Assembly: GCF_000332195.1 (NCBI RefSeq)
Contig: NZ_KB235922.1
Coordinates: 6,049,322-6,113,321 of the forward strand
DNA from: Pleurocapsa sp. PCC 7319
Lineage (GTDB): Bacteria; Cyanobacteriota; Cyanobacteriia; Cyanobacteriales; Xenococcaceae
Length of the DNA stretch: 64,000 nucleotides
Direction of reading: 5' to 3'
A program made the translations under genes and the position numbers. Of the stretch, positions 1 through 64,000 are shown one piece after another; within the stretch, counting starts at the first letter, position 1, and the number at the start of each line of letters is the position of its first letter. The notes beneath the pieces are model-generated. The model was not told where the DNA came from, did not search any database, and saw only the letters and a list, made by a program, of their open reading frames with translations.

Positions 1-1
1 C

Positions 2-106
2 GATCAGCTAGTAGCAATTCCTTTAGTGGGGAAAACCCCCAGTCTTAATGCTTCCGTCGCCACTGCGATCGCACTTTATGAAGTATTTCGGCAAAGACAA
101 TTTTGA
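2..106 (+). CDS. TrmH/SpoU-family RNA methyltransferase, C-terminal end only
   Basis: Only the last 34 codons are inside the window; the frame is open from the left edge to a TGA at 104-106. The residues [19 protein letters not shown] match the last conserved motif of SpoU/TrmH 2'-O-ribose methyltransferases, the Ser-Leu-Asn-x-Ser-Val segment that helps form the trefoil-knot SAM pocket. The N-terminal part and substrate specificity (tRNA or 23S rRNA) cannot be seen. The stop codon is also the first three bases of a TGATTAC heptamer array. Confidence 0.8.
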
Positions 107-120
107 TTACTGATTACTGA
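104..120 (+). repeat. Short TGATTAC heptamer array at a stop codon
   Basis: Two and a half copies of TGATTAC begin exactly at the TGA stop of the methyltransferase gene. The same heptamer recurs at 29757-29777 (opposite strand), 32381-32429 and 43314-43341. Confidence 0.75.
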
Positions 121-123
121 TCT

Positions 124-939
124 TTATTCTTTCCCAAACCTAAATTGATCGAGCCATTTTTGGATATCTGCTAAAACTAAGTCAGGAATTTCCCAAGGGA
201 AGAGATGGGCGACTTGGGGATAATTTTTATATTGACAATTTTTAAGATGTTGGGCAGTTTTTTGACTAGAGTAAGCAGTGATATGGCGATCGCATTCTGC
301 CGATAACATTAAACAAGGAATATTTATTCGATGTAAATCATCTAGGCGATTATAACCCTGTCTAATTGCTGTTGATAAAGCTGTATTTGCTGCCTTGGAA
401 GTTTGCCAATAAGCAGGAGTTCCTTCTTTAGCTAAATAATGATAGGACTCAGGACTATGATGACTAACTAAATAACGGAAAAGCGATCGCTTACCAAAAG
501 TATTAATATTCCACTGCCAACCAGGTTTTAGATAATTAATTATGCCCCCGATACCAGTAAACAATAAATCCTGTCTAGTCGGCCTAGGATGACTACTAAG
601 GGGATGGGCAGCAGTGGCGATTAAAACCATTCCACTGAACCTTTTTGAGTCTGCCAGGGCTAATTCCATCGCGATAATACCCCCTAATGACCAACCCAAC
701 AGCAAACAACGATCAATTTGATGTTTATCTAGTAAAGTTGTGAGATCATTTATATGTTCCCGCATTTCAAAATTTTGCTGACATTGACTTTTTCCATAGC
801 CACGCAAATCGGGAGCAATAGTCTGATATTTCTGGGAAAGATAATTAGTAAATACAGACATACTAGCAGCAGAACCAGGATGACCATGTAAGCAGAGAAT
901 GGGAAACCCTTGTCCTTTGATTTTCGTATTTAGATCCAT
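124..939 (-). CDS. Alpha/beta-fold hydrolase
   Basis: A 271-residue protein of the alpha/beta hydrolase superfamily, of the usual length for a single-domain member. The oxyanion-hole motif LCLHGHPGS is near residue 15, and the nucleophile elbow GWSLGG (Ser nucleophile) is near residue 83. The acid is probably in SAECDRH and the catalytic His in QVAHLFPWE near the C-terminus. No signal peptide is visible, so it should be cytoplasmic. The substrate is not evident; family members include esterases, haloperoxidase-like enzymes and lactonases. The gene converges on the RNA methyltransferase gene and lies downstream of the DUF559 gene on the same strand. Confidence 0.85.
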   Translation of the reverse strand: MDLNTKIKGQGFPILCLHGHPGSAASMSVFTNYLSQKYQTIAPDLRGYGKSQCQQNFEMREHINDLTTLLDKHQIDRCLLLGWSLGGIIAMELALADSKRFSGMVLIATAAHPLSSHPRPTRQDLLFTGIGGIINYLKPGWQWNINTFGKRSLFRYLVSHHSPESYHYLAKEGTPAYWQTSKAANTALSTAIRQGYNRLDDLHRINIPCLMLSAECDRHITAYSSQKTAQHLKNCQYKNYPQVAHLFPWEIPDLVLADIQKWLDQFRFGKE

Positions 940-964
940 AAATTTAATTTTAATTTTAGTCTAA

Positions 965-1342
965 TCACTTTAAGGAACTTAAACCTTCAATGCGATCGCA
1001 AACTACATCAAAATTATGTAAGACCTCATCATTAGTAAAGCGAATCACCATCAAACCATAACCTTCAAGAATATTAGTTCTTTTTGCATCATAAAACTGT
1101 CCCGCTTCGGTAAAATGAGAAGCTCCATCAACTTCAATCACCAACTTCAACGCAGCACAATAAAAATCCACAATAAAATATGCGATCGGTCTTTGTCTCA
1201 ACACCCTAAACTTAAAACTTCTCAGATAGCCATACCAAAGTTTTCTCTCTGCTGGGGTCATATTCTTCCGCAATTTTCTAGCTTTTTCTACCAAATTAGA
1301 ATTATAGGGAAGATGAAAACTATTCAAGTTGCGATCGCGCAT
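965..1342 (-). CDS. DUF559-family endonuclease-like protein
   Basis: A 125-residue protein matching the DUF559 family, whose fold is related to very-short-patch-repair endonucleases and the PD-(D/E)XK class. The family signature is visible: KARKLRKNMTPAERKLW near residue 20, QRPIAYFIVDFYC near 50, the acidic VIEVDGASH near 68 and RTNILEGYGLMVIRFTNDEV near 88. These stand-alone proteins are widespread in cyanobacteria and usually uncharacterised. It has no methylase neighbour, so a restriction role is not supported. The start follows no strong ribosome binding site. Confidence 0.75.
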   Translation of the reverse strand: MRDRNLNSFHLPYNSNLVEKARKLRKNMTPAERKLWYGYLRSFKFRVLRQRPIAYFIVDFYCAALKLVIEVDGASHFTEAGQFYDAKRTNILEGYGLMVIRFTNDEVLHNFDVVCDRIEGLSSLK

Positions 1343-1450
1343 AATTATTTATTTATGAAGCAGCTGACACTCCTAGGATTCCCTCAAACAGTTAGAAAGC
1401 TTACGAGGATTTTGTCGAGTTTTAATACTTTCTACTCAACGCCTTCTTTT

Positions 1451-1533
1451 CCCCCCTTTATAAGGGGGGCAAGGGGGGATCCCAACCATCAACATCAATC
1501 CAGGATCCCCCTAAATCGCCCTTAACAAGGGGG
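1451..1533. repeat. Palindromic G/C-run repeat (MITE-like)
   Basis: Runs of C and G form nested inverted repeats. CCCCCCTTTATAAGGGGGG is itself a hairpin, and the left half (GGGGGGATCCC) pairs with the right half (GGATCCCCCTAAATCGCCC ... AAGGGGGA). Similar elements are dispersed in many cyanobacterial genomes. No gene is encoded. Confidence 0.6.
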
Positions 1534-1974
1534 ACTTTATTAGTAAAATTCTGCATAAATCTTGAATGTGAAAAAACACAAATTAAATTTACAAAAAATA
1601 TAGTCAACAACACTGAATTAATTATATTTATCATTCAAAAAATCCGTGCATATACACATCAAACAGATTGCCAAGTATTATCACTATTTTCACTGAATAT
1701 TACTAATGAAACAAGCATTCGTTACTAAGTAATATTGCACCAACTAACATCTGTCTATATGTTTTTTCTTACTGTTAAATACTGATTTCCATGCTCTACT
1801 TAAAATAAAGCAATATTTTACTCAGTTATTAGACCGAAATAGTACTGAAATCATTAAATAAGCTTCATATAAAAAATATAAAAAGAATAGCATAATTACT
1901 AGTTTCAAAATCAATAAATACTGAATAACATTGAACGGTTAATGTTGCGCGGAGTATTTTTAAATAATAAACTT
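1534..1974. other. AT-rich intergenic region
   Basis: About 440 bases of AT-rich DNA between the palindromic repeat and the CARDB gene. I see no convincing open frame, RNA gene or terminator. It presumably holds the promoter of the CARDB gene. Confidence 0.5.
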
Positions 1975-4104
1975 ATGGCAATAGATCTAACTAGTACATT
2001 TTTCAATATAGTTCAAGAGCAGACAGATTTCGGACAGGCTATAAACGTTGAGTTTACTGTCAAAAATGATGGTGATATGGACGTAGATCCATTTTCCCTT
2101 GACATTTTCTTAAGACCCAATACGAACATTGGCGATCTCAATGATGAATCTTATCAGCTTGGTACTTATGACATTGTAACTGGACTTAAAGCTGGAGAAG
2201 AAGTTACTAAAACCTTCAAATACTCAACCCCTGCTGCTGATAATCCCTTTTGGGTAGGAGAAGGAACTTACTATGCAGGTTTATTTATCGACCCCGATTT
2301 TGAAATTGATGAAACTGATCTCTTCAATAATTACACAGGTGGGTCATCCGCAGATTTCCAGGTTTTTTACGACTCATATGAAGTTGTAGACTATGGACCG
2401 TCAGATCTCGCTGCTAGTAGCATAGATGTTGGCGGAAGCGGTCTTCAGCCAGGCGATCACGTTCCGCTGACTTTTACAGTTGAGAATCTCGATCAAACTA
2501 ATCCTGCCCATCCTTTTTCCATCGACATATATCTAAATTCAACTCAAGGCTCATTTGACCCAGATAGCGATCTCAAACTTGGGTTTTATGATATCAGAGA
2601 GGTCTTAGATCCTGGAACTGGTGTCACTAAAAGCTATACCTATACTTTACCTGGAGTAGATGATGCAGTTTGGGATGCTATCGGTGATGGTACCCATTAC
2701 ATCCATCTCGATGTTGACCCAACTAATGAAGTTGAAGAATTCGATGACGGCAACAACAGTGGTCAAGGTTTAGGGTTTGATTCTGTTTCATTTGACGTTT
2801 CGGGAATCAATGATGCTCCTGATTTAGTCGTATCTCATTTTTCGGCTCCTGATAGCTTTAATGCTGGAGATACTATTTCAGTTGATTATGAGATTGCCAA
2901 CATCGGTGGTTTAGACGCTGAGTCCTTGGCTGCTGGTTTTTATATCACTACAACAGATTATCTTGCTTCTGGAGAGCCTGTTGGTGTTGATGATGTTCCC
3001 GGAATTCTATTCTTGCAAGGCGATCTCGATTCTTCGCTATTTGACGTTGCAGCGGGTGCCAGTACTGGTATAATGACCACTGATTTGACTATCCCTGAAG
3101 GATGGGGTGGTTTTTCTGGTGACGGTGAGTACGTGATCGGTGCCATTGCTGACGTATTTGATGATGTTACTGAAGGCGATGAGAACAATAACAGTAACAA
3201 TATTGCCGATCAAGATTATCAAACTGTCTCTATCGCAGCTCCTGATAACACTGGAGCAGTAGATTTAGAAGGCTCTTATTTTGAACTTGGTACTGACGAG
3301 ATTGAAGCCGGAGGAGAAGTTGATTTAAGTTTTGAAGTTGCCAATAAAGATATTGGACATGTTGGAACTTTTGATATTGATCTCTATCTCTCTCACGATG
3401 AAAATATCTCCGCCGATGAAGATTATTATCTTGGTACCTACACTATCGTAGACGGCATTATAGGTCAGACTGATACTGGAGTGAAGAGCTTTACTTACCA
3501 CGCACCAGAAGCTGGAGATCCTTTCTGGCAAGGTGGCGATGCTCCTTATTATGCAGGAATGATCATCGATCCTGAGAATCTTGTTGCCGAAACCGATGAA
3601 ACTAACAATAGTAATTTCGGTGAAGGTTTAGACTTCGCTTCTACTCCTAAAGTTGCCGACTTAATGTCTAAGAGTTTGGAGATTGTTGGCGATACTGATA
3701 CCTTCAGTGCTGGAGATACTATCGAAGTTCAATACGAGATCATGAACGAAGGTACAGGAGCAGCAGAAGATTTTGCGGCTGGTTTCTATCTCTTTGATGA
3801 CGAGTATGCAACTAGTAATGAAGAATTAAGTATTGATGATGTACCAGAGGTATTCTTCTTACAAGGCGATCAAGCTTCTTCTTTAATCAGTCTGGAGGCT
3901 GGCGAAAGTACTGGTATGGTTACTACTGAGCTAACTTTACCTCAAGAGTGGGATGGTTATCTCAACGCTTCTGGAGGTCTTAATCTTGGTGTTGCAGCCG
4001 ATCCTTACCAAGACGTTGATGAAAGTAATGAATTGAATAATAGCCTCAATGGTGCTGGCGTTGATTACCAAGAGATATTCATTACCTCTGATAATGTCGC
4101 ATAG
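1975..4104 (+). CDS. CARDB-repeat (Ig-like) protein
   Basis: About 709 residues made almost wholly of five CARDB-type beta-sandwich repeats of about 130-145 residues. Each opens with a (V/A)DL...AGD.(I/V).(V/F).. strand pattern and closes with an acidic, Asn-rich loop such as ETDETNNSNF, EGDENNNSNN or ESNELNNSLN. The protein is acidic. No classical signal peptide, membrane anchor or RTX nonapeptide is visible, so secretion (if any) would be non-classical. I chose ATG 1975 (start MAIDLTS); an in-frame ATG at 1942 would add 11 residues, and neither has a clear ribosome binding site. CARDB domains are adhesion or extracellular scaffold modules, so a surface or matrix role is inferred only. Confidence 0.75.
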   Translation: MAIDLTSTFFNIVQEQTDFGQAINVEFTVKNDGDMDVDPFSLDIFLRPNTNIGDLNDESYQLGTYDIVTGLKAGEEVTKTFKYSTPAADNPFWVGEGTYYAGLFIDPDFEIDETDLFNNYTGGSSADFQVFYDSYEVVDYGPSDLAASSIDVGGSGLQPGDHVPLTFTVENLDQTNPAHPFSIDIYLNSTQGSFDPDSDLKLGFYDIREVLDPGTGVTKSYTYTLPGVDDAVWDAIGDGTHYIHLDVDPTNEVEEFDDGNNSGQGLGFDSVSFDVSGINDAPDLVVSHFSAPDSFNAGDTISVDYEIANIGGLDAESLAAGFYITTTDYLASGEPVGVDDVPGILFLQGDLDSSLFDVAAGASTGIMTTDLTIPEGWGGFSGDGEYVIGAIADVFDDVTEGDENNNSNNIADQDYQTVSIAAPDNTGAVDLEGSYFELGTDEIEAGGEVDLSFEVANKDIGHVGTFDIDLYLSHDENISADEDYYLGTYTIVDGIIGQTDTGVKSFTYHAPEAGDPFWQGGDAPYYAGMIIDPENLVAETDETNNSNFGEGLDFASTPKVADLMSKSLEIVGDTDTFSAGDTIEVQYEIMNEGTGAAEDFAAGFYLFDDEYATSNEELSIDDVPEVFFLQGDQASSLISLEAGESTGMVTTELTLPQEWDGYLNASGGLNLGVAADPYQDVDESNELNNSLNGAGVDYQEIFITSDNVA

Positions 4105-4309
4105 TATTTCATGTTACGATAGCAAATTTTCTTATCGACATTTAATTAATTAGGTAGGAAGAAATCTAATCTGTTTGTTGCCGAGAACATAAGGTTTGAT
4201 CACGGCACTAATAAAATTAAGTTCAAGGAGAATTAACCAAGTCGAAAAACCCAGATAAATCATAGATCGAGTTACGAAGAACCTAAAAATACCCTCAATT
4301 ATTTTTATC

Positions 4310-4345
4310 GGACTAAGGCGATCGCCTTAGTCCTTTCTTTTGTTT
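4310..4345 (+). terminator. Rho-independent terminator built on a HIP1 palindrome
   Basis: A perfect 12-bp self-complementary stem (GGACTAAGGCGA and its complement) centred on the HIP1 core GCGATCGC is followed by a T-rich tract. It lies about 200 bases after the CARDB gene and about 70 before the GH57 gene. Confidence 0.65.
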
Positions 4346-4417
4346 TAAGAATTTTAGTTAAGGATTAAGATCTATATTGATTTAGTATCTTGCTAACTGC
4401 TACCTGTTGATAAATAT

Positions 4418-6664
4418 ATGTCTCATCCTCTCTACGTCGCTTTTGTTTGGCATCAACATCAACCCCTATATAAGTCAAGAGAAGCAGATTCCGATGCCTG
4501 GGGGCAGTATCGTCTTCCTTGGGTTCGTCTGCACGGTACCAAAGATTATCTGGATTTAGTTTTGATGCTAGAACGTTATCCTAAATTGCATCAAACGGTA
4601 AATTTAGTACCTTCATTAATGTTGCAGCTAGAAGATTATGCTGAAGGTGAGGCGATGGACCCTTATTTGGCACTGGCATTAACTCCTGCAGCTCAATTAA
4701 AGCCTAAAGATAAACAGTATATTATTAAGCATTTCTTTGATGGGCACTATCACACTTTGGTTGAACCCCATCCTCGTTATGACCAACTGTACCATCAGCG
4801 TCAGAATAAAGGTGGTGCTTGGTGTTTAGAAAATTGGACTGATCAGGATTATAGTGATTTACTGGCGTGGCATAATCTTGCCTGGATTGATCCTTTATTT
4901 TGGGATGATGCCGAGATTGCAGCATGGCTCAAACAGGGTAAGAATTTTACTCTCAGCGATCGCCAGAGAATTTATTCTAAACAGAGAGAAATTATTAGCC
5001 GCATCATTCCTCAGCATAAAAAGATGCAGGATCAGGGGCAGTTAGAAGTAACAACAACTCCTTACACTCATCCAATCTTACCTTTACTGGCAGATACTAA
5101 CGCTGGTCAAGTAGCTGTCCCCAAAATGATTTTGCCCCATAGTCGTTTTCAATGGTCAGAAGACATTCCCCGCCATTTGAGTATTGCCTGGGAGATGTAT
5201 CTAGATCGATTTGGTCAAGAGCCTTATGGTTTATGGCCCTCGGAACAGTCTGTTAGCCCGACGATTTTGCCCTACATTACGAAGCAAGGTTTCAAGTGGA
5301 TCTGTTCCGATGAAGCAGTTTTAGGCTGGAGCATTAAACATTTTTTCCATCGTGATGAAGCTGGAAATGTCTACGAACCAGAGTATTTATATCGTCCCTA
5401 CAGGCTGGAAACTGAACATGGAGACTTAGCTATTGTTTTCCGTGATCACCGTCTGTCAGATTTAATTGGCTTTACCTATAGCGGTATGACTCCTCGTCAT
5501 GCAGCAGCAGATTTAATTGGACATTTAGAAGCGATCGCTCGTTCTCTCAAATCTCATCAAGATAACCCCGATGCTGCTTTACAAAAACCTTGGCTAGTAA
5601 CAATTGCCTTAGATGGAGAAAACTGCTGGGAATACTATCATCGTGATGGTGCACCCTTTTTAGAAGCTCTGTACGAACGTTTGAGTCGTGATGAGGATAT
5701 TAAACTGGTAACGGTAAGAGAATTTATTGAGCAGTTTCCACCTACAGAGACCCTTCATGCCGAACAATTACACAGTGGTTCTTGGGTAGACGGCAACTTT
5801 ACAACTTGGATTGGCGATCCTGTGAAAAATCGGGCTTGGGAATTACTAACCGAAGCCAGAGAAACTTTAGCCAGACATCCTGAAGCAACTGAAGAAACCA
5901 ATCCTGAAGTGTGGGAAGCATTATATGCAGCAGAGGGGTCAGACTGGTTTTGGTGGTTTGGAGAAGGTCATTCTTCTAATCAGGATGAAATGTTTGATCA
6001 ACTATTTCGGGAACATATTTGTGCTATCTATCAAGCCTTAGATGAGCCAATTCCCGAAAAAATCTATCAGTCAGTAGACAAACATGAAGTCAAAGGCGAT
6101 CGGGCTCCCCAAGGCTTTATTCACCCAATTATTAACGGTATTGGTGACGAACAGGATTGGGATCGTGCAGGCAGAATCGAGGTCGGTGGTGCCAGAGGCA
6201 CAATGCACCGCAGTAGTGTAGTGCAGCGATTATTTTATGGTTTAGATCATCTGAATTTTTATCTTCGTTTAGATTTTAAGGCTGGAGTTCAGCCAGGAAA
6301 AGATATTCCAGGGGAATTGCATTTACTGTGGTACTATCCCAATGTCACCAACCATAACAGTCCCGCACCAATCGCTAGTCTACCCGATGAACCACCGTTA
6401 AACTATTATTTTCACCATCATTTAGGCATCAACTTGATTACAGATTCAGTTTGGTTACAAGAAGCCCAAGCCCATTGTCAATGGCATATTCGCGCCTGTC
6501 GAGCTGAGGCAGTATTCGATCAGTGTTTAGAAATTGCCGTCCCTTGGGCTGATTTACACATTGAACCTGATTATCCTTTAGAAATACTAGGTATTTTTGC
6601 CGATCATGGTGAATATCGAAGCCTTGTTCCTGAAGACAAGTTTATTGTCTTATACGCTCCGTGA
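4418..6664 (+). CDS. Glycoside hydrolase family 57 protein (alpha-amylase/glucanotransferase-like)
   Basis: A 748-residue cytoplasmic protein of GH57, the retaining alpha-glucan-active family. It begins with the family motif VAFVWHQHQPLYK. GLWPSEQSVS near residue 275 should carry the nucleophile Glu, FRDHRLSDLIGF near 348 the acid/base Asp, and ALDGENCWEYY near 400 the last conserved motif. The final ~190 residues (HPIINGIGDEQDWD onward) form an extra beta-rich domain seen in long cyanobacterial members. Likely substrates are glycogen or malto-oligosaccharides; hydrolysis, branching and transglycosylation cannot be told apart here. The TGA stop lies at the right end of a TnpB transposon; without it the frame would end in the same residues with TAA. 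Confidence 0.85.
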   Translation: MSHPLYVAFVWHQHQPLYKSREADSDAWGQYRLPWVRLHGTKDYLDLVLMLERYPKLHQTVNLVPSLMLQLEDYAEGEAMDPYLALALTPAAQLKPKDKQYIIKHFFDGHYHTLVEPHPRYDQLYHQRQNKGGAWCLENWTDQDYSDLLAWHNLAWIDPLFWDDAEIAAWLKQGKNFTLSDRQRIYSKQREIISRIIPQHKKMQDQGQLEVTTTPYTHPILPLLADTNAGQVAVPKMILPHSRFQWSEDIPRHLSIAWEMYLDRFGQEPYGLWPSEQSVSPTILPYITKQGFKWICSDEAVLGWSIKHFFHRDEAGNVYEPEYLYRPYRLETEHGDLAIVFRDHRLSDLIGFTYSGMTPRHAAADLIGHLEAIARSLKSHQDNPDAALQKPWLVTIALDGENCWEYYHRDGAPFLEALYERLSRDEDIKLVTVREFIEQFPPTETLHAEQLHSGSWVDGNFTTWIGDPVKNRAWELLTEARETLARHPEATEETNPEVWEALYAAEGSDWFWWFGEGHSSNQDEMFDQLFREHICAIYQALDEPIPEKIYQSVDKHEVKGDRAPQGFIHPIINGIGDEQDWDRAGRIEVGGARGTMHRSSVVQRLFYGLDHLNFYLRLDFKAGVQPGKDIPGELHLLWYYPNVTNHNSPAPIASLPDEPPLNYYFHHHLGINLITDSVWLQEAQAHCQWHIRACRAEAVFDQCLEIAVPWADLHIEPDYPLEILGIFADHGEYRSLVPEDKFIVLYAP

Positions 6665-6860
6665 CTTTTCCCAACGCTTCAGCTAACGCTTCACTCAGAT
6701 TATAGCGTGGGCTTCCTCACCTCGCGGTAAGGAGCTTACTGCCCTGTCAGACTTCGCGCGTTCCCAAGCGGAGGAAACCTCCGCGGGGTCGCTCATCTGA
6801 TTTGCGCCACTTATCTAGGCAAAATGCCCCCGACAGCCCGACTTGACAGTCTATTTCTTT
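6661..6860 (-). ncRNA. Probable omega-RNA (reRNA) of the first TnpB
   Basis: TnpB nucleases use a guide RNA transcribed from the 3' end of tnpB and the right end of the element. The G/C-rich structured region after the zinc ribbon, with GAGGAAGCCCACGCTATAATC read on the minus strand, resembles such scaffolds. The guide would start beyond 6661, inside the GH57 3' end. This is inferred from the family; boundaries are approximate. Confidence 0.35.
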
Positions 6861-8015
6861 CCCCCAAAGTCCTTGGGTACTATGTTTTTCTATGCCTCGG
6901 TTACACAATTCTTGAGCTGATGCTATATCTCTATCAGTTTCGTACAGACACTCAGGACAAGAATGCATTCTATCCTCTAGTTCCTTTTTGACTTCAATAC
7001 GGCAATTAGGACAAGTTTGACTGCTGCCACGATGATCTATTTCATCAACAAAGACATTTCGTCTTTTGCCAACATACTTGAGTATTTGTCTGAACTGACC
7101 AAAAGCAGCATCTAGCGTATGCTTACCTAAAAATCCTTTTGCCATGATACGGAAGTCAATATCTTCGAGGAAGATAGTATCTGCCATATTACATAATTTA
7201 TGGGCAAGATTGAACTGGTAGTTCTTACGAACAAAAGCAATATGATTGTGCATTGCTTCTACTTTATTTCTGGCTTTTTCGTAGTTACTAGAACCTCTTT
7301 GTTTCTTAGACAGTCTATGTTGTAGCACTTTCAGCCGACTGTATAGCGTCTTGAAAAACTTACGTCCTGGCTCGACAAAACCATCAGAAGTAGCACAATA
7401 AGATAACAAGCCTACATCAACCCCGATACAGTGACCATGAAACACTGGGTCAGGTATCTCAATATCCGAACCAATGGCGATAACAGCATACCAACCCTTA
7501 GCTTTTTTCAGTACTCTTACTTGCTTGACTACAAAGCCATCTGGTATCGGTCGATGCAAGTTGATTAACACTAAACCAAGTTTGGGTAGTTTTACATGGT
7601 ATCCAGTAACAGGATTAGTTTTGAACTGAGGAAATAATATAGATTTTAATTGTCCATATTTTTTCCACCTTGGAAAACCATAACCTCTGTCTCTGAAGAA
7701 ATCCCAAGCATCATGCAGTCTTCTAATATTCGTTTGCAATACTTGTGAAGGGACTTCTTTGAGCCGAGGAAACTTCTTTTTAGCTGCTGGTAGATTGTTT
7801 TGCTGTTGCCCATATCCAGGAAACGGATAATTAGGAGGCATGATATATTCTGATTCCAGACTACACCTATCAACTGCACACTTACGAGAACCAATGTAAT
7901 CTTTGATTTCTCTGAGTGCATAGTTATAGCAGATACGGCAAGTTTCTAACCACTCTAGTAGTCGCTCTTGCTGCGCAGCATCAGGATAAAATCTATAGGT
8001 GTAGTTAAGTATCAT
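6747..8015 (-). CDS. tnpB: TnpB RNA-guided endonuclease (IS200/IS605 OrfB family)
   Basis: A 422-residue TnpB with all catalytic parts present. It starts with the N-terminal OrfB helix-turn-helix segment (MILNYTYRFYPDAAQQERLLEWL). RuvC motif I is GVDVGL (Asp200), motif II FLEDIDF (Glu284) and motif III DRDIASAQEL (Asp361/363). A zinc ribbon lies between motifs II and III (Cys335, Cys338, Cys353, Cys356). TnpB cleaves DNA next to a transposon-specific TAM, guided by its omega-RNA, and helps retain the element after excision. No tnpA is adjacent. The intact frame suggests recent arrival or selection. Confidence 0.92.
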   Translation of the reverse strand: MILNYTYRFYPDAAQQERLLEWLETCRICYNYALREIKDYIGSRKCAVDRCSLESEYIMPPNYPFPGYGQQQNNLPAAKKKFPRLKEVPSQVLQTNIRRLHDAWDFFRDRGYGFPRWKKYGQLKSILFPQFKTNPVTGYHVKLPKLGLVLINLHRPIPDGFVVKQVRVLKKAKGWYAVIAIGSDIEIPDPVFHGHCIGVDVGLLSYCATSDGFVEPGRKFFKTLYSRLKVLQHRLSKKQRGSSNYEKARNKVEAMHNHIAFVRKNYQFNLAHKLCNMADTIFLEDIDFRIMAKGFLGKHTLDAAFGQFRQILKYVGKRRNVFVDEIDHRGSSQTCPNCRIEVKKELEDRMHSCPECLYETDRDIASAQELCNRGIEKHSTQGLWGKEIDCQVGLSGAFCLDKWRKSDERPRGGFLRLGTREV

Positions 8016-8054
8016 ACAAATTATTCTACTACACTTTTTAGTTATGGTAAATTA

Positions 8055-8087
8055 CTAATTGTAACGGTTCGATGCCGTTACAATTAG
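8055..8087. repeat. Perfect 13-bp stem hairpin
   Basis: CTAATTGTAACGG and CCGTTACAATTAG are exact reverse complements around a 7-base loop. If the TnpB element is removed, the hairpin lies about 8 bases after the GH57 stop, so it may be the original GH57 terminator. Alternatively it is a transposon left-end hairpin. Confidence 0.6.
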
Positions 8088-8186
8088 TTTGGGGATAGCT
8101 GTATCCCAACACTCATCACTATATGCGAAGCGGTATCCTTTAGGACATCCTTGGTGATAGAGCGTGGGACTTAGCTATCCCCCAAA
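8088..8186. repeat. Long imperfect palindrome, dispersed-repeat family
   Basis: TTTGGGGATAGCT at the left pairs with AGCTATCCCCCAAA at the right. Inner arms TCCCAACACTCATCAC and GTGATAGAGCGTGGGA also pair imperfectly. The centre holds GCGAAGCGGTATCCTTTAGG. Parts recur at 10270-10295 (reverse) and 19223-19250 (TAGAGCGTGGGA). Confidence 0.55.
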
Positions 8187-8207
8187 CCCCCTATAAGTTA
8201 ATTCCGT

Positions 8208-8591
8208 TTATTTTTCAAAATAAAAATATTGTTCCGTTCCTTCTTCTAAATAAACCATTTCCGTGGCATCAAGTCTAATGATATTGAGGTAGGAAGGTAC
8301 AGTTTTTTGAATGATTAATTTACTGCCATTACAAACATACGGAGTAGTAACATCCAGAAATGGATCAATTATCAAATTTGTCATTCCTGCACGATTAAAT
8401 TGATGCGTCATCGGTAATGGTGACGCAATTTTATTGTGATCGAGGGAAGTTGATTCAGATACAAGAGTCCACGTACCAAATAAATTATCATCACAAGCTG
8501 AACTGATACTCTTGGATTGCTCTTCAGCATAAGAGACTGTATTGGAAGTTAAACCAAGGATAGCTAAGAAGATAAAAATAAACTGTTTCAT
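8208..8591 (-). CDS. Small exported hypothetical protein
   Basis: A 127-residue protein with a clear Sec signal peptide (MKQFIFIFLAILGLTSNTVSYA, probable cleavage after SYA). The mature part has GTWTLVSES near its start and a run of short beta-type segments, loosely like lipocalin-type or META-type small barrels; two Cys (CDDN and YVCNG) could form a disulfide. I do not recognise a named family. It would lie in the periplasm or outside. It stands alone between transposon-related sequences. Confidence 0.55.
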   Translation of the reverse strand: MKQFIFIFLAILGLTSNTVSYAEEQSKSISSACDDNLFGTWTLVSESTSLDHNKIASPLPMTHQFNRAGMTNLIIDPFLDVTTPYVCNGSKLIIQKTVPSYLNIIRLDATEMVYLEEGTEQYFYFEK

Positions 8592-8759
8592 CTAAAAACT
8601 GAAATATAAAAGATGTCACCAAGATGACATTCTTCTAAAGTCGAAGCAGTGACTTCAGTCTTTTTAGCTAGCAAAGCAGATATTTTGACTAAACTTTAGT
8701 TACGAAGGGGTTTCCTAAAGCGATTGTCTTGAATGTCAAGTTAAATTTGTCTTTTTCAG

Positions 8760-8794
8760 GCGATTGCGCCAAGCGCACTGGCAGAGCCAATCGC
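8760..8794. repeat. 35-bp dispersed repeat, copy 1 (intergenic)
   Basis: A 35-base unit bounded by GCGATTG and CAATCGC. It matches 30 of 35 positions of the copy at 9281-9315, which lies inside the IS110 transposase reading frame. Confidence 0.75.
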
Positions 8795-8877
8795 TACGAA
8801 CAAAATTAAGCCAGGATAATTGGTCATCACACCAATCGTTGACTGCGATGCTATTTGCTTATAAATAGTAGTTAAAT

Positions 8878-10269
<1,392 letters not shown>

Positions 10270-10420
10270 GTGGGATACAAGGATACCCTAAAGGGTTCAG
10301 CAGTACATGCGGCGAACCGAATCGCCTTTGTTTTAAGCGGGACAAAGGCCAAGCGTATGGCCGCATCGTACCCCGCCAACGAATTGCTTCACCGCTTCGC
10401 ATATGGGGGAAAGTTCCCCC
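10270..10420. repeat. Cluster of palindromic repeats
   Basis: Several short hairpins follow each other: a CGGG...CCCCG arm pair enclosing GGCC...GGCC around 10338-10378, GGGGGAA/TTCCCCC at 10405-10420, and CTAAAGGG-type repeats near 10290. The short open frames crossing this region on both strands are by-products of the palindromes, not genes. Confidence 0.5.
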
Positions 10421-10518
10421 AGAGAAGACTTGAATTATTACCTATAACTAATGTTCCACGGAAGATACAACAGTTTCATTCGAAAACATTACGCATTCTC
10501 AACTCTATAATCAACAAT

Positions 10519-12240
10519 TTAGACTTCTCGATCAAAGCCAAACTTGTCTCTAATTTGAGAGTTAAAATATTGACCGACAGAGCTAGTTTCTTTTAGCTCT
10601 TTGTAAATTGATTCGGGGACATCGGAATATTTATAGATGCTACCGTTACCAAAAACGATACGGAGAGTTTGATGCTCTGCATCATAGTCAAAGGATTTAA
10701 TGGCCGTACTTTGATTTTTGAGTAGAGGAAAAGCAATCACATCTCGAATACTAGGAGAGTCGCTTAAGAGCATTACCAGGCGATCTATACCAATCCCTAA
10801 GCCACCGGTAGGAGGCATACCATATTCTAAGGCCGCTAAAAAGTCTTCATCAATATCTTGAGCTTCTAAGTCTCCTGCTGCTTTCTTAGCTGCTTGAGCT
10901 TCTAATCTCTGCCGTTGATCTTGGGGATCAGTTAACTCTGAAAAACTGTTGGCAGTTTCTCTCCCGACCATAAACAGTTCAAACCTTTCGACTAAACCTG
11001 GTTTATCTCGATGGGGTTTGGCTAAGGGAGAAATTTCTAGAGGATAGTCAATGATAAAAGTAGGCTGAATTAAAGTTGTTTCTACTTTTTGTTCAAAGGC
11101 TTCATTGAGTAATTTGCCGATAGTTTGACATTCGGCTGGTACCTCAATACCTGCATCTTTAGCCGCTGTTTTGGCAGAATTAAAGTCAGTAAACTGAGCA
11201 AAGTCAACCCCCGTGGCATCTTGAACAATTTCGTGCATGGTAACTCTACGCCAAGGAGGTGTGAGATCAATTTCGTCTCCTTGATAGGTAACTTTAGTTG
11301 TACCGAGAACTTCTTGAGCAACGGTCGTAATTAGATTTTCGGTTAACTCCATCATGTCGTGATAGTCAGCATAGGCTTGATACACTTCAATGGAGGTAAA
11401 TTCAGGATTATGGCGGGTAGACACCCCTTCGTTACGGAAAATTCTGCCCAACTCAAATACCTTTTCAAACCCACCGACAATTAACCTTTTGAGGTGTAAT
11501 TCGGTGGCGATGCGGAGATATAAATCCATCTCCAAAGTGTTGTGATAAGTAATAAATGGACGGGCTTCTGCTCCACCAGCTTCACTTTGCAGGACAGGAG
11601 TTTCGATTTCCAAAAAGTCCCTAGTTTCCAAATAACGACGAATTGCCGCAGTAACTTTGGCTCGCAGACGAAATGTTTGTCTTACCTGTGGATTGACTAT
11701 TAAATCTACATAACGCTGACGATAACGCTTTTCAGTGTCGGTTAAACCATGCCATTTATCAGGGAGAGGTAATAAAGATTTAGTCAGAATTTGAAACTCA
11801 CTGACATAGACGGAAAGTTCGCCTTTTTCCGTTCTTTTGATTGTACCTTTGACACCTAAAATGTCACCTGTGTCCGATAGTCTTTTAAGATGGTTAAATG
11901 GTCCCACCAAGTCAGACATGGTGTTGTTGATTTTTTTCTTTTCTAGATAAAGTTGAATTTTTCCCGTTTCGTCTTGTAGTTCAAAAAATGCCAGTTTACC
12001 AAAGACACGACGGGCCACAATTCTACCTGCGATCGCAACTTGATCTTCTACTTCTTCACCACTGGCTAAATCAGTATATTTTTCCTGTAACTCAGCAGCA
12101 TGGTGGCTTAATTCCCACTTATAAGCATAGGGATTTAATCCCAATTCCTTAATTTGGGCTACCTTCTCAATTCTGGTAGCGCGAATTTCTTCTAAGTTAG
12201 AACCACTTTGAGGCTTTTTCTGGGAATTCTCTGCTGCCAT
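10519..12240 (-). CDS. lysS: Lysyl-tRNA synthetase, class II, with C-terminal KTSC domain
   Basis: A 573-residue class II LysRS that charges tRNA-Lys. The N-terminal OB-fold anticodon-binding domain (~60-165, with [21 protein letters not shown]) precedes the catalytic core. Motif 2 is [18 protein letters not shown] and motif 3 is [13 protein letters not shown] near 485. Bacterial LysS is usually about 500 residues; here ~65 extra residues ([20 protein letters not shown] onward) form a KTSC domain, a small module named for its occurrence at LysRS C-termini. Its function is unclear. The start is at ATG 12240, with no strong Shine-Dalgarno. Confidence 0.95.
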
Positions 12241-12550
12241 TACTACTAAAATTTATATTATGTGTCAAGATTGAATCAATAATTCAGTTTGCCAATTGTG
12301 ATTACGTCCTTGACGTAGCTCACAAATCGCTCTCTAAAAGGTAACGAAATTAGTTACACTTTCGCTAGCTTGATTGAAGAGTAATGCACTTTCTATTTTT
12401 AACAAACAGATCGAATTATAACGTATTAGAGAACTCGATCAGACTCAATTTTTATTTGACTTTTTTTGGATTTTAGATGTTGACTAAACCGTGGAAAATA
12501 ACTATTGGTTATCTTGGGTTGATTAGTCTTTTAGCAGTTAAATCCTAGCT
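12241..12550. other. Intergenic region upstream of lysS
   Basis: AT-rich DNA with no visible gene. It should contain the lysS promoter on the minus strand. I see no T-box or other recognisable leader. Confidence 0.4.
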
Positions 12551-12578
12551 AAAAGCTAAGAGCTAAGAGCTAAAAGCT
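12551..12578. repeat. Heptamer tandem repeat AARAGCT x4
   Basis: Four consecutive seven-base units (AAAAGCT, AAGAGCT, AAGAGCT, AAAAGCT) lie just beyond the psbC terminator. Confidence 0.7.
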
Positions 12579-12592
12579 TTTTGATAAAAAAT

Positions 12593-12618
12593 AAGCCCCT
12601 GCTAATCAGCAGAGGCTT
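12593..12618 (-). terminator. Terminator of the psbD-psbC operon
   Basis: On the minus strand AAGCCTCTGCT pairs with AGCAGGGGCTT around a 4-base loop and is followed by ATTTTTTATC. It lies about 45 bases beyond the psbC stop codon. Confidence 0.8.
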
Positions 12619-12664
12619 CATATTTTTAAACCTTAATTAGACTAAAAATAACTTCAATAGCTAA

Positions 12665-14047
12665 TTAGTCTAGATCGGGCATAGCCAATGTAGGTTCTGT
12701 TTCGCGGTCAATACCTTTTTCAAAACCACCAGCAGCAGCTCTAGCTCTACCAGCATGCCATAAGTGACCTACTAGGAAGAAGAAAGCTAAGATGAACTGG
12801 AATGCAGCCAACCATTGACGGATGTTTACGAAGTTGAAGGAGTTGGACTCAGTGATAATACCACCAACAGAGTTGATAGAAGCATTAGGAGCATGAGTCA
12901 TGTACTCAGCAGCGCGACGTAATTGCCAGGGCTGAATGTCATTTCTGATTTTGTCGAGGTCGATACCGTTAGGACCACGCATAGGCTCTAACCAAGGACC
13001 ACGGAAATCCCAAAAACGCATGGTTTCTCCACCAAGAATAATTTCACCAGTAGGAGAGCGCATGAGATATTTACCAAGTCCAGTAGGTCCTTGAGAAGTA
13101 CCAACGTTCGCGCCCATTTGTTGGTCACGAGCTAAGAAAGTAAAAGCTTGAGCTTGAGAAGCTTCTGCGTTTGTTGGACCATAAAACTCACTAGGATAAG
13201 CGGTGTTATTGAACCATACGAAACAAGCAGCAATAAAGGACATTAAGGAGACTGCACCAATACTATAGGAAAGGTAAGCTTCTCCATTCCAAATCAATGC
13301 ACGGCGTGCCCATGCAAAAGGCTTGGTCAGAATATGCCAAATACCACCACTAATACAAATCAAACCAATCCAAATATGACCACCAATGATGTCTTCCATG
13401 TTATTGACACCAATAATCCAACCTTCACCACCAAATGGTGCTGCAGTTAGATAGCCGAAGATTGTACCAGGATCAAGGGTAGGATTGGTAATTACCCGCA
13501 CATCTCCACCACCAGGAGCCCAGGTGTCATAAACGCCACCAAAGAACATCGCTTTGAACACTAGTAGAAATGCACCTAGTCCAAGAAGAATCAGGTGATA
13601 ACCAATGATGTTAGTCATTTGGTTCTTGTCTTTCCAATCTTGACTAAAGAAGTTGGAGTAATCTTCTAACGTTTCTGGTCCACGAAGAGCGTGATAAATA
13701 CCGCCTAAACCAAGAACAGCGGATGAAATTAAGTGTAAAACACCAACAACAAAGTAGGGGTAAGTACTAATGACTTCACCACCAGGTCCTACACCCCAGC
13801 CCAAAGTTGCTAGGTGAGGAATAAGAATCATGCCCTGTTCATACATGGGCTTTTCTGGAACATAGTGTGCAACTTCAAAGATAGTCATTGCACCAGTCCA
13901 GAACACAATTAAGCCAGCGTGAGCAACGTGCGCGCCCAGTAGCTTACCAGAAAGATTAATCAAACGAGCATTTCCTGCCCACCAGGCAAAGCCTGTGGAG
14001 TTAATGTCGCGACCTGCGCCACCGGCAGGATTAGAGAGCGTTACCAC
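12665..14047 (-). CDS. psbC: Photosystem II CP43 chlorophyll-binding protein
   Basis: CP43 is the inner antenna protein of photosystem II and donates an Arg and a Glu near the oxygen-evolving cluster. The sequence is canonical: [19 protein letters not shown] near the N-terminus, repeated His-bearing transmembrane helices, and the lumenal loop with [17 protein letters not shown] (cluster-contacting GGETMRFWD). I place the start at GTG 14047 ([10 protein letters not shown]), not the upstream ATG at 14074. A GGAGG sits 9 bases before this GTG, the 460-residue product matches the family, and GTG starts overlapping psbD are the rule. It overlaps the psbD end by 17 bases, so the two are cotranscribed. 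Confidence 0.97.
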
Positions 14048-15089
14048 GTGGTAGAACCTCCTCTGGGAATTCAAAGTTTTGATGTGGTTGGTCTTGAGTT
14101 GCCATCCAGGCTCTCAGACCTTCGTTGAGCAAAATATTTTTGGTGTAGAAAGTTTCAAACTCAGGATCTTCTGCTGCTCTCAACTCTTGAGATACGAAGT
14201 CATATGCTCGTAAGTTCAACGCAATGCCGATAATCCCGATACTTGCCATCCATAGTCCGGTTACGGGGACGAACAACATAAAGAAGTGTAACCAACGTTT
14301 GTTGGAGAAAGCAATCCCGAAAATCTGTGACCAGAAACGGTTTGCTGTCACCATACTATATGTTTCTTCTGCTTGAGTTGGTTCAAACGCTCTAAAGGTG
14401 TTCGCTTCGCCACCGTCATCAAATAAGGTATTTTCTACTGTTGCTCCGTGAATCGCACACAATAATGCTCCACCGAGAACACCTGCTACTCCCATCATGT
14501 GGAAGGGATTCAAGGTGAAGTTGTGGAATCCTTGTACAAACAGGATGAAACGGAAGATTCCCGCCACACCTAAGCTAGGTGCGAAGAACCAACTGTGCTG
14601 CCCTAAAGGATAAAGCAAAAATACCGAAACAAATACGGCGATGGGGGCGGAGAAAGCGATCGCGTTGTAAGGACGAATTCCTACGAGACGAGCAATCTCA
14701 AACTGACGGAGCATAAAGCCAATCAATGCAAAGGCACCGTGGAGAGCGATGAAAGCCCACAAACCACCGATTTGACACCAACGGGTAAAACTCCAAGCAG
14801 CTTCAGGACCCCAGAGAAATAGCAGGGAATGACCCATGCTATCTGCGGGAGTGGAAGCGGCTACGGTCAAAAAGTTACATCCTTCGAGGTAAGAACTTGC
14901 TAGACCGTGAGTATACCAGGAAGTCACAAAGGTAGTGCAGGTGAGCCAACCACCAATGGACAAGTAGGCACAGGGGAAAAGCAGAATACCCGACCATCCT
15001 ACGAATACAAATCGATCGCGCTTGAGCCAGTCATCTACCGCATCAAAGATGCCGCGTTTAGCTGGGGCGCGTCCTACTGCTATTGTCAT
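14031..15089 (-). CDS. psbD: Photosystem II D2 reaction-centre protein
   Basis: D2 pairs with D1 to bind P680, pheophytin, the fixed quinone QA and the non-haem iron in the thylakoid membrane. The 352-residue length is exact for the family, and five transmembrane helices are evident. Recognisable segments include [20 protein letters not shown] at the N-terminus, the P680/iron-ligand region [18 protein letters not shown], and the C-terminus [15 protein letters not shown]. An AGAGGATT sequence about 8 bases upstream serves as ribosome binding site. It is the first gene of the psbD-psbC operon. Only one psbD is in this window; many cyanobacteria carry a second copy elsewhere. Confidence 0.98.
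14057..14061 (-). promoter_or_regulatory. Ribosome binding site fixing the psbC GTG start
   Basis: GGAGG on the minus strand lies inside the psbD coding sequence, 9 bases before GTG 14045-14047. It supports the GTG over the upstream in-frame ATG. Confidence 0.8.
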
Positions 15090-15617
15090 ATTTTCTAATC
15101 CTCTTGCTTGAATAAATAGAGCGCAAGATTTCTCAAAATTTACTTTTCTATCATGCCTTAGGCAACTACTTCAACAAATTGTTGAGAAGTGCCAAGTTTT
15201 ATAAAACTTTACCAGATTTCCAGGTAATATTCTCAGTTATTGGCTGGGATCGCCATTAATATACCGTTACAACTTATTCTCTAAAAGAGGATTCAGGTAA
15301 CAGACATTAAATTAACATGAAAGTAGCCCGCTATAGGGAAGAGAGCGATTTCCAGATGGAAAATACAAGTTACTCAAGTCCCACAATAGCCCTTAGATAA
15401 TTATTAGCAAAATTTTTACAAAATGACACAAAAACAATTAAATTGAGAAAAATCTTTAAGCTTTTAGTTGGCTACTAGCAATTAAGCAAAGTGGAATTTA
15501 TGTGGGATCAGCACTTAATGGAAAAATAAAATTTAGTTATAGATTTTCCTGGAATTCCCCAATACTAGGCAAAGAATATTAGTCAAAGAACAATAATTAA
15601 ATTACGATAGTATAGCG
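15090..15617. other. Divergent promoter region of psbD and ycf4
   Basis: A 528-base AT-rich gap between divergent genes. It must hold the psbD promoter and leader (minus) and the ycf4 promoter (plus), but no single -10/-35 pair stands out. No open frame with coding character is visible. Confidence 0.5.
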
Positions 15618-16178
15618 ATGACCACTAATCAAACTACAAAACAAACTCTTCGACAAGATATTTTAGGCTCACGCAGGTTCAGTAACTACCTGTGGGCTAC
15701 CATAGTCACTATTGGTGGTACAGGATTTTTACTAGCAGGATTGTCAAGTTACCTAAAAACCAATTTACTAATTGTTTCTGATACCAGTCAGTTACAGTTT
15801 ATTCCCCAGGGAGTTGCTTTGACTTTCTATGGCGTAGCTGGCTTACTACTAGCAGCATATCTTTGGCTATTGGTGACTTGGAATGTCGGTGGCGGATACA
15901 ACGAATTTAATAAGAAAACAGGAAAAGTCGTGATTTCTCGTTGGGGTTATCCAGGCAAAAATCGACGAGTAGAAGTAGATATTCCCCTCACTGATGTTCA
16001 ATCTGTTAGAGCTGAAATTCGAGACGGACTTAGCCCCAAGCGTACTCTATATTTACGTTCAAAAAAGAGAAGAGATATTCCCCTTACTCGTGTGGGCGAA
16101 CCAATAGCTCTCTCAACTCTGGAAAATCAGGGTGCAGAATTAGCAAGATTTTTAGCAGTCCCCCTAGAAGGACTCTAA
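15618..16178 (+). CDS. ycf4: Photosystem I assembly protein Ycf4
   Basis: A 186-residue thylakoid membrane protein that acts as a scaffold in photosystem I assembly. Two transmembrane helices are seen near residues 22-45 and 65-88, followed by the conserved WNVGGGYNEFNKKTG and the IRDGLSPKRTLYLR region typical of Ycf4. The N-terminus (LGSRRFSNYLWATIVTIGG) is also family-like. It is divergent from psbD, a common cyanobacterial arrangement. Confidence 0.93.
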   Translation: MTTNQTTKQTLRQDILGSRRFSNYLWATIVTIGGTGFLLAGLSSYLKTNLLIVSDTSQLQFIPQGVALTFYGVAGLLLAAYLWLLVTWNVGGGYNEFNKKTGKVVISRWGYPGKNRRVEVDIPLTDVQSVRAEIRDGLSPKRTLYLRSKKRRDIPLTRVGEPIALSTLENQGAELARFLAVPLEGL

Positions 16179-16272
16179 GCTGTGAAAAATGTCAACTGAA
16201 TATTCCCAGTCCGGCAAAATTTAGGCTAAAAAGGTCATTAATGTAAGGGGTTAAACAGTCAAAACTATAACG

Positions 16273-17034
16273 ATGATTAAGAAAACAAATATGTGGCTAA
16301 TCAAGATGTTTTCGTTACTGCTAGTTAGTGGTTTAGTTTTGGGAGGCTGCTCTACATCAGCGACAGATGTTTCCCAATCATCTGCATCATCTGATAATCT
16401 GGCAAATAATCAATCACAATTGGCGATCGCCGAAAATAAAAATAGTAATAAAACAATGAGTAATAATTTGCCTCAACTGGAAGGGATGGCGACTGTCGAA
16501 TTGCAGGTTAATGGTTCTCCTATAACCATTCAAGTTAATGGTACAGAAGCTCCATTAACTGCTGGCAATTTTGTCGATTTAGTCGATCAAGGTATTTATG
16601 ATGGATTAGTATTTCACCGAGTCATTCCTGGTTTTGTTGCTCAGGGTGGAGATCCTCAAGGAAAAGATCCTAATTTTTCTGGACAATTAGGTACAGGTGG
16701 TTTTATAGATCCTCAGACTGGTCAAGAACGTCGTATTCCTCTGGAAATAAAGCTTGATGGTAAAGAGAAACCTATCTATAGCAAAGCTAAATTACCTTCC
16801 CAGTCTGTGGTACTTAAACACGATCGCGGTGTAATTGCAATGGCACGTTCAACGATGCCTGATTCGGCTTCTTCCCAATTTTATATCGCTTTAGAAGACT
16901 TACCCTCTTTGGATGGAGATTATGCTGTCTTTGGTAAAGTTCTAGAAGGAATGGATGTAGTAGATAGCATTAAGCAAGGAGATCGCATTACTACCGCCAC
17001 AGTAGTTGAAGGCGCAGAAAACCTTAAGAAATAG
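16273..17034 (+). CDS. Cyclophilin-type peptidyl-prolyl isomerase, lipoprotein
   Basis: A 253-residue protein with a lipoprotein signal peptide; the lipobox LVLGGC places the lipidated Cys at residue 26. A Ser/Asn-rich linker (30-65) leads to a cyclophilin domain that catalyses proline cis-trans isomerisation. Recognisable parts are [55 protein letters not shown] and the ending [17 protein letters not shown]. It should be anchored on the periplasmic or lumenal face and act in extracytoplasmic folding. It lies 94 bases after ycf4; cotranscription is possible. Confidence 0.93.
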
Positions 17035-17214
17035 GAGAGTTTTCAGTTTAGATGGAGAGTTACTGATTCAATTACCCTAGACTTAAAATTTAGAATTTTA
17101 AAGTAATTCAAAAACTTTATCTACATCAGTTTGACGAAGTTACAAGCTTTTTAATTGATAAATTCATAACTGTTGAGATTTTTGAATGCCTCATTATTTA
17201 ATCAGAAAAACTAT

Positions 17215-17249
17215 AACTCCAAACTCCAAACTTAGAACTCCGAACTCAC
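17215..17249. repeat. Heptamer tandem repeat AACTCCA-type x5
   Basis: Five seven-base units (AACTCCA, AACTCCA, AACTTAG, AACTCCG, AACTCAC) end five bases before the start codon of the ketoacyl synthase gene. They occupy the place where its ribosome binding site would be. Confidence 0.7.
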
Positions 17250-17253
17250 GTAT

Positions 17254-18387
17254 ATGAATGTAGTTGTTACTGGGATAGGATTAATGTCCTGTCTCGGTTC
17301 ACTCCAAACAACTTGGACTAGTATCTTACGAGGGAAATCCGGGATTAAGCTCTATCATCTTTTTCCTGAACTTTCTGCTTATCCTCTAGGTTTAATTAAT
17401 CCTCAAGCAAGCAAAATAGACAAAATAACTCAACAGTTGCTGTTGGCTACTCTCCAAGATGGAGGATTACAAACTCCCTTAGATAAATGTGGGGTAGTAA
17501 TTGGTTCTAGTAGAGGGTGTCAGGCTAGCTGGGAAGAGTTAGCGACTCAAAGATATAACTCTAATCACTCAAGTAACTCAATTTCTAACTGGTTATCTAC
17601 CCTCCCCGATCAACCAGCGATCACTACTGCTCGCTATCTTAGAACTAAAGCACCAGTCCTAGCACCAATGGCAGCTTGTGCGACAGGAATTTGGAGCTTA
17701 GCCAGGGGTTATGAGTTAATTAAAACTGGTCAATGTCAAAGAGCGATCGTGGGTGCAGTAGAAGCTCCGATTACGCCTCTTACTTTGGCAGCTTTTGAGC
17801 GAATGGGTGCATTAGCTACTACAGGTTGTTACCCTTTTGATTTTGCTCGAGAAGGGTTGGTTTTGGGAGAGGGGGGAGCAATGTTTATCCTTGAAACAGA
17901 CGAATTAGCTGCCCGTCGTCAAGCTAAAGTTTACGGCAGAATATTAGGATTTGGATTAACCTGCGATGCCCATCACATCAGTGCACCTCAAACTGTAAAA
18001 GGGAGTGCAGCTAGAGCTATTAAACAAGCTTTAGAGCGAAGTAATTTGGAACCGCAGGCGATCGACTATCTTCATACTCACGGCACGAGTACTGCTTTAA
18101 ATGATCGCCATGAAGCTCAATTAATTCAACACGTATTTCCTCAAACAGTTGCCACAAGTTCAACTAAAGGAGCAATAGGACATACTCTAGGAGCATCAGG
18201 AGCGATCGGCACTGCTCTGACTCTAATGGCACTCCATCACGGTTACTTACCTCCCTGTGTGGGGTTAAACAATTTGGAATTCGATCTCGATGTTGTAACT
18301 CAAGCGAGAAAAGCAGAAATAAACTATGCAATGTGTTTCTGCTTTGGCTTTGGTGGTCAAAATGCTGTAATAACTTTAAGTAAATAA
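17254..18387 (+). CDS. Beta-ketoacyl-ACP synthase (KAS II-like)
   Basis: A 377-residue thiolase-fold condensing enzyme. It opens with VVTGIGLMSCLGS. The active-site Cys is in PMAACATGIWS near residue 141, the two catalytic His are in HTHGTSTALND (~275) and GAIGHTLGASG (~309), and GFGGQNAVI closes the fold. It is about 35 residues shorter than a standard FabF. No other fatty-acid gene is adjacent, so it may be a second, specialised synthase rather than the main FabF. The start is supported by alignment of the N-terminus; no good ribosome binding site is seen. Confidence 0.85.
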   Translation: MNVVVTGIGLMSCLGSLQTTWTSILRGKSGIKLYHLFPELSAYPLGLINPQASKIDKITQQLLLATLQDGGLQTPLDKCGVVIGSSRGCQASWEELATQRYNSNHSSNSISNWLSTLPDQPAITTARYLRTKAPVLAPMAACATGIWSLARGYELIKTGQCQRAIVGAVEAPITPLTLAAFERMGALATTGCYPFDFAREGLVLGEGGAMFILETDELAARRQAKVYGRILGFGLTCDAHHISAPQTVKGSAARAIKQALERSNLEPQAIDYLHTHGTSTALNDRHEAQLIQHVFPQTVATSSTKGAIGHTLGASGAIGTALTLMALHHGYLPPCVGLNNLEFDLDVVTQARKAEINYAMCFCFGFGGQNAVITLSK

Positions 18388-18426
18388 CTCTGTCTTTAGA
18401 CTCAGAGTAGATCTAGTAAATAAACT

Positions 18427-18537
18427 TTAGTTTAGAAGATGGTCATCAAACAAACAAGCTTTATAAGTCTGAACATTAGTTTTACTAAGATCTCCATAGC
18501 GTGAATCAGATTTTTGTTCGTTTTCTTCTGTAGACAT
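18427..18537 (-). CDS. Possible small protein, 36 residues
   Basis: A short open frame between two plus-strand genes encodes MSTEENEQKSDSRYGDLSK and a further 17 residues ending LLN. The charged N-terminus and ordinary codon use are compatible with a real small protein. There is no clear ribosome binding site and I do not recognise a family. Confidence 0.3.
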   Translation of the reverse strand: MSTEENEQKSDSRYGDLSKTNVQTYKACLFDDHLLN

Positions 18538-18591
18538 AAGATATTACTTACAATGGTTATATCTTGACAGTAGGTTTAATTTTCTCAAATA

Positions 18592-19173
18592 ATGACCGCT
18601 ACAACACCTATATTGACTTTGGAAGAATACCTTACTTATGACGACGGTACTGATAATCATTATGAATTAGTAGATGGAAAATTGGTTAAAATGCCACCTG
18701 AAAGCGATCGCAATAATATAATTGCTCTCTATCTACTGTCAGAGTTTCTCAAGCTTGTTCCAATTAAGCTGATTCGCCATAAAGACACTGAAATTGTAGT
18801 TACAGGCAATCGCGCTAGAGTAAGAATGCCTGACTTGCTAATCTTAACTGAGGAATTATTGGTAGCAATTGGTGGTAGGCGAGCTACAATTACCTCTGAT
18901 ATGCCATCTCCTATTTTGGCTGTAGAAGTAGTTTCTCCTGGCAAAGCTAATAGAGACAGAGATTATAGATACAAAAGATCTGAATACGCTGCAAGAGGAA
19001 TTATTGAATATTGGATTGTCGATCCTGAATTTTCTAAAGTGACGGTATTATCCTTGATAGATGGTCTGTATGAAGAGACTGTATTTGAAGATGAACAAAT
19101 AATAACTTCTACCGTTCTTCCTGAATTTTCGCTAACAGTTGCTCAGGTCTTTAGGTTTGAGGAAAATTCCTAA
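18592..19173 (+). CDS. Uma2-family (DUF820) endonuclease-fold protein
   Basis: A 193-residue protein of the Uma2/DUF820 family, a restriction-endonuclease-like (PD-(D/E)XK) fold greatly expanded in cyanobacteria. Typical parts are LTLEEYLTYDDGTDNHYELV at the N-terminus, RVRMPDLLIL, PILAVEVVSPG with the catalytic-type Glu-Val, KRSEYAARGIIEYWIVDP and the C-terminal strand region. The biological role of the family is unknown. The gene stands alone. Confidence 0.88.
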   Translation: MTATTPILTLEEYLTYDDGTDNHYELVDGKLVKMPPESDRNNIIALYLLSEFLKLVPIKLIRHKDTEIVVTGNRARVRMPDLLILTEELLVAIGGRRATITSDMPSPILAVEVVSPGKANRDRDYRYKRSEYAARGIIEYWIVDPEFSKVTVLSLIDGLYEETVFEDEQIITSTVLPEFSLTVAQVFRFEENS

Positions 19174-19244
19174 ATAATTCAGAACATAATATTGAACAAT
19201 AACCGTCGTGCATTCTCGTTCCAAGCTCCAAGGATGTAGAGCGT

Positions 19245-19300
19245 GGGATGAGTTAATGTTTGTGGTTAATATTCATTAACAAACAGTTGAAAGACATCCC
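19245..19300. repeat. Imperfect hairpin upstream of acsF
   Basis: GGGATG at the left pairs with CATCCC at the right, and TGTTTGTGGTTAAT inside pairs imperfectly with ATTAACAAACA. The left flank shares TAGAGCGTGGGA with 8152-8167. It could be a dispersed repeat or a leader structure for acsF. Confidence 0.4.
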
Positions 19301-19388
19301 AACTATTAGAGAATATGATCTGAGTAACCTCTGATGATGGCAATTAGAGCCAGCTTGTCTAGATAAAAAAAGTTAAGTATTAAAAATA

Positions 19389-20465
19389 ATGGTAGATAGC
19401 CTTAAGAAACCACAGTTTGAGGAAGTACGCCCTGGAGTTAAATCTCCTGCGGAAGAAACAATTCTTACTCCTCGCTTCTATACAACCGATTTCGAGGAGA
19501 TGGCTAAGATGGACATCTCTGTCAATGAAGATGAATTGAGAGCGATTTTAGAAGAGTTCCGCGTTGACTATAATCGTCATCATTTCGTTCGAGATGAGCA
19601 GTTTCAAAAATCTTGGGATAGCATTAGCGGCGAGACACGCAAGCTCTTTATTGAATTCCTCGAACGTTCTTGTACCGCTGAGTTTTCTGGCTTTCTCCTC
19701 TATAAAGAATTAGGTAGACGTTTAAAAGGCAAAAGCCCTGTATTAGCTGAAATTTTCACTCTCATGTCACGAGATGAAGCTCGTCATGCAGGTTTTCTCA
19801 ACAAAGCACTATCAGATTTCAATCTTTCTCTCGATTTAGGATTTTTAACTAAAAGTCGCAAATATACTTTCTTTAAGCCTAAATTTATCTTCTACGCCAC
19901 TTACCTATCAGAGAAGATTGGTTACTGGCGTTATATCACTATTTTCCGCCATTTAGAACAGCATCCTGAAAACGAAATTTATCCTATTTTCAGTTTCTTT
20001 GAAAATTGGTGCCAAGACGAAAACCGTCACGGTGACTTCTTCGATGCCATTATGAAGTCTCAACCCCAATTCCTCAATGATTGGAAAGCTAGATTGTGGA
20101 GTCGCTTCTTCTTGCTGTCAGTATTTGCGACTATGTACCTTAATGACGTTCAGCGCTCTGGTTTCTACGCCTCTTTAGGTTTAGATGCCAGAGAATATGA
20201 TAAACACGTCATTGATAAAACTAACGAAACCGCAGGAAGGGTTTTTCCAGTTATTTTGGATGTAGACCATCCTGATTTCTACAACTGCTTAGAAAAATGT
20301 GTAACCAACAACGAGAAATTAACTGCGATCGCTAATTCGAATGCGCCCGCACCCGTTAAATTCTTACAAAAGCTACCTCACTATGTATCTAACGGTGTAG
20401 AGCTAATCAAAATGTACTTCATCAAGCCAATTCGTGTAGATAACTTGGCTGGGACTGTTCGCTAA
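19389..20465 (+). CDS. acsF: Magnesium-protoporphyrin IX monomethyl ester (oxidative) cyclase
   Basis: A 358-residue ferritin-like di-iron enzyme that forms the isocyclic ring E of chlorophyll from Mg-protoporphyrin IX monomethyl ester with O2. The iron-binding motifs are visible: [16 protein letters not shown] (~95), [15 protein letters not shown] (~130) and [17 protein letters not shown] (~205). The length matches AcsF. It acts at the membrane with Ycf54 and a reductant. The isolated position with its own terminator suggests a single-gene unit. Confidence 0.96.
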
Positions 20466-20497
20466 AATTGCCATTGGTAATTATTACCTGTTTATTC

Positions 20498-20524
20498 AAG
20501 TCCTGTTTGTGACAGGGCTTTTTT
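20498..20524 (+). terminator. Terminator of acsF
   Basis: AAGTCCTGT pairs with ACAGGGCTT (one G-T) and is followed by TTTTTT, about 33 bases after the acsF stop. Confidence 0.8.
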
Positions 20525-20572
20525 CATGAGCGTTGTTGATTTAAATTGGCAAAATCAACAGTTGGAGCTGAA

Positions 20573-20875
20573 TTAAGCTGAATTTAACAAGCTCTTTTCA
20601 AAAAAGTTGATAAATGCACGAGACAAATTGAGTGATGTTTGTTGCAGAGATTGAGAATAAACCTCTGTTTTTAACCACTTATGTTCTTGTTTGAGATTAG
20701 GCAACAAAGCATTTAGCCCACTACGAGACAAGCTTTTACCAGTCTCTTTATAGGTTTCAATACTTTTGTTCAAAGCATAATTCCACCACCAACGACAGCA
20801 ACCCATAGCACCTGCCAATTGCTGCTTTTGTTCATCAGTGGGATAAATTCGTACTTTTTGTGCTTGTCTAATCAT
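20573..20875 (-). pseudogene. TnpB remnant, N-terminal quarter only
   Basis: About 100 residues match the N-terminus of IS200/IS605 TnpB: MIRQAQKVRIYPTDEQKQQL, then WWWNYALNKSIETYKETGK and LNLSRAFINFFEK, where the family sequence stops. The RuvC domain and zinc ribbon (about 280 residues) are absent, and the frame ends in a few unrelated codons. It is a decayed transposon fragment behind acsF. Confidence 0.85.
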
Positions 20876-21051
20876 GTCTATCACTATAAATGTTGATGAT
20901 AAAATACTCAAGCACAAGATTCTCAACCCTTGATAGCCAAGTTCGATTCATCTCCCACTAAGCACTACATCCTTGGTACTTTGAGGGAGAATTTTCTTAC
21001 ACTAGGTTAAATAATTGCATTCGTAAATCTCGGTTTTTCAGTACGCTCTAA

Positions 21052-21279
21052 TTACTGAGGAGTTTTTTGTAAATCTGGTCGTTCATCAGGTAGAATTGCA
21101 CCTTCTACGGGGCATACCTGTAAACAAATACCACAGTCAATACAGGTGGCAAAATCTATCCAATACCAGTCTGTTCCCTTCGTATTTTTACCGGGACCAT
21201 CATGGATACAGGCTACGGGGCAAGCGTCAACACAATCAGCTACTCCTTCACAGATTTCAGTGACAATAGTATGGGGCAA
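21052..21279 (-). CDS. 2[4Fe-4S]-type ferredoxin
   Basis: A 75-residue soluble ferredoxin. Two Cys clusters are present: CVDACPVACIH (with an upstream Cys in EICEGVADC) and CIDCGICLQVCP. The spacing of the first cluster, CEGVADCVDACPVAC, is that of Azotobacter/thermophile-type 7Fe or 8Fe ferredoxins common in cyanobacteria. It carries electrons to an unknown partner. It lies 30 bases after the LD-carboxypeptidase gene on the same strand, but no functional link is evident. Confidence 0.9.
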   Translation of the reverse strand: MPHTIVTEICEGVADCVDACPVACIHDGPGKNTKGTDWYWIDFATCIDCGICLQVCPVEGAILPDERPDLQKTPQ

Positions 21280-21309
21280 AACAGTTCTCTCCTTGAAGTT
21301 TTTTATGGG

Positions 21310-22296
21310 TTAGCCTGTGTTTGAAATTCTAGCAGAATTTACCTGCCAGCTTAAGACTCCTGTATCACCATCTAACTGAACTACTTGTCCAACTGGCAAG
21401 CTAGCATTGACTCCATCATGTCCAAAAGGCAAGTCATAAACTATTGGAATATTTAAATCTCCTAAGCGATCGCTCAATACTTTTTCTATTGTCCAGCTAT
21501 TACTCCCAGGATAGGGTTCACAACGACTAAAACGACCCAAAGCAATCCCTTTAATTTGTCTTAATACGCCCATCATGCGCCACTGAGTTAACATTCGATC
21601 AATTCGGTAGGGATATTCCGTAACATCCTCTAAAGCTAGAATTGCTCCTGAGAAATTGGGCTGTGCAGAGGTATTTAGTAAATGAGTAGCTACTGTTAAA
21701 TTAGCTGGCATTAATCTACCGTAAGCACTACCCCCTCCTCCTGGCTTTCCTAGTAAAGGTTTAATTTTTCCTGTTTCTAGATAATCAAACATTCTGGCGA
21801 TCGCCCAATCTGGTTCGGCTGCCAAAGTCGTCATTACTGGAGCATGAAGACCAGAAATTCCTTGAGTCGCCAAGCTCCACAGAAGGCTGGTCACATCAGA
21901 GAACCCAATTAGCCATTTCGGATCGGGGATCGGGGATTTTTGAGCAGATGAATTATCTTGTTCCGAGGACTTTTGTTGCCAACTCCAATCTTCTAATAGC
22001 CTTGCTCCGCCGTAACCACCTCTGACGGCAATAATTGCTCTACATCTGGGATTATGCCAAGCTGACGCTAAATCTTCTCGACGCTGGCGATCGCTTCCTG
22101 CTAAGTAACCACAACTAGATTGATAATTACTACCAAATTCAACTTGATAACCCCGTTCTCTCCAAATCTCTATCCCTTTTTCTAAAGCTTTTTTTTCCTT
22201 TAACGCCCCACTAGGTGCGATCGCCATAACTAGATCACCAGGCTTGAGAAAGGGTGGTAATTGACATTGATTGACTATTGAATGTGGTGATTGCAT
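21310..22296 (-). CDS. LD-carboxypeptidase (peptidase family S66)
   Basis: A 328-residue protein of the LdcA/MccF family, serine peptidases that trim the terminal D-Ala from peptidoglycan tetrapeptides in the cytoplasm during recycling. Features are LKPGDLVMAIAPSG at the N-terminus, AIIAVRGGYGGARLLEDW (~88), LIGFSDVTSLLWSLATQG with the nucleophile Ser (~140), ILALEDVTEYPYRIDRML with the catalytic Glu (~222), and FGHDGVNASLPVG with the His. No signal peptide is seen, consistent with a recycling role. Confidence 0.9.
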   Translation of the reverse strand: MQSPHSIVNQCQLPPFLKPGDLVMAIAPSGALKEKKALEKGIEIWRERGYQVEFGSNYQSSCGYLAGSDRQRREDLASAWHNPRCRAIIAVRGGYGGARLLEDWSWQQKSSEQDNSSAQKSPIPDPKWLIGFSDVTSLLWSLATQGISGLHAPVMTTLAAEPDWAIARMFDYLETGKIKPLLGKPGGGGSAYGRLMPANLTVATHLLNTSAQPNFSGAILALEDVTEYPYRIDRMLTQWRMMGVLRQIKGIALGRFSRCEPYPGSNSWTIEKVLSDRLGDLNIPIVYDLPFGHDGVNASLPVGQVVQLDGDTGVLSWQVNSARISNTG

Positions 22297-22482
22297 TTCT
22301 CTTCTATACGCTTATTACTTCCCAATCGAAAGTGAAAATGAATCATCGGGTAATTGGTAATTTTAGAATTAAGTGGCGTCAAATTTTTTTCGATGAATTG
22401 CAAGAACACTTAAAAATATTTCAAACTGCCCAATGCTTAGCTCGCCGAGTTGAGTAAAGCTACTTATTCTCAATTATTATTT

Positions 22483-24945
22483 CTACAAAGCAACACTAGA
22501 AATGTATTCTCTCACTGCTATTGCTGAATCTAACTGTAAGACAGTAGATGCGATCGCCTTTACCTCCGACTTACTCAAACCAGCAATCTTGGCTTTAATT
22601 TCAGGTATAGCGGGAGGATTAACACTTAATTCATCTACCCCTAATCCCAATAAAATCGGCACGGCTTTAGGATCGCTGGCTAATTGACCACAAACGCTGA
22701 CGGTAATTCCTGAGTTGTGAGCTGCATCAACGGTTTGACGAATCATTCTCAGTACCGCAGGTTCGTAGGCATCGGCTAAAGCTGCAACTTTCGGGTTAGT
22801 GCGATCGCTTGCCATGATATATTGACTGAGATCGTTAGTGCCGATGCTGAAAAAGTCTACTTCCTTTGCTAATAAGTTAGCCATAGTGACAGCAGCAGGT
22901 GTTTCGACCATGATGCCAATGGCAATTTCTGAATCGAAATCAATACTACTTTCTTTTAATTCTGCTTGCACTTTAGAAACTAGCTGTTTAGCTGCTTTTA
23001 CTTCTTTTACAGATGTCACCATCGGAAACATTAGCTTGATCTTATGCTTTGCTGATGCTCGCAGTATTGCTCTTAACTGAGTTTTAAAAAGATCAGGACA
23101 ATCTAAACTCTGACGAATACCGCGCCAACCCATACCAGGATTAGTTTCTGCGGGGAGATTGAGATAGTCAACGGGTTTATCTGCACCAATATCTAGAGTG
23201 CGAATAATTAGGGGACGTTCTCCCAGAATTGAACCTATCTCATTAATTATGTTAAGTTGTTCAGCTTCGGTTGGAGATGTGGAGCGATTTAGATATAGTA
23301 ATTCAGTTCGCAATAAACCCACCCCATCCGCACTACATTTAAGAGCGTAGGTAGCGTTATGTACGCTCATAATATTGGCGAGTACAGAGATTTTATGACC
23401 ATCTAGGGTAACTGCTTCTGAAATAATTGCGTCTTGGCGATTTTCTTGAGCTTGTATTTGTCGCCGTAGTTCGCTACTGGGGTCAAGCCAAATTTGACCA
23501 GTTGACCCATTGATCGCTATTTCTGTATGAGGCGCGAAGGAAAATAATTCTTGACCCACGTCGACTATCATTGGTATCCCCAGTTGACTGACAACTAAGG
23601 CACTATGGGCGGTGGCACTACCACTAGCAAGACAAATTCCTAATACTTGACCTGATTGGATTTCTGCTACTTCTGAAACTGTAAGATCGTTAGCAACTAG
23701 AATTACACCTTGGGGAATATTAATTGACTGGTGGGTTACTCCTAATAAAAGACGCAGTATTCTCAGTCCCACATCTTCTATATCAGCAGCACGAGCTCGT
23801 AAATATGAGTCTTCTAGAGCTTGATAAGATGCTGACAGTTTCGCGATCGCTTTTGCCCAAGCAGTGGCAGCAGTTAAGGATTGGTCGAAAACTATTTGAC
23901 GAGTTTGATTAATTAATTCTGGGTCTTTTAAATAGAGTAAATGAGCCTCAAAGATAGTGGCTGATTCTGCTGATTCTTTTCTAATAAGTTGTTTTAGTTC
24001 TTCTATACCCCGATCAATGGCTTGTTGTAGTTTTTGCCATTCTGCATCGGGATTATCTGTTGTTTCGTTAATAACTTCTGGGATAGTAGGTTGATAAAAA
24101 AATACTGGCGCGATCGCACTTCCAGGTGAGGCAGGGATGCCTGATAGCGAAGATGATGAAAGTTGAGGAGATGAGGAAAGTTGGGGAGATGAGGAAGGAT
24201 CATTTGATTCACCAAATCCTTCTTCAACTAATTTCTGCAAAGCTGCTAAAGCTTCAGTCGAGTCTTCTCCTGTTGCGGTAACAGCTATTTCGTGTCCCTG
24301 GCGCACTCCCAGAAGCATAACCTGATTAATACTTTTGGCACTTACAATTTGACTTTGGGTAGTGAGATTTTGTAGCTTGATTGCGGCTGAAAAACTAGAT
24401 GCTGTATTTACGAACTTAGCTGCGGGACGAGCATGAAGCCCGTAATGATTAATAATCGTCAGTTTAATTGTTTGTTCGGCAGAGGCGACAGCAGTTTCAT
24501 TTTCCAGACTGTTTTCTTCCTCCAATGAGATCTTATTCCCTGTTAACTGGGATATCTTGACACTTAATGAAGCCCTCGCGGATGCCATGACTCGATCTAA
24601 GGATGCACCAGATGCTGCTTCTATGACTGCTGCGATCGCCCCTTCTACCAGTGGAGCTTCACATAATCTAACTTTTTTTCGCTCTTCTACTGGGAGCAAC
24701 TCCAAAGCCATTTCCGCACTTAGAATAGCACTTCCTAAATCCATTAAAACAATTACTCCTGACGGATCGCTCACGGATTCGATGGCAGCCTGAATTTGGA
24801 GTGCATCAGTGCCCAAGGGATTAACTGGATCATCTATTCCGGCAGCGATCGCCAAAGGGACATCAGTTGGAATCATTTGTTGAGCTAATTCTTTGACCCC
24901 TGCTGCTAACTTAGCACTATGGGAGACAATAACAATTCCAACCAT
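22483..24945 (-). CDS. DhaM-HPr-Enzyme I fusion phosphotransferase
   Basis: An 820-residue three-part phosphocarrier. Residues 1-130 form a DhaM (EIIA-Man-fold) domain (MVGIVIVSHSAKLAAGV with the phospho-His). Residues 158-245 form HPr (NHYGLHARPAAKF, His171). A Ser/Pro/Gln-rich linker (~246-272) leads to Enzyme I (GIPASPGSAIAP; phospho-His447 in GSATAHSALVVSQLGIP; PEP-binding TIR barrel with IGIMVETPAA, IGTNDLSQY and SVCGQLASDP). Such fusions use PEP to phosphorylate dihydroxyacetone kinase subunits DhaK-DhaL. Neither dhaK nor dhaL is adjacent here. All phosphorylation sites look intact. Confidence 0.92.
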   Translation of the reverse strand: MVGIVIVSHSAKLAAGVKELAQQMIPTDVPLAIAAGIDDPVNPLGTDALQIQAAIESVSDPSGVIVLMDLGSAILSAEMALELLPVEERKKVRLCEAPLVEGAIAAVIEAASGASLDRVMASARASLSVKISQLTGNKISLEEENSLENETAVASAEQTIKLTIINHYGLHARPAAKFVNTASSFSAAIKLQNLTTQSQIVSAKSINQVMLLGVRQGHEIAVTATGEDSTEALAALQKLVEEGFGESNDPSSSPQLSSSPQLSSSSLSGIPASPGSAIAPVFFYQPTIPEVINETTDNPDAEWQKLQQAIDRGIEELKQLIRKESAESATIFEAHLLYLKDPELINQTRQIVFDQSLTAATAWAKAIAKLSASYQALEDSYLRARAADIEDVGLRILRLLLGVTHQSINIPQGVILVANDLTVSEVAEIQSGQVLGICLASGSATAHSALVVSQLGIPMIVDVGQELFSFAPHTEIAINGSTGQIWLDPSSELRRQIQAQENRQDAIISEAVTLDGHKISVLANIMSVHNATYALKCSADGVGLLRTELLYLNRSTSPTEAEQLNIINEIGSILGERPLIIRTLDIGADKPVDYLNLPAETNPGMGWRGIRQSLDCPDLFKTQLRAILRASAKHKIKLMFPMVTSVKEVKAAKQLVSKVQAELKESSIDFDSEIAIGIMVETPAAVTMANLLAKEVDFFSIGTNDLSQYIMASDRTNPKVAALADAYEPAVLRMIRQTVDAAHNSGITVSVCGQLASDPKAVPILLGLGVDELSVNPPAIPEIKAKIAGLSKSEVKAIASTVLQLDSAIAVREYISSVAL

Positions 24946-25099
24946 GTCATTTCAGGAAGAAAATCTTAGAATAACTAGCTTTTTTACTCACTTATCAAAA
25001 TAGCATTTCCACAGTAATTGATTCGCTTTATAAAGTTACTATATGTTAAGTTAAATTTCATAAAGTTTTAAGCTTATTGGATTTAGAGAGGAGAGCAAC

Positions 25100-25576
25100 A
25101 TGGCAATAGAAATTCCCGATGCGATCAAAACCTGGTCACAGTTCGGTCATCCTTTATTAATGTGGGTGTTGTTAGGTATTACTGTTTACGCCCTATACTT
25201 AGGAATTCAAAGTTCTAAAATTCGTAGTGCCGATAAAGAAACCAGAAAAGAATTAGTTAAGAAAAATTTTACTCAAAGACACCACAAAATGGGTTCACTG
25301 CTTTTAGCCTTAATGGTGTTGGGTAATATAGGCGGGATGGCTATAACCTATATCAATAATGGCAAACTTTTCGTAGGTCCACATCTTTTGGCAGGATTGA
25401 GCATGGTTGGTTTAATTGCCGTATCAGCGTCTTTAGTCCCCTATATGCAAAAAGGTAATAGCCTGGCTCGCAACACTCATGTTTCTCTGAATGTTTTGCT
25501 TTTGGGATTGTTTGGTTGGCAAGCAGTAAGTGGAATGCAAATATTACAAAAAATCGTTGATCGTATGATGTCTTAA
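25100..25576 (+). CDS. DUF4079 membrane protein (cytochrome b561-like)
   Basis: A 158-residue membrane protein with four predicted helices (about 16-35, 62-84, 95-115 and 125-145). Conserved His occur in FGHPLLMW, QRHHKMGS, GPHLLAG and NTHVSLN, a pattern that suggests bis-haem b561-type binding, although function is unproven for DUF4079. The start has a good ribosome binding site (AGGAG, 6 bases upstream). It is a single gene with its own terminator. Confidence 0.8.
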   Translation: MAIEIPDAIKTWSQFGHPLLMWVLLGITVYALYLGIQSSKIRSADKETRKELVKKNFTQRHHKMGSLLLALMVLGNIGGMAITYINNGKLFVGPHLLAGLSMVGLIAVSASLVPYMQKGNSLARNTHVSLNVLLLGLFGWQAVSGMQILQKIVDRMMS

Positions 25577-25605
25577 ATAAAACGGCTTAATATAACTCTT
25601 TTTCA

Positions 25606-25641
25606 AGACGTAAAAACTATTTTGCGTCTATTTTTTATTTT
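25606..25641 (+). terminator. Terminator of the DUF4079 gene
   Basis: AGACGTAAAA pairs with TTTTGCGTCT (one G-T) around ACTA and is followed by ATTTTTTATTTT. Confidence 0.8.
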
Positions 25642-25772
25642 ACATTCACGATATCGAAAGTATGAATCTTGGGGAATTAGTGACCGATATAGCTAGTTTG
25701 AAGAAAATTGCGCTCAATATGAGAGTCAGATTGAACTGAGCTCTATCTAAACTCTCATTTCCTTGAGTAATT

Positions 25773-26504
25773 TCAAGCAGCATGTTGATCGGATTTAATA
25801 ACTTTATTCAGTTGTCTACTATTTTTTGGTGGTATAGGTAAGTTATGACTTTCATGAAAATCTTGCTGTACTTTATATGTCAGGCGAGGGGAGATTTGAC
25901 GGACTATTTGCCCCAATACGCGATCGCCAGTAGATTGAATTAAAGAAGAAGATAGCTTGTGAATAAATTTAGGAAATTCCACTTCTACCGCTAAATCTAA
26001 CTTCCAATTTACTTGAGTAATAGTTCTAGGCAAAACCTGTTTTTTCGAGAAAAACTTATTTGTTGCTATTTCTTGATTATCTACAGGCATCTCATTTAAC
26101 TCCATTGATGCCTGGTAGTTTACCTTATATCCTGGAGCTTCGTAGTCAGAAAGAGGAATAGTGTGCATCTGGTAAACTTTGCCTACAGGTGGATTCAAAA
26201 CCACTCCGATCTTAGGTTCCACCTCGTAACCAAAAGAACCATATTTACCTACAGTTAAAACATATCCATTATCTCCCAAAGATTCAACTTTCATCGGTTG
26301 GGCACAACGACAAAACCAGCCTTCATGGGCATTTAAATATTCAGCAACTGTATCTGAATCGCTATACATATCCATTCGTCCATTGAAGCTAACCTCAAAG
26401 ACAAATGTTCTTTGTTGTTCTGCAATATAAGTAAGTTGCATAGCATCAGGTGTAGAAATTTCTAAGAATGTATTTTGTGGGCGAGCGATCAATTTTGAGT
26501 GCAT
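25773..26504 (-). CDS. DUF1997 family protein
   Basis: A 243-residue protein of DUF1997, a family found in cyanobacteria and plastids. Visible parts are GRMDMYSDSDTVAEYLNAHEGWF, KYGSFGYEVEPKIGVVL, WKLDLAVEVEFPKF and the C-terminal GQIVRQISPRLTYKVQQDFH, resembling START/SRPBCC-like lipid-binding folds. Function is unknown. It is divergent from the SDR gene. Confidence 0.8.
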   Translation of the reverse strand: MHSKLIARPQNTFLEISTPDAMQLTYIAEQQRTFVFEVSFNGRMDMYSDSDTVAEYLNAHEGWFCRCAQPMKVESLGDNGYVLTVGKYGSFGYEVEPKIGVVLNPPVGKVYQMHTIPLSDYEAPGYKVNYQASMELNEMPVDNQEIATNKFFSKKQVLPRTITQVNWKLDLAVEVEFPKFIHKLSSSLIQSTGDRVLGQIVRQISPRLTYKVQQDFHESHNLPIPPKNSRQLNKVIKSDQHAA

Positions 26505-26619
26505 ATTGAAATTTAAATTACGGTTTTAGAACTTCTCCCTACTGTTAAGATAATTACAATAAAGGAGTTAATTATCAGCAAAACACCTTTTAATTTAAAT
26601 AGGTGTGATTAGGATTTTT

Positions 26620-27279
26620 ATGAAAATATTTGTTGCAGGAGCTACAGGGCAAACGGGCAAACATATTGTCAGACAGTTGATAGAAAGAAACGTTCCCGTC
26701 AAAGCTTTGGTCAGAGATACAGAAGCAGCTAAGGCTATATTGCCTCCTACAACAGAATTAATCGTCGGCGACGTACTAAAACCAACCACCTTTGAAGATC
26801 ACCTTGCTGATTGTAACGTTTTGATCTGTGCCACTGGTGCTAGCCCGAGTTTAGATCCCACAGGTCCTTATCAAGTTGATTATCAAGGCACCAAAAATTT
26901 AGTCAATGCAGCTCAAGCCAAAAACTTAGAGCATTTTATTTTGGTTTCTTCCCTCTGTGTCTCCAAGTTTTTTCATCCTCTAAATTTATTTTGGTTAATT
27001 TTGTACTGGAAAAAACAAGCCGAATCCTACATTCAATCTAGTGGTATTCCCTATACGATAGTCAGACCAGGAGGTTTGAAAAACGAATCAAATTCTGAGC
27101 CAATTGTGATGTCCGGTGCTGATACTCTTTTTGATGGTAGTATTCCTCGCCCTAAAGTTGCTCAAGTATGTGTAGAAGCAATATTTCAGCCAGAAGCAAA
27201 ATCAAAAATTGTCGAGATAGTTACCAATTCTGAAGCAGAAAGCAAAACTTGGGAAAAGTTATTTAGCCAAGTACCCTAA
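26620..27279 (+). CDS. NAD(P)-binding atypical short-chain reductase
   Basis: A 219-residue Rossmann-fold protein starting MKIFVAGATGQTGKHIVRQL, with the dinucleotide-binding GATGQTG motif. It continues with KALVRDTEAAKAIL, VDYQGTKNLVNAA, ILVSSLCVSKF and SSGIPYTIVRPGGL, as in the NmrA/Tic62-like atypical SDR family, in which the Tyr-x3-Lys catalytic pair is often degenerate. I chose ATG 26620 over a GTG at 26605. The substrate is unknown; plastid relatives take part in chlorophyll or photosystem biogenesis. Confidence 0.85.
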   Translation: MKIFVAGATGQTGKHIVRQLIERNVPVKALVRDTEAAKAILPPTTELIVGDVLKPTTFEDHLADCNVLICATGASPSLDPTGPYQVDYQGTKNLVNAAQAKNLEHFILVSSLCVSKFFHPLNLFWLILYWKKQAESYIQSSGIPYTIVRPGGLKNESNSEPIVMSGADTLFDGSIPRPKVAQVCVEAIFQPEAKSKIVEIVTNSEAESKTWEKLFSQVP

Positions 27280-27359
27280 TCTATCGACTATAGCGCAACA
27301 ATATCGAGGGATTTAGTATTTTTTGTTGACAATAAAGTCTTCTTATCGGGCTGCCTACA

Positions 27360-28079
27360 ATGCAACTAATTAATCAAGCTAGTAAAATTATCTATCTCGG
27401 ATGTCTAATCTTAATCCTGTCAAAATTGGGAGGGCATATCAGTAAATCTCAAACACTAGTTTATATACAAAGCTCTCGGCAATTGTTGAGCAAACTTTCT
27501 CAACATTGGCACCAAAGACACTCCTCTTCAGTACCAAATACAAATTTTATTCCTAGTCTTCATCGTACCCAACCATTAGTAATGAGCGGTGGAGATCCTT
27601 ATATCAGAGCTTTGATGCGAACTATTACTGCCAGCGAAGCTAATGTCAAACGTCCTTATAACGTAATTTATGGTGGTCAACACATTGAAGATCTCAGCCG
27701 CCATCCTGAAGTATGTGTTTCAATCGTGGCTGGTCCAAACAAGGGAAAATGTACTACTGCGGCAGGACGTTACCAGATGCTAGATTTTACCTGGAGCGAA
27801 CAAGCACAAAGATATCATCCTAATCCTTCGGGCTTCTGGCGATGGAAAACCTATAGTTTTGAGGCAGAATATCAAGATGTAGTAGTTCATGACTGGTTAA
27901 GTGATTCAAATGCTTGGGGAACTAGTATTCCTCAGCAATTACGACAAGGAGAAATAACTCAGGTACTGAAGCTACTTTCTGGTACGTGGACTAGCTTAGG
28001 ATATGGAATTGAAACTAACTCGATGAGCAACTACTTACCTCAAATCTATCAAAATATGTTACAAGAGGAGCTAAGTTAA
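27360..28079 (+). CDS. Glycoside hydrolase family 104 / lambda-lysozyme-like protein
   Basis: A 239-residue protein with an N-terminal hydrophobic helix (IIYLGCLILILSKLG), so membrane-anchored or exported. The catalytic domain (~88-239) resembles lambda endolysin-type transglycosylases: ALMRTITASEANVKRPYNVI with the catalytic Glu in ASEAN, YGGQHIEDLSRHP, GRYQMLDFTWSEQA and GTWTSLGYG. It should cleave peptidoglycan glycan strands. No holin or phage gene is nearby, so it is probably a host cell-wall enzyme acquired from a phage lineage. Confidence 0.85.
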   Translation: MQLINQASKIIYLGCLILILSKLGGHISKSQTLVYIQSSRQLLSKLSQHWHQRHSSSVPNTNFIPSLHRTQPLVMSGGDPYIRALMRTITASEANVKRPYNVIYGGQHIEDLSRHPEVCVSIVAGPNKGKCTTAAGRYQMLDFTWSEQAQRYHPNPSGFWRWKTYSFEAEYQDVVVHDWLSDSNAWGTSIPQQLRQGEITQVLKLLSGTWTSLGYGIETNSMSNYLPQIYQNMLQEELS

Positions 28080-28090
28080 TCAGCTTGAAT

Positions 28091-28128
28091 ATACTATTGT
28101 TAGATTTTTGGTATCCAAAAAATAGTAT
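28091..28128. terminator. AT-rich hairpin after the lysozyme-like gene
   Basis: ATACTATT pairs with AATAGTAT, and inside it TTTTTGG pairs with CCAAAAA around TAT. The position 12 bases after the stop codon suggests a 3'-end structure, although the stem is AT-rich and has no clear U tract. Confidence 0.45.
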
Positions 28129-28560
28129 TGTATGACAATACAAATATGTCAAATTCACATAGTGAAATAAGTCAATACAAGTTTATTGACCAGTCGATTC
28201 ACACTGTATTTGAGCTTAATATTGTTATGATTTTTACAATTATAATTTATGCTCATGATTAATAGTTTGGTTTATGTTCAATATTATGAAATACTAAACC
28301 AATGGTCAATTAATTAATGAAATTTCTAGTTCGTAGAGTTAATTTAAAGTATAGAGAAGGTATCAAGGTGGATTTATATTTTCATATTGTGTCTGGTTAG
28401 AAAACTGAAAAGATTGGAGATGGAAAGCAGATAAAAGGTCATTAGGGAAACTAATAACCTGACTGCTTGAAATAATCACTGTCAAGTTTTGCGATGTATA
28501 AACTTTATTTTTCCTGCTCAAGAGGCATTTTTACTTAAGCGATTGCGAACCGTTCAAAGA
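28129..28560. other. AT-rich intergenic region
   Basis: No supported gene. Short frames (for example 27 residues from 28317) have no recognisable features. Confidence 0.4.
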
Positions 28561-28673
28561 ACAAGTCACAGATTACCCCGCCGTCCTCATTCGAGGATAA
28601 ATGAAATGACGGCGCCTTCTTACAAAGTTTTTGACGCGTAGCGCGAAAAGCCCTTGCTCTGACAGTTGGTCAA
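28561..28673 (+). repeat. Hairpin repeat element A (IS200/IS605-end-like)
   Basis: It begins ACAAGTCACAGATTACCCC, contains the hairpin CGCCGTC...GACGGCG (28579-28614), and ends GACAGTTGGTCAA. The same blocks in the same order appear on the minus strand at 51442-51502. Such CCGCCGTC hairpins are common at ends of cyanobacterial IS200/IS605 elements, so both may be relics. Confidence 0.55.
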
Positions 28674-28823
28674 TCATTTCAAGGCATTAATATCCCTGAC
28701 TCAAGCAATTAGATTCTTATAAAATTGCTTGAGTTGGCATATATTTGTCAAGCACTCAAGCAAACAACATAGTTTAATACTAAAAACTAGTATAATAAAC
28801 GATTATATCTTGTTGAATACAAA

Positions 28824-29750
28824 GTGAACAATCATATTTCAGATTCATTAAAGTTAGATATTTTTAAATTTAAAGTGAAAATTTATATTCCACTTCTTTA
28901 TTCGGAAAAAATAAAGAGACCTGGTAAAAGATACTTCTTAAATAATATTATAGGAGAAGATTTTATTATTTTATGGTTATCTTTTGCCTACACTAGCTCC
29001 CATCTTTTGCTTAGTAGTATTAGCATATTCTTATTATTAATCGCATTTTGGTGCATATATGAGCTAGGTTATATTGAAAATGACATTATTGGTGATAAGT
29101 ATGAGGACAAAGCAGTTCTTTCTCATAATTATAAATCTGGTGAATATTCATTTGGTCTCTGGCAACCTTGGCTTTGGTCTTTAGGACTATCTATTTTAGG
29201 CATTATTGCTCTCGAAAATAACAAAATTTTTGAAATCTCTTCACTTGATGTTTTTACTTTCCATGGATATGAACATATTTTTTCAGATATCTCAGCAAAG
29301 TTGATTTATTGGGGATTTTTTTTACTAGCTTTGAGAGGAATCTTTTATGTTTATAATAATATCAATAAACAGAGTAGAGTTTGGTTCTATTTATTATTAC
29401 AAACCTTTCGCTACTGTGGTTTTCTAATAATAATTACTACCAATACGGTAGGATTAATGTTACTAGTAAGTTGTATTTTGACTCGTTCTATTCAATATAT
29501 TTTATATCGTTATTTGGGAGGTCAAGAAAGCAGTTGGCCGATGGATTTCCCTAGATATTTCTTTTGCCTATTAATCTACATATTATTAATAGGTATTTTA
29601 GCTGTTAATAGCCGTGATTTATCGTTAATTTTTAATTTTCAAGTATTGTTAATTTGTAGTTTTTGTCTACTTAGAGGGCGCAAAGGTTTTACTAATGTTT
29701 TTGCTAACTTTCTTCCTGTTAGTCAAGATGGTTCCAATGGAGTTACCTGA
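28824..29750 (+). CDS. Polytopic membrane protein, possibly UbiA-like
   Basis: A 308-residue protein with about eight hydrophobic segments and a very AT-rich coding sequence, unlike its neighbours. The segment YELGYIENDIIGDKYEDKAV near residue 80 resembles the N-D-x-x-(x)-D motif of UbiA-type prenyltransferases, but the spacing is not exact and the second Asp-rich motif is not clear. The start is GTG 28824; no in-frame ATG lies close by. I do not assign a function. Base composition and the flanking IS-like repeat suggest horizontal acquisition. Confidence 0.6.
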   Translation: MNNHISDSLKLDIFKFKVKIYIPLLYSEKIKRPGKRYFLNNIIGEDFIILWLSFAYTSSHLLLSSISIFLLLIAFWCIYELGYIENDIIGDKYEDKAVLSHNYKSGEYSFGLWQPWLWSLGLSILGIIALENNKIFEISSLDVFTFHGYEHIFSDISAKLIYWGFFLLALRGIFYVYNNINKQSRVWFYLLLQTFRYCGFLIIITTNTVGLMLLVSCILTRSIQYILYRYLGGQESSWPMDFPRYFFCLLIYILLIGILAVNSRDLSLIFNFQVLLICSFCLLRGRKGFTNVFANFLPVSQDGSNGVT

Positions 29751-29756
29751 CTGTTA

Positions 29757-29777
29757 AGTAATCAGTAATCAGTAATT
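29757..29777 (-). repeat. TTACTGA heptamer array behind selO
   Basis: Three units (AGTAATC, AGTAATC, AGTAATT on the plus strand) read TTACTGA-type on the minus strand and begin right after the SelO stop codon. This is the same heptamer and orientation relative to the gene as at 104, 32381 and 43314. Confidence 0.75.
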
Positions 29778-31215
29778 ATTCTTTAGTTTGTAATTTACTA
29801 ATCAAATCATAAAATGGTTGCCAGTTGTTATCCTCGGAAATTGATTGCCAAACAGATTCAATAACTGTTCTAAGAAGGGCAGTCTGAGGATTATTAAATG
29901 TAAGGCGATCGCCTATTTTTTCCATTTCTGCTGCTGGCAGTTGATTGAGACACTTATGATATAAATCACGCCATATAGAGTTAATTTGATGATTAAACGT
30001 CGCATTTTCTAAAATTAAATTACTATCTTCTCGCCAACCATAATTAAATCCTTGGGCTAGTTCGGCAAAAAAGCCATGATAACTAATTTCTGTATCTCTT
30101 AATAGCTCGATAGTTTGAGCAAGTAATTCAATGGTAAATAATGGTTCAGATGCCTCAAATCCTAATTTTTGCAGCATCAATTTTTGGTAATACTTCTGAT
30201 AACAGTCATCGTATTGTGCTAAGCCAGCCTCTAAATTTGATTGCTCAGTAACCATTGCCAGAGGTAATTGCAGCATCTCTAAATTAAATTTACAGATATG
30301 TGGTTGATTGCCATAACTATACCGCCCACCATAATCAAAACTTGCTGCGGTAAACCGAGGATTATAAGTCGGAATAAAGGCATAGGGACCATAATCAAAA
30401 CTCTCCCCTGTAATCGACATATTATCAGTATTCAATACACCATGACAAAAACCAGCCGCCATCCACTGCGCTGCCAGCTCAGCAGTTCTGTTAACTAATG
30501 CTGCATAAAATTGACTATATTTATCTTCTGTCTCAGGAATATCGGGATAATAAACAGCAATAACACTATCTAAAAGCTTAGTAATATAATCTGGACGCTG
30601 AATGTAGTGTAATCGCTCAAAAGTACCAAAGCGGATATGAGAACTACTAAATCTGACCATCACTGAAGAACGAGTCGGGGAAGGCTCATCGCCCCGCCAG
30701 AGAGATTCTCCCGTTTCAATTAAACTTAAACAGCGAGAAGTCTTGACTCCTAATTGGTGCAAAGCTTCAGCAGCTAAAACTTCTCTGACTCCCCCTTTGA
30801 GGGTTAATCTACCATCTGCACTTCGGGAATAGGGTGTTCTCCCCGAACCTTTGGTTCCCAGATCGACAAGATTTCCATTTACATCTCTAACCTGTCCGTA
30901 TAGAAAACCTCTGCCATCCCCGAGGAAGGGATTATAAGCGCCAAATTGATAGCCGTGATAGCGTAAAGCTAAATAAGGACGTACTCCCTGAAACTTACCA
31001 AATGCTTCGATAAAATCGGCATCACTGATTGAAGTTGCCTCTAAACCTATCAATGGCAATAGTAAGTCGTTGCGATAACGTAAAAAATGTGCCGGAAACT
31101 CGGCAGCAGCTACTACATCGTAATAATCATCTCCCAATTTCTCCATCACTGGTTCGTATTCAAGATTCAAGAAAGGATTGAGATTGGGTTTCATCGCAGT
31201 TACAAAATTAGACAA
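29776..31215 (-). CDS. selO: Protein adenylyltransferase SelO/YdiU family
   Basis: A 479-residue pseudokinase-fold enzyme that transfers AMP to protein Ser/Thr/Tyr residues, linked to redox stress in other bacteria. Family motifs are [46 protein letters not shown], the catalytic-loop [12 protein letters not shown] and [14 protein letters not shown]. The C-terminus ends in ISKLQTKE, so the C-terminal Cys/Sec redox motif of many SelO proteins is not present. It is divergent from the CRR7-like gene. Confidence 0.92.
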
Positions 31216-31274
31216 GAAACTAGCTTTAGAATTAATGTATAAGAAATTACTCTTGCTTGCTTACTTTTTCTCCC

Positions 31275-31532
31275 ATGCCAGATTCCATCATGTATCAAGA
31301 GGATGGCTATATTGTCCTCGAATCAGACCAAGTCGAAGAATTTATGTCCGCTGAAGAATTAAAAGCGAAGCTAGTCAGTTTTTTATTACTGGAAGAAGTA
31401 ACTATTCCCAAGGAATTAGAGCAGTTTGAATCAGCTGAGTTACAGGCGCAACATTTACTAGATCATTATTTTGAATTAGATATCGGTGCAGATAAATATC
31501 TCCAGTGGTATGTGGTGCGTTTGGAAAAGTAA
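31275..31532 (+). CDS. Chlororespiratory reduction 7 (CRR7)-like protein
   Basis: An 85-residue acidic protein: MPDSIMYQEDGYIVLESDQ, then EEFMSAEELKAKLVSFL and the ending DKYLQWYVVRLEK. The pattern resembles cyanobacterial/plastid CRR7, which is associated with NDH-1 assembly in chloroplasts. I place the start at ATG 31275; an upstream ATG at 31257 would add six residues. It sits 25 bases before the acyltransferase gene. The assignment rests on memory of the family and is moderate. Confidence 0.65.
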   Translation: MPDSIMYQEDGYIVLESDQVEEFMSAEELKAKLVSFLLLEEVTIPKELEQFESAELQAQHLLDHYFELDIGADKYLQWYVVRLEK

Positions 31533-31557
31533 ATTTAGGGAATTTTTCACCGATTAA

Positions 31558-32394
31558 ATGAGTCAAAAAAGTAAATTCACCGATATCAATGGGCGGTCGT
31601 TAGACGCCAGAAATCCGGAATTGATTGAGTCTTTTATGCCATTGTGGGAGTGGTTTTATCGCTATTATTTTCGTGTAAAAACTGATGGCTGGCATCATAT
31701 TCCCAATCAGGGTCAGGTGTTACTAGTCGGTTCACACAACGGTGGATTGGCAACTCCTGACATGGTAATGAGTATGTACGATTGGTTTCGTCGTTTCGGT
31801 ACCCAAAGACCAATCTATGGCTTAATGCATAGTAGTGTTTGGTCAGTGAATCCTCGATTAGCTAGACTGGGAGAGCAAACAGGAGCGATCGCCGCTCACC
31901 CCAAAATGGCGATCGCCGCCTTGAAAAGCGGGGCTAGTGTCTTAGTTTATCCAGGAGGCGCACAAGATGTATTTCGTCCCTATACTCAGCGGAACCAAAT
32001 AAATCTAGCTGGGAGAAAAGGTTTTATCAAATTAGCATTGCGAGAAAAAGTACCAATTGTGCCGATTATTTCTCACGGCGCACACGATACGATATTTGTC
32101 TTAGGAGATATTTATGAGCTAGTTAAACAACTTCATCAGTGGGGAATGCCTTGGTTATTTGATACAGACCCCGAAGTATTTCCTATCTACCTTGGTTTAC
32201 CTTGGGGAATTGGCATTGGTCCTCTTCCTAATATTCCCTTACCAGTACAAATTCACACTCGTGTCTTGCCACCAATTGTCTTCCCCCAAAATGGTCAACA
32301 AGCAGCACGCGATCGCGCTTATGTCGATCAATGTTATGAATTAGTGGTTAACACCATGCAAGAGGGATTAGATCAATTAATTACTGATTACTGA
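31558..32394 (+). CDS. PlsC/DGAT-like lysophospholipid acyltransferase
   Basis: A 278-residue acyltransferase. The catalytic His/Asp block is VGSHNGGLATPDMVM (~62). VLVYPGGAQDVFRPYT (~137) matches the GGAxE-type substrate-binding block of DGAT2-like proteins, and KGFIKLALREKVPIVPIISHG the next conserved block. Residues 20-35 (MPLWEWFYRYYFRVKTDGW) may dip into the membrane. It probably acylates a glycerolipid or a long-chain alcohol; the substrate is not evident. Its last residues, ITDY, are encoded by the TTACTGA heptamer array that spans the stop codon. Confidence 0.85.
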   Translation: MSQKSKFTDINGRSLDARNPELIESFMPLWEWFYRYYFRVKTDGWHHIPNQGQVLLVGSHNGGLATPDMVMSMYDWFRRFGTQRPIYGLMHSSVWSVNPRLARLGEQTGAIAAHPKMAIAALKSGASVLVYPGGAQDVFRPYTQRNQINLAGRKGFIKLALREKVPIVPIISHGAHDTIFVLGDIYELVKQLHQWGMPWLFDTDPEVFPIYLGLPWGIGIGPLPNIPLPVQIHTRVLPPIVFPQNGQQAARDRAYVDQCYELVVNTMQEGLDQLITDY

Positions 32395-32429
32395 TTACTG
32401 ATTACTGATTACTGATTACTGATTACTGA
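32381..32429 (+). repeat. TTACTGA heptamer array x7 spanning a stop codon
   Basis: Seven perfect tandem TTACTGA units. The acyltransferase TGA stop (32392-32394) is inside the second unit, so the array has grown over the end of the gene. Confidence 0.9.
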
Positions 32430-32593
32430 TTGCTTATTTCAGTATCACAGCAAAAAGTTCGGACATTTTGCTGAAATATCAATCAAAAACTCATTACTCA
32501 TTAATTGCAAAGTAGTCACTTTTAATTTCCTAAATATAATTTTGTACAGCTACAAAAGGTAAGCTTTATAAGTGGCGTTTGTAGAAAAAATTT

Positions 32594-33823
32594 ATGGCAA
32601 CGATTAACGATAACTATCTCAAACTCAAAGCAGGATATCTGTTTCCCGAAATTGCAAGAAGAGTCAACGCTTTTGCAACAGAAAATCCCGATGCACCGAT
32701 TATCAAGCTAGGAATTGGGGATGTTACCGAACCTTTACCCGCAGCTTGTCGTGAGGCAATTATTAAGGCTACCCATGAGATGGGCGATCGCGCTACTTTT
32801 AAAGGGTATGGTCCCGAACAAGGTTATCTTTGGTTAAGAGACAAAATTGCGCAACAAGACTTTCAGGCTCGCGATTGTGACATCGATGCCTCAGAAATCT
32901 TTATCTCAGATGGGTCTAAATGTGATTGTGGGAATATCCTAGATATTTTTGGTAAAGACAATAAGATTGCTGTTACCGATCCTGTGTATCCTGTATATGT
33001 TGATACTAACGTCATGGCAGGTCATACAGGAGAAGCAGATGAAACTGGTAAATATGAAGGTTTAGTTTATCTCCCCATCAGTGCCGACAACGACTTTACA
33101 GCAGAAATTCCTACGGAAAAAGTAGACTTAATTTATCTTTGCTTCCCCAATAACCCCACGGGGGCAACTGCTACTAAAGAACACCTAAAAGCTTGGGTAG
33201 ACTACGCTAGACAGCATGGTTCATTAATTCTCTTTGATGCCGCCTATGAAGCTTATATTACCGATCCTAATTTACCCCACTCCATTTACGAAATAGATGG
33301 AGCAAAGGACTGCGCGATCGAGTTTCGTTCATTTTCCAAAAATGCTGGCTTTACAGGTACTCGTTGCGCCTTAACTGTAGTTCCGCAAAACCTAACAGGT
33401 CAAGCTACTGATGGTTCAGACGTGAAACTATGGCAACTTTGGAATCGTCGTCAATCAACTAAATTTAATGGTGTATCATACATCGTACAACGAGGAGCAG
33501 AAGCAGTTTATTCTGAAGCTGGACAAGCACAGATAAAAAAATTGATTAGCTTCTATTTAGAAAACGCTAAAATTATCCGCGAACAGCTTACAGCAGCGGG
33601 AATTCAGGTATATGGAGGGGTCAATGCTCCTTATGTCTGGGTCAAAACTCCTAACGGCTTATCAAGCTGGGATTTCTTTGATAAACTGCTGCTCAACTGT
33701 AACGTAGTTGGGACACCAGGATCTGGTTTTGGTGCCGCAGGGGAAGGCTATTTCCGTATTTCTGCCTTTAATAGTCGCGACAATGTTAACGAGGCGATGA
33801 AACGCATTAGCGAAAAGTTTTAG
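32594..33823 (+). CDS. dapL: LL-diaminopimelate aminotransferase
   Basis: A 409-residue PLP enzyme (fold type I) that makes LL-diaminopimelate from tetrahydrodipicolinate, the one-step DAP route of cyanobacteria and plants, feeding lysine and peptidoglycan synthesis. Seen: [20 protein letters not shown] at the N-terminus, [45 protein letters not shown] and the PLP-Lys block [15 protein letters not shown]. The length is exact for DapL. Confidence 0.97.
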
Positions 33824-33840
33824 ACATGATCGAGTTTGAA

Positions 33841-34563
33841 TTAATTTAGATTTAATTTAACTGTTTTTATTGCTGCTTCGGCAGCTTTTTTTTCAGCTTC
33901 TTGTTTACGACGACCTGTCCCAACTCCATATACCTTGCCATTTATTAGTACTTGAGCTGTAAATTGTTTAGCGTGATCGGGTCCTGATTCGTCAATAATT
34001 TGATAAGTTGGTCTAGTTTGATATTCAGCTAGTGCCCATTGTTGGAAACGATTTTTGCTATCAATAAATGTTTCTTGAGGTTGAACTAAATTTTGGTTGA
34101 CATCTAAATTAGAGCCTAAAGAATCGTTGACTAATTTCTCTGCTAAAGGTCGAAAAATTTTTAAAATATATTCCCTAACTGCTTCAATTCCGGTATCGAG
34201 AAAATAAGCACCCAACGTAGCTTCAAAAGTATCGTTAAGTAAGGATGGGTTGTCTCTACCTCCGTCCTTGTCAGCTCCTTTTCCTAAGCGCATTAATTTT
34301 CCGAGACCTAATTCCGCTCCTAATTTGCCTAATTGCGTTTCGTCGACTAATCGCGATCGCAGGTGAGTTAATTGAGCTTCGTTGATCGAAGGATACATTA
34401 CGTAGAGCATCTCGGCGATCACAAAACCGAGAACCGCATCACCAAGAAATTCTAAGCGTTCATTATCTTCTCCCGCTCCAGGATGTTCGTTGACGTAAGA
34501 GCGATGGGTTAGAGCTAAATTAAACAATTCCAGATTTTTAAATGATGGTAATTCTGAATTCAT
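33841..34563 (-). CDS. rnc: Ribonuclease III
   Basis: A 240-residue double-strand RNA endonuclease. The catalytic domain carries the signature NERLEFLGDAVLGFVIAEML (~40) and a second metal-binding block LLNDTFEATLGAYFLDTG (~107). A C-terminal dsRNA-binding domain (~165-235) contains DHAKQFTAQVLINGKVYGVG and KKAAEAAI. It processes rRNA precursors and structured RNAs. It converges on dapL with only 17 bases between them. Confidence 0.95.
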   Translation of the reverse strand: MNSELPSFKNLELFNLALTHRSYVNEHPGAGEDNERLEFLGDAVLGFVIAEMLYVMYPSINEAQLTHLRSRLVDETQLGKLGAELGLGKLMRLGKGADKDGGRDNPSLLNDTFEATLGAYFLDTGIEAVREYILKIFRPLAEKLVNDSLGSNLDVNQNLVQPQETFIDSKNRFQQWALAEYQTRPTYQIIDESGPDHAKQFTAQVLINGKVYGVGTGRRKQEAEKKAAEAAIKTVKLNLN

Positions 34564-34715
34564 TTTTAATTCTTAATTGAAACTCGACTTTCAAGATGGA
34601 AAACAAAAGATGATTTGTCAAGTTTTGTTACAAAACGCATAAATATAATCTGGGTAAGAGAAGTAATCAATAGTTGAAGATCTTTCGATCTTTTATTTTG
34701 ATTGGACTCTAATAA

Positions 34716-35684
34716 ATGACGAGCATCAATAAGTTTGAGCAAGAAAAATATGAACAAGTGCAACAACTTTTACAACAAGTTCAAGCTACAAACAACTTTC
34801 AACTGCAAGAATTAGTCATTAACCAAATTGCGGTGAAAATTTTGCGATCGCGTCCATTATGTCGTCGATTTAATGGTAAGCCCCTAACTGGAGTTTATCA
34901 AGAAATTTATGACCAAGCTAAAGAACAATTAGTCGCTCTTATTCAGCAACATTCAGCAAAATCAAGTCTGTTAACAAACGGTAATCATTTCTCAAATTAC
35001 CAACAGCTCACGCCGGATTATTTATACTCAATACAAACAGAAATTTTTCAAAGAATACTCAATGATAATCAATTGAAAAAACTGTGTTTAAATGCACAAA
35101 ATTTTTTGGTCAATAGTGAACTGAGAACTTATGCTCTAACCGAATTAATTAAGGCAATCAAACTATCTGGTAAATTATGCCGTCCCCATATGAATAAATT
35201 CCCTCCTAATTTATATAATCTTCTCTATCAAGAAGCTCTAAGTGAAACCTATATATATATATGTTTGAATATCGACTTATACGATCCTGAACGTGGACAA
35301 AAAAAATTCATGAATTGGGTTAATTTCAATTTAGACAAACTTTTACTTAAATGTTATGAAAGATATAATAAGTATAGTAAATATGAGCTTTCTTCTTTTC
35401 AAGACTTAGAGCAAATTAAGCAACCCTTTGAGCATCAAGATTTAAGCAAATTACTCAGACAATATCTGAGTCAAGATCCAGATAATATTTTTCGCGAAGC
35501 TTATATTAGAAATAGACCAAATGCCAACTTTCGTCAGATTGCTCTAGCTAAATTTTCTGGTCAAAGTTGGATAGAAATATCGCTGCAACTAGATATCCCA
35601 GTCTCAACCCTAAGTAGTTTTTACAATCGATGGTGCCGTCGATTCGCACCCATATTAAAAACAGAATTAAAAAAGTATCTTTAG
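34716..35684 (+). CDS. Divergent sigma-70-like regulator
   Basis: A 322-residue basic protein. The segment YQEALSETYIYICLNIDLYD followed by PERGQKKFMNWVNFNLD (~168-205) resembles sigma region 2 (y-D-p-e-r-G..kF..w/y), and WIEISLQLDIPVSTLSSFYN (~287-306) is a region-4-like helix-turn-helix. Regions 1 and 3 are not evident, so it could be an ECF/group-3-like sigma or a sigma-derived regulator. It is first in a three-gene operon (29-base gap to DUF1822, then CHAT-CHASE2). A second sigma/DUF1822 pair at 54.4-56.8 kb has the same order. The start at ATG 34716 lacks a strong ribosome binding site. Confidence 0.72.
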   Translation: MTSINKFEQEKYEQVQQLLQQVQATNNFQLQELVINQIAVKILRSRPLCRRFNGKPLTGVYQEIYDQAKEQLVALIQQHSAKSSLLTNGNHFSNYQQLTPDYLYSIQTEIFQRILNDNQLKKLCLNAQNFLVNSELRTYALTELIKAIKLSGKLCRPHMNKFPPNLYNLLYQEALSETYIYICLNIDLYDPERGQKKFMNWVNFNLDKLLLKCYERYNKYSKYELSSFQDLEQIKQPFEHQDLSKLLRQYLSQDPDNIFREAYIRNRPNANFRQIALAKFSGQSWIEISLQLDIPVSTLSSFYNRWCRRFAPILKTELKKYL

Positions 35685-35713
35685 CTACATAACTAGGAGA
35701 AAATATATTAAAA

Positions 35714-36652
35714 ATGAATCTTCAATCAGAGATATTTCAACAAATTACTATTCCTGCCAAAGCTCGCATAAAGGCGGAACAATTTCGTCGCTATCAGTCT
35801 CAAGGAACAAAAGCAAAACAAGTTTATCTCAACACTTTAGCTGTATTTATAGCTAATTATTATCTCAATTCATTAGGTTGGGCGACTAATTTGGAGAGCA
35901 GTGATAGCTGGAATCCTATATTTCAAACCATGATGGACGTTGCCGATCTGCAAATTCCTAATTGTGGCAAATTGGAATGTCGAGTTGTTTTAAATCACCA
36001 AGATACGGTTACTATTCCGCCTGAAGTCTGGTATAAGAGAATTGGTTACTTAGTAATTAGGCTAGACGAATCTTTAAGCCAAGGGACGTTGCTAGGATTC
36101 ATTCCTGAGATCAAACAAGTTGAATTACCTCTTAATCAACTAGAATCATTAGCACAATTTCCTGCTTACCTAAACCAGCAAAAATCAATGGCATCAGTTC
36201 AATCTGTTAGCCTTAGTAGATGGTTATCTGGAGCATTAGATTGCGGCTGGTATAAATTAGAAGAACTATTGTTGCCCCCTATAGCTCTCAACTTTAGGAG
36301 TCCACCAAAAGTAGCTAACCAGCACCTGAAAAACTTATCCACACAAGTTAGTCGAGTTAAGTTAGTCAGGTTGGAAAATATTAGTCACGATATTGCTTTG
36401 GTATTGAACATCCAGCCGGAGAGAAATGATGAATTTAATATTTCGGTTACAGTTTGCCATAGGGAAGAACATCAATACCTACCAGAAGGTTTAGAATTAG
36501 TCATCTTAGACGAAGTTATGCGTCCCGTAATGATTGCTCAAGCTAATCAGACAGAGACTATTGAATTCTGTTTTAGTGGCAAATTGAGAGAAAGTTTTAG
36601 TGTTGAATTATCTTTAGATGAGAATATCAAGGTAGAAAGCTTTATTATTTGA
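35714..36652 (+). CDS. DUF1822 family protein
   Basis: A 312-residue protein of DUF1822, a cyanobacterial family of unknown function. Shared landmarks with the second DUF1822 protein here are YLNTLAVFIANYYLNSLGW near residue 40, the block IPPEVWYKRIGYLVIRLDES near 100 (compare VPQEW..IP.W..DYYLAVQ in the other) and a C-terminal region LRESFSVELSLDENIKVE. No signal peptide or membrane helix is seen. An AGGAGA lies about 15 bases before ATG 35714. Position between a sigma-like gene and a CHAT-CHASE2 gene suggests it couples the two, for example as anti-sigma factor or protease substrate; this is inference. Confidence 0.78.
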   Translation: MNLQSEIFQQITIPAKARIKAEQFRRYQSQGTKAKQVYLNTLAVFIANYYLNSLGWATNLESSDSWNPIFQTMMDVADLQIPNCGKLECRVVLNHQDTVTIPPEVWYKRIGYLVIRLDESLSQGTLLGFIPEIKQVELPLNQLESLAQFPAYLNQQKSMASVQSVSLSRWLSGALDCGWYKLEELLLPPIALNFRSPPKVANQHLKNLSTQVSRVKLVRLENISHDIALVLNIQPERNDEFNISVTVCHREEHQYLPEGLELVILDEVMRPVMIAQANQTETIEFCFSGKLRESFSVELSLDENIKVESFII

Positions 36653-36684
36653 TGGTTGGCAGATTAGTTGTTAATTGTTGATTG

Positions 36685-39006
36685 ATGACCAAGTTAGTAA
36701 TTTTGAAGCTAAGTGGTGATTTTGAGTCAGGGTTTCAAATTAGCCTCGAAATTGGACTAGAAGGAAAGTCGGCTGACTGCGGCTTTTCAGGATTCTTACC
36801 CCCTGCAACTGAATTGAGACGATGTCTAGCTCAGTTGCAAGACCTATACCGACAGCAGAGCCAAAATTGTCGTATCAAGCCTCAGCAAATTATCTATGAT
36901 GGCTCGATCAATCCTCATAAACAGTTAGTCAAATCAGCTGCCAAGTTACACCAAGAATTACAAAATTGGCTTAATTATCCTAGTTTTAATTCAGTTGATA
37001 AACATCTGCGAGAAGAGTTGAATCGACAAGAAGTAATTAGAATGCTGATTTGTAGTAATTGCCTCGAAATATATCAGCTACCTTGGTGTTGTTGGGATCT
37101 AGTAGATAACTACCCAAAGTTAGAAATTGCCATCAGTAATTTTAATTTCGAGCGGGTGCCAACTATCCATAAGCCATTTAAAACTGGTAAAGTCAAGATT
37201 TTGGCAATTTTGGGAGATGGCCGAGGTTTGAATTTAGAGGCTGATCGGGCTTTTCTGAATTCTTTAGCAGAGGGAGAAGTCATCTTTTTGATTGAGCCAA
37301 CTCGCCAGGAACTATACGCTCATCTCTGGCAAGATTCCTGGGATATTATTTTTTTCGCGGGACATAGTCAGACTATAGCTAGACAAGGATTGCTCTCACT
37401 TAACGCTGAGGATCAATTAACCATTGAAGAATTAAGACCTGGTTTTAAACAAGCGATCGCTTCAGGACTTCAGTTAGCAATTTTTAATTCTTGTGATGGA
37501 TTGGGTATAGCTGAAGAGTTAGGGCAATTATCCTTACCTCAGTCGATTGTAATGCGTTGGCCCATACCAGATATTATGGCGCAACAGTTTGTTAAATATT
37601 TGCTGCAAGCTTATGCCGGAGGGAACTCTCTCTACATCTCTACCAGAATGGCCAGAGAGCAATTGCAAGGTTGGGAAAAACAGTTTCCCTGTGCTGCCTG
37701 GCTCCCGATAATTTATCAGAATCCAGCAATTATCCCGCCCAAATGGGCAGATTTACGAGGAAATCAGCAAAAAAATACTTCTAAGGCTCAACTACGCTGG
37801 CAACCACAATTATTAGCCTCGATCTCAATAATTAGTGCTGTCGCTACTATGTTAGTTTGGCTGATGCAAACTGGGAGCTGGTTACAAGCAGGAGAATTAA
37901 ATGCTTACGATCGCTTTATAGGTTGGCGGACTACTCCCCCTGCAGATGAACGAATCTTGATCATTACTATCGATGATCAAGATATCCAGTATCAAAGAGA
38001 GCAAAATCTGGCAACAAATATGCGTGGCTCTCTTAGTGATGAAGCCTTAGCCCAACTAATAACTAGGTTGCAACCTGGGCAACCTAAAGCGATCGCCTCA
38101 GATATAATTCATGATTTTCCTTTCTCTCCCAAATTAGCAGATATTATCGCCCAAACTGATGATTTTTTCGCTATTTGTCGTGTCAAAATTGACCAAGCTC
38201 AACTAGTTAGTATTGCTCCCCCATCCCAACTCCCCCCTGAGCAAGTGGGCTTTAGTAATTGGGCGGTAGATGATGATAAAACAATTCGCCGCCAAATTTT
38301 AGGTATGTCTCCAGATCAAGTATGCCAAAGTGGCTTCTCATTTGGTTTACGCCTTGCTCTTAAATATTTGGATCATCCCCCTGCCAAACTAAATCAACAG
38401 GGTTTATTACAAATTGGCGAGACTGTATTTCCTAAACTAAGTGCTTCAAGTGGAGGATATCATTTACCCGAGGCTCAAGGTTATCAAGTTTTATTGAACT
38501 ATCGCCATACTTCACCTCAAACTATTGCCCTAAGAGAAATTTTTACTATTCCGGAGCAATCTCTAGCAAAACTAGTCCAAGACAAAATTGTTTTTTTGGG
38601 AGTAGTGGGACACAATCACGATCTACATCTCACTCCCTTGAGCAAAGGAAAACATACAGAAAGTCTTCCCGGAGTGGTAATCCATGCCCAAATGACTAGT
38701 CAAATAATTAGTGCGGTATTAGGAGAACAAAAACTACTATGGTGGTTCTCAGATAAAGTCGAATTAATTTGGGTTGCTCTTTGGTCTGCGGTTGGTAGTA
38801 TCATCATCATTTTGCTACGACGTTCGATTATCAAAATAGCTGTCAGTATTTATCTTGCTTTGACAGTTCTTTTAGGCTGCTGTTGGCTATTGTTTCTCAA
38901 TGGAGGCTGGATTATTGCGATCGCTCCTGCTTGGGGTCTATTGATATCTGCTGCTCTCACCGCTGTTTATCGTCGAACCCAATCTGTTGACATTCCCCAC
39001 GCATGA
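36685..39006 (+). CDS. CHAT-CHASE2 membrane protein (caspase-like sensor)
   Basis: About 773 residues in three parts. The N-terminal ~360 residues include a CHAT (caspase-HetF) domain; the dyad is probably His227 in FFAGHSQT and Cys270 in AIFNSCDGLG. A transmembrane helix (~376-397, ASISIISAVATMLVWLM) leads to an extracytoplasmic CHASE2 sensor (~405-690, with DERILIITIDDQDI and LPGVVIHAQMTSQIIS), then three helices (~692-761). I chose ATG 36685 over TTG 36682. CHAT domains are caspase-like proteases; CHASE2 is a sensory domain. It closes the sigma-DUF1822 operon. The last five codons (DIPHA) and stop come from a TnpB transposon right end. Confidence 0.88.
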   Translation: MTKLVILKLSGDFESGFQISLEIGLEGKSADCGFSGFLPPATELRRCLAQLQDLYRQQSQNCRIKPQQIIYDGSINPHKQLVKSAAKLHQELQNWLNYPSFNSVDKHLREELNRQEVIRMLICSNCLEIYQLPWCCWDLVDNYPKLEIAISNFNFERVPTIHKPFKTGKVKILAILGDGRGLNLEADRAFLNSLAEGEVIFLIEPTRQELYAHLWQDSWDIIFFAGHSQTIARQGLLSLNAEDQLTIEELRPGFKQAIASGLQLAIFNSCDGLGIAEELGQLSLPQSIVMRWPIPDIMAQQFVKYLLQAYAGGNSLYISTRMAREQLQGWEKQFPCAAWLPIIYQNPAIIPPKWADLRGNQQKNTSKAQLRWQPQLLASISIISAVATMLVWLMQTGSWLQAGELNAYDRFIGWRTTPPADERILIITIDDQDIQYQREQNLATNMRGSLSDEALAQLITRLQPGQPKAIASDIIHDFPFSPKLADIIAQTDDFFAICRVKIDQAQLVSIAPPSQLPPEQVGFSNWAVDDDKTIRRQILGMSPDQVCQSGFSFGLRLALKYLDHPPAKLNQQGLLQIGETVFPKLSASSGGYHLPEAQGYQVLLNYRHTSPQTIALREIFTIPEQSLAKLVQDKIVFLGVVGHNHDLHLTPLSKGKHTESLPGVVIHAQMTSQIISAVLGEQKLLWWFSDKVELIWVALWSAVGSIIIILLRRSIIKIAVSIYLALTVLLGCCWLLFLNGGWIIAIAPAWGLLISAALTAVYRRTQSVDIPHA

Positions 39007-39140
39007 ATGCGGGAGATTCTTGGTTCGTAGAAAAAACTTACCCTGACAAATTCTCATCAGCCAAGATAGAGGTTTCGTCTCCCCAAGCTTTAGATCCCGT
39101 GTGTCCCACGGTACTTAATCCTAAAGAGAGGATGTTTCTG
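38987..39140 (-). ncRNA. Probable omega-RNA of the second TnpB
   Basis: The tnpB 3' end (STVGHTGSKAWGDETS region) plus the right-end hairpin CCCGCATTCATGCGTGGG is the usual source of the TnpB guide RNA. The guide would read into the CHAT-CHASE2 3' end (minus strand from 38986). Inferred from the family; extent approximate. Confidence 0.4.
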
Positions 39141-40213
39141 GCTGCATTTTCATCTCGGTCGAGAACACAGCCACACTTACACTTATGAGTTCTGGTGCTG
39201 AGAGTTTTAGTTACTTTAGCTCCGCAACCAGAGCAGTTAACAGAAGTATACTGCGGTGGTACGGCAACTGTTACTTTGCCAAACTTATAGCCAAAGTACT
39301 CTAACCACACTCTAAATTGATACCAGCCAGCGTCGGTTATCGACTTGGCAAGATTGTGATTTTTTACCATCTTGCCAATTCTTAAGTCTTCATAAGCGAC
39401 TACATCGTTAGATGTGATTACGCACCGTGCCAATTTCACGGCATGGTCTTTACGTTGCCTACTTATCTTAAGATGCTTTAGGGCGTATCTTTTTCTCGCT
39501 TGGTGATAGTTCTTAGACTGTGGTTTTTTACTTTTGACGTACTTTTTAGACTTGCTTCGGTTTAAGCGATTGAGTGCTTTTTCACCTCTTCGATAAAACC
39601 GAGGATTCTCAATCTGATTCCCTTTGTCGTCGGTATAGAAATAGTTCAAGCCAACGTCTAAACCAATTTCAGAATAAGATGGTTCTACTCTTTCTCGGTT
39701 GTCGGCATCGACTAAAAACTGACCATAATAACCATCAGCACGTCTAACTATTCGTACTCGTTTGAATTGTTTGATATCGTACCAATTCAAATCTCTTGTA
39801 CCTTTGAGCTTGACCCGACCGATATTATTCTGATCGGTGAAGGTTATCTGTTTTCTGTTTTCAGAAAGCTTCCAACCTGTAGTCTTATACTCGACCGAGC
39901 GAGAATGCTTCTTGAACTTAGGAAATCCCTTTTTTCCAGGAGTTTTATGTTTACAGTTTTGATAGAAACGAGATATTGCAGCCCAGGCTCGATCTGCACT
40001 GCTTTGTCTGGCCATTGAATTTAGCTTGTGAGCAAAGGGGAATTCAGCAGCTAGTACTTTACAGTATGCCGATAGCTGGTATTTTCCTACTCCTTTATTG
40101 TCCATCCAATATCGCAATGCTTTGTTGCGTATGAATTGTGCCGTTCTGATGGCTTCATCCATCGCATCGTATTGAGTTGGCTTGGCTTGTATCTTCATCT
40201 CTAGAACTAACAT
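39038..40213 (-). CDS. tnpB: TnpB RNA-guided endonuclease, second copy
   Basis: A 391-residue TnpB of a different subfamily from the one at 7 kb. RuvC motifs are IGLDVGL (Asp186), VVAYEDLRI (Glu275) and LDRDENAARN (Asp352/354). The zinc ribbon Cys are 327, 330, 345 and 347. The N-terminal OrfB helix-turn-helix (AIRTAQFIRNKALRYWMDNK) is complete. All catalytic residues are present, so the nuclease is likely functional. Translation may start at Met1 or Met6 (MKIQAKPTQYDA). No tnpA is adjacent. Confidence 0.93.
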   Translation of the reverse strand: MLVLEMKIQAKPTQYDAMDEAIRTAQFIRNKALRYWMDNKGVGKYQLSAYCKVLAAEFPFAHKLNSMARQSSADRAWAAISRFYQNCKHKTPGKKGFPKFKKHSRSVEYKTTGWKLSENRKQITFTDQNNIGRVKLKGTRDLNWYDIKQFKRVRIVRRADGYYGQFLVDADNRERVEPSYSEIGLDVGLNYFYTDDKGNQIENPRFYRRGEKALNRLNRSKSKKYVKSKKPQSKNYHQARKRYALKHLKISRQRKDHAVKLARCVITSNDVVAYEDLRIGKMVKNHNLAKSITDAGWYQFRVWLEYFGYKFGKVTVAVPPQYTSVNCSGCGAKVTKTLSTRTHKCKCGCVLDRDENAARNILSLGLSTVGHTGSKAWGDETSILADENLSG

Positions 40214-40260
40214 ATTCTTATGCTATCATATAAGCATAAACTAACCCAGTAAGTGCTAGC

Positions 40261-40306
40261 CGTGCCTTATATCCCCATGTCTGAAGCCAGGGGCTTTACG
40301 GCACGA
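40261..40306 (-). repeat. Left-end hairpin of the TnpB element
   Basis: CGTGCC pairs with GGCACG and, inside it, CCCC with GGGG around the ATGTCTGAAGCC loop region. This is the typical structured left end recognised by TnpA in this transposon family. Confidence 0.7.
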
Positions 40307-40471
40307 ATCGGTAATTAATTCCCAAACGAGAGAAGATTCCGCTAACACCATTAAGAAAAATTGGGAATCTAAAAAAAAATTGGGAATCTAAAATAGTTAT
40401 CATAGGATTGATTTGAATCAGATTATTTATTAGTTGTAAATAAATTAAAGCCGATTAGGATTAAGTAAATA

Positions 40472-41047
40472 ATGACAATCAATCTAAGCAAAGGGCAAAG
40501 AATCTCTTTAGAAAAAGTAGCACCTGGGCTAGTACAAATCTTCGTTGGTTTAGGGTGGGATATTAATGTGACCGATACTGGTGGCGATTTTGATATCGAT
40601 GCATCAGTTTTTCTCCTAGACAGTAATGAAAAGTTAATTTCCGATCAACACTTCATTTTTTATAATAATCAGGTTAGTCCTGACCCCGATCAATCAGTTA
40701 AACAGTTAGGCGATAATCGAACTGGTGCTGGTGAAGGAGATGACGAAATCATTGATATTAATCTTAAAACCGTTCCTGCTGAAGTAGCTAAAATAGCAAT
40801 CACTGTGACTATTCACGAAGCAGAACAACGTAGCCAGAACTTTGGTCAAGTACAAAATGCCTTTGTCCGCGTTGTTAATGCTGAAGACGAACAAGAAATC
40901 ATTCGCTATGACTTGACCGAAGACTTTTCCATTGAAACTGCCCTGATTATGGCAGAACTCTATCGCAAAGATGGTGAGTGGCGCATGAATGCAGTAGGAG
41001 CAGGCTACGAAGGCGGATTACAGGCTTTAGTCGATCGATATCATTGA
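40472..41047 (+). CDS. TerD-family protein, copy 1
   Basis: A 191-residue TerD/stress-protein family member, a calcium-binding beta-sandwich linked to tellurite resistance and general stress in other bacteria. It shows TINLSKGQRISLEKVAPGL, FDIDASVFLLDSNEKL, the metal-binding DNRTGAGEGDDEII block and NAFVRVVNAEDEQEI. It forms a pair with the next TerD gene 250 bases away. The TGA stop falls inside TTGAC, the first bases of a transposon right-end-like sequence. Confidence 0.92.
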   Translation: MTINLSKGQRISLEKVAPGLVQIFVGLGWDINVTDTGGDFDIDASVFLLDSNEKLISDQHFIFYNNQVSPDPDQSVKQLGDNRTGAGEGDDEIIDINLKTVPAEVAKIAITVTIHEAEQRSQNFGQVQNAFVRVVNAEDEQEIIRYDLTEDFSIETALIMAELYRKDGEWRMNAVGAGYEGGLQALVDRYH

Positions 41048-41072
41048 CACTTCCACGCATAAATGACGTGGG
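41044..41072 (-). repeat. Solo transposon right-end relic
   Basis: TTGACACTTCCACGCATAAA continues into TGACGTGG and matches the right end at 38987 (TTGACATTCCCCACGCATGA). CCACG/CGTGG forms the hairpin. No tnpB or left end accompanies it. Confidence 0.6.
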
Positions 41073-41090
41073 TTTTCACCTTCTATAAAA

Positions 41091-41125
41091 GATGAGGGAT
41101 GAAGGATGAGGGATGAAAGATAAAG
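41091..41125. repeat. Heptamer tandem repeat GATGARG x5
   Basis: Units GATGAGG, GATGAAG, GATGAGG, GATGAAA, GATAAAG follow one another between the two TerD genes. Confidence 0.75.
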
Positions 41126-41210
41126 ATAAATAATTTCGTCTCTCTGACTCCCTATTTATTTTGCTTCAATATTATCTGGTAGGCTCAAAATTAATAACTA
41201 ATATAACTAC

Positions 41211-41259
41211 TGACAACTGACAACTGACAACTGACAACTGACAACTGACAACTGACAAT
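41211..41259. repeat. Heptamer tandem repeat TGACAAC x7
   Basis: Six perfect TGACAAC units plus TGACAAT, 41 bases upstream of the second TerD start codon. Confidence 0.9.
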
Positions 41260-41299
41260 CATAATCAATTAATTAAAGTAATCTAGAGACCCAAAATCA

Positions 41300-41890
41300 A
41301 TGGCAATCAACCTCAAAAAAGGACAGCGTATTTCTCTAACTAAAGAAGAACCAAACCTCAAACAAATCATGTGTGGACTGGGTTGGGATGTTGCCCCTAA
41401 AACAGGCGGTTTCTTTGGTGGTGCCAAGCAATTCGATCTAGATTCTTCGGTAATCTGTTTAGATGGGGATAAGAAATTAACCGATGTTAAAAATATAATT
41501 TACTTTGGCAATTTAAGGCATAGTTCTAGTGCGATCGCTCACCAGGGAGATAATCTAACTGGTGCCGGAGAAGGAGACGATGAAGTGATTAATATCGACT
41601 TGCCGTTAATCCCACCCAGTATTATTTATTTAGTATTTGCCATTAATATTTATAAATGCAATAATCGCCGACAAGATTTTAGTATGGTGGATAATGCTTT
41701 TGTCCGTTTAGTCAATCGTACTAATAATAAAGAATTAGCCCGCTACAATCTATCTGGAGCTGAATATCGTGGTATGACTGGAATGATTTTGGCAGAGGTC
41801 TATCGCCATAATGATGAATGGAAAATGGCTGCTGTTGGTAATGGGTTTAAGGTAGCTACATTGGCAGATATTGCCAAGCTTTACACGTAA
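41300..41890 (+). CDS. TerD-family protein, copy 2
   Basis: A 196-residue paralogue of the preceding TerD: AINLKKGQRISLTKEEPNL, FDLDSSVICLDGDKKL, GDNLTGAGEGDDEVINIDL with the Ca-binding acidic residues, and VDNAFVRLVNRTNNKELARY. It carries a short insert after WDVAP (KTGGFFGGAKQ) absent from copy 1. Other ter genes (terA, terB, terC, terF) are not adjacent, so a general stress role is more likely than a full tellurite operon. Confidence 0.93.
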   Translation: MAINLKKGQRISLTKEEPNLKQIMCGLGWDVAPKTGGFFGGAKQFDLDSSVICLDGDKKLTDVKNIIYFGNLRHSSSAIAHQGDNLTGAGEGDDEVINIDLPLIPPSIIYLVFAINIYKCNNRRQDFSMVDNAFVRLVNRTNNKELARYNLSGAEYRGMTGMILAEVYRHNDEWKMAAVGNGFKVATLADIAKLYT

Positions 41891-41976
41891 ATTAAAAATT
41901 ATATTTTTTTGCACTAGTATGCCTATTAGAGCTATACTCCAAACGGATTTATTTAAATTAACTAATCTCGAAAAGC

Positions 41977-43326
41977 ATGGTAGCGGTAGCAATCTTAGCA
42001 GCAGGACGAGGCACTCGCATGAAGTCCGATTTACCCAAAGTCTTGCATTCATTGGCAGGGCGATCGCTCGTCGAACGGGTACTTGATAGTTGTAGCTTAC
42101 TTAATCTTGATAAACAGATCGTTATTGTTGGTTATCAGGGAGAAAAAGTTAGACAGGCTTTAAGTCATCGTCAAGATCTTGAGTTTGTCGAACAAATACA
42201 ACAACTAGGAACTGGTCATGCGGTACAACAATTGATGCCTTACCTCCAAGGTTATGGTGGAGACTTATTAGTTCTCAATGGCGATGCGCCTCTACTACGC
42301 CCAGAAACTCTGCAACAATTGGTAGAAACTCATCAAAATAATCAAAACGCGGCGACTCTGTTGACAGCTAACTTACCAAATCCTCAAGGTTATGGCAGAG
42401 TTTTTTGTCATGGAGATGATTTAGTTAGTCATATTATTGAAGATCGGGACTGTACCAGCGCTCAAAAGCAAAATCGACGGGTAAATGCGGGAATATATTG
42501 CTTTAATTGGCAGAAATTAGCTGAATCTTTACCTAAACTTTCAACTGATAATGATCAGCGAGAATATTATTTAACTGAAGTAGTAGATTATCTTTCTCCT
42601 GTAATGGCTTATGATGCCGAAGACTACCGTGAAACTAGTGGTATCAATGATCGCCGACAGCTTTCAGCAGCTTATGACATTCTACAAGCCAGAATTAAAG
42701 ATGATTGGATGAAAGCAGGTGTGACGATGCTGAATCCCGATAGCATCACTATAGATGAAAGCGTGCAACTAGAACCAGATGTAATTCTAGAATCTCAAAC
42801 CCATCTTCGAGGCAATACTACCATTGCTACTGGCAGTAGAATTGGTCCTGGAACTCTGATCGAAAACAGCAAAATTAGTACTAATGTCACCGTTCTATAT
42901 TCCGTGGTGATCGATTCCGAAGTAGCCGCTAATACTAGAATTGGTCCTTATTCCCATCTGCGAGGTGACGTTAAATTGGGTGAAAGTTGTCGTGTGGGTA
43001 ACTTTGTCGAGATCAAGAAAACCTCTGTTGGCTCTAATACCAATGTGGCTCACTTGTCTTACCTAGGAAACGCTACTTTGGGCGATCGCGTGAATGTCGG
43101 AGCAGGTACGATTACTGCTAACTACGACGGCAAACACAAACATCCCACAACCATTAAACAAGGTACTAAAACTGGCTCCAATAGCGTTTTAGTCGCTCCG
43201 GTTACTCTGGGAGAAAACGTTACCGTAGCAGCAGGTTCGGTGGTTACTCAGGATGTCAATGATAATGCTTTAGTCATTGCGCGATCGCGCCAAAAAGAAG
43301 TTCCTGATTGGCATACTGATTACTGA
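41977..43326 (+). CDS. glmU: Bifunctional GlmU uridylyltransferase/acetyltransferase
   Basis: A 449-residue cytoplasmic enzyme making UDP-N-acetylglucosamine for peptidoglycan and surface glycans. The N-terminal Rossmann domain has [18 protein letters not shown] and the metal-binding [10 protein letters not shown] linker helix leads to a left-handed beta-helix (~250-440) with [33 protein letters not shown] and [18 protein letters not shown], the CoA/acetyl-transfer region. The last residues HTDY are encoded by a TACTGAT heptamer array running over the stop codon. Confidence 0.97.
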
Positions 43327-43341
43327 TTACTGATTACTGAT
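43314..43341 (+). repeat. TACTGAT heptamer array x4 spanning the glmU stop
   Basis: Four perfect units; the glmU TGA stop (43324-43326) is in the second. It is the same heptamer as at 104, 29757 and 32381. Confidence 0.9.
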
Positions 43342-43429
43342 TACTCGTTACTTACGAGCAATCTAATAATTGTCCTAATGTAACTTTGTACGGCTATATA
43401 TATGTTCTTTGATAGCTCCTGAACCTCCT

Positions 43430-44824
43430 TTATCGAGAAGGGGAATTTCTCAGAGCTTTTTGGGCTTTATTTAGACTATCGATTGCCACATTATAGCTAT
43501 TAGTGTCTCCCTCTCGGAAAAATATTTCCGAGGCTTTTTTAAAATCGGCAGTAGCCCCTTTAAAATCTCGACGAGAATACAAGATTGCGCCGCGGTTATG
43601 GTAAGACTTGCCGTAGTCAGGAGCAATACGAATGGCGCGATTGTAATCTGCTAATGCACCATCGACATCGCCTAAATCTTCTTTTACAGTGCCTCGGTTA
43701 AGATATGACCAAGGATCGGTGGGATTAATTTGAATCGCCTTATTGTAGTCTTCTAGAGCTTTTTGTGTGCTTCCTTGATGGTAGTGAGCTAACCCACGGC
43801 TGAAATAAGCTAAAGAAAAGTTAGGATTATTCTCAATTGCTCGATCATAATTGGCGATCGCCGCTGTCAAATCTCGCTTCGTATAATCAATCAGACCTCG
43901 ATAATATATCGCGACTACATTATTAGGATTTTTTTTCTCTGCCTCAATCAGATATTCATTTGCCCGAGCAGTATCTCCCTGAGCCAGTAATTCCAGTCCT
44001 TCTGCATATTGTTTGGTTGCTTCTACATCTATATCGGTATCCTCTTGATCGGGCTTAGCTTGATCGATAGTTAGAGCAGAATCACTCAACCCCACATCTG
44101 CCAAAGATTTTGTAAAGTTCTGAATCGGAATTGCTGCATTAAAGCCTGTTTTTAGGGGTTCAGGAATACTGGAAGATTCATTTTTAACACTGCCAATTAC
44201 GTCACCTTGACCATGAATTCCTACTAGATTTCCGCTAGTGTCAAACACTCCACCGCCACTCATCCCCCGACGAGTTAAAGCCTGATAACGCATTGAATAA
44301 CCTTCAGAGGCGCTGTCACGAATACTGGTAATTGTACCTGTTGTAAACTCCCAATTGCGTTCTTGGTCAATTTCAGCAGCTAAGGGATAGCCAGATACAA
44401 AAATTGAAGCTCCAGGAGTTGCATATTCAGAACTACCAATAGTTGCTACTGAATACTCTTGATTACTATTAAATTTGACGTAAGCCAAATCTAAGCCATC
44501 CTGCTCGAGATTTCTAACCTCAGTTACTTGATACTGCTGATGATCAGGAGTTTTAACTATGTAACCGATATTAACGTTTTTAACTACATGATTAGCGGTG
44601 AGAACAGTATAGGTATTATTTTCCTGGGCAATAATAACTCCCGACCCTCCAGGAACACCAAGATTGTTGTCAATTTTAACGGTCACGACTTCCGCGATCG
44701 CCGCTATTTCTGTAGGGCTTTTGGCGATCGCTATTGAAGGAGCAAAACTAACTAAAGTGAATGCCGCTGTACCCGTAATCGCAGTGGCAAGATAAGAATT
44801 TAAAAGTTGATGATTAAAAAACAT
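43430..44824 (-). CDS. Trypsin-like serine protease with TPR repeats
   Basis: A 464-residue exported protein. An N-terminal signal/anchor (ITGTAAFTLVSFAPSIAIA) precedes a chymotrypsin-fold protease (~35-235) with His in VLTANHVVKN, Asp in GLDLAYVKF and Ser in RRGMSGGGVFD. Five or so TPR units follow (~270-440; ANEYLIEAEKKNPNN, AIANYDRAIENNPN, ALEDYNKAIQINPTD, ALADYNRAIRIAPDY). It should act in the periplasm, the TPRs binding partners. It lies downstream of a second protease and a COP23 gene on the same strand. Confidence 0.9.
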   Translation of the reverse strand: MFFNHQLLNSYLATAITGTAAFTLVSFAPSIAIAKSPTEIAAIAEVVTVKIDNNLGVPGGSGVIIAQENNTYTVLTANHVVKNVNIGYIVKTPDHQQYQVTEVRNLEQDGLDLAYVKFNSNQEYSVATIGSSEYATPGASIFVSGYPLAAEIDQERNWEFTTGTITSIRDSASEGYSMRYQALTRRGMSGGGVFDTSGNLVGIHGQGDVIGSVKNESSSIPEPLKTGFNAAIPIQNFTKSLADVGLSDSALTIDQAKPDQEDTDIDVEATKQYAEGLELLAQGDTARANEYLIEAEKKNPNNVVAIYYRGLIDYTKRDLTAAIANYDRAIENNPNFSLAYFSRGLAHYHQGSTQKALEDYNKAIQINPTDPWSYLNRGTVKEDLGDVDGALADYNRAIRIAPDYGKSYHNRGAILYSRRDFKGATADFKKASEIFFREGDTNSYNVAIDSLNKAQKALRNSPSR

Positions 44825-44849
44825 TTTAGAGAAACTTTGAGAAAAACTT

Positions 44850-45707
44850 TTAATTGGCTAGTTCGGAATAAACACTAATGGGAATACCCCAGCTAGACTT
44901 AATCATTTGCTCTAGCTCTTCTTGAGGAGGTTCACTACCATCTTCAAAAATATAGACCCCAAAATTAGGATCGCGATATTTACCTCTACCATGAATACCG
45001 ACTAGCGATCCTTCAGCATTAAAAATAGGACTACCACTCATACCTACTTCCGTCTCGTTGGTATAACCCAACTGATAACCCTGGGGCAAAGATTTAGCAG
45101 GAACTATTGACACTTCTCCCTGAATTAAGCGAAACGCTTCGTTACCCAATTCCAAACTATTTTCGATTTCGTCAATAGCCAGAGGAAATCCTGCAGCATA
45201 TACTGTATCTCCAATTTGAGGTAATTGCGTCTCAATTTTGGCGGTAGAATAGTCTACTTCGCTATGAAATCTCAGCAAAGCTAGATCTGCATTTTTTATC
45301 TGCTGGGGAGGCTCTACTAGCTGATGTTGTTGATCATCGACAGTTAAGATCAGCGGATTATTGGAATCAACTACGTGCCAATTAGTTAAAACCGAGTATG
45401 TGCTACCCTCGCGATTGATGATTACTCCCGAACCAGCAGAGTCAGTTTTGACCACTCGAACCGTTGACGATTTCAACAGTTGATAAATTTCACTGCTACT
45501 ACTCACTTCTGTTGAAATCTCAGAACTTGCTAACTCTTGGGCTATTGCTGTGGTAAGTCTATGCCAGTTAATTTCTCCAGACCAAAGATTCCTGGCAAAT
45601 CGGGAACCGAGTTCAATCTTATTCAGAGCAATTACCGCACTAATGACACTAAGAGAACCTATGCCCAGTTTAAATATTAGTTTCCAACCCAAATTGCGGT
45701 CTTTCAT
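44850..45707 (-). CDS. Trypsin-like serine protease, membrane-anchored
   Basis: About 285 residues, starting at MKDRNLGWKL (ATG 45707); the longer frame would need a TTG start. A transmembrane anchor (IFKLGIGSLSVISAVIAL) is followed by a chymotrypsin-fold domain: His in SVLTNWHVVD, Asp in ADLALLRF, Ser in EVGMSGSPIF. It has no TPRs or PDZ domain. It is 25 bases from the TPR protease, so the two are likely cotranscribed. Confidence 0.87.
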   Translation of the reverse strand: MKDRNLGWKLIFKLGIGSLSVISAVIALNKIELGSRFARNLWSGEINWHRLTTAIAQELASSEISTEVSSSSEIYQLLKSSTVRVVKTDSAGSGVIINREGSTYSVLTNWHVVDSNNPLILTVDDQQHQLVEPPQQIKNADLALLRFHSEVDYSTAKIETQLPQIGDTVYAAGFPLAIDEIENSLELGNEAFRLIQGEVSIVPAKSLPQGYQLGYTNETEVGMSGSPIFNAEGSLVGIHGRGKYRDPNFGVYIFEDGSEPPQEELEQMIKSSWGIPISVYSELAN

Positions 45708-45785
45708 TGTCAAGACTTTGATGTAAGTCGGTAATCTAAGGAAGATAATAGCTTCAGACAATTAATTGTTCTTATTGTTCTCATG

Positions 45786-46298
45786 TTAGTTCAACCTATC
45801 TTGGACATTAATATAGGGAATTGAGGTAGAAGCCTCATAACTAGGCTCCAAATTCTGTTGTCCGCTTCCCCAAGCAAATAAATTATTCAAAGCAGCAATA
45901 CCATCCTGTCCTGGTCGCAGAGTATATATAATCCCCTCACAAGGACCATTGTCACGGCTAGCTACACAAATTACCTGCTGGTTATTTTGCATGCCTAAAG
46001 TGACATATTTAAGTTGCCCATTGCTTCTATATACTTCCAAACGTTTACTTACTGTTTTGCAGCGAAATAAAGGATTCCATTCCGAACCCGCAAAATGGTC
46101 TGAAACCCACTTAATCCATTCTTCTTTCTCCCCTTGCGCATTGTGATATACAGTTGTTGGAACATTAGAACTTGTGTCGCACGTAAAACCCTGTTGAGTC
46201 TGAGCCTGAACTGAACTAGCAGGGACAATTGCCGTTACCAAACCAGCGATCGCTAGAGCTGCAATACCAAACTGATATTTTAAAGTTGATACTTTCAT
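45786..46298 (-). CDS. COP23-domain protein
   Basis: A 170-residue exported protein with a Sec signal peptide (AALAIAGLVTAIVPASSVQA). The mature part has GFTCDTSSNVPTTVY, WNPLFRCKTVSKRLEVY, GQLKYVTLGMQNNQQVICVA and LFAWGSGQ, the layout of COP23, a membrane-associated protein with circadian expression first described in a Cyanothece relative. Four Cys may form two disulfides. It is first in an apparent three-gene unit with two trypsin-like proteases. Confidence 0.85.
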   Translation of the reverse strand: MKVSTLKYQFGIAALAIAGLVTAIVPASSVQAQTQQGFTCDTSSNVPTTVYHNAQGEKEEWIKWVSDHFAGSEWNPLFRCKTVSKRLEVYRSNGQLKYVTLGMQNNQQVICVASRDNGPCEGIIYTLRPGQDGIAALNNLFAWGSGQQNLEPSYEASTSIPYINVQDRLN

Positions 46299-46413
46299 TG
46301 GACAAACTAAACCTAAATAGTACAGTTGTGTTGAGGAGTATTATGTTGATTTAGTAATATTATGCAGAGAAATAAGTAAATTTCTCAGTAAGTATCTCGA
46401 TTGCCATCTTAAT

Positions 46414-47052
46414 CTACTCGCTCATTCCTGAATTAAATTCGTTAAAGGAACGGCGTTTTAAAACCTGAGATTCAGAACGCGGTAGCAAATCAAAAACTTC
46501 CCGTAGTACATCATCTATTTCTTCGTAGGGGACTTGTCCTTTACCGTCGTAAACCACCTTGCCTTTTTGATCGAGAATTACAGTTTCTGGAACAACACCA
46601 CTGTAATAATAGGCCGGTTCTTCAGGACTATATTGATCTTTTTCTACAAAGGAATCAACAGTTACCGGAATAATACTCGCTGCCCGTCCATAAAACTCCT
46701 GAATCCGATTGACTAAACCAGAAAATTGTTTACAGTCACTACTATCATCGACATAAAATACTAAAATAGCTGGTTTTTCTCGTTTTAAAGAGGTTGGTAA
46801 ATCCATGCGAGGCGGAACTAATGAACCATTCCCCCCGAATAAGATAAAAATATTACCCTCATAGCGATCGTCATTAATGGTAGCCATGGCAGGAGAAGTC
46901 CACCAGGCAGAAAAACTGGTTAAGAAGATAATGAAGCTTATAAAAGCTACTTGAGTTATAAATTGATTTAAATGTTGGCGATTCCCCAATAGAAAACTCA
47001 AGCGATTCTTATATTTAGCAATTAGGGATTTTAGTAACTTAATTAAAATCAT
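46414..47052 (-). CDS. Thioredoxin-fold photosystem I accumulation factor-like protein
   Basis: A 212-residue protein with one membrane helix (~34-52, VAFISFIIFLTSFSAWW) and a thioredoxin-like domain on the far side. KPAILVFYVDDSSDCKQFSG keeps only one Cys of the usual CxxC, and GVVPETVILDQKGKVVYDGK is the cis-Pro region. The C-terminus LLPRSESQVLKRRSFNEFN is highly conserved in cyanobacterial thylakoid proteins annotated as photosystem I accumulation factors. I recall the family but cannot confirm by search. Confidence 0.75.
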   Translation of the reverse strand: MILIKLLKSLIAKYKNRLSFLLGNRQHLNQFITQVAFISFIIFLTSFSAWWTSPAMATINDDRYEGNIFILFGGNGSLVPPRMDLPTSLKREKPAILVFYVDDSSDCKQFSGLVNRIQEFYGRAASIIPVTVDSFVEKDQYSPEEPAYYYSGVVPETVILDQKGKVVYDGKGQVPYEEIDDVLREVFDLLPRSESQVLKRRSFNEFNSGMSE

Positions 47053-47230
47053 TCTGAAGATAAATTTTTTTTAAATAGCTTGACCGACAAACGGAAACAA
47101 TCATATGTTCCGCATCAAATAAGATTTAACATAACCTCAAGTTTATCTTTCTTTGGTAAATCAATCTCAACCAAATAACTGAACTATATAGACAATCAAA
47201 CCTCTGTCTTAGAACTTGAGAGCCAAAATT

Positions 47231-47680
47231 ATGAATCAGAATCAGATTTTAATTAAACTTATTAGATACGACAGTCCAGAATATCATCAAGCCTGTCAAC
47301 TGCGATATCGACTATTTTTCGCTGAACATAATTTGCCTTGGGAGATTGTCTTTGACGATCGCGATGCCGATAGTTTCCATGCTGCCGTTATAATTCAAGG
47401 GTGTGTAGCTGCTTATGGTAAATTAACTCCCCACAAAAATCTAGTTTATCGCCTTGGTCAAATGGTAGTGGAACCCAACTACCAAAGGCAAAACTTGGGC
47501 AGACAAATAGTCTTGACTTTAATTGACCTAGCTAAACATCAAGGTGCGATCGCACTTACTCTTAATTCTCGACTTTCCGCAGTAGGATTTTATCAAAAGT
47601 TCGGATTTCAGACCTTTGGTAATGAATTTCCTTCCGCTACCACAGGAGTAATTCATATTGCGATGAGACAAAAACTATAA
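47231..47680 (+). CDS. GNAT-family N-acetyltransferase
   Basis: A 149-residue single-domain acetyltransferase. Motif A is LGQMVVEPNYQRQNLGRQIV (acetyl-CoA pyrophosphate loop Q-R-Q-N-L-G-R), and motif B is ALTLNSRLSAVGFYQKFGFQ. The N-terminal ACQLRYRLFF pattern is that of the ElaA/YjcF-like group. ATG 47231 is preferred to the upstream TTG 47216. The substrate is unknown. Confidence 0.88.
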   Translation: MNQNQILIKLIRYDSPEYHQACQLRYRLFFAEHNLPWEIVFDDRDADSFHAAVIIQGCVAAYGKLTPHKNLVYRLGQMVVEPNYQRQNLGRQIVLTLIDLAKHQGAIALTLNSRLSAVGFYQKFGFQTFGNEFPSATTGVIHIAMRQKL

Positions 47681-47693
47681 TTGCTGTTACCTC

Positions 47694-47728
47694 TTACTCA
47701 TTACTCATTACTCATTACTTCTTACTCC
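47694..47728. repeat. Heptamer tandem repeat TTACTCA x5
   Basis: Units TTACTCA three times, then TTACTTC and TTACTCC, beginning 14 bases after the GNAT stop codon. It differs by one base from the TTACTGA heptamer found at other gene ends. Confidence 0.8.
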
Positions 47729-47737
47729 TTGATAAAA

Positions 47738-48529
47738 CTAGCCTGCCTGAGGAACTCTTTCTATTTGAGCATAGCCACTAAATAAAAGCATTTTTCCTTC
47801 AGTTTCTAACCGATTGAGACGTAGTTTAACTCCATCAAGATTAAAACGGTCTAAATCTACCATTTCATTGAGAATTTCTCCCAAAGCGTTAGTTAATTTT
47901 TCAGAGGTATCCTGTAACTTGGGAGAGATATCTTGCGGCTCAAACTGAATATTTTCAAAGAGAACTCTTCTCCGTTTAGAAATGCCTAAAACACAGTTGA
48001 GATTTACTGGAACTGTGGTATCATTCCAGCTGGCTTGAGCTGTTAGCTTGACCTTATTTCCCGGCAAAAGTTTTACTTCAATATTGTTGAAGGAAACTGG
48101 CTTACCTCCAGATATTGCCGTCAAAACATCGGGAGTCAAATTTTCTAAGCGCTTTCTAACTAAATCTGCCTCAAAAGATTTATTAATATCAGCTTCCGAT
48201 AATTTGACCTTGGCGATCGCCTGAGTAGGCTGCTTGAGAGAGATTTTCCCTTTTACTGCCGAACCAAAATCCAAAGAAACAGCATCCGTCTCAAAAGACA
48301 TTTCCTCTGTACGAAATTGCCTACGTATTACCAACCCACGTCCACTCATTTTAAAGCTATCGATGGTACCCTGTAGCAGCTTACTAGACGGATTACATTT
48401 CACCGCTACTTCTACTGCCTCGCTATGAGTAAATAAGTGACGGATTGTGTTGCTTGCGACAGTGTTAATTAGGGACTCTCCCCAATCTCCGCCTTTATTA
48501 TTACCAAAACCAACAAATCCACCAAACAT
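47738..48529 (-). CDS. DUF2993 (LmeA-like) protein
   Basis: About 263 residues, started at ATG 48529; the longer frame starts at TTG. The DUF2993 pattern is visible: GESLINTVASNTIRHLFTHS, VEVAVKCNPSSKLLQGTIDS, MSGRGLVIRR and TADAVSLD-type strands ending in LNRLETEGKMLLFSGYAQIE. The family includes LmeA, a mycobacterial phospholipid-binding protein, but members in cyanobacteria are uncharacterised. It lies beside an alpha/beta hydrolase on the same strand. Confidence 0.82.
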   Translation of the reverse strand: MFGGFVGFGNNKGGDWGESLINTVASNTIRHLFTHSEAVEVAVKCNPSSKLLQGTIDSFKMSGRGLVIRRQFRTEEMSFETDAVSLDFGSAVKGKISLKQPTQAIAKVKLSEADINKSFEADLVRKRLENLTPDVLTAISGGKPVSFNNIEVKLLPGNKVKLTAQASWNDTTVPVNLNCVLGISKRRRVLFENIQFEPQDISPKLQDTSEKLTNALGEILNEMVDLDRFNLDGVKLRLNRLETEGKMLLFSGYAQIERVPQAG

Positions 48530-48584
48530 AAAGCTATAGATTGAGTTACTCTTACCTTGTAACAAATTATTAAGAAGTCAGCAA

Positions 48585-49493
48585 TCAAGATTGCAGCCCA
48601 ATTATGGATAAAACCCAGTTTGTGATTAGGGTATTTACTTGTTCTGGTATTTCATCATGAGGGCAATGACCCGCCTTAAGATAATACTCTGTTAATTGAG
48701 CATAATGCTGACTAAATTTATTGCTTCTTTCTCTAGCATTGATCCAGGGATCATTTTCACCCCATAAAAGTAGTAAAGGACATTGCATTTGACTAAGCAG
48801 TACATCAACTTTTTCACCCTGAGGAGTTTTAAATACTGAATTAAAAACAGCTGCTGCTCCTCGATCGCAGGAGGGACGATAAATATCATCCACTAGCTGC
48901 TCGGTAACAGCACTACGATCCAGATAAACTTTATTCAGCGTTTTGCGGATTACAGAGGGACGACGAAGATACTGGAATAAAAGAAAGCTGGCCCAAGGCT
49001 GCAAAAGAATTGAGCGCATCAACTTACCGATAAAATTAGGTTGGGATTTTTGAGTTGATTGGGCTTGAGTATCCGTAAAAGGACCTGCACTATTGAGCAA
49101 AATTAAACCAACTGTAGATTGAGGATATTCTGCCGCCACAGTAAGAGAAGCATACCCCCCCAAAGAGTTTCCCGCTAAGATTGTGGGCTGACAAATTACC
49201 TCATCAATAAAGTCATGTAGCTGTTCTCGCCAAAGATTGCCACTGTATTCTAGGTTAGGTTTGGCAGAGCGTCCAAAACCTAAAAGATCAATCGCCCAAA
49301 CTTGAAACTGTTTTTGTAGCTGAGCAATATTTTTGCGCCAATGATCGGTAGAGGCCCCAAAACCATGTACGAGAAGTAAAGGTGGTTTTTGGGGCTGCTG
49401 TTCTCCGGCACAAACGTAATAGATCGGATTGCCCCGCCACTGCCAGTATGTGCCCGGACTAGATTGCATTATCGGTGAAGAAGTTAAGGGCAT
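48585..49493 (-). CDS. Alpha/beta-fold hydrolase
   Basis: A 302-residue hydrolase. The oxyanion motif is LLVHGFGASTDHW (~40), the nucleophile elbow AGNSLGGYASL (Ser ~105), the acid GENDPWINARE (~245) and the catalytic His GHCPHDEIPE (~273). A cap domain lies between 135 and 215. It resembles the thylakoid/plastid hydrolase group near pheophytinase-type proteins, but the substrate cannot be given. Confidence 0.88.
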   Translation of the reverse strand: MPLTSSPIMQSSPGTYWQWRGNPIYYVCAGEQQPQKPPLLLVHGFGASTDHWRKNIAQLQKQFQVWAIDLLGFGRSAKPNLEYSGNLWREQLHDFIDEVICQPTILAGNSLGGYASLTVAAEYPQSTVGLILLNSAGPFTDTQAQSTQKSQPNFIGKLMRSILLQPWASFLLFQYLRRPSVIRKTLNKVYLDRSAVTEQLVDDIYRPSCDRGAAAVFNSVFKTPQGEKVDVLLSQMQCPLLLLWGENDPWINARERSNKFSQHYAQLTEYYLKAGHCPHDEIPEQVNTLITNWVLSIIGLQS

Positions 49494-49852
49494 CGGAGAC
49501 CACTATTTAATAATTATTAAGTTATCTTAACTTTTTTATTGTCCATTTGACTTTAGCTGAAGTTATATTATCAATGGGCGATTCTAATTACTGCTTCGAT
49601 TGGAACTAGACATCACAATTTATGATGTCATTAATAAATTTGACTAATATATGGTTTCAGTTCTTTTTAGATCGCAGTAAAATCTGTAAATATAAAAGGA
49701 TGATTTGTATTGATTATGGCTACTTTCAAACCGCATATTACTTAGTATTACAACTGATTATGCTTAATAGGTGGTAGTAATTAGTATTTACTTACCAGAC
49801 AAATCATGACATTGAAAATAATTTGTAATTCAGCTAAATACAAAAAGTTTTA
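49494..49852. other. Promoter region of clpS
   Basis: About 360 bases, AT-rich, between divergent genes. No open frame of note. It holds the hydrolase promoter (minus) and the clpS promoter (plus). Confidence 0.4.
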
Positions 49853-49858
49853 AAGGAG
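49853..49858 (+). promoter_or_regulatory. Ribosome binding site of clpS
   Basis: AAGGAG lies 8 bases before GTG 49867 and supports that start for clpS. Confidence 0.75.
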
Positions 49859-49866
49859 ATATAACT

Positions 49867-50160
49867 GTGTCCGCGGGAACTTCTGTAATTGATAAAAGTT
49901 CAACTTCAACTGTGCGTAAACACGCACCTCGCTATAAAGTTCTACTCCACAACGATGATTTCAACTCAATGGAGTATGTCGTACAGGTTTTGATGCAGAC
50001 TATTGGTGGTATGACTCAACCGCAAGCAGTCAACATTATGATGGAAACTCATAACAATGGTATCGGCTTAGTTATTACTTGTGCATTAGAACCTGCAGAA
50101 TTTTATTGTGAAACTCTTGGTAATCATGGGTTGACTAGTACTATTGAACCCGATGAGTAA
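49867..50160 (+). CDS. clpS: ATP-dependent Clp protease adaptor ClpS
   Basis: A 97-residue adaptor that hands N-degron substrates to ClpCP. Conserved parts are YKVLLHNDDFNSMEYVVQVL and the substrate-pocket region through PQAVNIMMETHNNGIGLV. The start is GTG 49867, 8 bases after AAGGAG. Cyanobacteria carry ClpS1 and often ClpS2; this one looks like the standard ClpS1 type. Confidence 0.93.
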   Translation: MSAGTSVIDKSSTSTVRKHAPRYKVLLHNDDFNSMEYVVQVLMQTIGGMTQPQAVNIMMETHNNGIGLVITCALEPAEFYCETLGNHGLTSTIEPDE

Positions 50161-50219
50161 TGGACGAGGCTGAGGGATGTTATGGTGAATTCTGCCGGTT
50201 ATTAATGGTTGATCTTTAA

Positions 50220-51044
50220 TTGTCAATTGCCCTCTATTTAAAAAAAATATCAAAATTGCCAACATCATTGAGGTTGTTAATCTTCATTGGTGTTTTGTCT
50301 ATTTTATGGCTACCGTTAGCGATTCCAATTAATTGGTTACTGCGCCATGACAGTAACCTTGCCACCATTGTTACCATGGCTGTGCTGTTCCTAGAACTAC
50401 TATGTTTGTGGCAATTGTGGGGCAAATTAGTCTATGGTGAAACGAATATTTTTGCCCGATATGGTTTAGAAAAAAGCGGCAGAAACAGCAGAGAATTCTT
50501 GAGCGGTCTAGCCATTGGTTTTTGGGTTTGTTTGGGCCTATTCATTGTGGAAGCACTGCTAGGATGGATTGAAGTCAAAACCCCTTCGGCTAACTTGCTT
50601 AAAATCATTGCTGAAGGGTTGCTTAGTGCCTGTGGAATTAGTTTGGCAGAAGAATTGTTATTTCGTGGTTGGTTGCTCGATGAGTTACAACAAGGCTACA
50701 ACAAGAAGCAGTGCCTCTGGATCGGGGCAATAATGTTTGCTTTGGCTCATTTTATCAAACCAGTTGCAGAGATAATTCGCACGGGGGTTACTTTTCCGGC
50801 TTTAGTAATGCTGGGATTAATTCTCACCTTAGCTAAATACCAACATAGCGATCGCCTGGGCACCTCGATCGGCATCCACGCTGGTTTAGTTTGGAGTTAC
50901 TACATTGTTAATGTTGGTGAGCTAATTCAATATACAAATCAAGTTCCTGTCTGGGTTACAGGAATTAATGGAAATCCCATCGCCGGGGTAATGGGATTAA
51001 TTTTTTTAACAGCTTTAATGTTAGTAATGACTAGAAATCATTAA
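50220..51044 (+). CDS. CPBP-family intramembrane glutamic endopeptidase
   Basis: A 274-residue membrane protein with about seven helices. The CPBP/Rce1-like motifs are EELLFRGWLLDEL (Glu-Glu-x3-Arg) and a later ALAHFIK His, followed by a third conserved His/Asn region (GIHAGLVWSY). Such proteins are intramembrane proteases (Abi/CAAX family). The start appears to be TTG 50220, as no in-frame ATG precedes the first helix. It is 59 bases after clpS, so cotranscription is possible. Confidence 0.82.
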   Translation: MSIALYLKKISKLPTSLRLLIFIGVLSILWLPLAIPINWLLRHDSNLATIVTMAVLFLELLCLWQLWGKLVYGETNIFARYGLEKSGRNSREFLSGLAIGFWVCLGLFIVEALLGWIEVKTPSANLLKIIAEGLLSACGISLAEELLFRGWLLDELQQGYNKKQCLWIGAIMFALAHFIKPVAEIIRTGVTFPALVMLGLILTLAKYQHSDRLGTSIGIHAGLVWSYYIVNVGELIQYTNQVPVWVTGINGNPIAGVMGLIFLTALMLVMTRNH

Positions 51045-51441
51045 CTGGTAAATTTTTAGTTTAATCTCGCTAAGCAGGAAATTGACATTTTACCTATATT
51101 CTAGATCCGTGGATTTTCTATAAGATGTCTAATGTGAATTAGAAAATTTAGAGACACGATTTGGTAGTTACTAAAGGCAATTACTGAAAATTAGTAATTG
51201 TAAAGGTCATAATAAAAAATTCAAATTACCAAATTTTGTTACTTGGTTTCTCAAAATAATCCAAAAATACCAAGTCGTGTGGTGATAGTGTCTGAAGGAC
51301 ATGATTAATCAGCTATAAACCTTTTGATTATCTTAGTAGTTTTTCATTGACTACGTAGATAGATGGTATTAGCTGACCCTAAAGACACAGTAGTGTTTTT
51401 TTGCTTTATGTAGTTGATCTTAAGTATAAGAGATGGTCAAG
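51045..51441. other. Intergenic region, no gene seen
   Basis: AT-rich, with no coding frame I can support. Confidence 0.4.
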
Positions 51442-51502
51442 TTGACCAACGGTCACATAACACTCCGTCGTTTTACGGTGGAGCAATCTGTGATTAGCTT
51501 GT
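51442..51502 (-). repeat. Hairpin repeat element B (IS200/IS605-end-like)
   Basis: Read on the minus strand it begins ACAAGCTAATCACAGATTGC, carries a short hairpin (CTCC...GGAG, 51463-51483) and ends GACCGTTGGTCAA. The blocks match element A at 28561-28673. Confidence 0.55.
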
Positions 51503-51682
51503 CCAGAAAAGCCTAGTGCTTAGAAAAGCTTGGGGCTCAGAAACTTTTGATATTAACGTTTTTTGTTGAGCATACATGGGGACTAGCCAATTAGTCTTGC
51601 GCCTGACAGCTACGCCGATTCTTACTGTTAATTCACATCAGGCGTATGAGAATTTTCACAGCAAATTTTTTATAAGAGATTA

Positions 51683-53080
51683 ATGAGCCGGAATCAACTG
51701 TTATCCAAAAATGCGATTTTTTCACCCACTAGCGAACTCGAAAGATGGTTAGAAGAGCACCGTCAGTTTTGTGACATGGAAGCGGAGGAAATTAGCTGGC
51801 AAAGATCAAAAGAATGGAAGTTTGAGGATCGCGAGCTGCGACATTTATCCGGGGGATTTTTCTCTATTGTGGGAGCAACAGTCTACCTCAATGACCAAGA
51901 ACAAACTCATCTAGAGCAGCCCTTAATTAATCAGCCAGAAATCGGCATTCTTGGTTTCATGGTCCGAAAGAATGGCAGTCAACTAGAAATCTTGGTTCAA
52001 GCCAAACCAGAACCAGGAAATATTGGATTAATACAAGCTGCGCCTTCAGTTCAGGCAACCGAAAGTAACTACAAAAGAAGGCATCATGGTAAGGAAACTC
52101 CATTTCTCGAGTATTTCTTGGGATCGCCAAAGGCGACTATTCTAGCAGATAGTCTTCAGTCAGAGCAGGGAACAAGATTTCTTGGCAAGTATAATCGCAA
52201 CATGATTATTGAGATTGCTGAAGATGTAGCTTTCTCAGAGAGTTCACCTTATAAATGGACTCGGATCGAAAATTTGTGTTCCCTGTTAATTCAGGATTTT
52301 AAAATCAATACTGACGCTAGGTCTGTTTTAGTTTGTAGTTCTTGGTCGACCATAACTCCAAACCAGCAACCATTTTCGCGTTGGCGAGAGCTGGAAGGAA
52401 TAGGAGAAGCTTTACTCAATTCGTACGAAGCTCAAGAGCAAGATTATGCTCTCTCAAGCCGAGATATTATTGATAGATTGGAGCACTGCCGCAACACGGC
52501 TAAATTTACGACTAAGATAGTCAGTATAAGTGACCTAAAACACTGGGAGATGACTGAAAACGTCATCAGGTCGACAAATGAAGATAGCTTTGAAGTCCGA
52601 CAGTTTCAAGTCAAAACAACGGAGCGTGAGGTTGCTCAATGGGATCAGCCCCTCGTGGTCTCTGAAGAAGAAGGAGAGGTTATTCTTTACGCTCAAGAAA
52701 AAAATGGCGTACTTCACTTTTTGTTCAACTGTCGGGCAGAAATAGGTTTTCGCGAATGTTGCCAGTATGGTCCGACAATTCAGAACCTGAATAATGAGTC
52801 TTTTATTTTGTCTGCTTTTGAAGCCAAGGAAAACGAACTCAAAAATTATCTGAGTCGAGCAAAGCTTTTGGTATCCAATTTGCACTCCGATGAGGGTGGT
52901 CGCTTTTATAAGTGCATTTCTAGATATAGTATTTACCTTTTAGACAAGGATGAGGCGATTGACCTTGGGGAAAATCTGTCGTGGATGACTATGCAGCAGA
53001 TTGAGTTCTTTGCCAATCGTCAAGGCTTTTTTTCCAATGAGGCCAGAAGCTTGATTTCTATGCTGATAGCATATATATAA
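51683..53080 (+). CDS. NDP-hexose 2,3-dehydratase family protein
   Basis: A 465-residue protein of the family that removes the 2-hydroxyl of NDP-4-keto-6-deoxyhexoses in deoxysugar pathways (TylCVI/EvaA type). Two homologous halves are seen, each with a W.....(E/R).I.R. ...(F).V and L(V/I).(Q/A)..P(E)PG-type core: SKEWKFEDRELRHLSGGFF and FMVRKNGSQLEILVQAKPEP in the first, KHWEMTENVIRSTNEDSFEV and NGVLHFLFNCRAEIGFRE in the second. It precedes a glycosyltransferase by about 10 bases. Other deoxysugar genes (RmlA/B, C-3 ketoreductase, aminotransferase) are not in the window. Confidence 0.85.
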   Translation: MSRNQLLSKNAIFSPTSELERWLEEHRQFCDMEAEEISWQRSKEWKFEDRELRHLSGGFFSIVGATVYLNDQEQTHLEQPLINQPEIGILGFMVRKNGSQLEILVQAKPEPGNIGLIQAAPSVQATESNYKRRHHGKETPFLEYFLGSPKATILADSLQSEQGTRFLGKYNRNMIIEIAEDVAFSESSPYKWTRIENLCSLLIQDFKINTDARSVLVCSSWSTITPNQQPFSRWRELEGIGEALLNSYEAQEQDYALSSRDIIDRLEHCRNTAKFTTKIVSISDLKHWEMTENVIRSTNEDSFEVRQFQVKTTEREVAQWDQPLVVSEEEGEVILYAQEKNGVLHFLFNCRAEIGFRECCQYGPTIQNLNNESFILSAFEAKENELKNYLSRAKLLVSNLHSDEGGRFYKCISRYSIYLLDKDEAIDLGENLSWMTMQQIEFFANRQGFFSNEARSLISMLIAYI

Positions 53081-53089
53081 AATTTGAAT

Positions 53090-54172
53090 ATGATTTCAAA
53101 ACATATAACGTTAGTAATTGCAACCTACAAACGTGTTGACACCCTGAGATGTGTACTCAAATCCCTCATTCTACAACAATACCAGGACTGGACTGCAATT
53201 GTTGTTGGCGACTGCTGTAGCGATGAAACGGCAGAGATGATCCACTCTTTAGGAGAGTCTCGTATTAAGTACTACAATTTTCCTGAACGATTTGGCGAGC
53301 AATCTGGTCCCAATAATTTTGGTTTACAATTAGTTCAAGGCGAGTTTGTTAGTTTTCTAAATCATGACGACCTTTTACTCAGGGATCACTTAGGTTACTC
53401 CCTGGAGCAGATGATCGCACAAGGTAGTGATTTCCATATTGGTCAATGTGCCAATGCCACTAAAGTAAAATTCGAGGATAATGGTACTATAATCCCCGAG
53501 TTTACCGAGCTTCTTCCTGAATCGAGAGATTTAAATTATCTAATTTTGTCGAATGCCATGCTGTTCGAGCCGAGCAGCTTTTGGCTAATACGAACATCCT
53601 ATGCTAGAGCAATTGGTAACTGGAAACCGTCAAACAGTTTATGGCGACCCTCTTTGCGGGACTGGCTCATGCGAGCTTGGCGTTTAGGAGGTAAATTCTC
53701 CTTCGGTGACAAAGTTACTGGTCTTCGATTTCTTACTCAAAATGCCCGAAAAGGAACGCTATTGTATACCAACACTAGTCCCGAACATGATTATATGATT
53801 CAATGCTTTGAGAATGAATCTCCAGATGGGATTCGCCAATTGATTCAGCACCAGATCGAGTCAGCAAGCAAGGCAGAAGTATCAACTCAACCGCAAGAGG
53901 AGCAGTATGATTGGAGTGATTTGCACTTTCTGAATATTAATTGGGGTGAATATGAAACTAAAATTTTACAATACTTCTTCGTGAGGCAAATGCTCGGTTC
54001 TCTCTATTTATGGTTCGGTTTCGATCATCTAAACTTCAGATCTCGCCTCTTATCCCGTCCTAAAGGATCTTTTCACAAGAAGCTGCTTAAGCATCGAACA
54101 GGGGAAAATATTTCTAAAATGCCCAATATCTCAAATTTGTTACAAAATCCCGAGGCATATCGAGTTTTGTAG
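53090..54172 (+). CDS. Glycosyltransferase family 2
   Basis: A 360-residue GT-A glycosyltransferase. Nucleotide-sugar binding starts at ITLVIATYKRVDTLRCVLKS; GDCCSDETAEMI follows, and the metal-binding DxD-type motif is SFLNHDDLLLRDH (~93). The C-terminal ~170 residues are less conserved. ATG 53090 is preferred to TTG 53084. It directly follows the NDP-hexose 2,3-dehydratase gene, so it may transfer the deoxysugar, though the acceptor is unknown. Confidence 0.88.
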   Translation: MISKHITLVIATYKRVDTLRCVLKSLILQQYQDWTAIVVGDCCSDETAEMIHSLGESRIKYYNFPERFGEQSGPNNFGLQLVQGEFVSFLNHDDLLLRDHLGYSLEQMIAQGSDFHIGQCANATKVKFEDNGTIIPEFTELLPESRDLNYLILSNAMLFEPSSFWLIRTSYARAIGNWKPSNSLWRPSLRDWLMRAWRLGGKFSFGDKVTGLRFLTQNARKGTLLYTNTSPEHDYMIQCFENESPDGIRQLIQHQIESASKAEVSTQPQEEQYDWSDLHFLNINWGEYETKILQYFFVRQMLGSLYLWFGFDHLNFRSRLLSRPKGSFHKKLLKHRTGENISKMPNISNLLQNPEAYRVL

Positions 54173-54293
54173 ACCAAGTGGATCAGAGTCGACGCGGCAG
54201 CAATTTTCCTTTTTGAAAAGAATTCATATTTCTCCATCTCATACGAAATCCTGTTCAGATACAGTTTCTACAACACTACCTATAATAATCAAA

Positions 54294-54338
54294 ACCTGTT
54301 CACACCAAGATAATTAGGTGGAACAGGTCATTTTTTTT
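54294..54338. terminator. Bidirectional terminator between convergent genes
   Basis: ACCTGTTC-CACC pairs with GGTG-GAACAGGT around a 10-base loop. CATTTTTTTT follows on the plus strand, and a shorter T run follows on the minus strand. It serves the glycosyltransferase (plus) and DUF1822 (minus) genes. Confidence 0.8.
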
Positions 54339-54402
54339 GAGTCATAATATTACACGGTGTTTTACCGCTGCAATGTGTGTTGAACTGACTTAAATTAAGT
54401 GT

Positions 54403-55587
54403 TTAAAACTGCAATACTTCTGGCTGATAGTTGTCGGGCGTAGGTTCTATTTGCCAAACTAGGGATTCTCCAGCATCTAAATCTACTTCCAAGCAGAGCT
54501 GCTCTACTGGTTCAGTTGCTAGATCTTCGTTACCTTCAAAAGCCTGTAAATCTTCGGTGAGTAATCTGAGCTTAAAGCCAGCGGGGATCATACCACCAGG
54601 TGTAAGACTGCGCAATTCAAAACGCCATGAACTTAGATCAGGCAGAGGAAGAATTTTTAATTCATAAGACTGATTGGCGATCGCAACTTGTTTAGCCAAG
54701 CCAAACGAGGGAACTGCACTGCTAGTAGTTGGTTCTGGAGTAGCAACACCTCTAGCACCAATCGCGCTAGGAGTCATTTCGATTGGTCTCCAACCCAAAT
54801 CTGTAGTTAAGTTAGTCATACCCTGCTGTAACCACTGCAATACTGGAGTTTTGTATGTTACACCACGGCGAGTTGCTGCCAAGCGACGACACCAGTTTTT
54901 ATTTTGCACTAAGGCTGCCCAGGTACGGAAGGGAACAGCTAACCGAGGTAATAGTATGGAGCGATCGCCTAAACGCTTGATTAAGTTCTCAGCTTGAGTA
55001 GGAGCGATCGCTGTCACAGGTTCAACCTCCACTTGAGTTACTTCCTCGGGGCATAATTCTCTAGCTACCCACAAGACATCAATATCGGAGATTAATTCGT
55101 CATCAGTCAAAGTATAGGTACGGTCATTATGACTAAAGTTAGCGCTAGTTTTTAACTGTTGGTGAGTAGCATAGCCCCAAACGCGGATGTAGCCAGCATC
55201 AACATTCACCTGAACTGCTAAATAGTAGTCTGCTGACCATTCAGGAATGTCAATCCATTCTTGAGGAACTCGTAATTCACTTAAGTCTTCAGCTTCAGAG
55301 GGAATTAAGACTAGTTTGGCATCTTTGAGACTAATTGCAGTACCGTTGACTACCTCCCAAATGTCATTATTAGTAGCTAGATCGAAACTTGCTTGAGCTG
55401 AACTATCTTCTTCTGTTTGTAACCAAGGTAAAAAAGCATTTAATGTTACTTGGTTGAGATAGTTTTGCCAACGACTATGGTCGTTGACCACATTTGAGCT
55501 TTGTGACCAAGCTTGATTAATAATAGTTTCGTTTAGTTCGAGAACTAATTGAGTGGGGTTAAATAAACTTTGGTTTACGGTAGTCAT
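54403..55587 (-). CDS. DUF1822 family protein, second copy
   Basis: A 394-residue DUF1822 protein. Landmarks are WQNYLNQVTLNAFLPWLQTE (~45), LRVPQEWIDIPEWSADYYLA (~107), IRVWGYATHQQL and the C-terminal LCLEVDLDAGESLVWQIEP. It is longer than the first copy because of a central Thr/Ala/Pro-containing stretch (~205-300). AGGAGT sits 6 bases before the start. It follows a sigma factor gene with a 33-base gap, the same order as at 34.7-36.7 kb, but no CHAT gene follows. Confidence 0.82.
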   Translation of the reverse strand: MTTVNQSLFNPTQLVLELNETIINQAWSQSSNVVNDHSRWQNYLNQVTLNAFLPWLQTEEDSSAQASFDLATNNDIWEVVNGTAISLKDAKLVLIPSEAEDLSELRVPQEWIDIPEWSADYYLAVQVNVDAGYIRVWGYATHQQLKTSANFSHNDRTYTLTDDELISDIDVLWVARELCPEEVTQVEVEPVTAIAPTQAENLIKRLGDRSILLPRLAVPFRTWAALVQNKNWCRRLAATRRGVTYKTPVLQWLQQGMTNLTTDLGWRPIEMTPSAIGARGVATPEPTTSSAVPSFGLAKQVAIANQSYELKILPLPDLSSWRFELRSLTPGGMIPAGFKLRLLTEDLQAFEGNEDLATEPVEQLCLEVDLDAGESLVWQIEPTPDNYQPEVLQF

Positions 55588-55620
55588 CGGAGTACTCCTG
55601 TTTAATATATTTTTTCTTAG

Positions 55621-56811
55621 TTATTGGTCGCTGTCGTAATAACCAGCTAACCATTCTTCTAATAGTGAGCTTATGTTGTCGAGTACGTCCGATGTCAAAG
55701 AAATATGCATAGTTTCTTGGGTCCATTTTGCCAAAGCTTTGAGCAGCACTTTTCTGGCCCGAGATAATTTGCGAGAAATTGTATATTGTTGGGTATTTAA
55801 CTCCTGGGCAATTTCAGCTTGTTTAAGTCCTAGGGAATAATAAAGTTCTAATAATTTTCGCTCTTCGGGTTTTAATTTTTGAATGCAGGCAGTTAAAAAC
55901 TGATTAATATCTGTCTGCTGTTGACTACGTTGTTCTGCCTCTTCATCCGCAATCATATCTGTTAACAGGGAATCGTCAACTTCGCCGACGATGGAATCGA
56001 CTATTTCTCCAGAATCATAACCTGGTTTAGGTCTATTAATTGATGTGACACTGGGAAACAAGTAGGAACGGACCGCTTTGACGCAAACTAGCATCCACTT
56101 TTCTATATTTTCTGGAGTTGCAGCTTTACCAGCCTGCTTGAGTTGAGTTCGACGTTCTTGATTATAGAAATTCGCGATCGCTACCCAAGTTTCCCGTTCT
56201 GGTTTAGGTAGCTTACGAGTAGAACTAGCTCGCTCTGGTACATAAATCGTCTTCAGACAATTCCAGGCTAAGATGTATTGCTCAACTACTTCCTGGTCTA
56301 GTCCGGCACTAGCAAGTGCTTCGGTCATTCTTTTCTGACTTAGTTTACGTAGCAGCGACCAATCAGAGCAGATATCAATTTCTCGTTTTTGTCTTAATAG
56401 CTCCCGAATTAGATTACCAAAGGTAATACTGGCATAGCTTTTAAGGTTAAATCCTCGTTCGCGATCAAATCCTTTGAGAACTTTATCAATTCCAGCGATC
56501 GCCACTTGAAAACAATCAGGTACTGTATACTGATTGCTACTAAAGCCGCTAATGGTTTTGGTTGATGACCAAAAACATACTTCTTGCAAATAAGCTGCTA
56601 AATGTTCTCTTGCCAGGCTTTGAGGTTGCTTTTGCCAAATTTGATGCCAATATAACGCCCAAAAGTTGTCCGAACTCTCAGTAGATATCTTGTTTAATGA
56701 TTGCTTCATACTGCGACGCAATCTTGTGTCCGTCGCCCAGGTACTAAAGCGATCATAATCAAACTGGATAAAAGTAGAAAATATTTCAATTGTGTTTTGG
56801 CGAGGGAGCAT
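55621..56811 (-). CDS. Sigma-70 family RNA polymerase sigma factor
   Basis: A 396-residue sigma-like protein. Region 2 is seen at FQVAIAGIDKVLKGFDRERG continuing FNLKSYASITFGNLIRE (~105-145). Region 4 is LKPEERKLLELYYSLGLKQA followed by EIAQELNTQQYTISRKLSRA (~315-355), with a clear helix-turn-helix. Region 1 is absent and the middle is long and unusual, as in cyanobacterial group-3/4 sigma factors. It forms an operon with the DUF1822 gene. Confidence 0.85.
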   Translation of the reverse strand: MLPRQNTIEIFSTFIQFDYDRFSTWATDTRLRRSMKQSLNKISTESSDNFWALYWHQIWQKQPQSLAREHLAAYLQEVCFWSSTKTISGFSSNQYTVPDCFQVAIAGIDKVLKGFDRERGFNLKSYASITFGNLIRELLRQKREIDICSDWSLLRKLSQKRMTEALASAGLDQEVVEQYILAWNCLKTIYVPERASSTRKLPKPERETWVAIANFYNQERRTQLKQAGKAATPENIEKWMLVCVKAVRSYLFPSVTSINRPKPGYDSGEIVDSIVGEVDDSLLTDMIADEEAEQRSQQQTDINQFLTACIQKLKPEERKLLELYYSLGLKQAEIAQELNTQQYTISRKLSRARKVLLKALAKWTQETMHISLTSDVLDNISSLLEEWLAGYYDSDQ

Positions 56812-57308
56812 TAATCGACCAAATAATAGATGTAGTAATCTTGGATATTAACAGAAAGTTACTCTGTCGTTATTTTAAACCCCACTCTACAATTTCTGCC
56901 CATAGTCAATAATTATAGTTATGTAGCATTTAATTGCAGAAACAGAGAACATAACGAATTTTCCAATCACTTAACCAAAATACTACACAATGCTGATTCA
57001 GAGATAGTCTTATTTTTCTCGATCTAAAAGAAAGCTATCTTTGCTATTTTCTGAACTTGCCTTAAGGTTTAATGTTGCTTGTTAGTTTATACAAGTTACC
57101 TCTATGCTAAGAAGGTAAATTTAGGATTTTAAAAGGTTGTAATTTCGAATTTATCAATAAATTGTCATCAATTACTGTAGTTAATATGTGATACATTTTA
57201 GTTTAAACTGAGAAGTTTTTACCAACAATATTTAAGTAGGTTTATAGAGACAGCGAATCTAATCGAGCCTTTATTTAATCTTTAAAATAAAAAATTATTT
57301 GCAATACG
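56812..57308. other. Divergent promoter region (sigma gene / FHA-ABC gene)
   Basis: A 497-base AT-rich gap. No open frame, repeat or RNA gene stands out. Confidence 0.45.
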
Positions 57309-59771
57309 ATGACTGGCAATTATTCCAAAGAAACAGTTGTTAATACAGAACCCTATATCGAATTAGATAATCAAGGTCAAAAAAAGACTCTCTTTCTTAG
57401 CAAAGACATTAACTATTTGGGACGAGATCCTCAATGGGCCAATATGCAAGCTCCCAAAGAATGGAACATCATTTCTCGCAAACAAGCAATTATTGAAAAA
57501 GAAGGTAACAATTTTCGCATCTATGATGGCGATCGCCATCATCAAAAACCCAGTGGCAACGGTATTTTTCTCAATCAGTCACGAATTAATTTGACAGAAG
57601 GGCATATTCTCAAAAACGGTGAACAACTTCATATCGGTCAAGATCCCCGCCAGCAAATCATTTTAACCTACTATAATCCCAAACGGGGAGAGATGACTAT
57701 GCCTAGCATTCGTCGGCTCAACCTCAAGGGATTACAAAATTGGCCCGTGGAGCTAGGAAGATCTCCTAACCCCCACAGCACTGCCTCTATGGAATTGGAT
57801 GCGCCGACTGTATCTCGTCTTCATGCCACAATCAATCCGGATAGTAAAGGTCGTCATATCATTCATGATCGCAGTAGTAATGGTACTTTTGTTAACGGTA
57901 ATCGAATTGAAAAGCCATATTTGCTCAACAAAGGCGATACTGTTCAAATTGGGCCATATGTCTTGCTCTACACTGGAGAATCCCTAGAGTTAACCAACGC
58001 TAACAATCAGATTCGTCTTGATGCTCATGAATTGACCTTTATGGTTAAAGACAAGAAAGGAGAACAGTTTACCATTCTCAACAATGTCTTTTTAGTGCTG
58101 GAACCAGGACAATTAGTGGCATTTGTTGGCGGTAGTGGTGCCGGAAAGTCAACTTTAATGAAGTCTTTATTGGGAATTGCGCCCATCTCCTCTGGGGCAG
58201 TTTATCTCAACGGCGATAATCTTCGCAAAAATTGGCCAATTTATCGTTCTCAAGTGGGTTACGTTCCTCAAGATGATATTATCCACCGTGACCTGACAGT
58301 AGAAGAGGTTTTGCGTTGTGCTTGCCAATTGCGTCTTCCCCCCGATACTGATATCAACCAAGTAATTGTTAATACCTTAGAACAAATCAAGCTTTCTCAT
58401 GTCCGTAATACCTTAGTGTCCAAGCTTAGTGGCGGACAACGCAAGCGGGTTAGTATTGGAGTTGAGTTACTAGCCGATCCTAAATTATTCTTTTTGGATG
58501 AACCAACTTCAGGTCTCGATCCTGGTCTTGATAAAGAGATGATGCTGCTGCTACGAGAGCAGGCTGACCGCGGTAGAACTATTGCTTTAGTGACTCATGC
58601 TACAGATAATATTGGCATTTGCGATCGCATCGCTTTTATGGGATTGGGGGGCAATCTCTGTTACTATGGACCGCCGGAAGAAGCCCTACCTTTTTTCCAA
58701 CGATATACTGGTTATTTCGCTGACGAAAAATTTAGTGATTTTGCTGATATTTATATCGAATTGAATAAAGGCAAAAATAAAATTGCGATCGCCGAAAGAG
58801 TCAGCTATTGGTCTAATAAATTTGCTAGCTCTCCTGAGTATAAATCTTACATCCAAAATTCCCTGAGTCCAGGCAAAGAAAACCAGCAAGTTGCCAAATC
58901 TAACAATTCCAAAACAGGAATTTCTCCCTGGGCACAACTATCTTTGCTCTGTAAGCGTTACTGGAAATTAGTTAGCCGAGATACTACTAGTTTAGTATTG
59001 ACACTACTATCTGGTCCAATTACTATCGCTTTAACTGGTCTACCTCTCCGAGATCAACAACCCTTGAGCATAGCAGATACCCCCAGCTTCACTCAGGCAT
59101 CATTAGCTCTAAGTTTACTATTTGTCTTTAGCTGTGTGGCAATTTGGATTGGACTATCCAATGCGATTCGTGAAATCGTTAAAGAATCAGCTATCTATTT
59201 TCGTGAAAGGTTGCTCAATCTAGGATTATTGCCTTATCTTACCTCAAAATTATTGATTCGAGGGGGTTTAGCTCTTGCTCAAACAATTCTGATTACTGCG
59301 GTAGTATTACTAGTGTTTAAAGCTCCAGAGTCCCAATTGATTCCTTGGTTTCTAGGTTTTGCCATTACAACTTTTTTAACTCTTTTAGCTAGTACTAGTC
59401 TCAGTTTAATGCTCTCAGCATTTGTCAAAACTGAAAATGAAGGCAACGGCATCCTTCCCTTAGTAATGATTCCACAAATTATATTTTCCGGAGTTTTGTT
59501 TACTCTAGAAGGGTGGTCGGGAAAACTTTCTTGGCTAATGCTTAGTCGCTGGTCAATTGGTGCTTATGGTTCATTAGCAGATGTAAATGCTATGGCTCCA
59601 CCTTCCAATTCAGGTTTAAGTGCAGAAATACTCAACGAAATTTTTCAAGCTACCCCAGTATATGAGGCAACCTGGGAAAATCTAGGTCTAAATTGGGGCA
59701 TCTTAATTGCTCATACCTTAATCTACTTAGTTATTGCGCTGATTGTACAGCGTCGAAAAGATATTTTTTAA
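57309..59771 (+). CDS. FHA-domain ABC transporter (ABCG-like, fused)
   Basis: An 820-residue half-transporter. FHA domain 1 (~24-105; LGRDPQWANM and ISRKQAIIEKEGNNF) and FHA domain 2 (~135-220; LGRSPNPHST, VSRLHATINPD and SSNGTFVNGNRIE) bind phospho-Thr. The nucleotide-binding domain (~245-460) has Walker A GGSGAGKST, signature LSGGQRKR and Walker B LFFLDEPTSGLD. The C-terminal ABC-2 membrane domain (~540-815) has six helices. FHA input suggests control by a Ser/Thr kinase. It lies beside the exopolysaccharide genes, so it may export a glycan or lipid; the substrate is unknown. Confidence 0.93.
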   Translation: MTGNYSKETVVNTEPYIELDNQGQKKTLFLSKDINYLGRDPQWANMQAPKEWNIISRKQAIIEKEGNNFRIYDGDRHHQKPSGNGIFLNQSRINLTEGHILKNGEQLHIGQDPRQQIILTYYNPKRGEMTMPSIRRLNLKGLQNWPVELGRSPNPHSTASMELDAPTVSRLHATINPDSKGRHIIHDRSSNGTFVNGNRIEKPYLLNKGDTVQIGPYVLLYTGESLELTNANNQIRLDAHELTFMVKDKKGEQFTILNNVFLVLEPGQLVAFVGGSGAGKSTLMKSLLGIAPISSGAVYLNGDNLRKNWPIYRSQVGYVPQDDIIHRDLTVEEVLRCACQLRLPPDTDINQVIVNTLEQIKLSHVRNTLVSKLSGGQRKRVSIGVELLADPKLFFLDEPTSGLDPGLDKEMMLLLREQADRGRTIALVTHATDNIGICDRIAFMGLGGNLCYYGPPEEALPFFQRYTGYFADEKFSDFADIYIELNKGKNKIAIAERVSYWSNKFASSPEYKSYIQNSLSPGKENQQVAKSNNSKTGISPWAQLSLLCKRYWKLVSRDTTSLVLTLLSGPITIALTGLPLRDQQPLSIADTPSFTQASLALSLLFVFSCVAIWIGLSNAIREIVKESAIYFRERLLNLGLLPYLTSKLLIRGGLALAQTILITAVVLLVFKAPESQLIPWFLGFAITTFLTLLASTSLSLMLSAFVKTENEGNGILPLVMIPQIIFSGVLFTLEGWSGKLSWLMLSRWSIGAYGSLADVNAMAPPSNSGLSAEILNEIFQATPVYEATWENLGLNWGILIAHTLIYLVIALIVQRRKDIF

Positions 59772-60254
59772 TTAGACCTGCAAGAAAATAATTATTGAAA
59801 GTTGCTTGAATTTGTTTCTTGCAATAGTTCTTGATTGCACTAAGTTTATGAGAATGAAAAAACCAACTTCAGTATTTCTGCTGGATTTAACCAAAATTTA
59901 ATACTCCTAGTAAGTTCTCTTTTGCCGAAAAATCTACTACGTATTCTTTGTTGCACCTTACATATTTTCTACTAAAGTTTTTTACCTTTTTCTGTATATT
60001 CAATGAAGTTCACATGAAGAGATTGACAGTTTGGTAAACCTAGGTTATACATTAATTTATACCTTAAGTGATATTACGTAAATAACAATACTTAGTTATT
60101 ATTAACTAGATATTTATTAATATTTTTTAAAGCCGAGAAATAATTACTATCAAGTTTTTTACCAGCTCGGTTAATTGTCAAGAGTGGTGAGTGATAATCC
60201 TTGGATTCAAGCATTCTCAATTCTGAACTCAAAAACTAAATCAAAAGGCAAGTT
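59772..60254. other. Intergenic region with a loose hairpin
   Basis: A 9-bp inverted repeat, TGCAAGAAA at 59779 and TTTCTTGCA ending at 59823, follows the ABC gene, but its 27-base loop makes terminator function uncertain. The rest is AT-rich and should contain the promoter of the polysaccharide genes. No gene is seen. Confidence 0.4.
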
Positions 60255-61736
60255 ATGTTAGACAAGTTTTCCAGTCCTCCGGACTATACAGTAGATAAAG
60301 GTTATTTATCTAATGAGATAGCTAAAGGTAGAGACCTCAGATCTCCAGGTCAGCTGAAGTTGGCCGAAAAAGAGTTGTCTTACAGACTGAAAGTAGTTAT
60401 TTTGCTGATGCTAGACAGCCTAGCACTTTGGTTTAGTTGGTCTAACGCCGATGTTTTCAATTCGCGGATGTTGAGTGTAGATGCAGTTGAACTAGGACTG
60501 GGAATCAACAGTTTGTTTCTAACTGTACTGATTTTCATGATCTTTCTTTTTTCGGTTAGCGATTTATATCGCAGAGGAGATAAAAGTAGAAGTATTTACA
60601 GTTCCGTTAAGGCAGTATTTCTAGCCCATTTAGCTATTGTCCCGATAGTGCTGAGATTTTATGAAGTTGATATTCTCTATCAACTTGCTATTGTAACTTT
60701 GGTGACAATGGTGTTGATTTCTTTACAACGTCTAACCTTAAACTGGATTTGGGCTTACATACGTCAAAAACATTTCCCCTTAAGACAAAAAATACTTTTG
60801 ATTGGTAATCAAAAAGAATTAGAAAGATCTAAATGTCTTTTAGAAAGCAGTGAAGTTTTTCAAATTGCTGGTCAGCTCAACTTATCTGACTTTGAAGATG
60901 ATGAATCTTTGAATTTAGCTTTAGATAGGATTAACCATAAAGAATTAGATGAAGTTTTTATCTGCTCCTGGGAAGCAGTTCAAGGAGCAGCCAGCTTATA
61001 CTGGAAACTTAGAACTATAGGTGTTAATTGGCGAATTATACCAATAAACATTCAACTGCCAGAAAGACAAGTTGAAATGGCCACTATCTTGGGAGTACCG
61101 ACGATTAGATTTAGCAATTCGGCAATCGTCGGTATGGATTTTTTCAGCAAGCGTATTTTTGATGTGTTTGTTTCTCTAATTTTATTGATGGTTATTGGTA
61201 TACCAATGCTGATAATCGCAGTTCTAATTAAACTGGATTCTCCAGGACCCATTTTATATAAACAAACTCGAGTTGGTCTCAATGGGAACTACTTTGAAAT
61301 CTGTAAGTTTCGTACTATGGTCGAAAATGCCAGTGAATTGCAAAAACAGTTAGAAGAACAAAACGAGATTCAGGGGGGGATCCTCTTCAAAATCAAGGAA
61401 GACCCTCGTATTACTAAGGTTGGCAAGTATCTACGCCGTTATAGTCTTGATGAACTGCCTCAATTATTCAATGTTTTGCGAGGTGAAATGAGCTTGGTTG
61501 GACCTCGTCCTCTACCGGTAAGAGATGTGGCTAAGTTTGATGACAACCATTTTTTCCGTCAAGAAGTATTACCAGGTATTACTGGCTTGTGGCAGGTTAG
61601 CGGTCGTTCTGATACGGGTTCAGATGGTGTTTTTAATTTAGATTTTGAATATATCAAGAATTGGTCTTTAACACTTGATTTCAAGATTCTGCTGCAAACG
61701 GTTCAAGTCGTTTTTGGTGCCAAAGGAGCCTACTAA
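60255..61736 (+). CDS. Polyprenyl-phosphate sugar-1-phosphate transferase (WbaP/WcaJ-like)
   Basis: A 493-residue initiating transferase of exopolysaccharide synthesis. Four or five N-terminal helices (~45-165) and a Rossmann-like middle domain precede the catalytic domain from KRIFDVFVSLILL. Typical motifs are FEICKFRTMVENA, YSLDELPQLFNVLRGEMSLV, GPRPLPVRDV and LPGITGLWQVSGRSD. It transfers a hexose-1-phosphate, probably glucose or galactose, onto undecaprenyl phosphate at the inner membrane. It is followed within 70 bases by the Wzc-like gene. Confidence 0.93.
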   Translation: MLDKFSSPPDYTVDKGYLSNEIAKGRDLRSPGQLKLAEKELSYRLKVVILLMLDSLALWFSWSNADVFNSRMLSVDAVELGLGINSLFLTVLIFMIFLFSVSDLYRRGDKSRSIYSSVKAVFLAHLAIVPIVLRFYEVDILYQLAIVTLVTMVLISLQRLTLNWIWAYIRQKHFPLRQKILLIGNQKELERSKCLLESSEVFQIAGQLNLSDFEDDESLNLALDRINHKELDEVFICSWEAVQGAASLYWKLRTIGVNWRIIPINIQLPERQVEMATILGVPTIRFSNSAIVGMDFFSKRIFDVFVSLILLMVIGIPMLIIAVLIKLDSPGPILYKQTRVGLNGNYFEICKFRTMVENASELQKQLEEQNEIQGGILFKIKEDPRITKVGKYLRRYSLDELPQLFNVLRGEMSLVGPRPLPVRDVAKFDDNHFFRQEVLPGITGLWQVSGRSDTGSDGVFNLDFEYIKNWSLTLDFKILLQTVQVVFGAKGAY

Positions 61737-61802
61737 GCTAAATACATAACAATCAAAATTCAGGATAAATAATTAAATATTTCAAATATATTATTAAAAT
61801 TT

Positions 61803-63989
61803 ATGGATTCTAACTTGCACTTAGAAGAATATATAGACTTTGGAAGATATTGGCAAGTTTTAAGACGGCGTTGGATACCAGCTACAGCAACTTTTGCCGG
61901 TATACTTGCCCTGTCATTAGTTGCCGCTTTAGCTTCTGAGGATGTTTATCAGGCCGAGGCTCAGTTATTAATTAAACCAGATCGAACTTCCAAGCTAATT
62001 GGTCTGGAAAATGGCTCCGAAGAAATCAAGGGGTTAACGCAAGACAAAGATCCTGTGGAAACAGAAGCGAAAATTCTTCAGTCCCGCTCAACCGTCGTCA
62101 AGTTAATTAGAGAACTAGGTCTTAAGGATGATGATGGCGAACCCCTTACATATAAGGATGTAGCTAAACATCTCAATGCCGAGCCAATTATAGGTACAGA
62201 TTTATTACAGATTACTTTTAGCGACCCCGATCCAGAGGTGGCTGTATCTTTTGTCAAACGAGCTTTAGAACTGTATTCAGAGGGAAATACTCTCTATAGT
62301 CGTAGTGAGACTGTAGCTGCACGAAATTTTATTTCTAAGCAGCTGCCTAAAGCAGAAGCTACTGTCAAAGAGGCTGAAGCTAATTTGCGTCAGTTTAAAA
62401 ATCGGAATCGTACTGCTAATTTAGTCGAAGAGACCACGACAACAATTGATTCGATCGCTACAGTTGCCAATCAAATCGATCAAACTGAAGCCGAATTGAA
62501 GGCTGTTAATGCTCGATACAGTAAGTTAACAAGTCAATTAGGCATGACCTGGCAAGAAGCTTCGGCAGTTAGTTCTCTTAGTCAATCTCTAGGGGTACAA
62601 CGAGTATTTTCCCAGCTTCAGGATGTTAATGTAGCGATCGCACAAAAAAGAGGTTATTTGTCTGATAATGCGCCTCAAATTGTGAGGCTAAAACAAGAAC
62701 AGGCAGATTTAACTGCTCTTCTAGAAGAACAGATCGCCAATACTTTGGGCGAACGGGGTCGAAATTTAGCTAACAAGGTAAACATATTGAGTTTGGGAGA
62801 ATTAGAGCGCTCCCAACTAGCTGACTTTGCTGACTTAGGACTACGCAAAGAAGGATTAGAGGAAAAATTAGCATCTCTCAAAAATACCTATGCTGCGTAT
62901 CAGGAAAAATCTGATAATTTACCACAATTACAGGAGCAGCAAAGAGAGCTACAGCGTCAAGTTGATGCGGCACAATCAACTTATGAGACATTGTTAGGCA
63001 AGTTGAGAGAAGCAGAAATCGCCGAACAGAGAAACGTGGGGAAAGTTCGTATCGTATCTGATGCTGCCATAGCAGAAGATCCCGTTAATCCTGATGGAAA
63101 GGTAATCGTGGCAGCAGGAGCTATGATGGGAGCCTTATTTGGGATGGCATTGGCTTTTATACTTGACCTCAAGGACAATACTATCAAGAACACTCAAGAA
63201 GTGGAAAGCATGTTTGCCTATCCTCTACACGGTATAGTGCCTAATCTGAATTTAACTGGCGATAGTAAACAGATGCGGCTTCCTGGAAGTGGCACAGCAA
63301 ACTTACCGGAGCAAATAATTTCCGATGTATCAATGATTCCTTTGAAAGAAGCATATCAGAATATCCAGGTCAATCTGAAGCTTTTAGATGCTGATGCCAA
63401 AAAACAAGTTATTGCCATTACAAGTTCAGTTCCTCAAGAAGGTAAATCTTCCGTATCAGCTAATTTAGCTATATCAAGGGCTCAATGTGGTCAGAAAATT
63501 TTGCTGATTGACGCAGATATGCGGCGACCGACTCAACATAATATTTGGGAAATTCCCAATCAAGTAGGTTTAAGTAACGTTCTCAATCAAAAAATTAAAT
63601 GGGAAGATAGTATTCAAAATGTAATGCCGAATCTGGATGTTTTAACTGCTGGTTCAATCTCAGATAATCCCATTGCTTTGCTGGATTCCTCCTTCATAAA
63701 AGCATTTATCGATAATGTATCAAAGCATTACGACCAAGTGATTTTTGATACCCCCCCTATAATTGGTATTGCAGATACTAAAATGATCGGCAGACTGGTA
63801 GATGGCTTTCTGTTTGTAGTACGTCCTGGAGTTGCCGATTATGGCAGTGCAACAGCAGCGAAGAAAATGTTGGATAGCACTGGACAAAAAGTATTAGGGG
63901 TAATTGTTAATGGAGCAGATATGAATAGAGAGCCATACTATTACAACAGTTATTATTATGCCAAAGATAATCTTGAAACAGCTAATTAA
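61803..63989 (+). CDS. Polysaccharide co-polymerase / tyrosine autokinase (Wzc-like)
   Basis: A 728-residue BY-kinase fused to a Wzz chain-length domain. The N-terminal Wzz part (~10-95) has a membrane helix, a long coiled coil (~165-405) includes the GNVR-like segment VYQAEAQLLIKPD region, and a second helix (~435-455) precedes the kinase. Walker A is SSVPQEGKSSVSANLAIS, A' ILLIDADMRRPT, and B VIFDTPPIIGIAD. The C-terminus has a Tyr cluster (EPYYYNSYYYAKDN) for autophosphorylation. With the upstream transferase it forms the start of an exopolysaccharide locus running past the window. Confidence 0.95.
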   Translation: MDSNLHLEEYIDFGRYWQVLRRRWIPATATFAGILALSLVAALASEDVYQAEAQLLIKPDRTSKLIGLENGSEEIKGLTQDKDPVETEAKILQSRSTVVKLIRELGLKDDDGEPLTYKDVAKHLNAEPIIGTDLLQITFSDPDPEVAVSFVKRALELYSEGNTLYSRSETVAARNFISKQLPKAEATVKEAEANLRQFKNRNRTANLVEETTTTIDSIATVANQIDQTEAELKAVNARYSKLTSQLGMTWQEASAVSSLSQSLGVQRVFSQLQDVNVAIAQKRGYLSDNAPQIVRLKQEQADLTALLEEQIANTLGERGRNLANKVNILSLGELERSQLADFADLGLRKEGLEEKLASLKNTYAAYQEKSDNLPQLQEQQRELQRQVDAAQSTYETLLGKLREAEIAEQRNVGKVRIVSDAAIAEDPVNPDGKVIVAAGAMMGALFGMALAFILDLKDNTIKNTQEVESMFAYPLHGIVPNLNLTGDSKQMRLPGSGTANLPEQIISDVSMIPLKEAYQNIQVNLKLLDADAKKQVIAITSSVPQEGKSSVSANLAISRAQCGQKILLIDADMRRPTQHNIWEIPNQVGLSNVLNQKIKWEDSIQNVMPNLDVLTAGSISDNPIALLDSSFIKAFIDNVSKHYDQVIFDTPPIIGIADTKMIGRLVDGFLFVVRPGVADYGSATAAKKMLDSTGQKVLGVIVNGADMNREPYYYNSYYYAKDNLETAN

Positions 63990-64000
63990 AAGCTGCTGAG

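Follow-up and report, generated by a model that had tools for sequence, protein, structure and literature searches.

HetF is a cyanobacterial protein of the CHAT family, and in regulation of the RseA/RsiW type an envelope signal leads to cutting of an anti-sigma factor. The CHAT protease of the type III-E CASP/Craspase system cleaves an inhibitor that binds an ECF sigma factor through its N-terminal domain (PMC10028731, which also mentions regulated proteolysis of RseA/RsiW-type anti-sigma factors), and HetF cleaves PatU3, which inhibits the regulator HetZ (review PMC12288457). Kaur et al. 2021 (eLife, PMC8195603) mention genes for EACC2-caspase proteins, with CHASE2 among their C-termini, beside genes for an ECF sigma factor and DUF1822. 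DUF1822 is called a TPR protein there and activation of the protease as an autopeptidase is proposed; the terms anti-sigma and DUF928 occur nowhere in the main text of that paper.

We analysed 64,000 nucleotides of the Pleurocapsa sp. PCC 7319 genome (the window), which carry three genes on the plus strand. These encode a divergent ECF-like sigma factor of class A (34716..35684, 322 aa), a DUF1822 protein proposed to be an anti-sigma factor and CHAT partner (35714..36652, 312 aa; PF08852, E 1.1e-53) and an EACC2-CHAT-CHASE2 membrane protein (36682..39006, 774 aa; identified by Pfam, AF2 and Foldseek). Taking the TTG start at 36682, both gaps measure 29 bases; the 32 bases given for the second gap in the initial annotation hold with the alternative ATG at 36685, the next codon, and the open reading frames otherwise agree with it. 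No Rfam match was found at gathering thresholds between 33500 and 41500. Orthologues of the trio in one genome of the same genus (L099) were 64-67% identical, with rnc adjoining there also, and gave dN of 0.23-0.25 and dS of 1.3-1.9, the latter near saturation. Retention of these orthologues with dN well under dS indicates that the trio is more than a chance assembly. Elsewhere in the window, a class B sigma gene (55621..56811, minus strand, 396 aa; Sigma70_r4_2, E 1.1e-10) is followed by its partner, a second DUF1822 gene (54403..55587, minus strand, 394 aa; PF08852, E 5.9e-94), with no adjacent CHAT gene.

We read the trio as a sigma switch driven by regulated proteolysis, in which a CHAT protease sensing through CHASE2 would relieve inhibition of the sigma factor by DUF1822, and we put the probability of this reading at roughly 0.6. 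On this view, DUF1822 would be an anti-sigma factor that CHAT holds or cuts. Its N-half would bind and silence the cognate class A sigma factor, and its C-half would tether the inhibitor to the EACC2-CHAT protease. An envelope signal met by CHASE2 would switch CHAT on; active CHAT would then cut or destabilise DUF1822, probably in the linker between the halves, freeing the sigma factor to raise expression of its own operon and, in relatives, of exported wall hydrolases and adhesins. The underlying gene order, domains, catalytic dyad and two exchangeable DUF1822 halves are established at the level of sequence. The initial annotation had already sketched a circuit in which CHASE2 senses, CHAT acts on DUF1822 and sigma output changes, and this idea gains strength from the conservation of the trio and dyad and from the anti-sigma swaps described below.

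The third protein matched CHASE2 (residues 388-706; 37843..38799, plus strand; PF05226, E 4e-55) and CHAT (E 1.2e-9). Numbered from the TTG start, its catalytic residues are His228 (codon 37363..37365, plus strand), with H in 147/149 aligned CHAT ORFs, and Cys271 (37492..37494, plus strand), with C in 146/149; this is the pair initially numbered His227/Cys270. A single TM-like segment has its centre at residues 384-388, and 701-754 holds several more, which together with Pfam agrees with the order of CHAT, transmembrane helix and CHASE2 first assigned. The AF2 model (pLDDT 91) was matched by Foldseek to separase (3.4e-10), SAVED-CHAT (1.1e-9) and the transmembrane anti-sigma factor DdvA (1.7e-6). 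We applied the EACC2 name from the architecture described in PMC8195603, not from alignment: an EACC2 alpha+beta part precedes CHAT, the C-terminus is CHASE2 with TM segments, and the neighbours encode an ECF sigma factor and DUF1822. The Kaur system has the same EACC2 and caspase module, a variable C-terminal sensor such as CHASE2 and the same neighbours. The initial remark that no description of such a circuit was known for these genes could thus not be kept, the gene trio being already in print in PMC8195603. What is new here, as read from sequence, is the anatomy of DUF1822 (two exchangeable halves and their domain swaps), not the trio.

The sigma assignment was weak for the single sequence, which gave only NCBIfam SigX at E 0.0093 and fell below every Pfam family cut-off. 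A class A profile of 26 members aligned with the sigma genes of L200, L219 and L137 (hhalign probability 96%, E 3.5e-9) across regions 2 and 4, the regions of ECF sigma factors, and in this way the divergent sigma-70-like protein proposed from the start found support. Against the class B sigma (400 aa) the profile gave a poor alignment (E 0.014, probability 3%), and its best sigma chain in the PDB was not significant (E 0.48). An internal duplication in the window sigma protein was rejected, as 40/500 shuffles scored equal or higher.

In the AF2 model of DUF1822 (mean pLDDT 89) the N-half is alpha/beta and the C-half beta. The N-half (residues 1-155; 35714..36178, plus strand) is the sigma-linked module according to neighbour and distance comparisons; the C-half (residues 212-312; 36347..36649, plus strand) is the CHAT-linked module according to neighbours, distances and AF2. 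No TPR family was found in the Pfam scan and none is seen in the model, so the description as a TPR protein, which is that of the Kaur system, was rejected for the window protein, and the swaps point instead to an anti-sigma factor. Domain scans of the window DUF1822 found no recognisable anti-sigma domain, and the whole model had no Foldseek match in the PDB at E<=0.001, so that no likeness to a known anti-sigma fold was seen. Compared by profile, DUF1822 and EACC2-CHAT were unrelated (E 0.13, probability 0.5%).

The other systems differ from the trio in defined ways. Type III-E comprises Csx29 (TPR-CHAT), Csx30 and CASP-sigma, and its trigger is target RNA via Cas7-11, not a membrane CHASE2 domain (PMC10028731). 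Scans of the trio for type III-E parts found neither TPR nor a credible Cas domain (one chance-level Cas2 match, E 0.014); the DUF1822 profile against the PDB, Csx30 included, gave at best an unrelated protein (E 1.2), and the CHAT and class A sigma profiles found no credible relative among PDB sequences. Against NCBIfam CellDiv_HetF the window protein scored 15.6 bits, far from the cut-off of 1200, and the HetF-PatU3-HetZ path, as reviewed, has no sigma factor. In the Myxococcus pair of ECF sigma DdvS and transmembrane anti-sigma DdvA (PDB 8rot/8rw5), anti-sigma and CHAT-like fold apparently share one chain, as the entry title and our match suggest, whereas the trio has two proteins. Unlike anti-sigma factors of the RseA/RsiW type, DUF1822 lacks TM-like segments (maximum window hydropathy 1.05); the membrane anchor resides in the protease. 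ECF54 (PMC8999054) resembles the trio in having CHAT proteins in its gene context but, in contrast to our reading, is listed among ECF sigma factors without an anti-sigma factor.

The neighbourhood, on whose conservation the initial proposal depended, is conserved; Calothrix sp. PCC 7716 (L159) and several Nostoc genomes are among the carriers of such a trio. Among the DUF1822 matches listed, 121 ORFs were counted. They comprise those scoring from about 100 bits upwards together with some weaker or partial matches; L133 and L134, which match weakly and belong to a distant family, and the 501-base L150 were left out beforehand. Of these ORFs, 102/121 have a sigma-like gene directly upstream, 64/121 EACC2-CHAT directly downstream and 51/121 both, with median gaps of 23.5 and 25 bases, respectively. 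Some rows come from sister genomes (L136/L137, L142/L143, L125/L126) and are not independent, and some genomes may overlap with other contigs; against redundancy, 9/50 selected rows were left out of alignment A5, 36/75 of A6 and 13/38 of A7, and the rows of A8 were hand-picked. DUF1822 occurs in 42 of the 53 class-level cyanobacterial genomes sampled, among the matches listed; 40 have both DUF1822 and EACC2-CHAT, 2 DUF1822 only, 0 a strong EACC2-CHAT only and 11 neither (Fisher 1e-9, kinship and genome size ignored). Among sigma-linked two-half DUF1822 genes, 44/94 are not directly followed by EACC2-CHAT; 8 of 31 non-EACC2 genes found downstream of sigma-DUF1822 were scanned and included proteases of other types, TPR-CHAT (L118, L145, L123) and trypsin-TPR (L078, L079).

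Viewed from the protease, 60/81 EACC2-CHAT ORFs (79 loci, the best of the matches listed) have DUF1822 directly upstream. The remaining 21, like two copies in the window genome (L031, L032), do not; one lies at a contig edge, two have DUF1822 one gene further and in L169 the gap exceeds 400 bases. Such copies would suit an alternative that we consider unlikely, in which CHAT cleaves itself, in line with the autopeptidase activation proposed in PMC8195603, and DUF1822 is an uncut adaptor from which the sigma factor is released by conformational change; they may, however, work in trans. The CHAT-to-membrane linker has no Arg/Lys column above 45% in 101 CHASE2-bearing proteins, against 87% Arg in the DUF1822 linker, a comparison that presupposes Arg/Lys specificity and speaks against self-cleavage.

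That DUF1822 linker (residues 186-200; 36269..36313, plus strand) is of low confidence in AF2 and contains the conserved F194-R195-S196, with the Arg195 codon at 36296-36298 (plus strand). Arg occupies the aligned column in 104/119 two-half DUF1822 proteins with a CHAT neighbour, and likewise in 54/61 without one (a further 6 have Lys), two of which (L037, L048) come from genomes without a strong EACC2-CHAT match. We rejected Arg as proof of CHAT cleavage because it is equally common without an EACC2-CHAT neighbour; it marks a candidate cleavage site, unproven and not diagnostic.

DUF1822 proteins reduced to one half indicate that the halves are exchangeable. In the 121-ORF set, intact C-half-only copies precede EACC2-CHAT in 6/6 cases, and intact N-half-only copies in 0/9 (p 2e-4; 5/5 vs 0/7, p 0.001, with one per sister pair); 7/9 of the N-half-only copies follow a sigma gene. 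The counts for EACC2-CHAT exclude the broken L030 (N-only) and L139 (C-only), with which they become 1/10 and 7/7; without L141, whose N-terminus may be damaged, N-only is 0/8. As an exception, the C-only copy L137 follows a sigma gene, and a second set, chosen for its resemblance to the swapped protein, gave a mixed pattern for half-only proteins, 6/11 C-only ORFs having no CHAT within 400 bases. By N-half, the nearest neighbour had the same sigma class in 94/94 sigma-linked genes; by C-half, in 84% (36% when shuffled). CHAT distances correlated better with those of the C-half (r 0.77) than with those of the N-half (0.57; bootstrap difference 0.10-0.33); in distances, the sigma/N-half link was not significantly above sigma/C-half (difference CI -0.05 to 0.20).

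A pointer to function came from two intact genes, in Rivularia sp. MS3 (JAHCMI010000112.1) and Xenococcaceae MO_167.B27 (JASJCP010000099.1). In these (L200 and L219), lying between ECF sigma and EACC2-CHAT, the place of the DUF1822 N-half is taken by an anti-sigma domain of the classical type (NCBIfam NF052375, E 7.4e-11 and 4.6e-9), which is fused to DUF1822-C (Pfam, 9.4e-17 and 5.8e-16); they are the only intact swaps found, a third copy (L192) being broken. Because the anti-sigma domain stands in for DUF1822-N, DUF1822 rather than the sigma protein is singled out as the inhibitor. The swaps also argue against DUF1822 as a positive co-factor or chaperone of the sigma factor, whose degradation by CHAT would turn sigma off; we regard this as improbable, though gene order and co-evolution fit it equally well and the sign of regulation is a prediction.

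Other DUF1822 C-halves are fused to PIN, TRADD-N or NB-ARC, so that the same CHAT-addressed half may hold other payloads elsewhere. The PIN and TRADD-N fusions would also suit a cell-death or conflict module, in which CHAT would serve as a broad effector protease while the sigma arm would be secondary. EACC2 is described among conflict systems (PMC8195603), HEAT-like parts of the CHAT relatives L031 and L200 match PADLOC HEAT-ARM_XIII, a candidate-defence model (9.6e-54 and 3e-28), and the surroundings of L031 include genes for a phage-type lysozyme and CAP. We give such a module little credence, since DUF1822 pairs with sigma in most listed copies, as counted above, and PADLOC models had no match at E<=0.1 to the window DUF1822 or CHAT-CHASE2.

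Output of the proposed proteolytic switch was approached through a putative class A promoter motif, TTTTGTAAC-N16-CGTAAA. This ECF-like motif precedes 21/89 class A and 0/61 class B/C sigma genes, the same upstream regions from which it was derived. Motif search placed a -35-like half (AAGTTTTGTTAC) at 34620..34631 (plus strand); the full two-part motif had no match within the window, and the strict pattern gave 0 matches in the whole Pleurocapsa genome. In relatives, the motif also precedes some genes for likely exported wall hydrolases and adhesins. Tentatively, and with rather more doubt than confidence, we extend the reading: DUF1822-C may be a portable address tag for EACC2-CHAT proteins with exchangeable sensors (CHASE2 and others), and payloads may be held and, once a signal arrives, released by cutting beside the linker Arg. 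The payload would mostly be sigma, carried via DUF1822-N or a classical anti-sigma domain, and otherwise PIN, an adaptor of the TRADD-N type or an ATPase of the NB-ARC type; the sigma branch would drive secreted wall hydrolases and adhesins.

If the proposed switch is correct, DUF1822, an uncharacterised cyanobacterial family, would become a named regulator, and a caspase-like bacterial protease would gain a native substrate and output. The Csx29-Csx30-sigma logic of CRISPR would then have a sensor-driven counterpart outside CRISPR, for which the two-half architecture of DUF1822 offers a simple experimental handle.

The initial annotation had described a trio of co-directional genes at 34716-39006, and this arrangement was confirmed. 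The genes encode a divergent, ECF-like (class A) sigma factor of 322 aa (34716..35684), a DUF1822 protein of 312 aa (35714..36652) and a 774-aa protein (36682..39006) in which CHAT is followed by one TM-like segment, CHASE2 and further TM-like segments at the C-terminus. They are flanked by rnc and a TnpB gene, both on the minus strand. The same trio lies next to rnc in one same-genus genome (L099), with 64-67% identity and dN far below dS. The TnpB gene (39038-40213, IS200/IS605 type, guided_TnpB 1.2e-72) is 31 bases past the CHAT-CHASE2 gene, no TnpA was found among its seven scanned neighbour proteins, and two TerD genes stand in tandem at 40472-41890. A second sigma-DUF1822 pair (54403-56811, minus strand), with a class B sigma of about 400 aa, has no adjoining CHAT gene. 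The host genome gave seven DUF1822 and six EACC2-CHAT matches, among them a further intact trio (L028), an NB-ARC-DUF1822-C fusion ahead of CHAT-CHASE2 (L029) and a broken copy (L030). A DUF1822 ORF was absent from the fetched stretches around two further CHAT copies, L031 and L032.

The neighbourhood proved to be conserved. Across 116 genomes of the phylum, PF08852 had matches in 87; the 45 that belong to other classes than the window's gave weak ones (best E 1e-5 to 7e-13), which, among those listed, fall mostly within long proteins. Within the class, DUF1822 was found in 42/53 genomes. In the same set of 116, EACC2-CHAT was matched in 43 genomes, three only weakly (G063, G069, G094; 4e-17 to 3e-12), and all 40 genomes with strong matches also carry DUF1822; G045 and G069 have DUF1822 without strong EACC2-CHAT. 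We fetched 123 stretches and analysed 122 plus two pieces of the window, which gave 121 DUF1822 ORFs after L133 and L134, the only out-of-class stretches fetched, were dropped. Of these, 102 directly follow a sigma-like gene (gap of at most 400 bases), 64 are directly followed by EACC2-CHAT and 51 have both neighbours, with median gaps of 23.5 bases (sigma-DUF1822) and 25 bases (DUF1822-CHAT). We also scanned named genomes for EACC2-CHAT only, taking the best 80 of at least 562 confirmed stretches (at least 574 in all), or 79 loci. Among these best stretches DUF1822 was directly upstream of 60/81 EACC2-CHAT ORFs, and a sigma gene preceded it in 41 of the 60 (42 with that of L219).

Other neighbours were observed as well. 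A DUF928 protein (Pfam-confirmed in 4 scanned members of a group of 25) directly follows CHAT in L028-L030, L032 and many related loci when CHASE2 is present: 49/66 with CHASE2 vs 0/15 without in the 79 loci from the best 80 of at least 562 stretches, and 24/35 vs 0/38 in the phylum sample. DUF928 may be a partner of CHASE2; it was not found in the window at 29701-43400 or 49001-61800. TPR-CHAT genes, with N-termini that look exported by eye, are directly upstream of DUF1822 in L054, L055 and L062, loci without an adjoining sigma gene.

DUF1822 behaves as two modules. C-half-only forms (7/121, one of them, L139, broken) all precede EACC2-CHAT and one follows a sigma gene, while seven of the N-half-only forms (10/121) follow a sigma gene and one, the broken copy L030, precedes CHAT. 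Counting intact copies, CHAT follows 6/6 C-only vs 0/9 N-only genes (p 2e-4; 5/5 vs 0/7 with one per sister pair, p 0.001), and a sigma gene precedes 1/6 vs 7/9 (p 0.04). Three long neighbours were scanned downstream of N-only genes: in L118 and L145 they are TPR-CHAT proteins of a different type, in L141 a TPR protein. A second set, chosen for its resemblance to the swapped protein described below, was mixed. Of its eleven C-only ORFs, five had EACC2-CHAT within 400 bases, two of them being re-finds of L219 and L192 and a third (L262) truncated at a contig edge. The other six did not; one of them (L275) has an EACC2-CHAT gene at a greater distance downstream. N-half similarity predicted the sigma class in all 94 sigma-linked two-half genes; C-half similarity did so in 84%, against 36% after shuffling. 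For CHAT adjacency, C-half similarity scored 0.71, a little over the highest of 300 shuffles (0.68), and N-half similarity (0.64) stayed below its shuffles (0.67). Across 54 non-redundant class A trios, CHAT distances were tracked better by the C-half (0.77) than by the N-half (0.57), and for sigma distances the difference was insignificant (0.47 for the N-half, 0.40 for the C-half). As a side observation, six loci (L260, L261, L263, L264, L265, L270) encode proteins of about 200 aa with a conserved short N-terminus and DUF1822-C, behind a conserved 230-aa gene without a Pfam family in the one member scanned; EACC2-CHAT is directly downstream in L263 only.

Other domains can occupy the N-half position: TRADD-like_N (L131, 1.4e-12), PIN_3 (L135, 4.4e-8), NB-ARC (L029, 1.4e-11) and a domain without assigned family (L136, L137). 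In Rivularia sp. MS3 (L200) and Xenococcaceae MO_167.B27 (L219), a 226-238-aa protein joins an anti-sigma-like N-terminus to a C-terminal DUF1822-C; the anti-sigma model NF052375 matched at 7.4e-11 and 4.6e-9, partial matches under its 100-bit whole-protein cut-off. The L200 gene lies 14 bases after an ECF sigma gene (Sigma70_r2 1e-15, r4_2 3.7e-15) and 6 bases ahead of EACC2-CHAT, and L219 has the same gene order. In these two intact loci, a classical anti-sigma domain in place of DUF1822-N goes with a classical ECF sigma in place of class A. Chiefly because of this swap, the strongest reason although it comes from two intact loci, we read DUF1822 as an anti-sigma factor, and it is quite probably the inhibitor of the trio's sigma. 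Separately, in L174 (2400-4976) and L177 an 858-aa NACHT-HEAT-sigma fusion, which links a sigma factor with a STAND ATPase (domains scanned in L174 only), is directly upstream of DUF1822 and CHAT-CHASE2.

The protease side was examined in sequence and models. The His/Cys pair proposed for CHAT is conserved, with H228 in 147/149 and C271 in 146/149 CHAT ORFs; the exceptions are a truncated frame (L130) and two long frames with CHAT beyond the 480 aligned residues (L074, L154). The AF2 model of EACC2-CHAT (pLDDT 91, pTM 0.90) matched separase, SAVED-CHAT in its activated form and DdvA, a transmembrane anti-sigma factor. DUF1822 was modelled (pLDDT 89, pTM 0.66) as two folded halves with a low-confidence linker at about residues 186-200, which contains Phe194-Arg195-Ser196. 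Arg occupies the linker column in 104/119 two-half proteins with CHAT, 54/61 without CHAT and 12/15 C-only proteins with CHAT (re-finds L268 and L269 included). This Arg is a candidate cleavage site and not evidence of cutting. Long insertions, HEAT-like by eye, were seen just past it, separating the N-half from the C-half, in several proteins (e.g. L064, L081, L173, L226).

From words enriched upstream of class A sigma genes we derived a two-part motif, TTTTGTWA-N14-18-YRTAAA, which resembles ECF promoters. It occurs upstream of 21/89 class A sigma genes (0.02 after shuffling, 2 on the opposite strand), a figure not independent of the motif's derivation from these same upstream regions, and of 0/40 class B and 0/21 class C genes. 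The stricter TTTTGTAA-N16-17-CGTAAAA gave 83 matches in 31/148 genomes of the order vs 15 for a reversed control pattern; it had no match in the window's genome, and the window holds the -35-like half only. Of 57 strict sites viewed (one counted twice), 15 precede class A sigma genes, several already among the 89, one precedes an EACC2-CHAT gene, and 10 have no ORF of at least 60 aa starting within 350 bases. We scanned ten of the remaining downstream proteins, selected because they appeared long or exported. Two matched no family. The others were a subtilase-DUF4114-SH3-CHAP protein, a pair of M23 peptidases and one M23-lectin protein, two CAP proteins of which one carries RTX repeats, a PPC-domain protein and a TPS adhesin. 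This suggests a regulon of likely exported proteins in the relatives. The 1536-aa EACC2-CHAT protein of L031 (HEAT-like repeats, no DUF1822 ORF nearby) has a CAP gene and a phage-type lysozyme in its vicinity, which is reminiscent of the hydrolases downstream of the motif in the relatives.

The initial annotation knew of no description of such a circuit, but one sentence on EACC2 in Kaur et al. 2021 (PMC8195603) already gives the gene association. In the open-licence literature DUF1822 is named in two papers, in one of them just as a table entry, and EACC2 or PF08852 in Kaur et al. and one unrelated paper. The accessible portions of the open-licence literature yielded no statement of DUF1822 as bipartite or as an anti-sigma factor. 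In that literature only the Csx29 paper brings CHAT, an anti-sigma factor and ECF together, and no report of a CHAT protease with a sigma factor in cyanobacteria was found. The original proposal, that CHASE2 senses a signal, CHAT cuts DUF1822 or the sigma-like protein and transcription changes, stands in its gene observation, concerns a trio already described and is refined in its mechanism: DUF1822 would be a protease-addressed anti-sigma factor, a whole chain to which we give a probability of roughly 60%.
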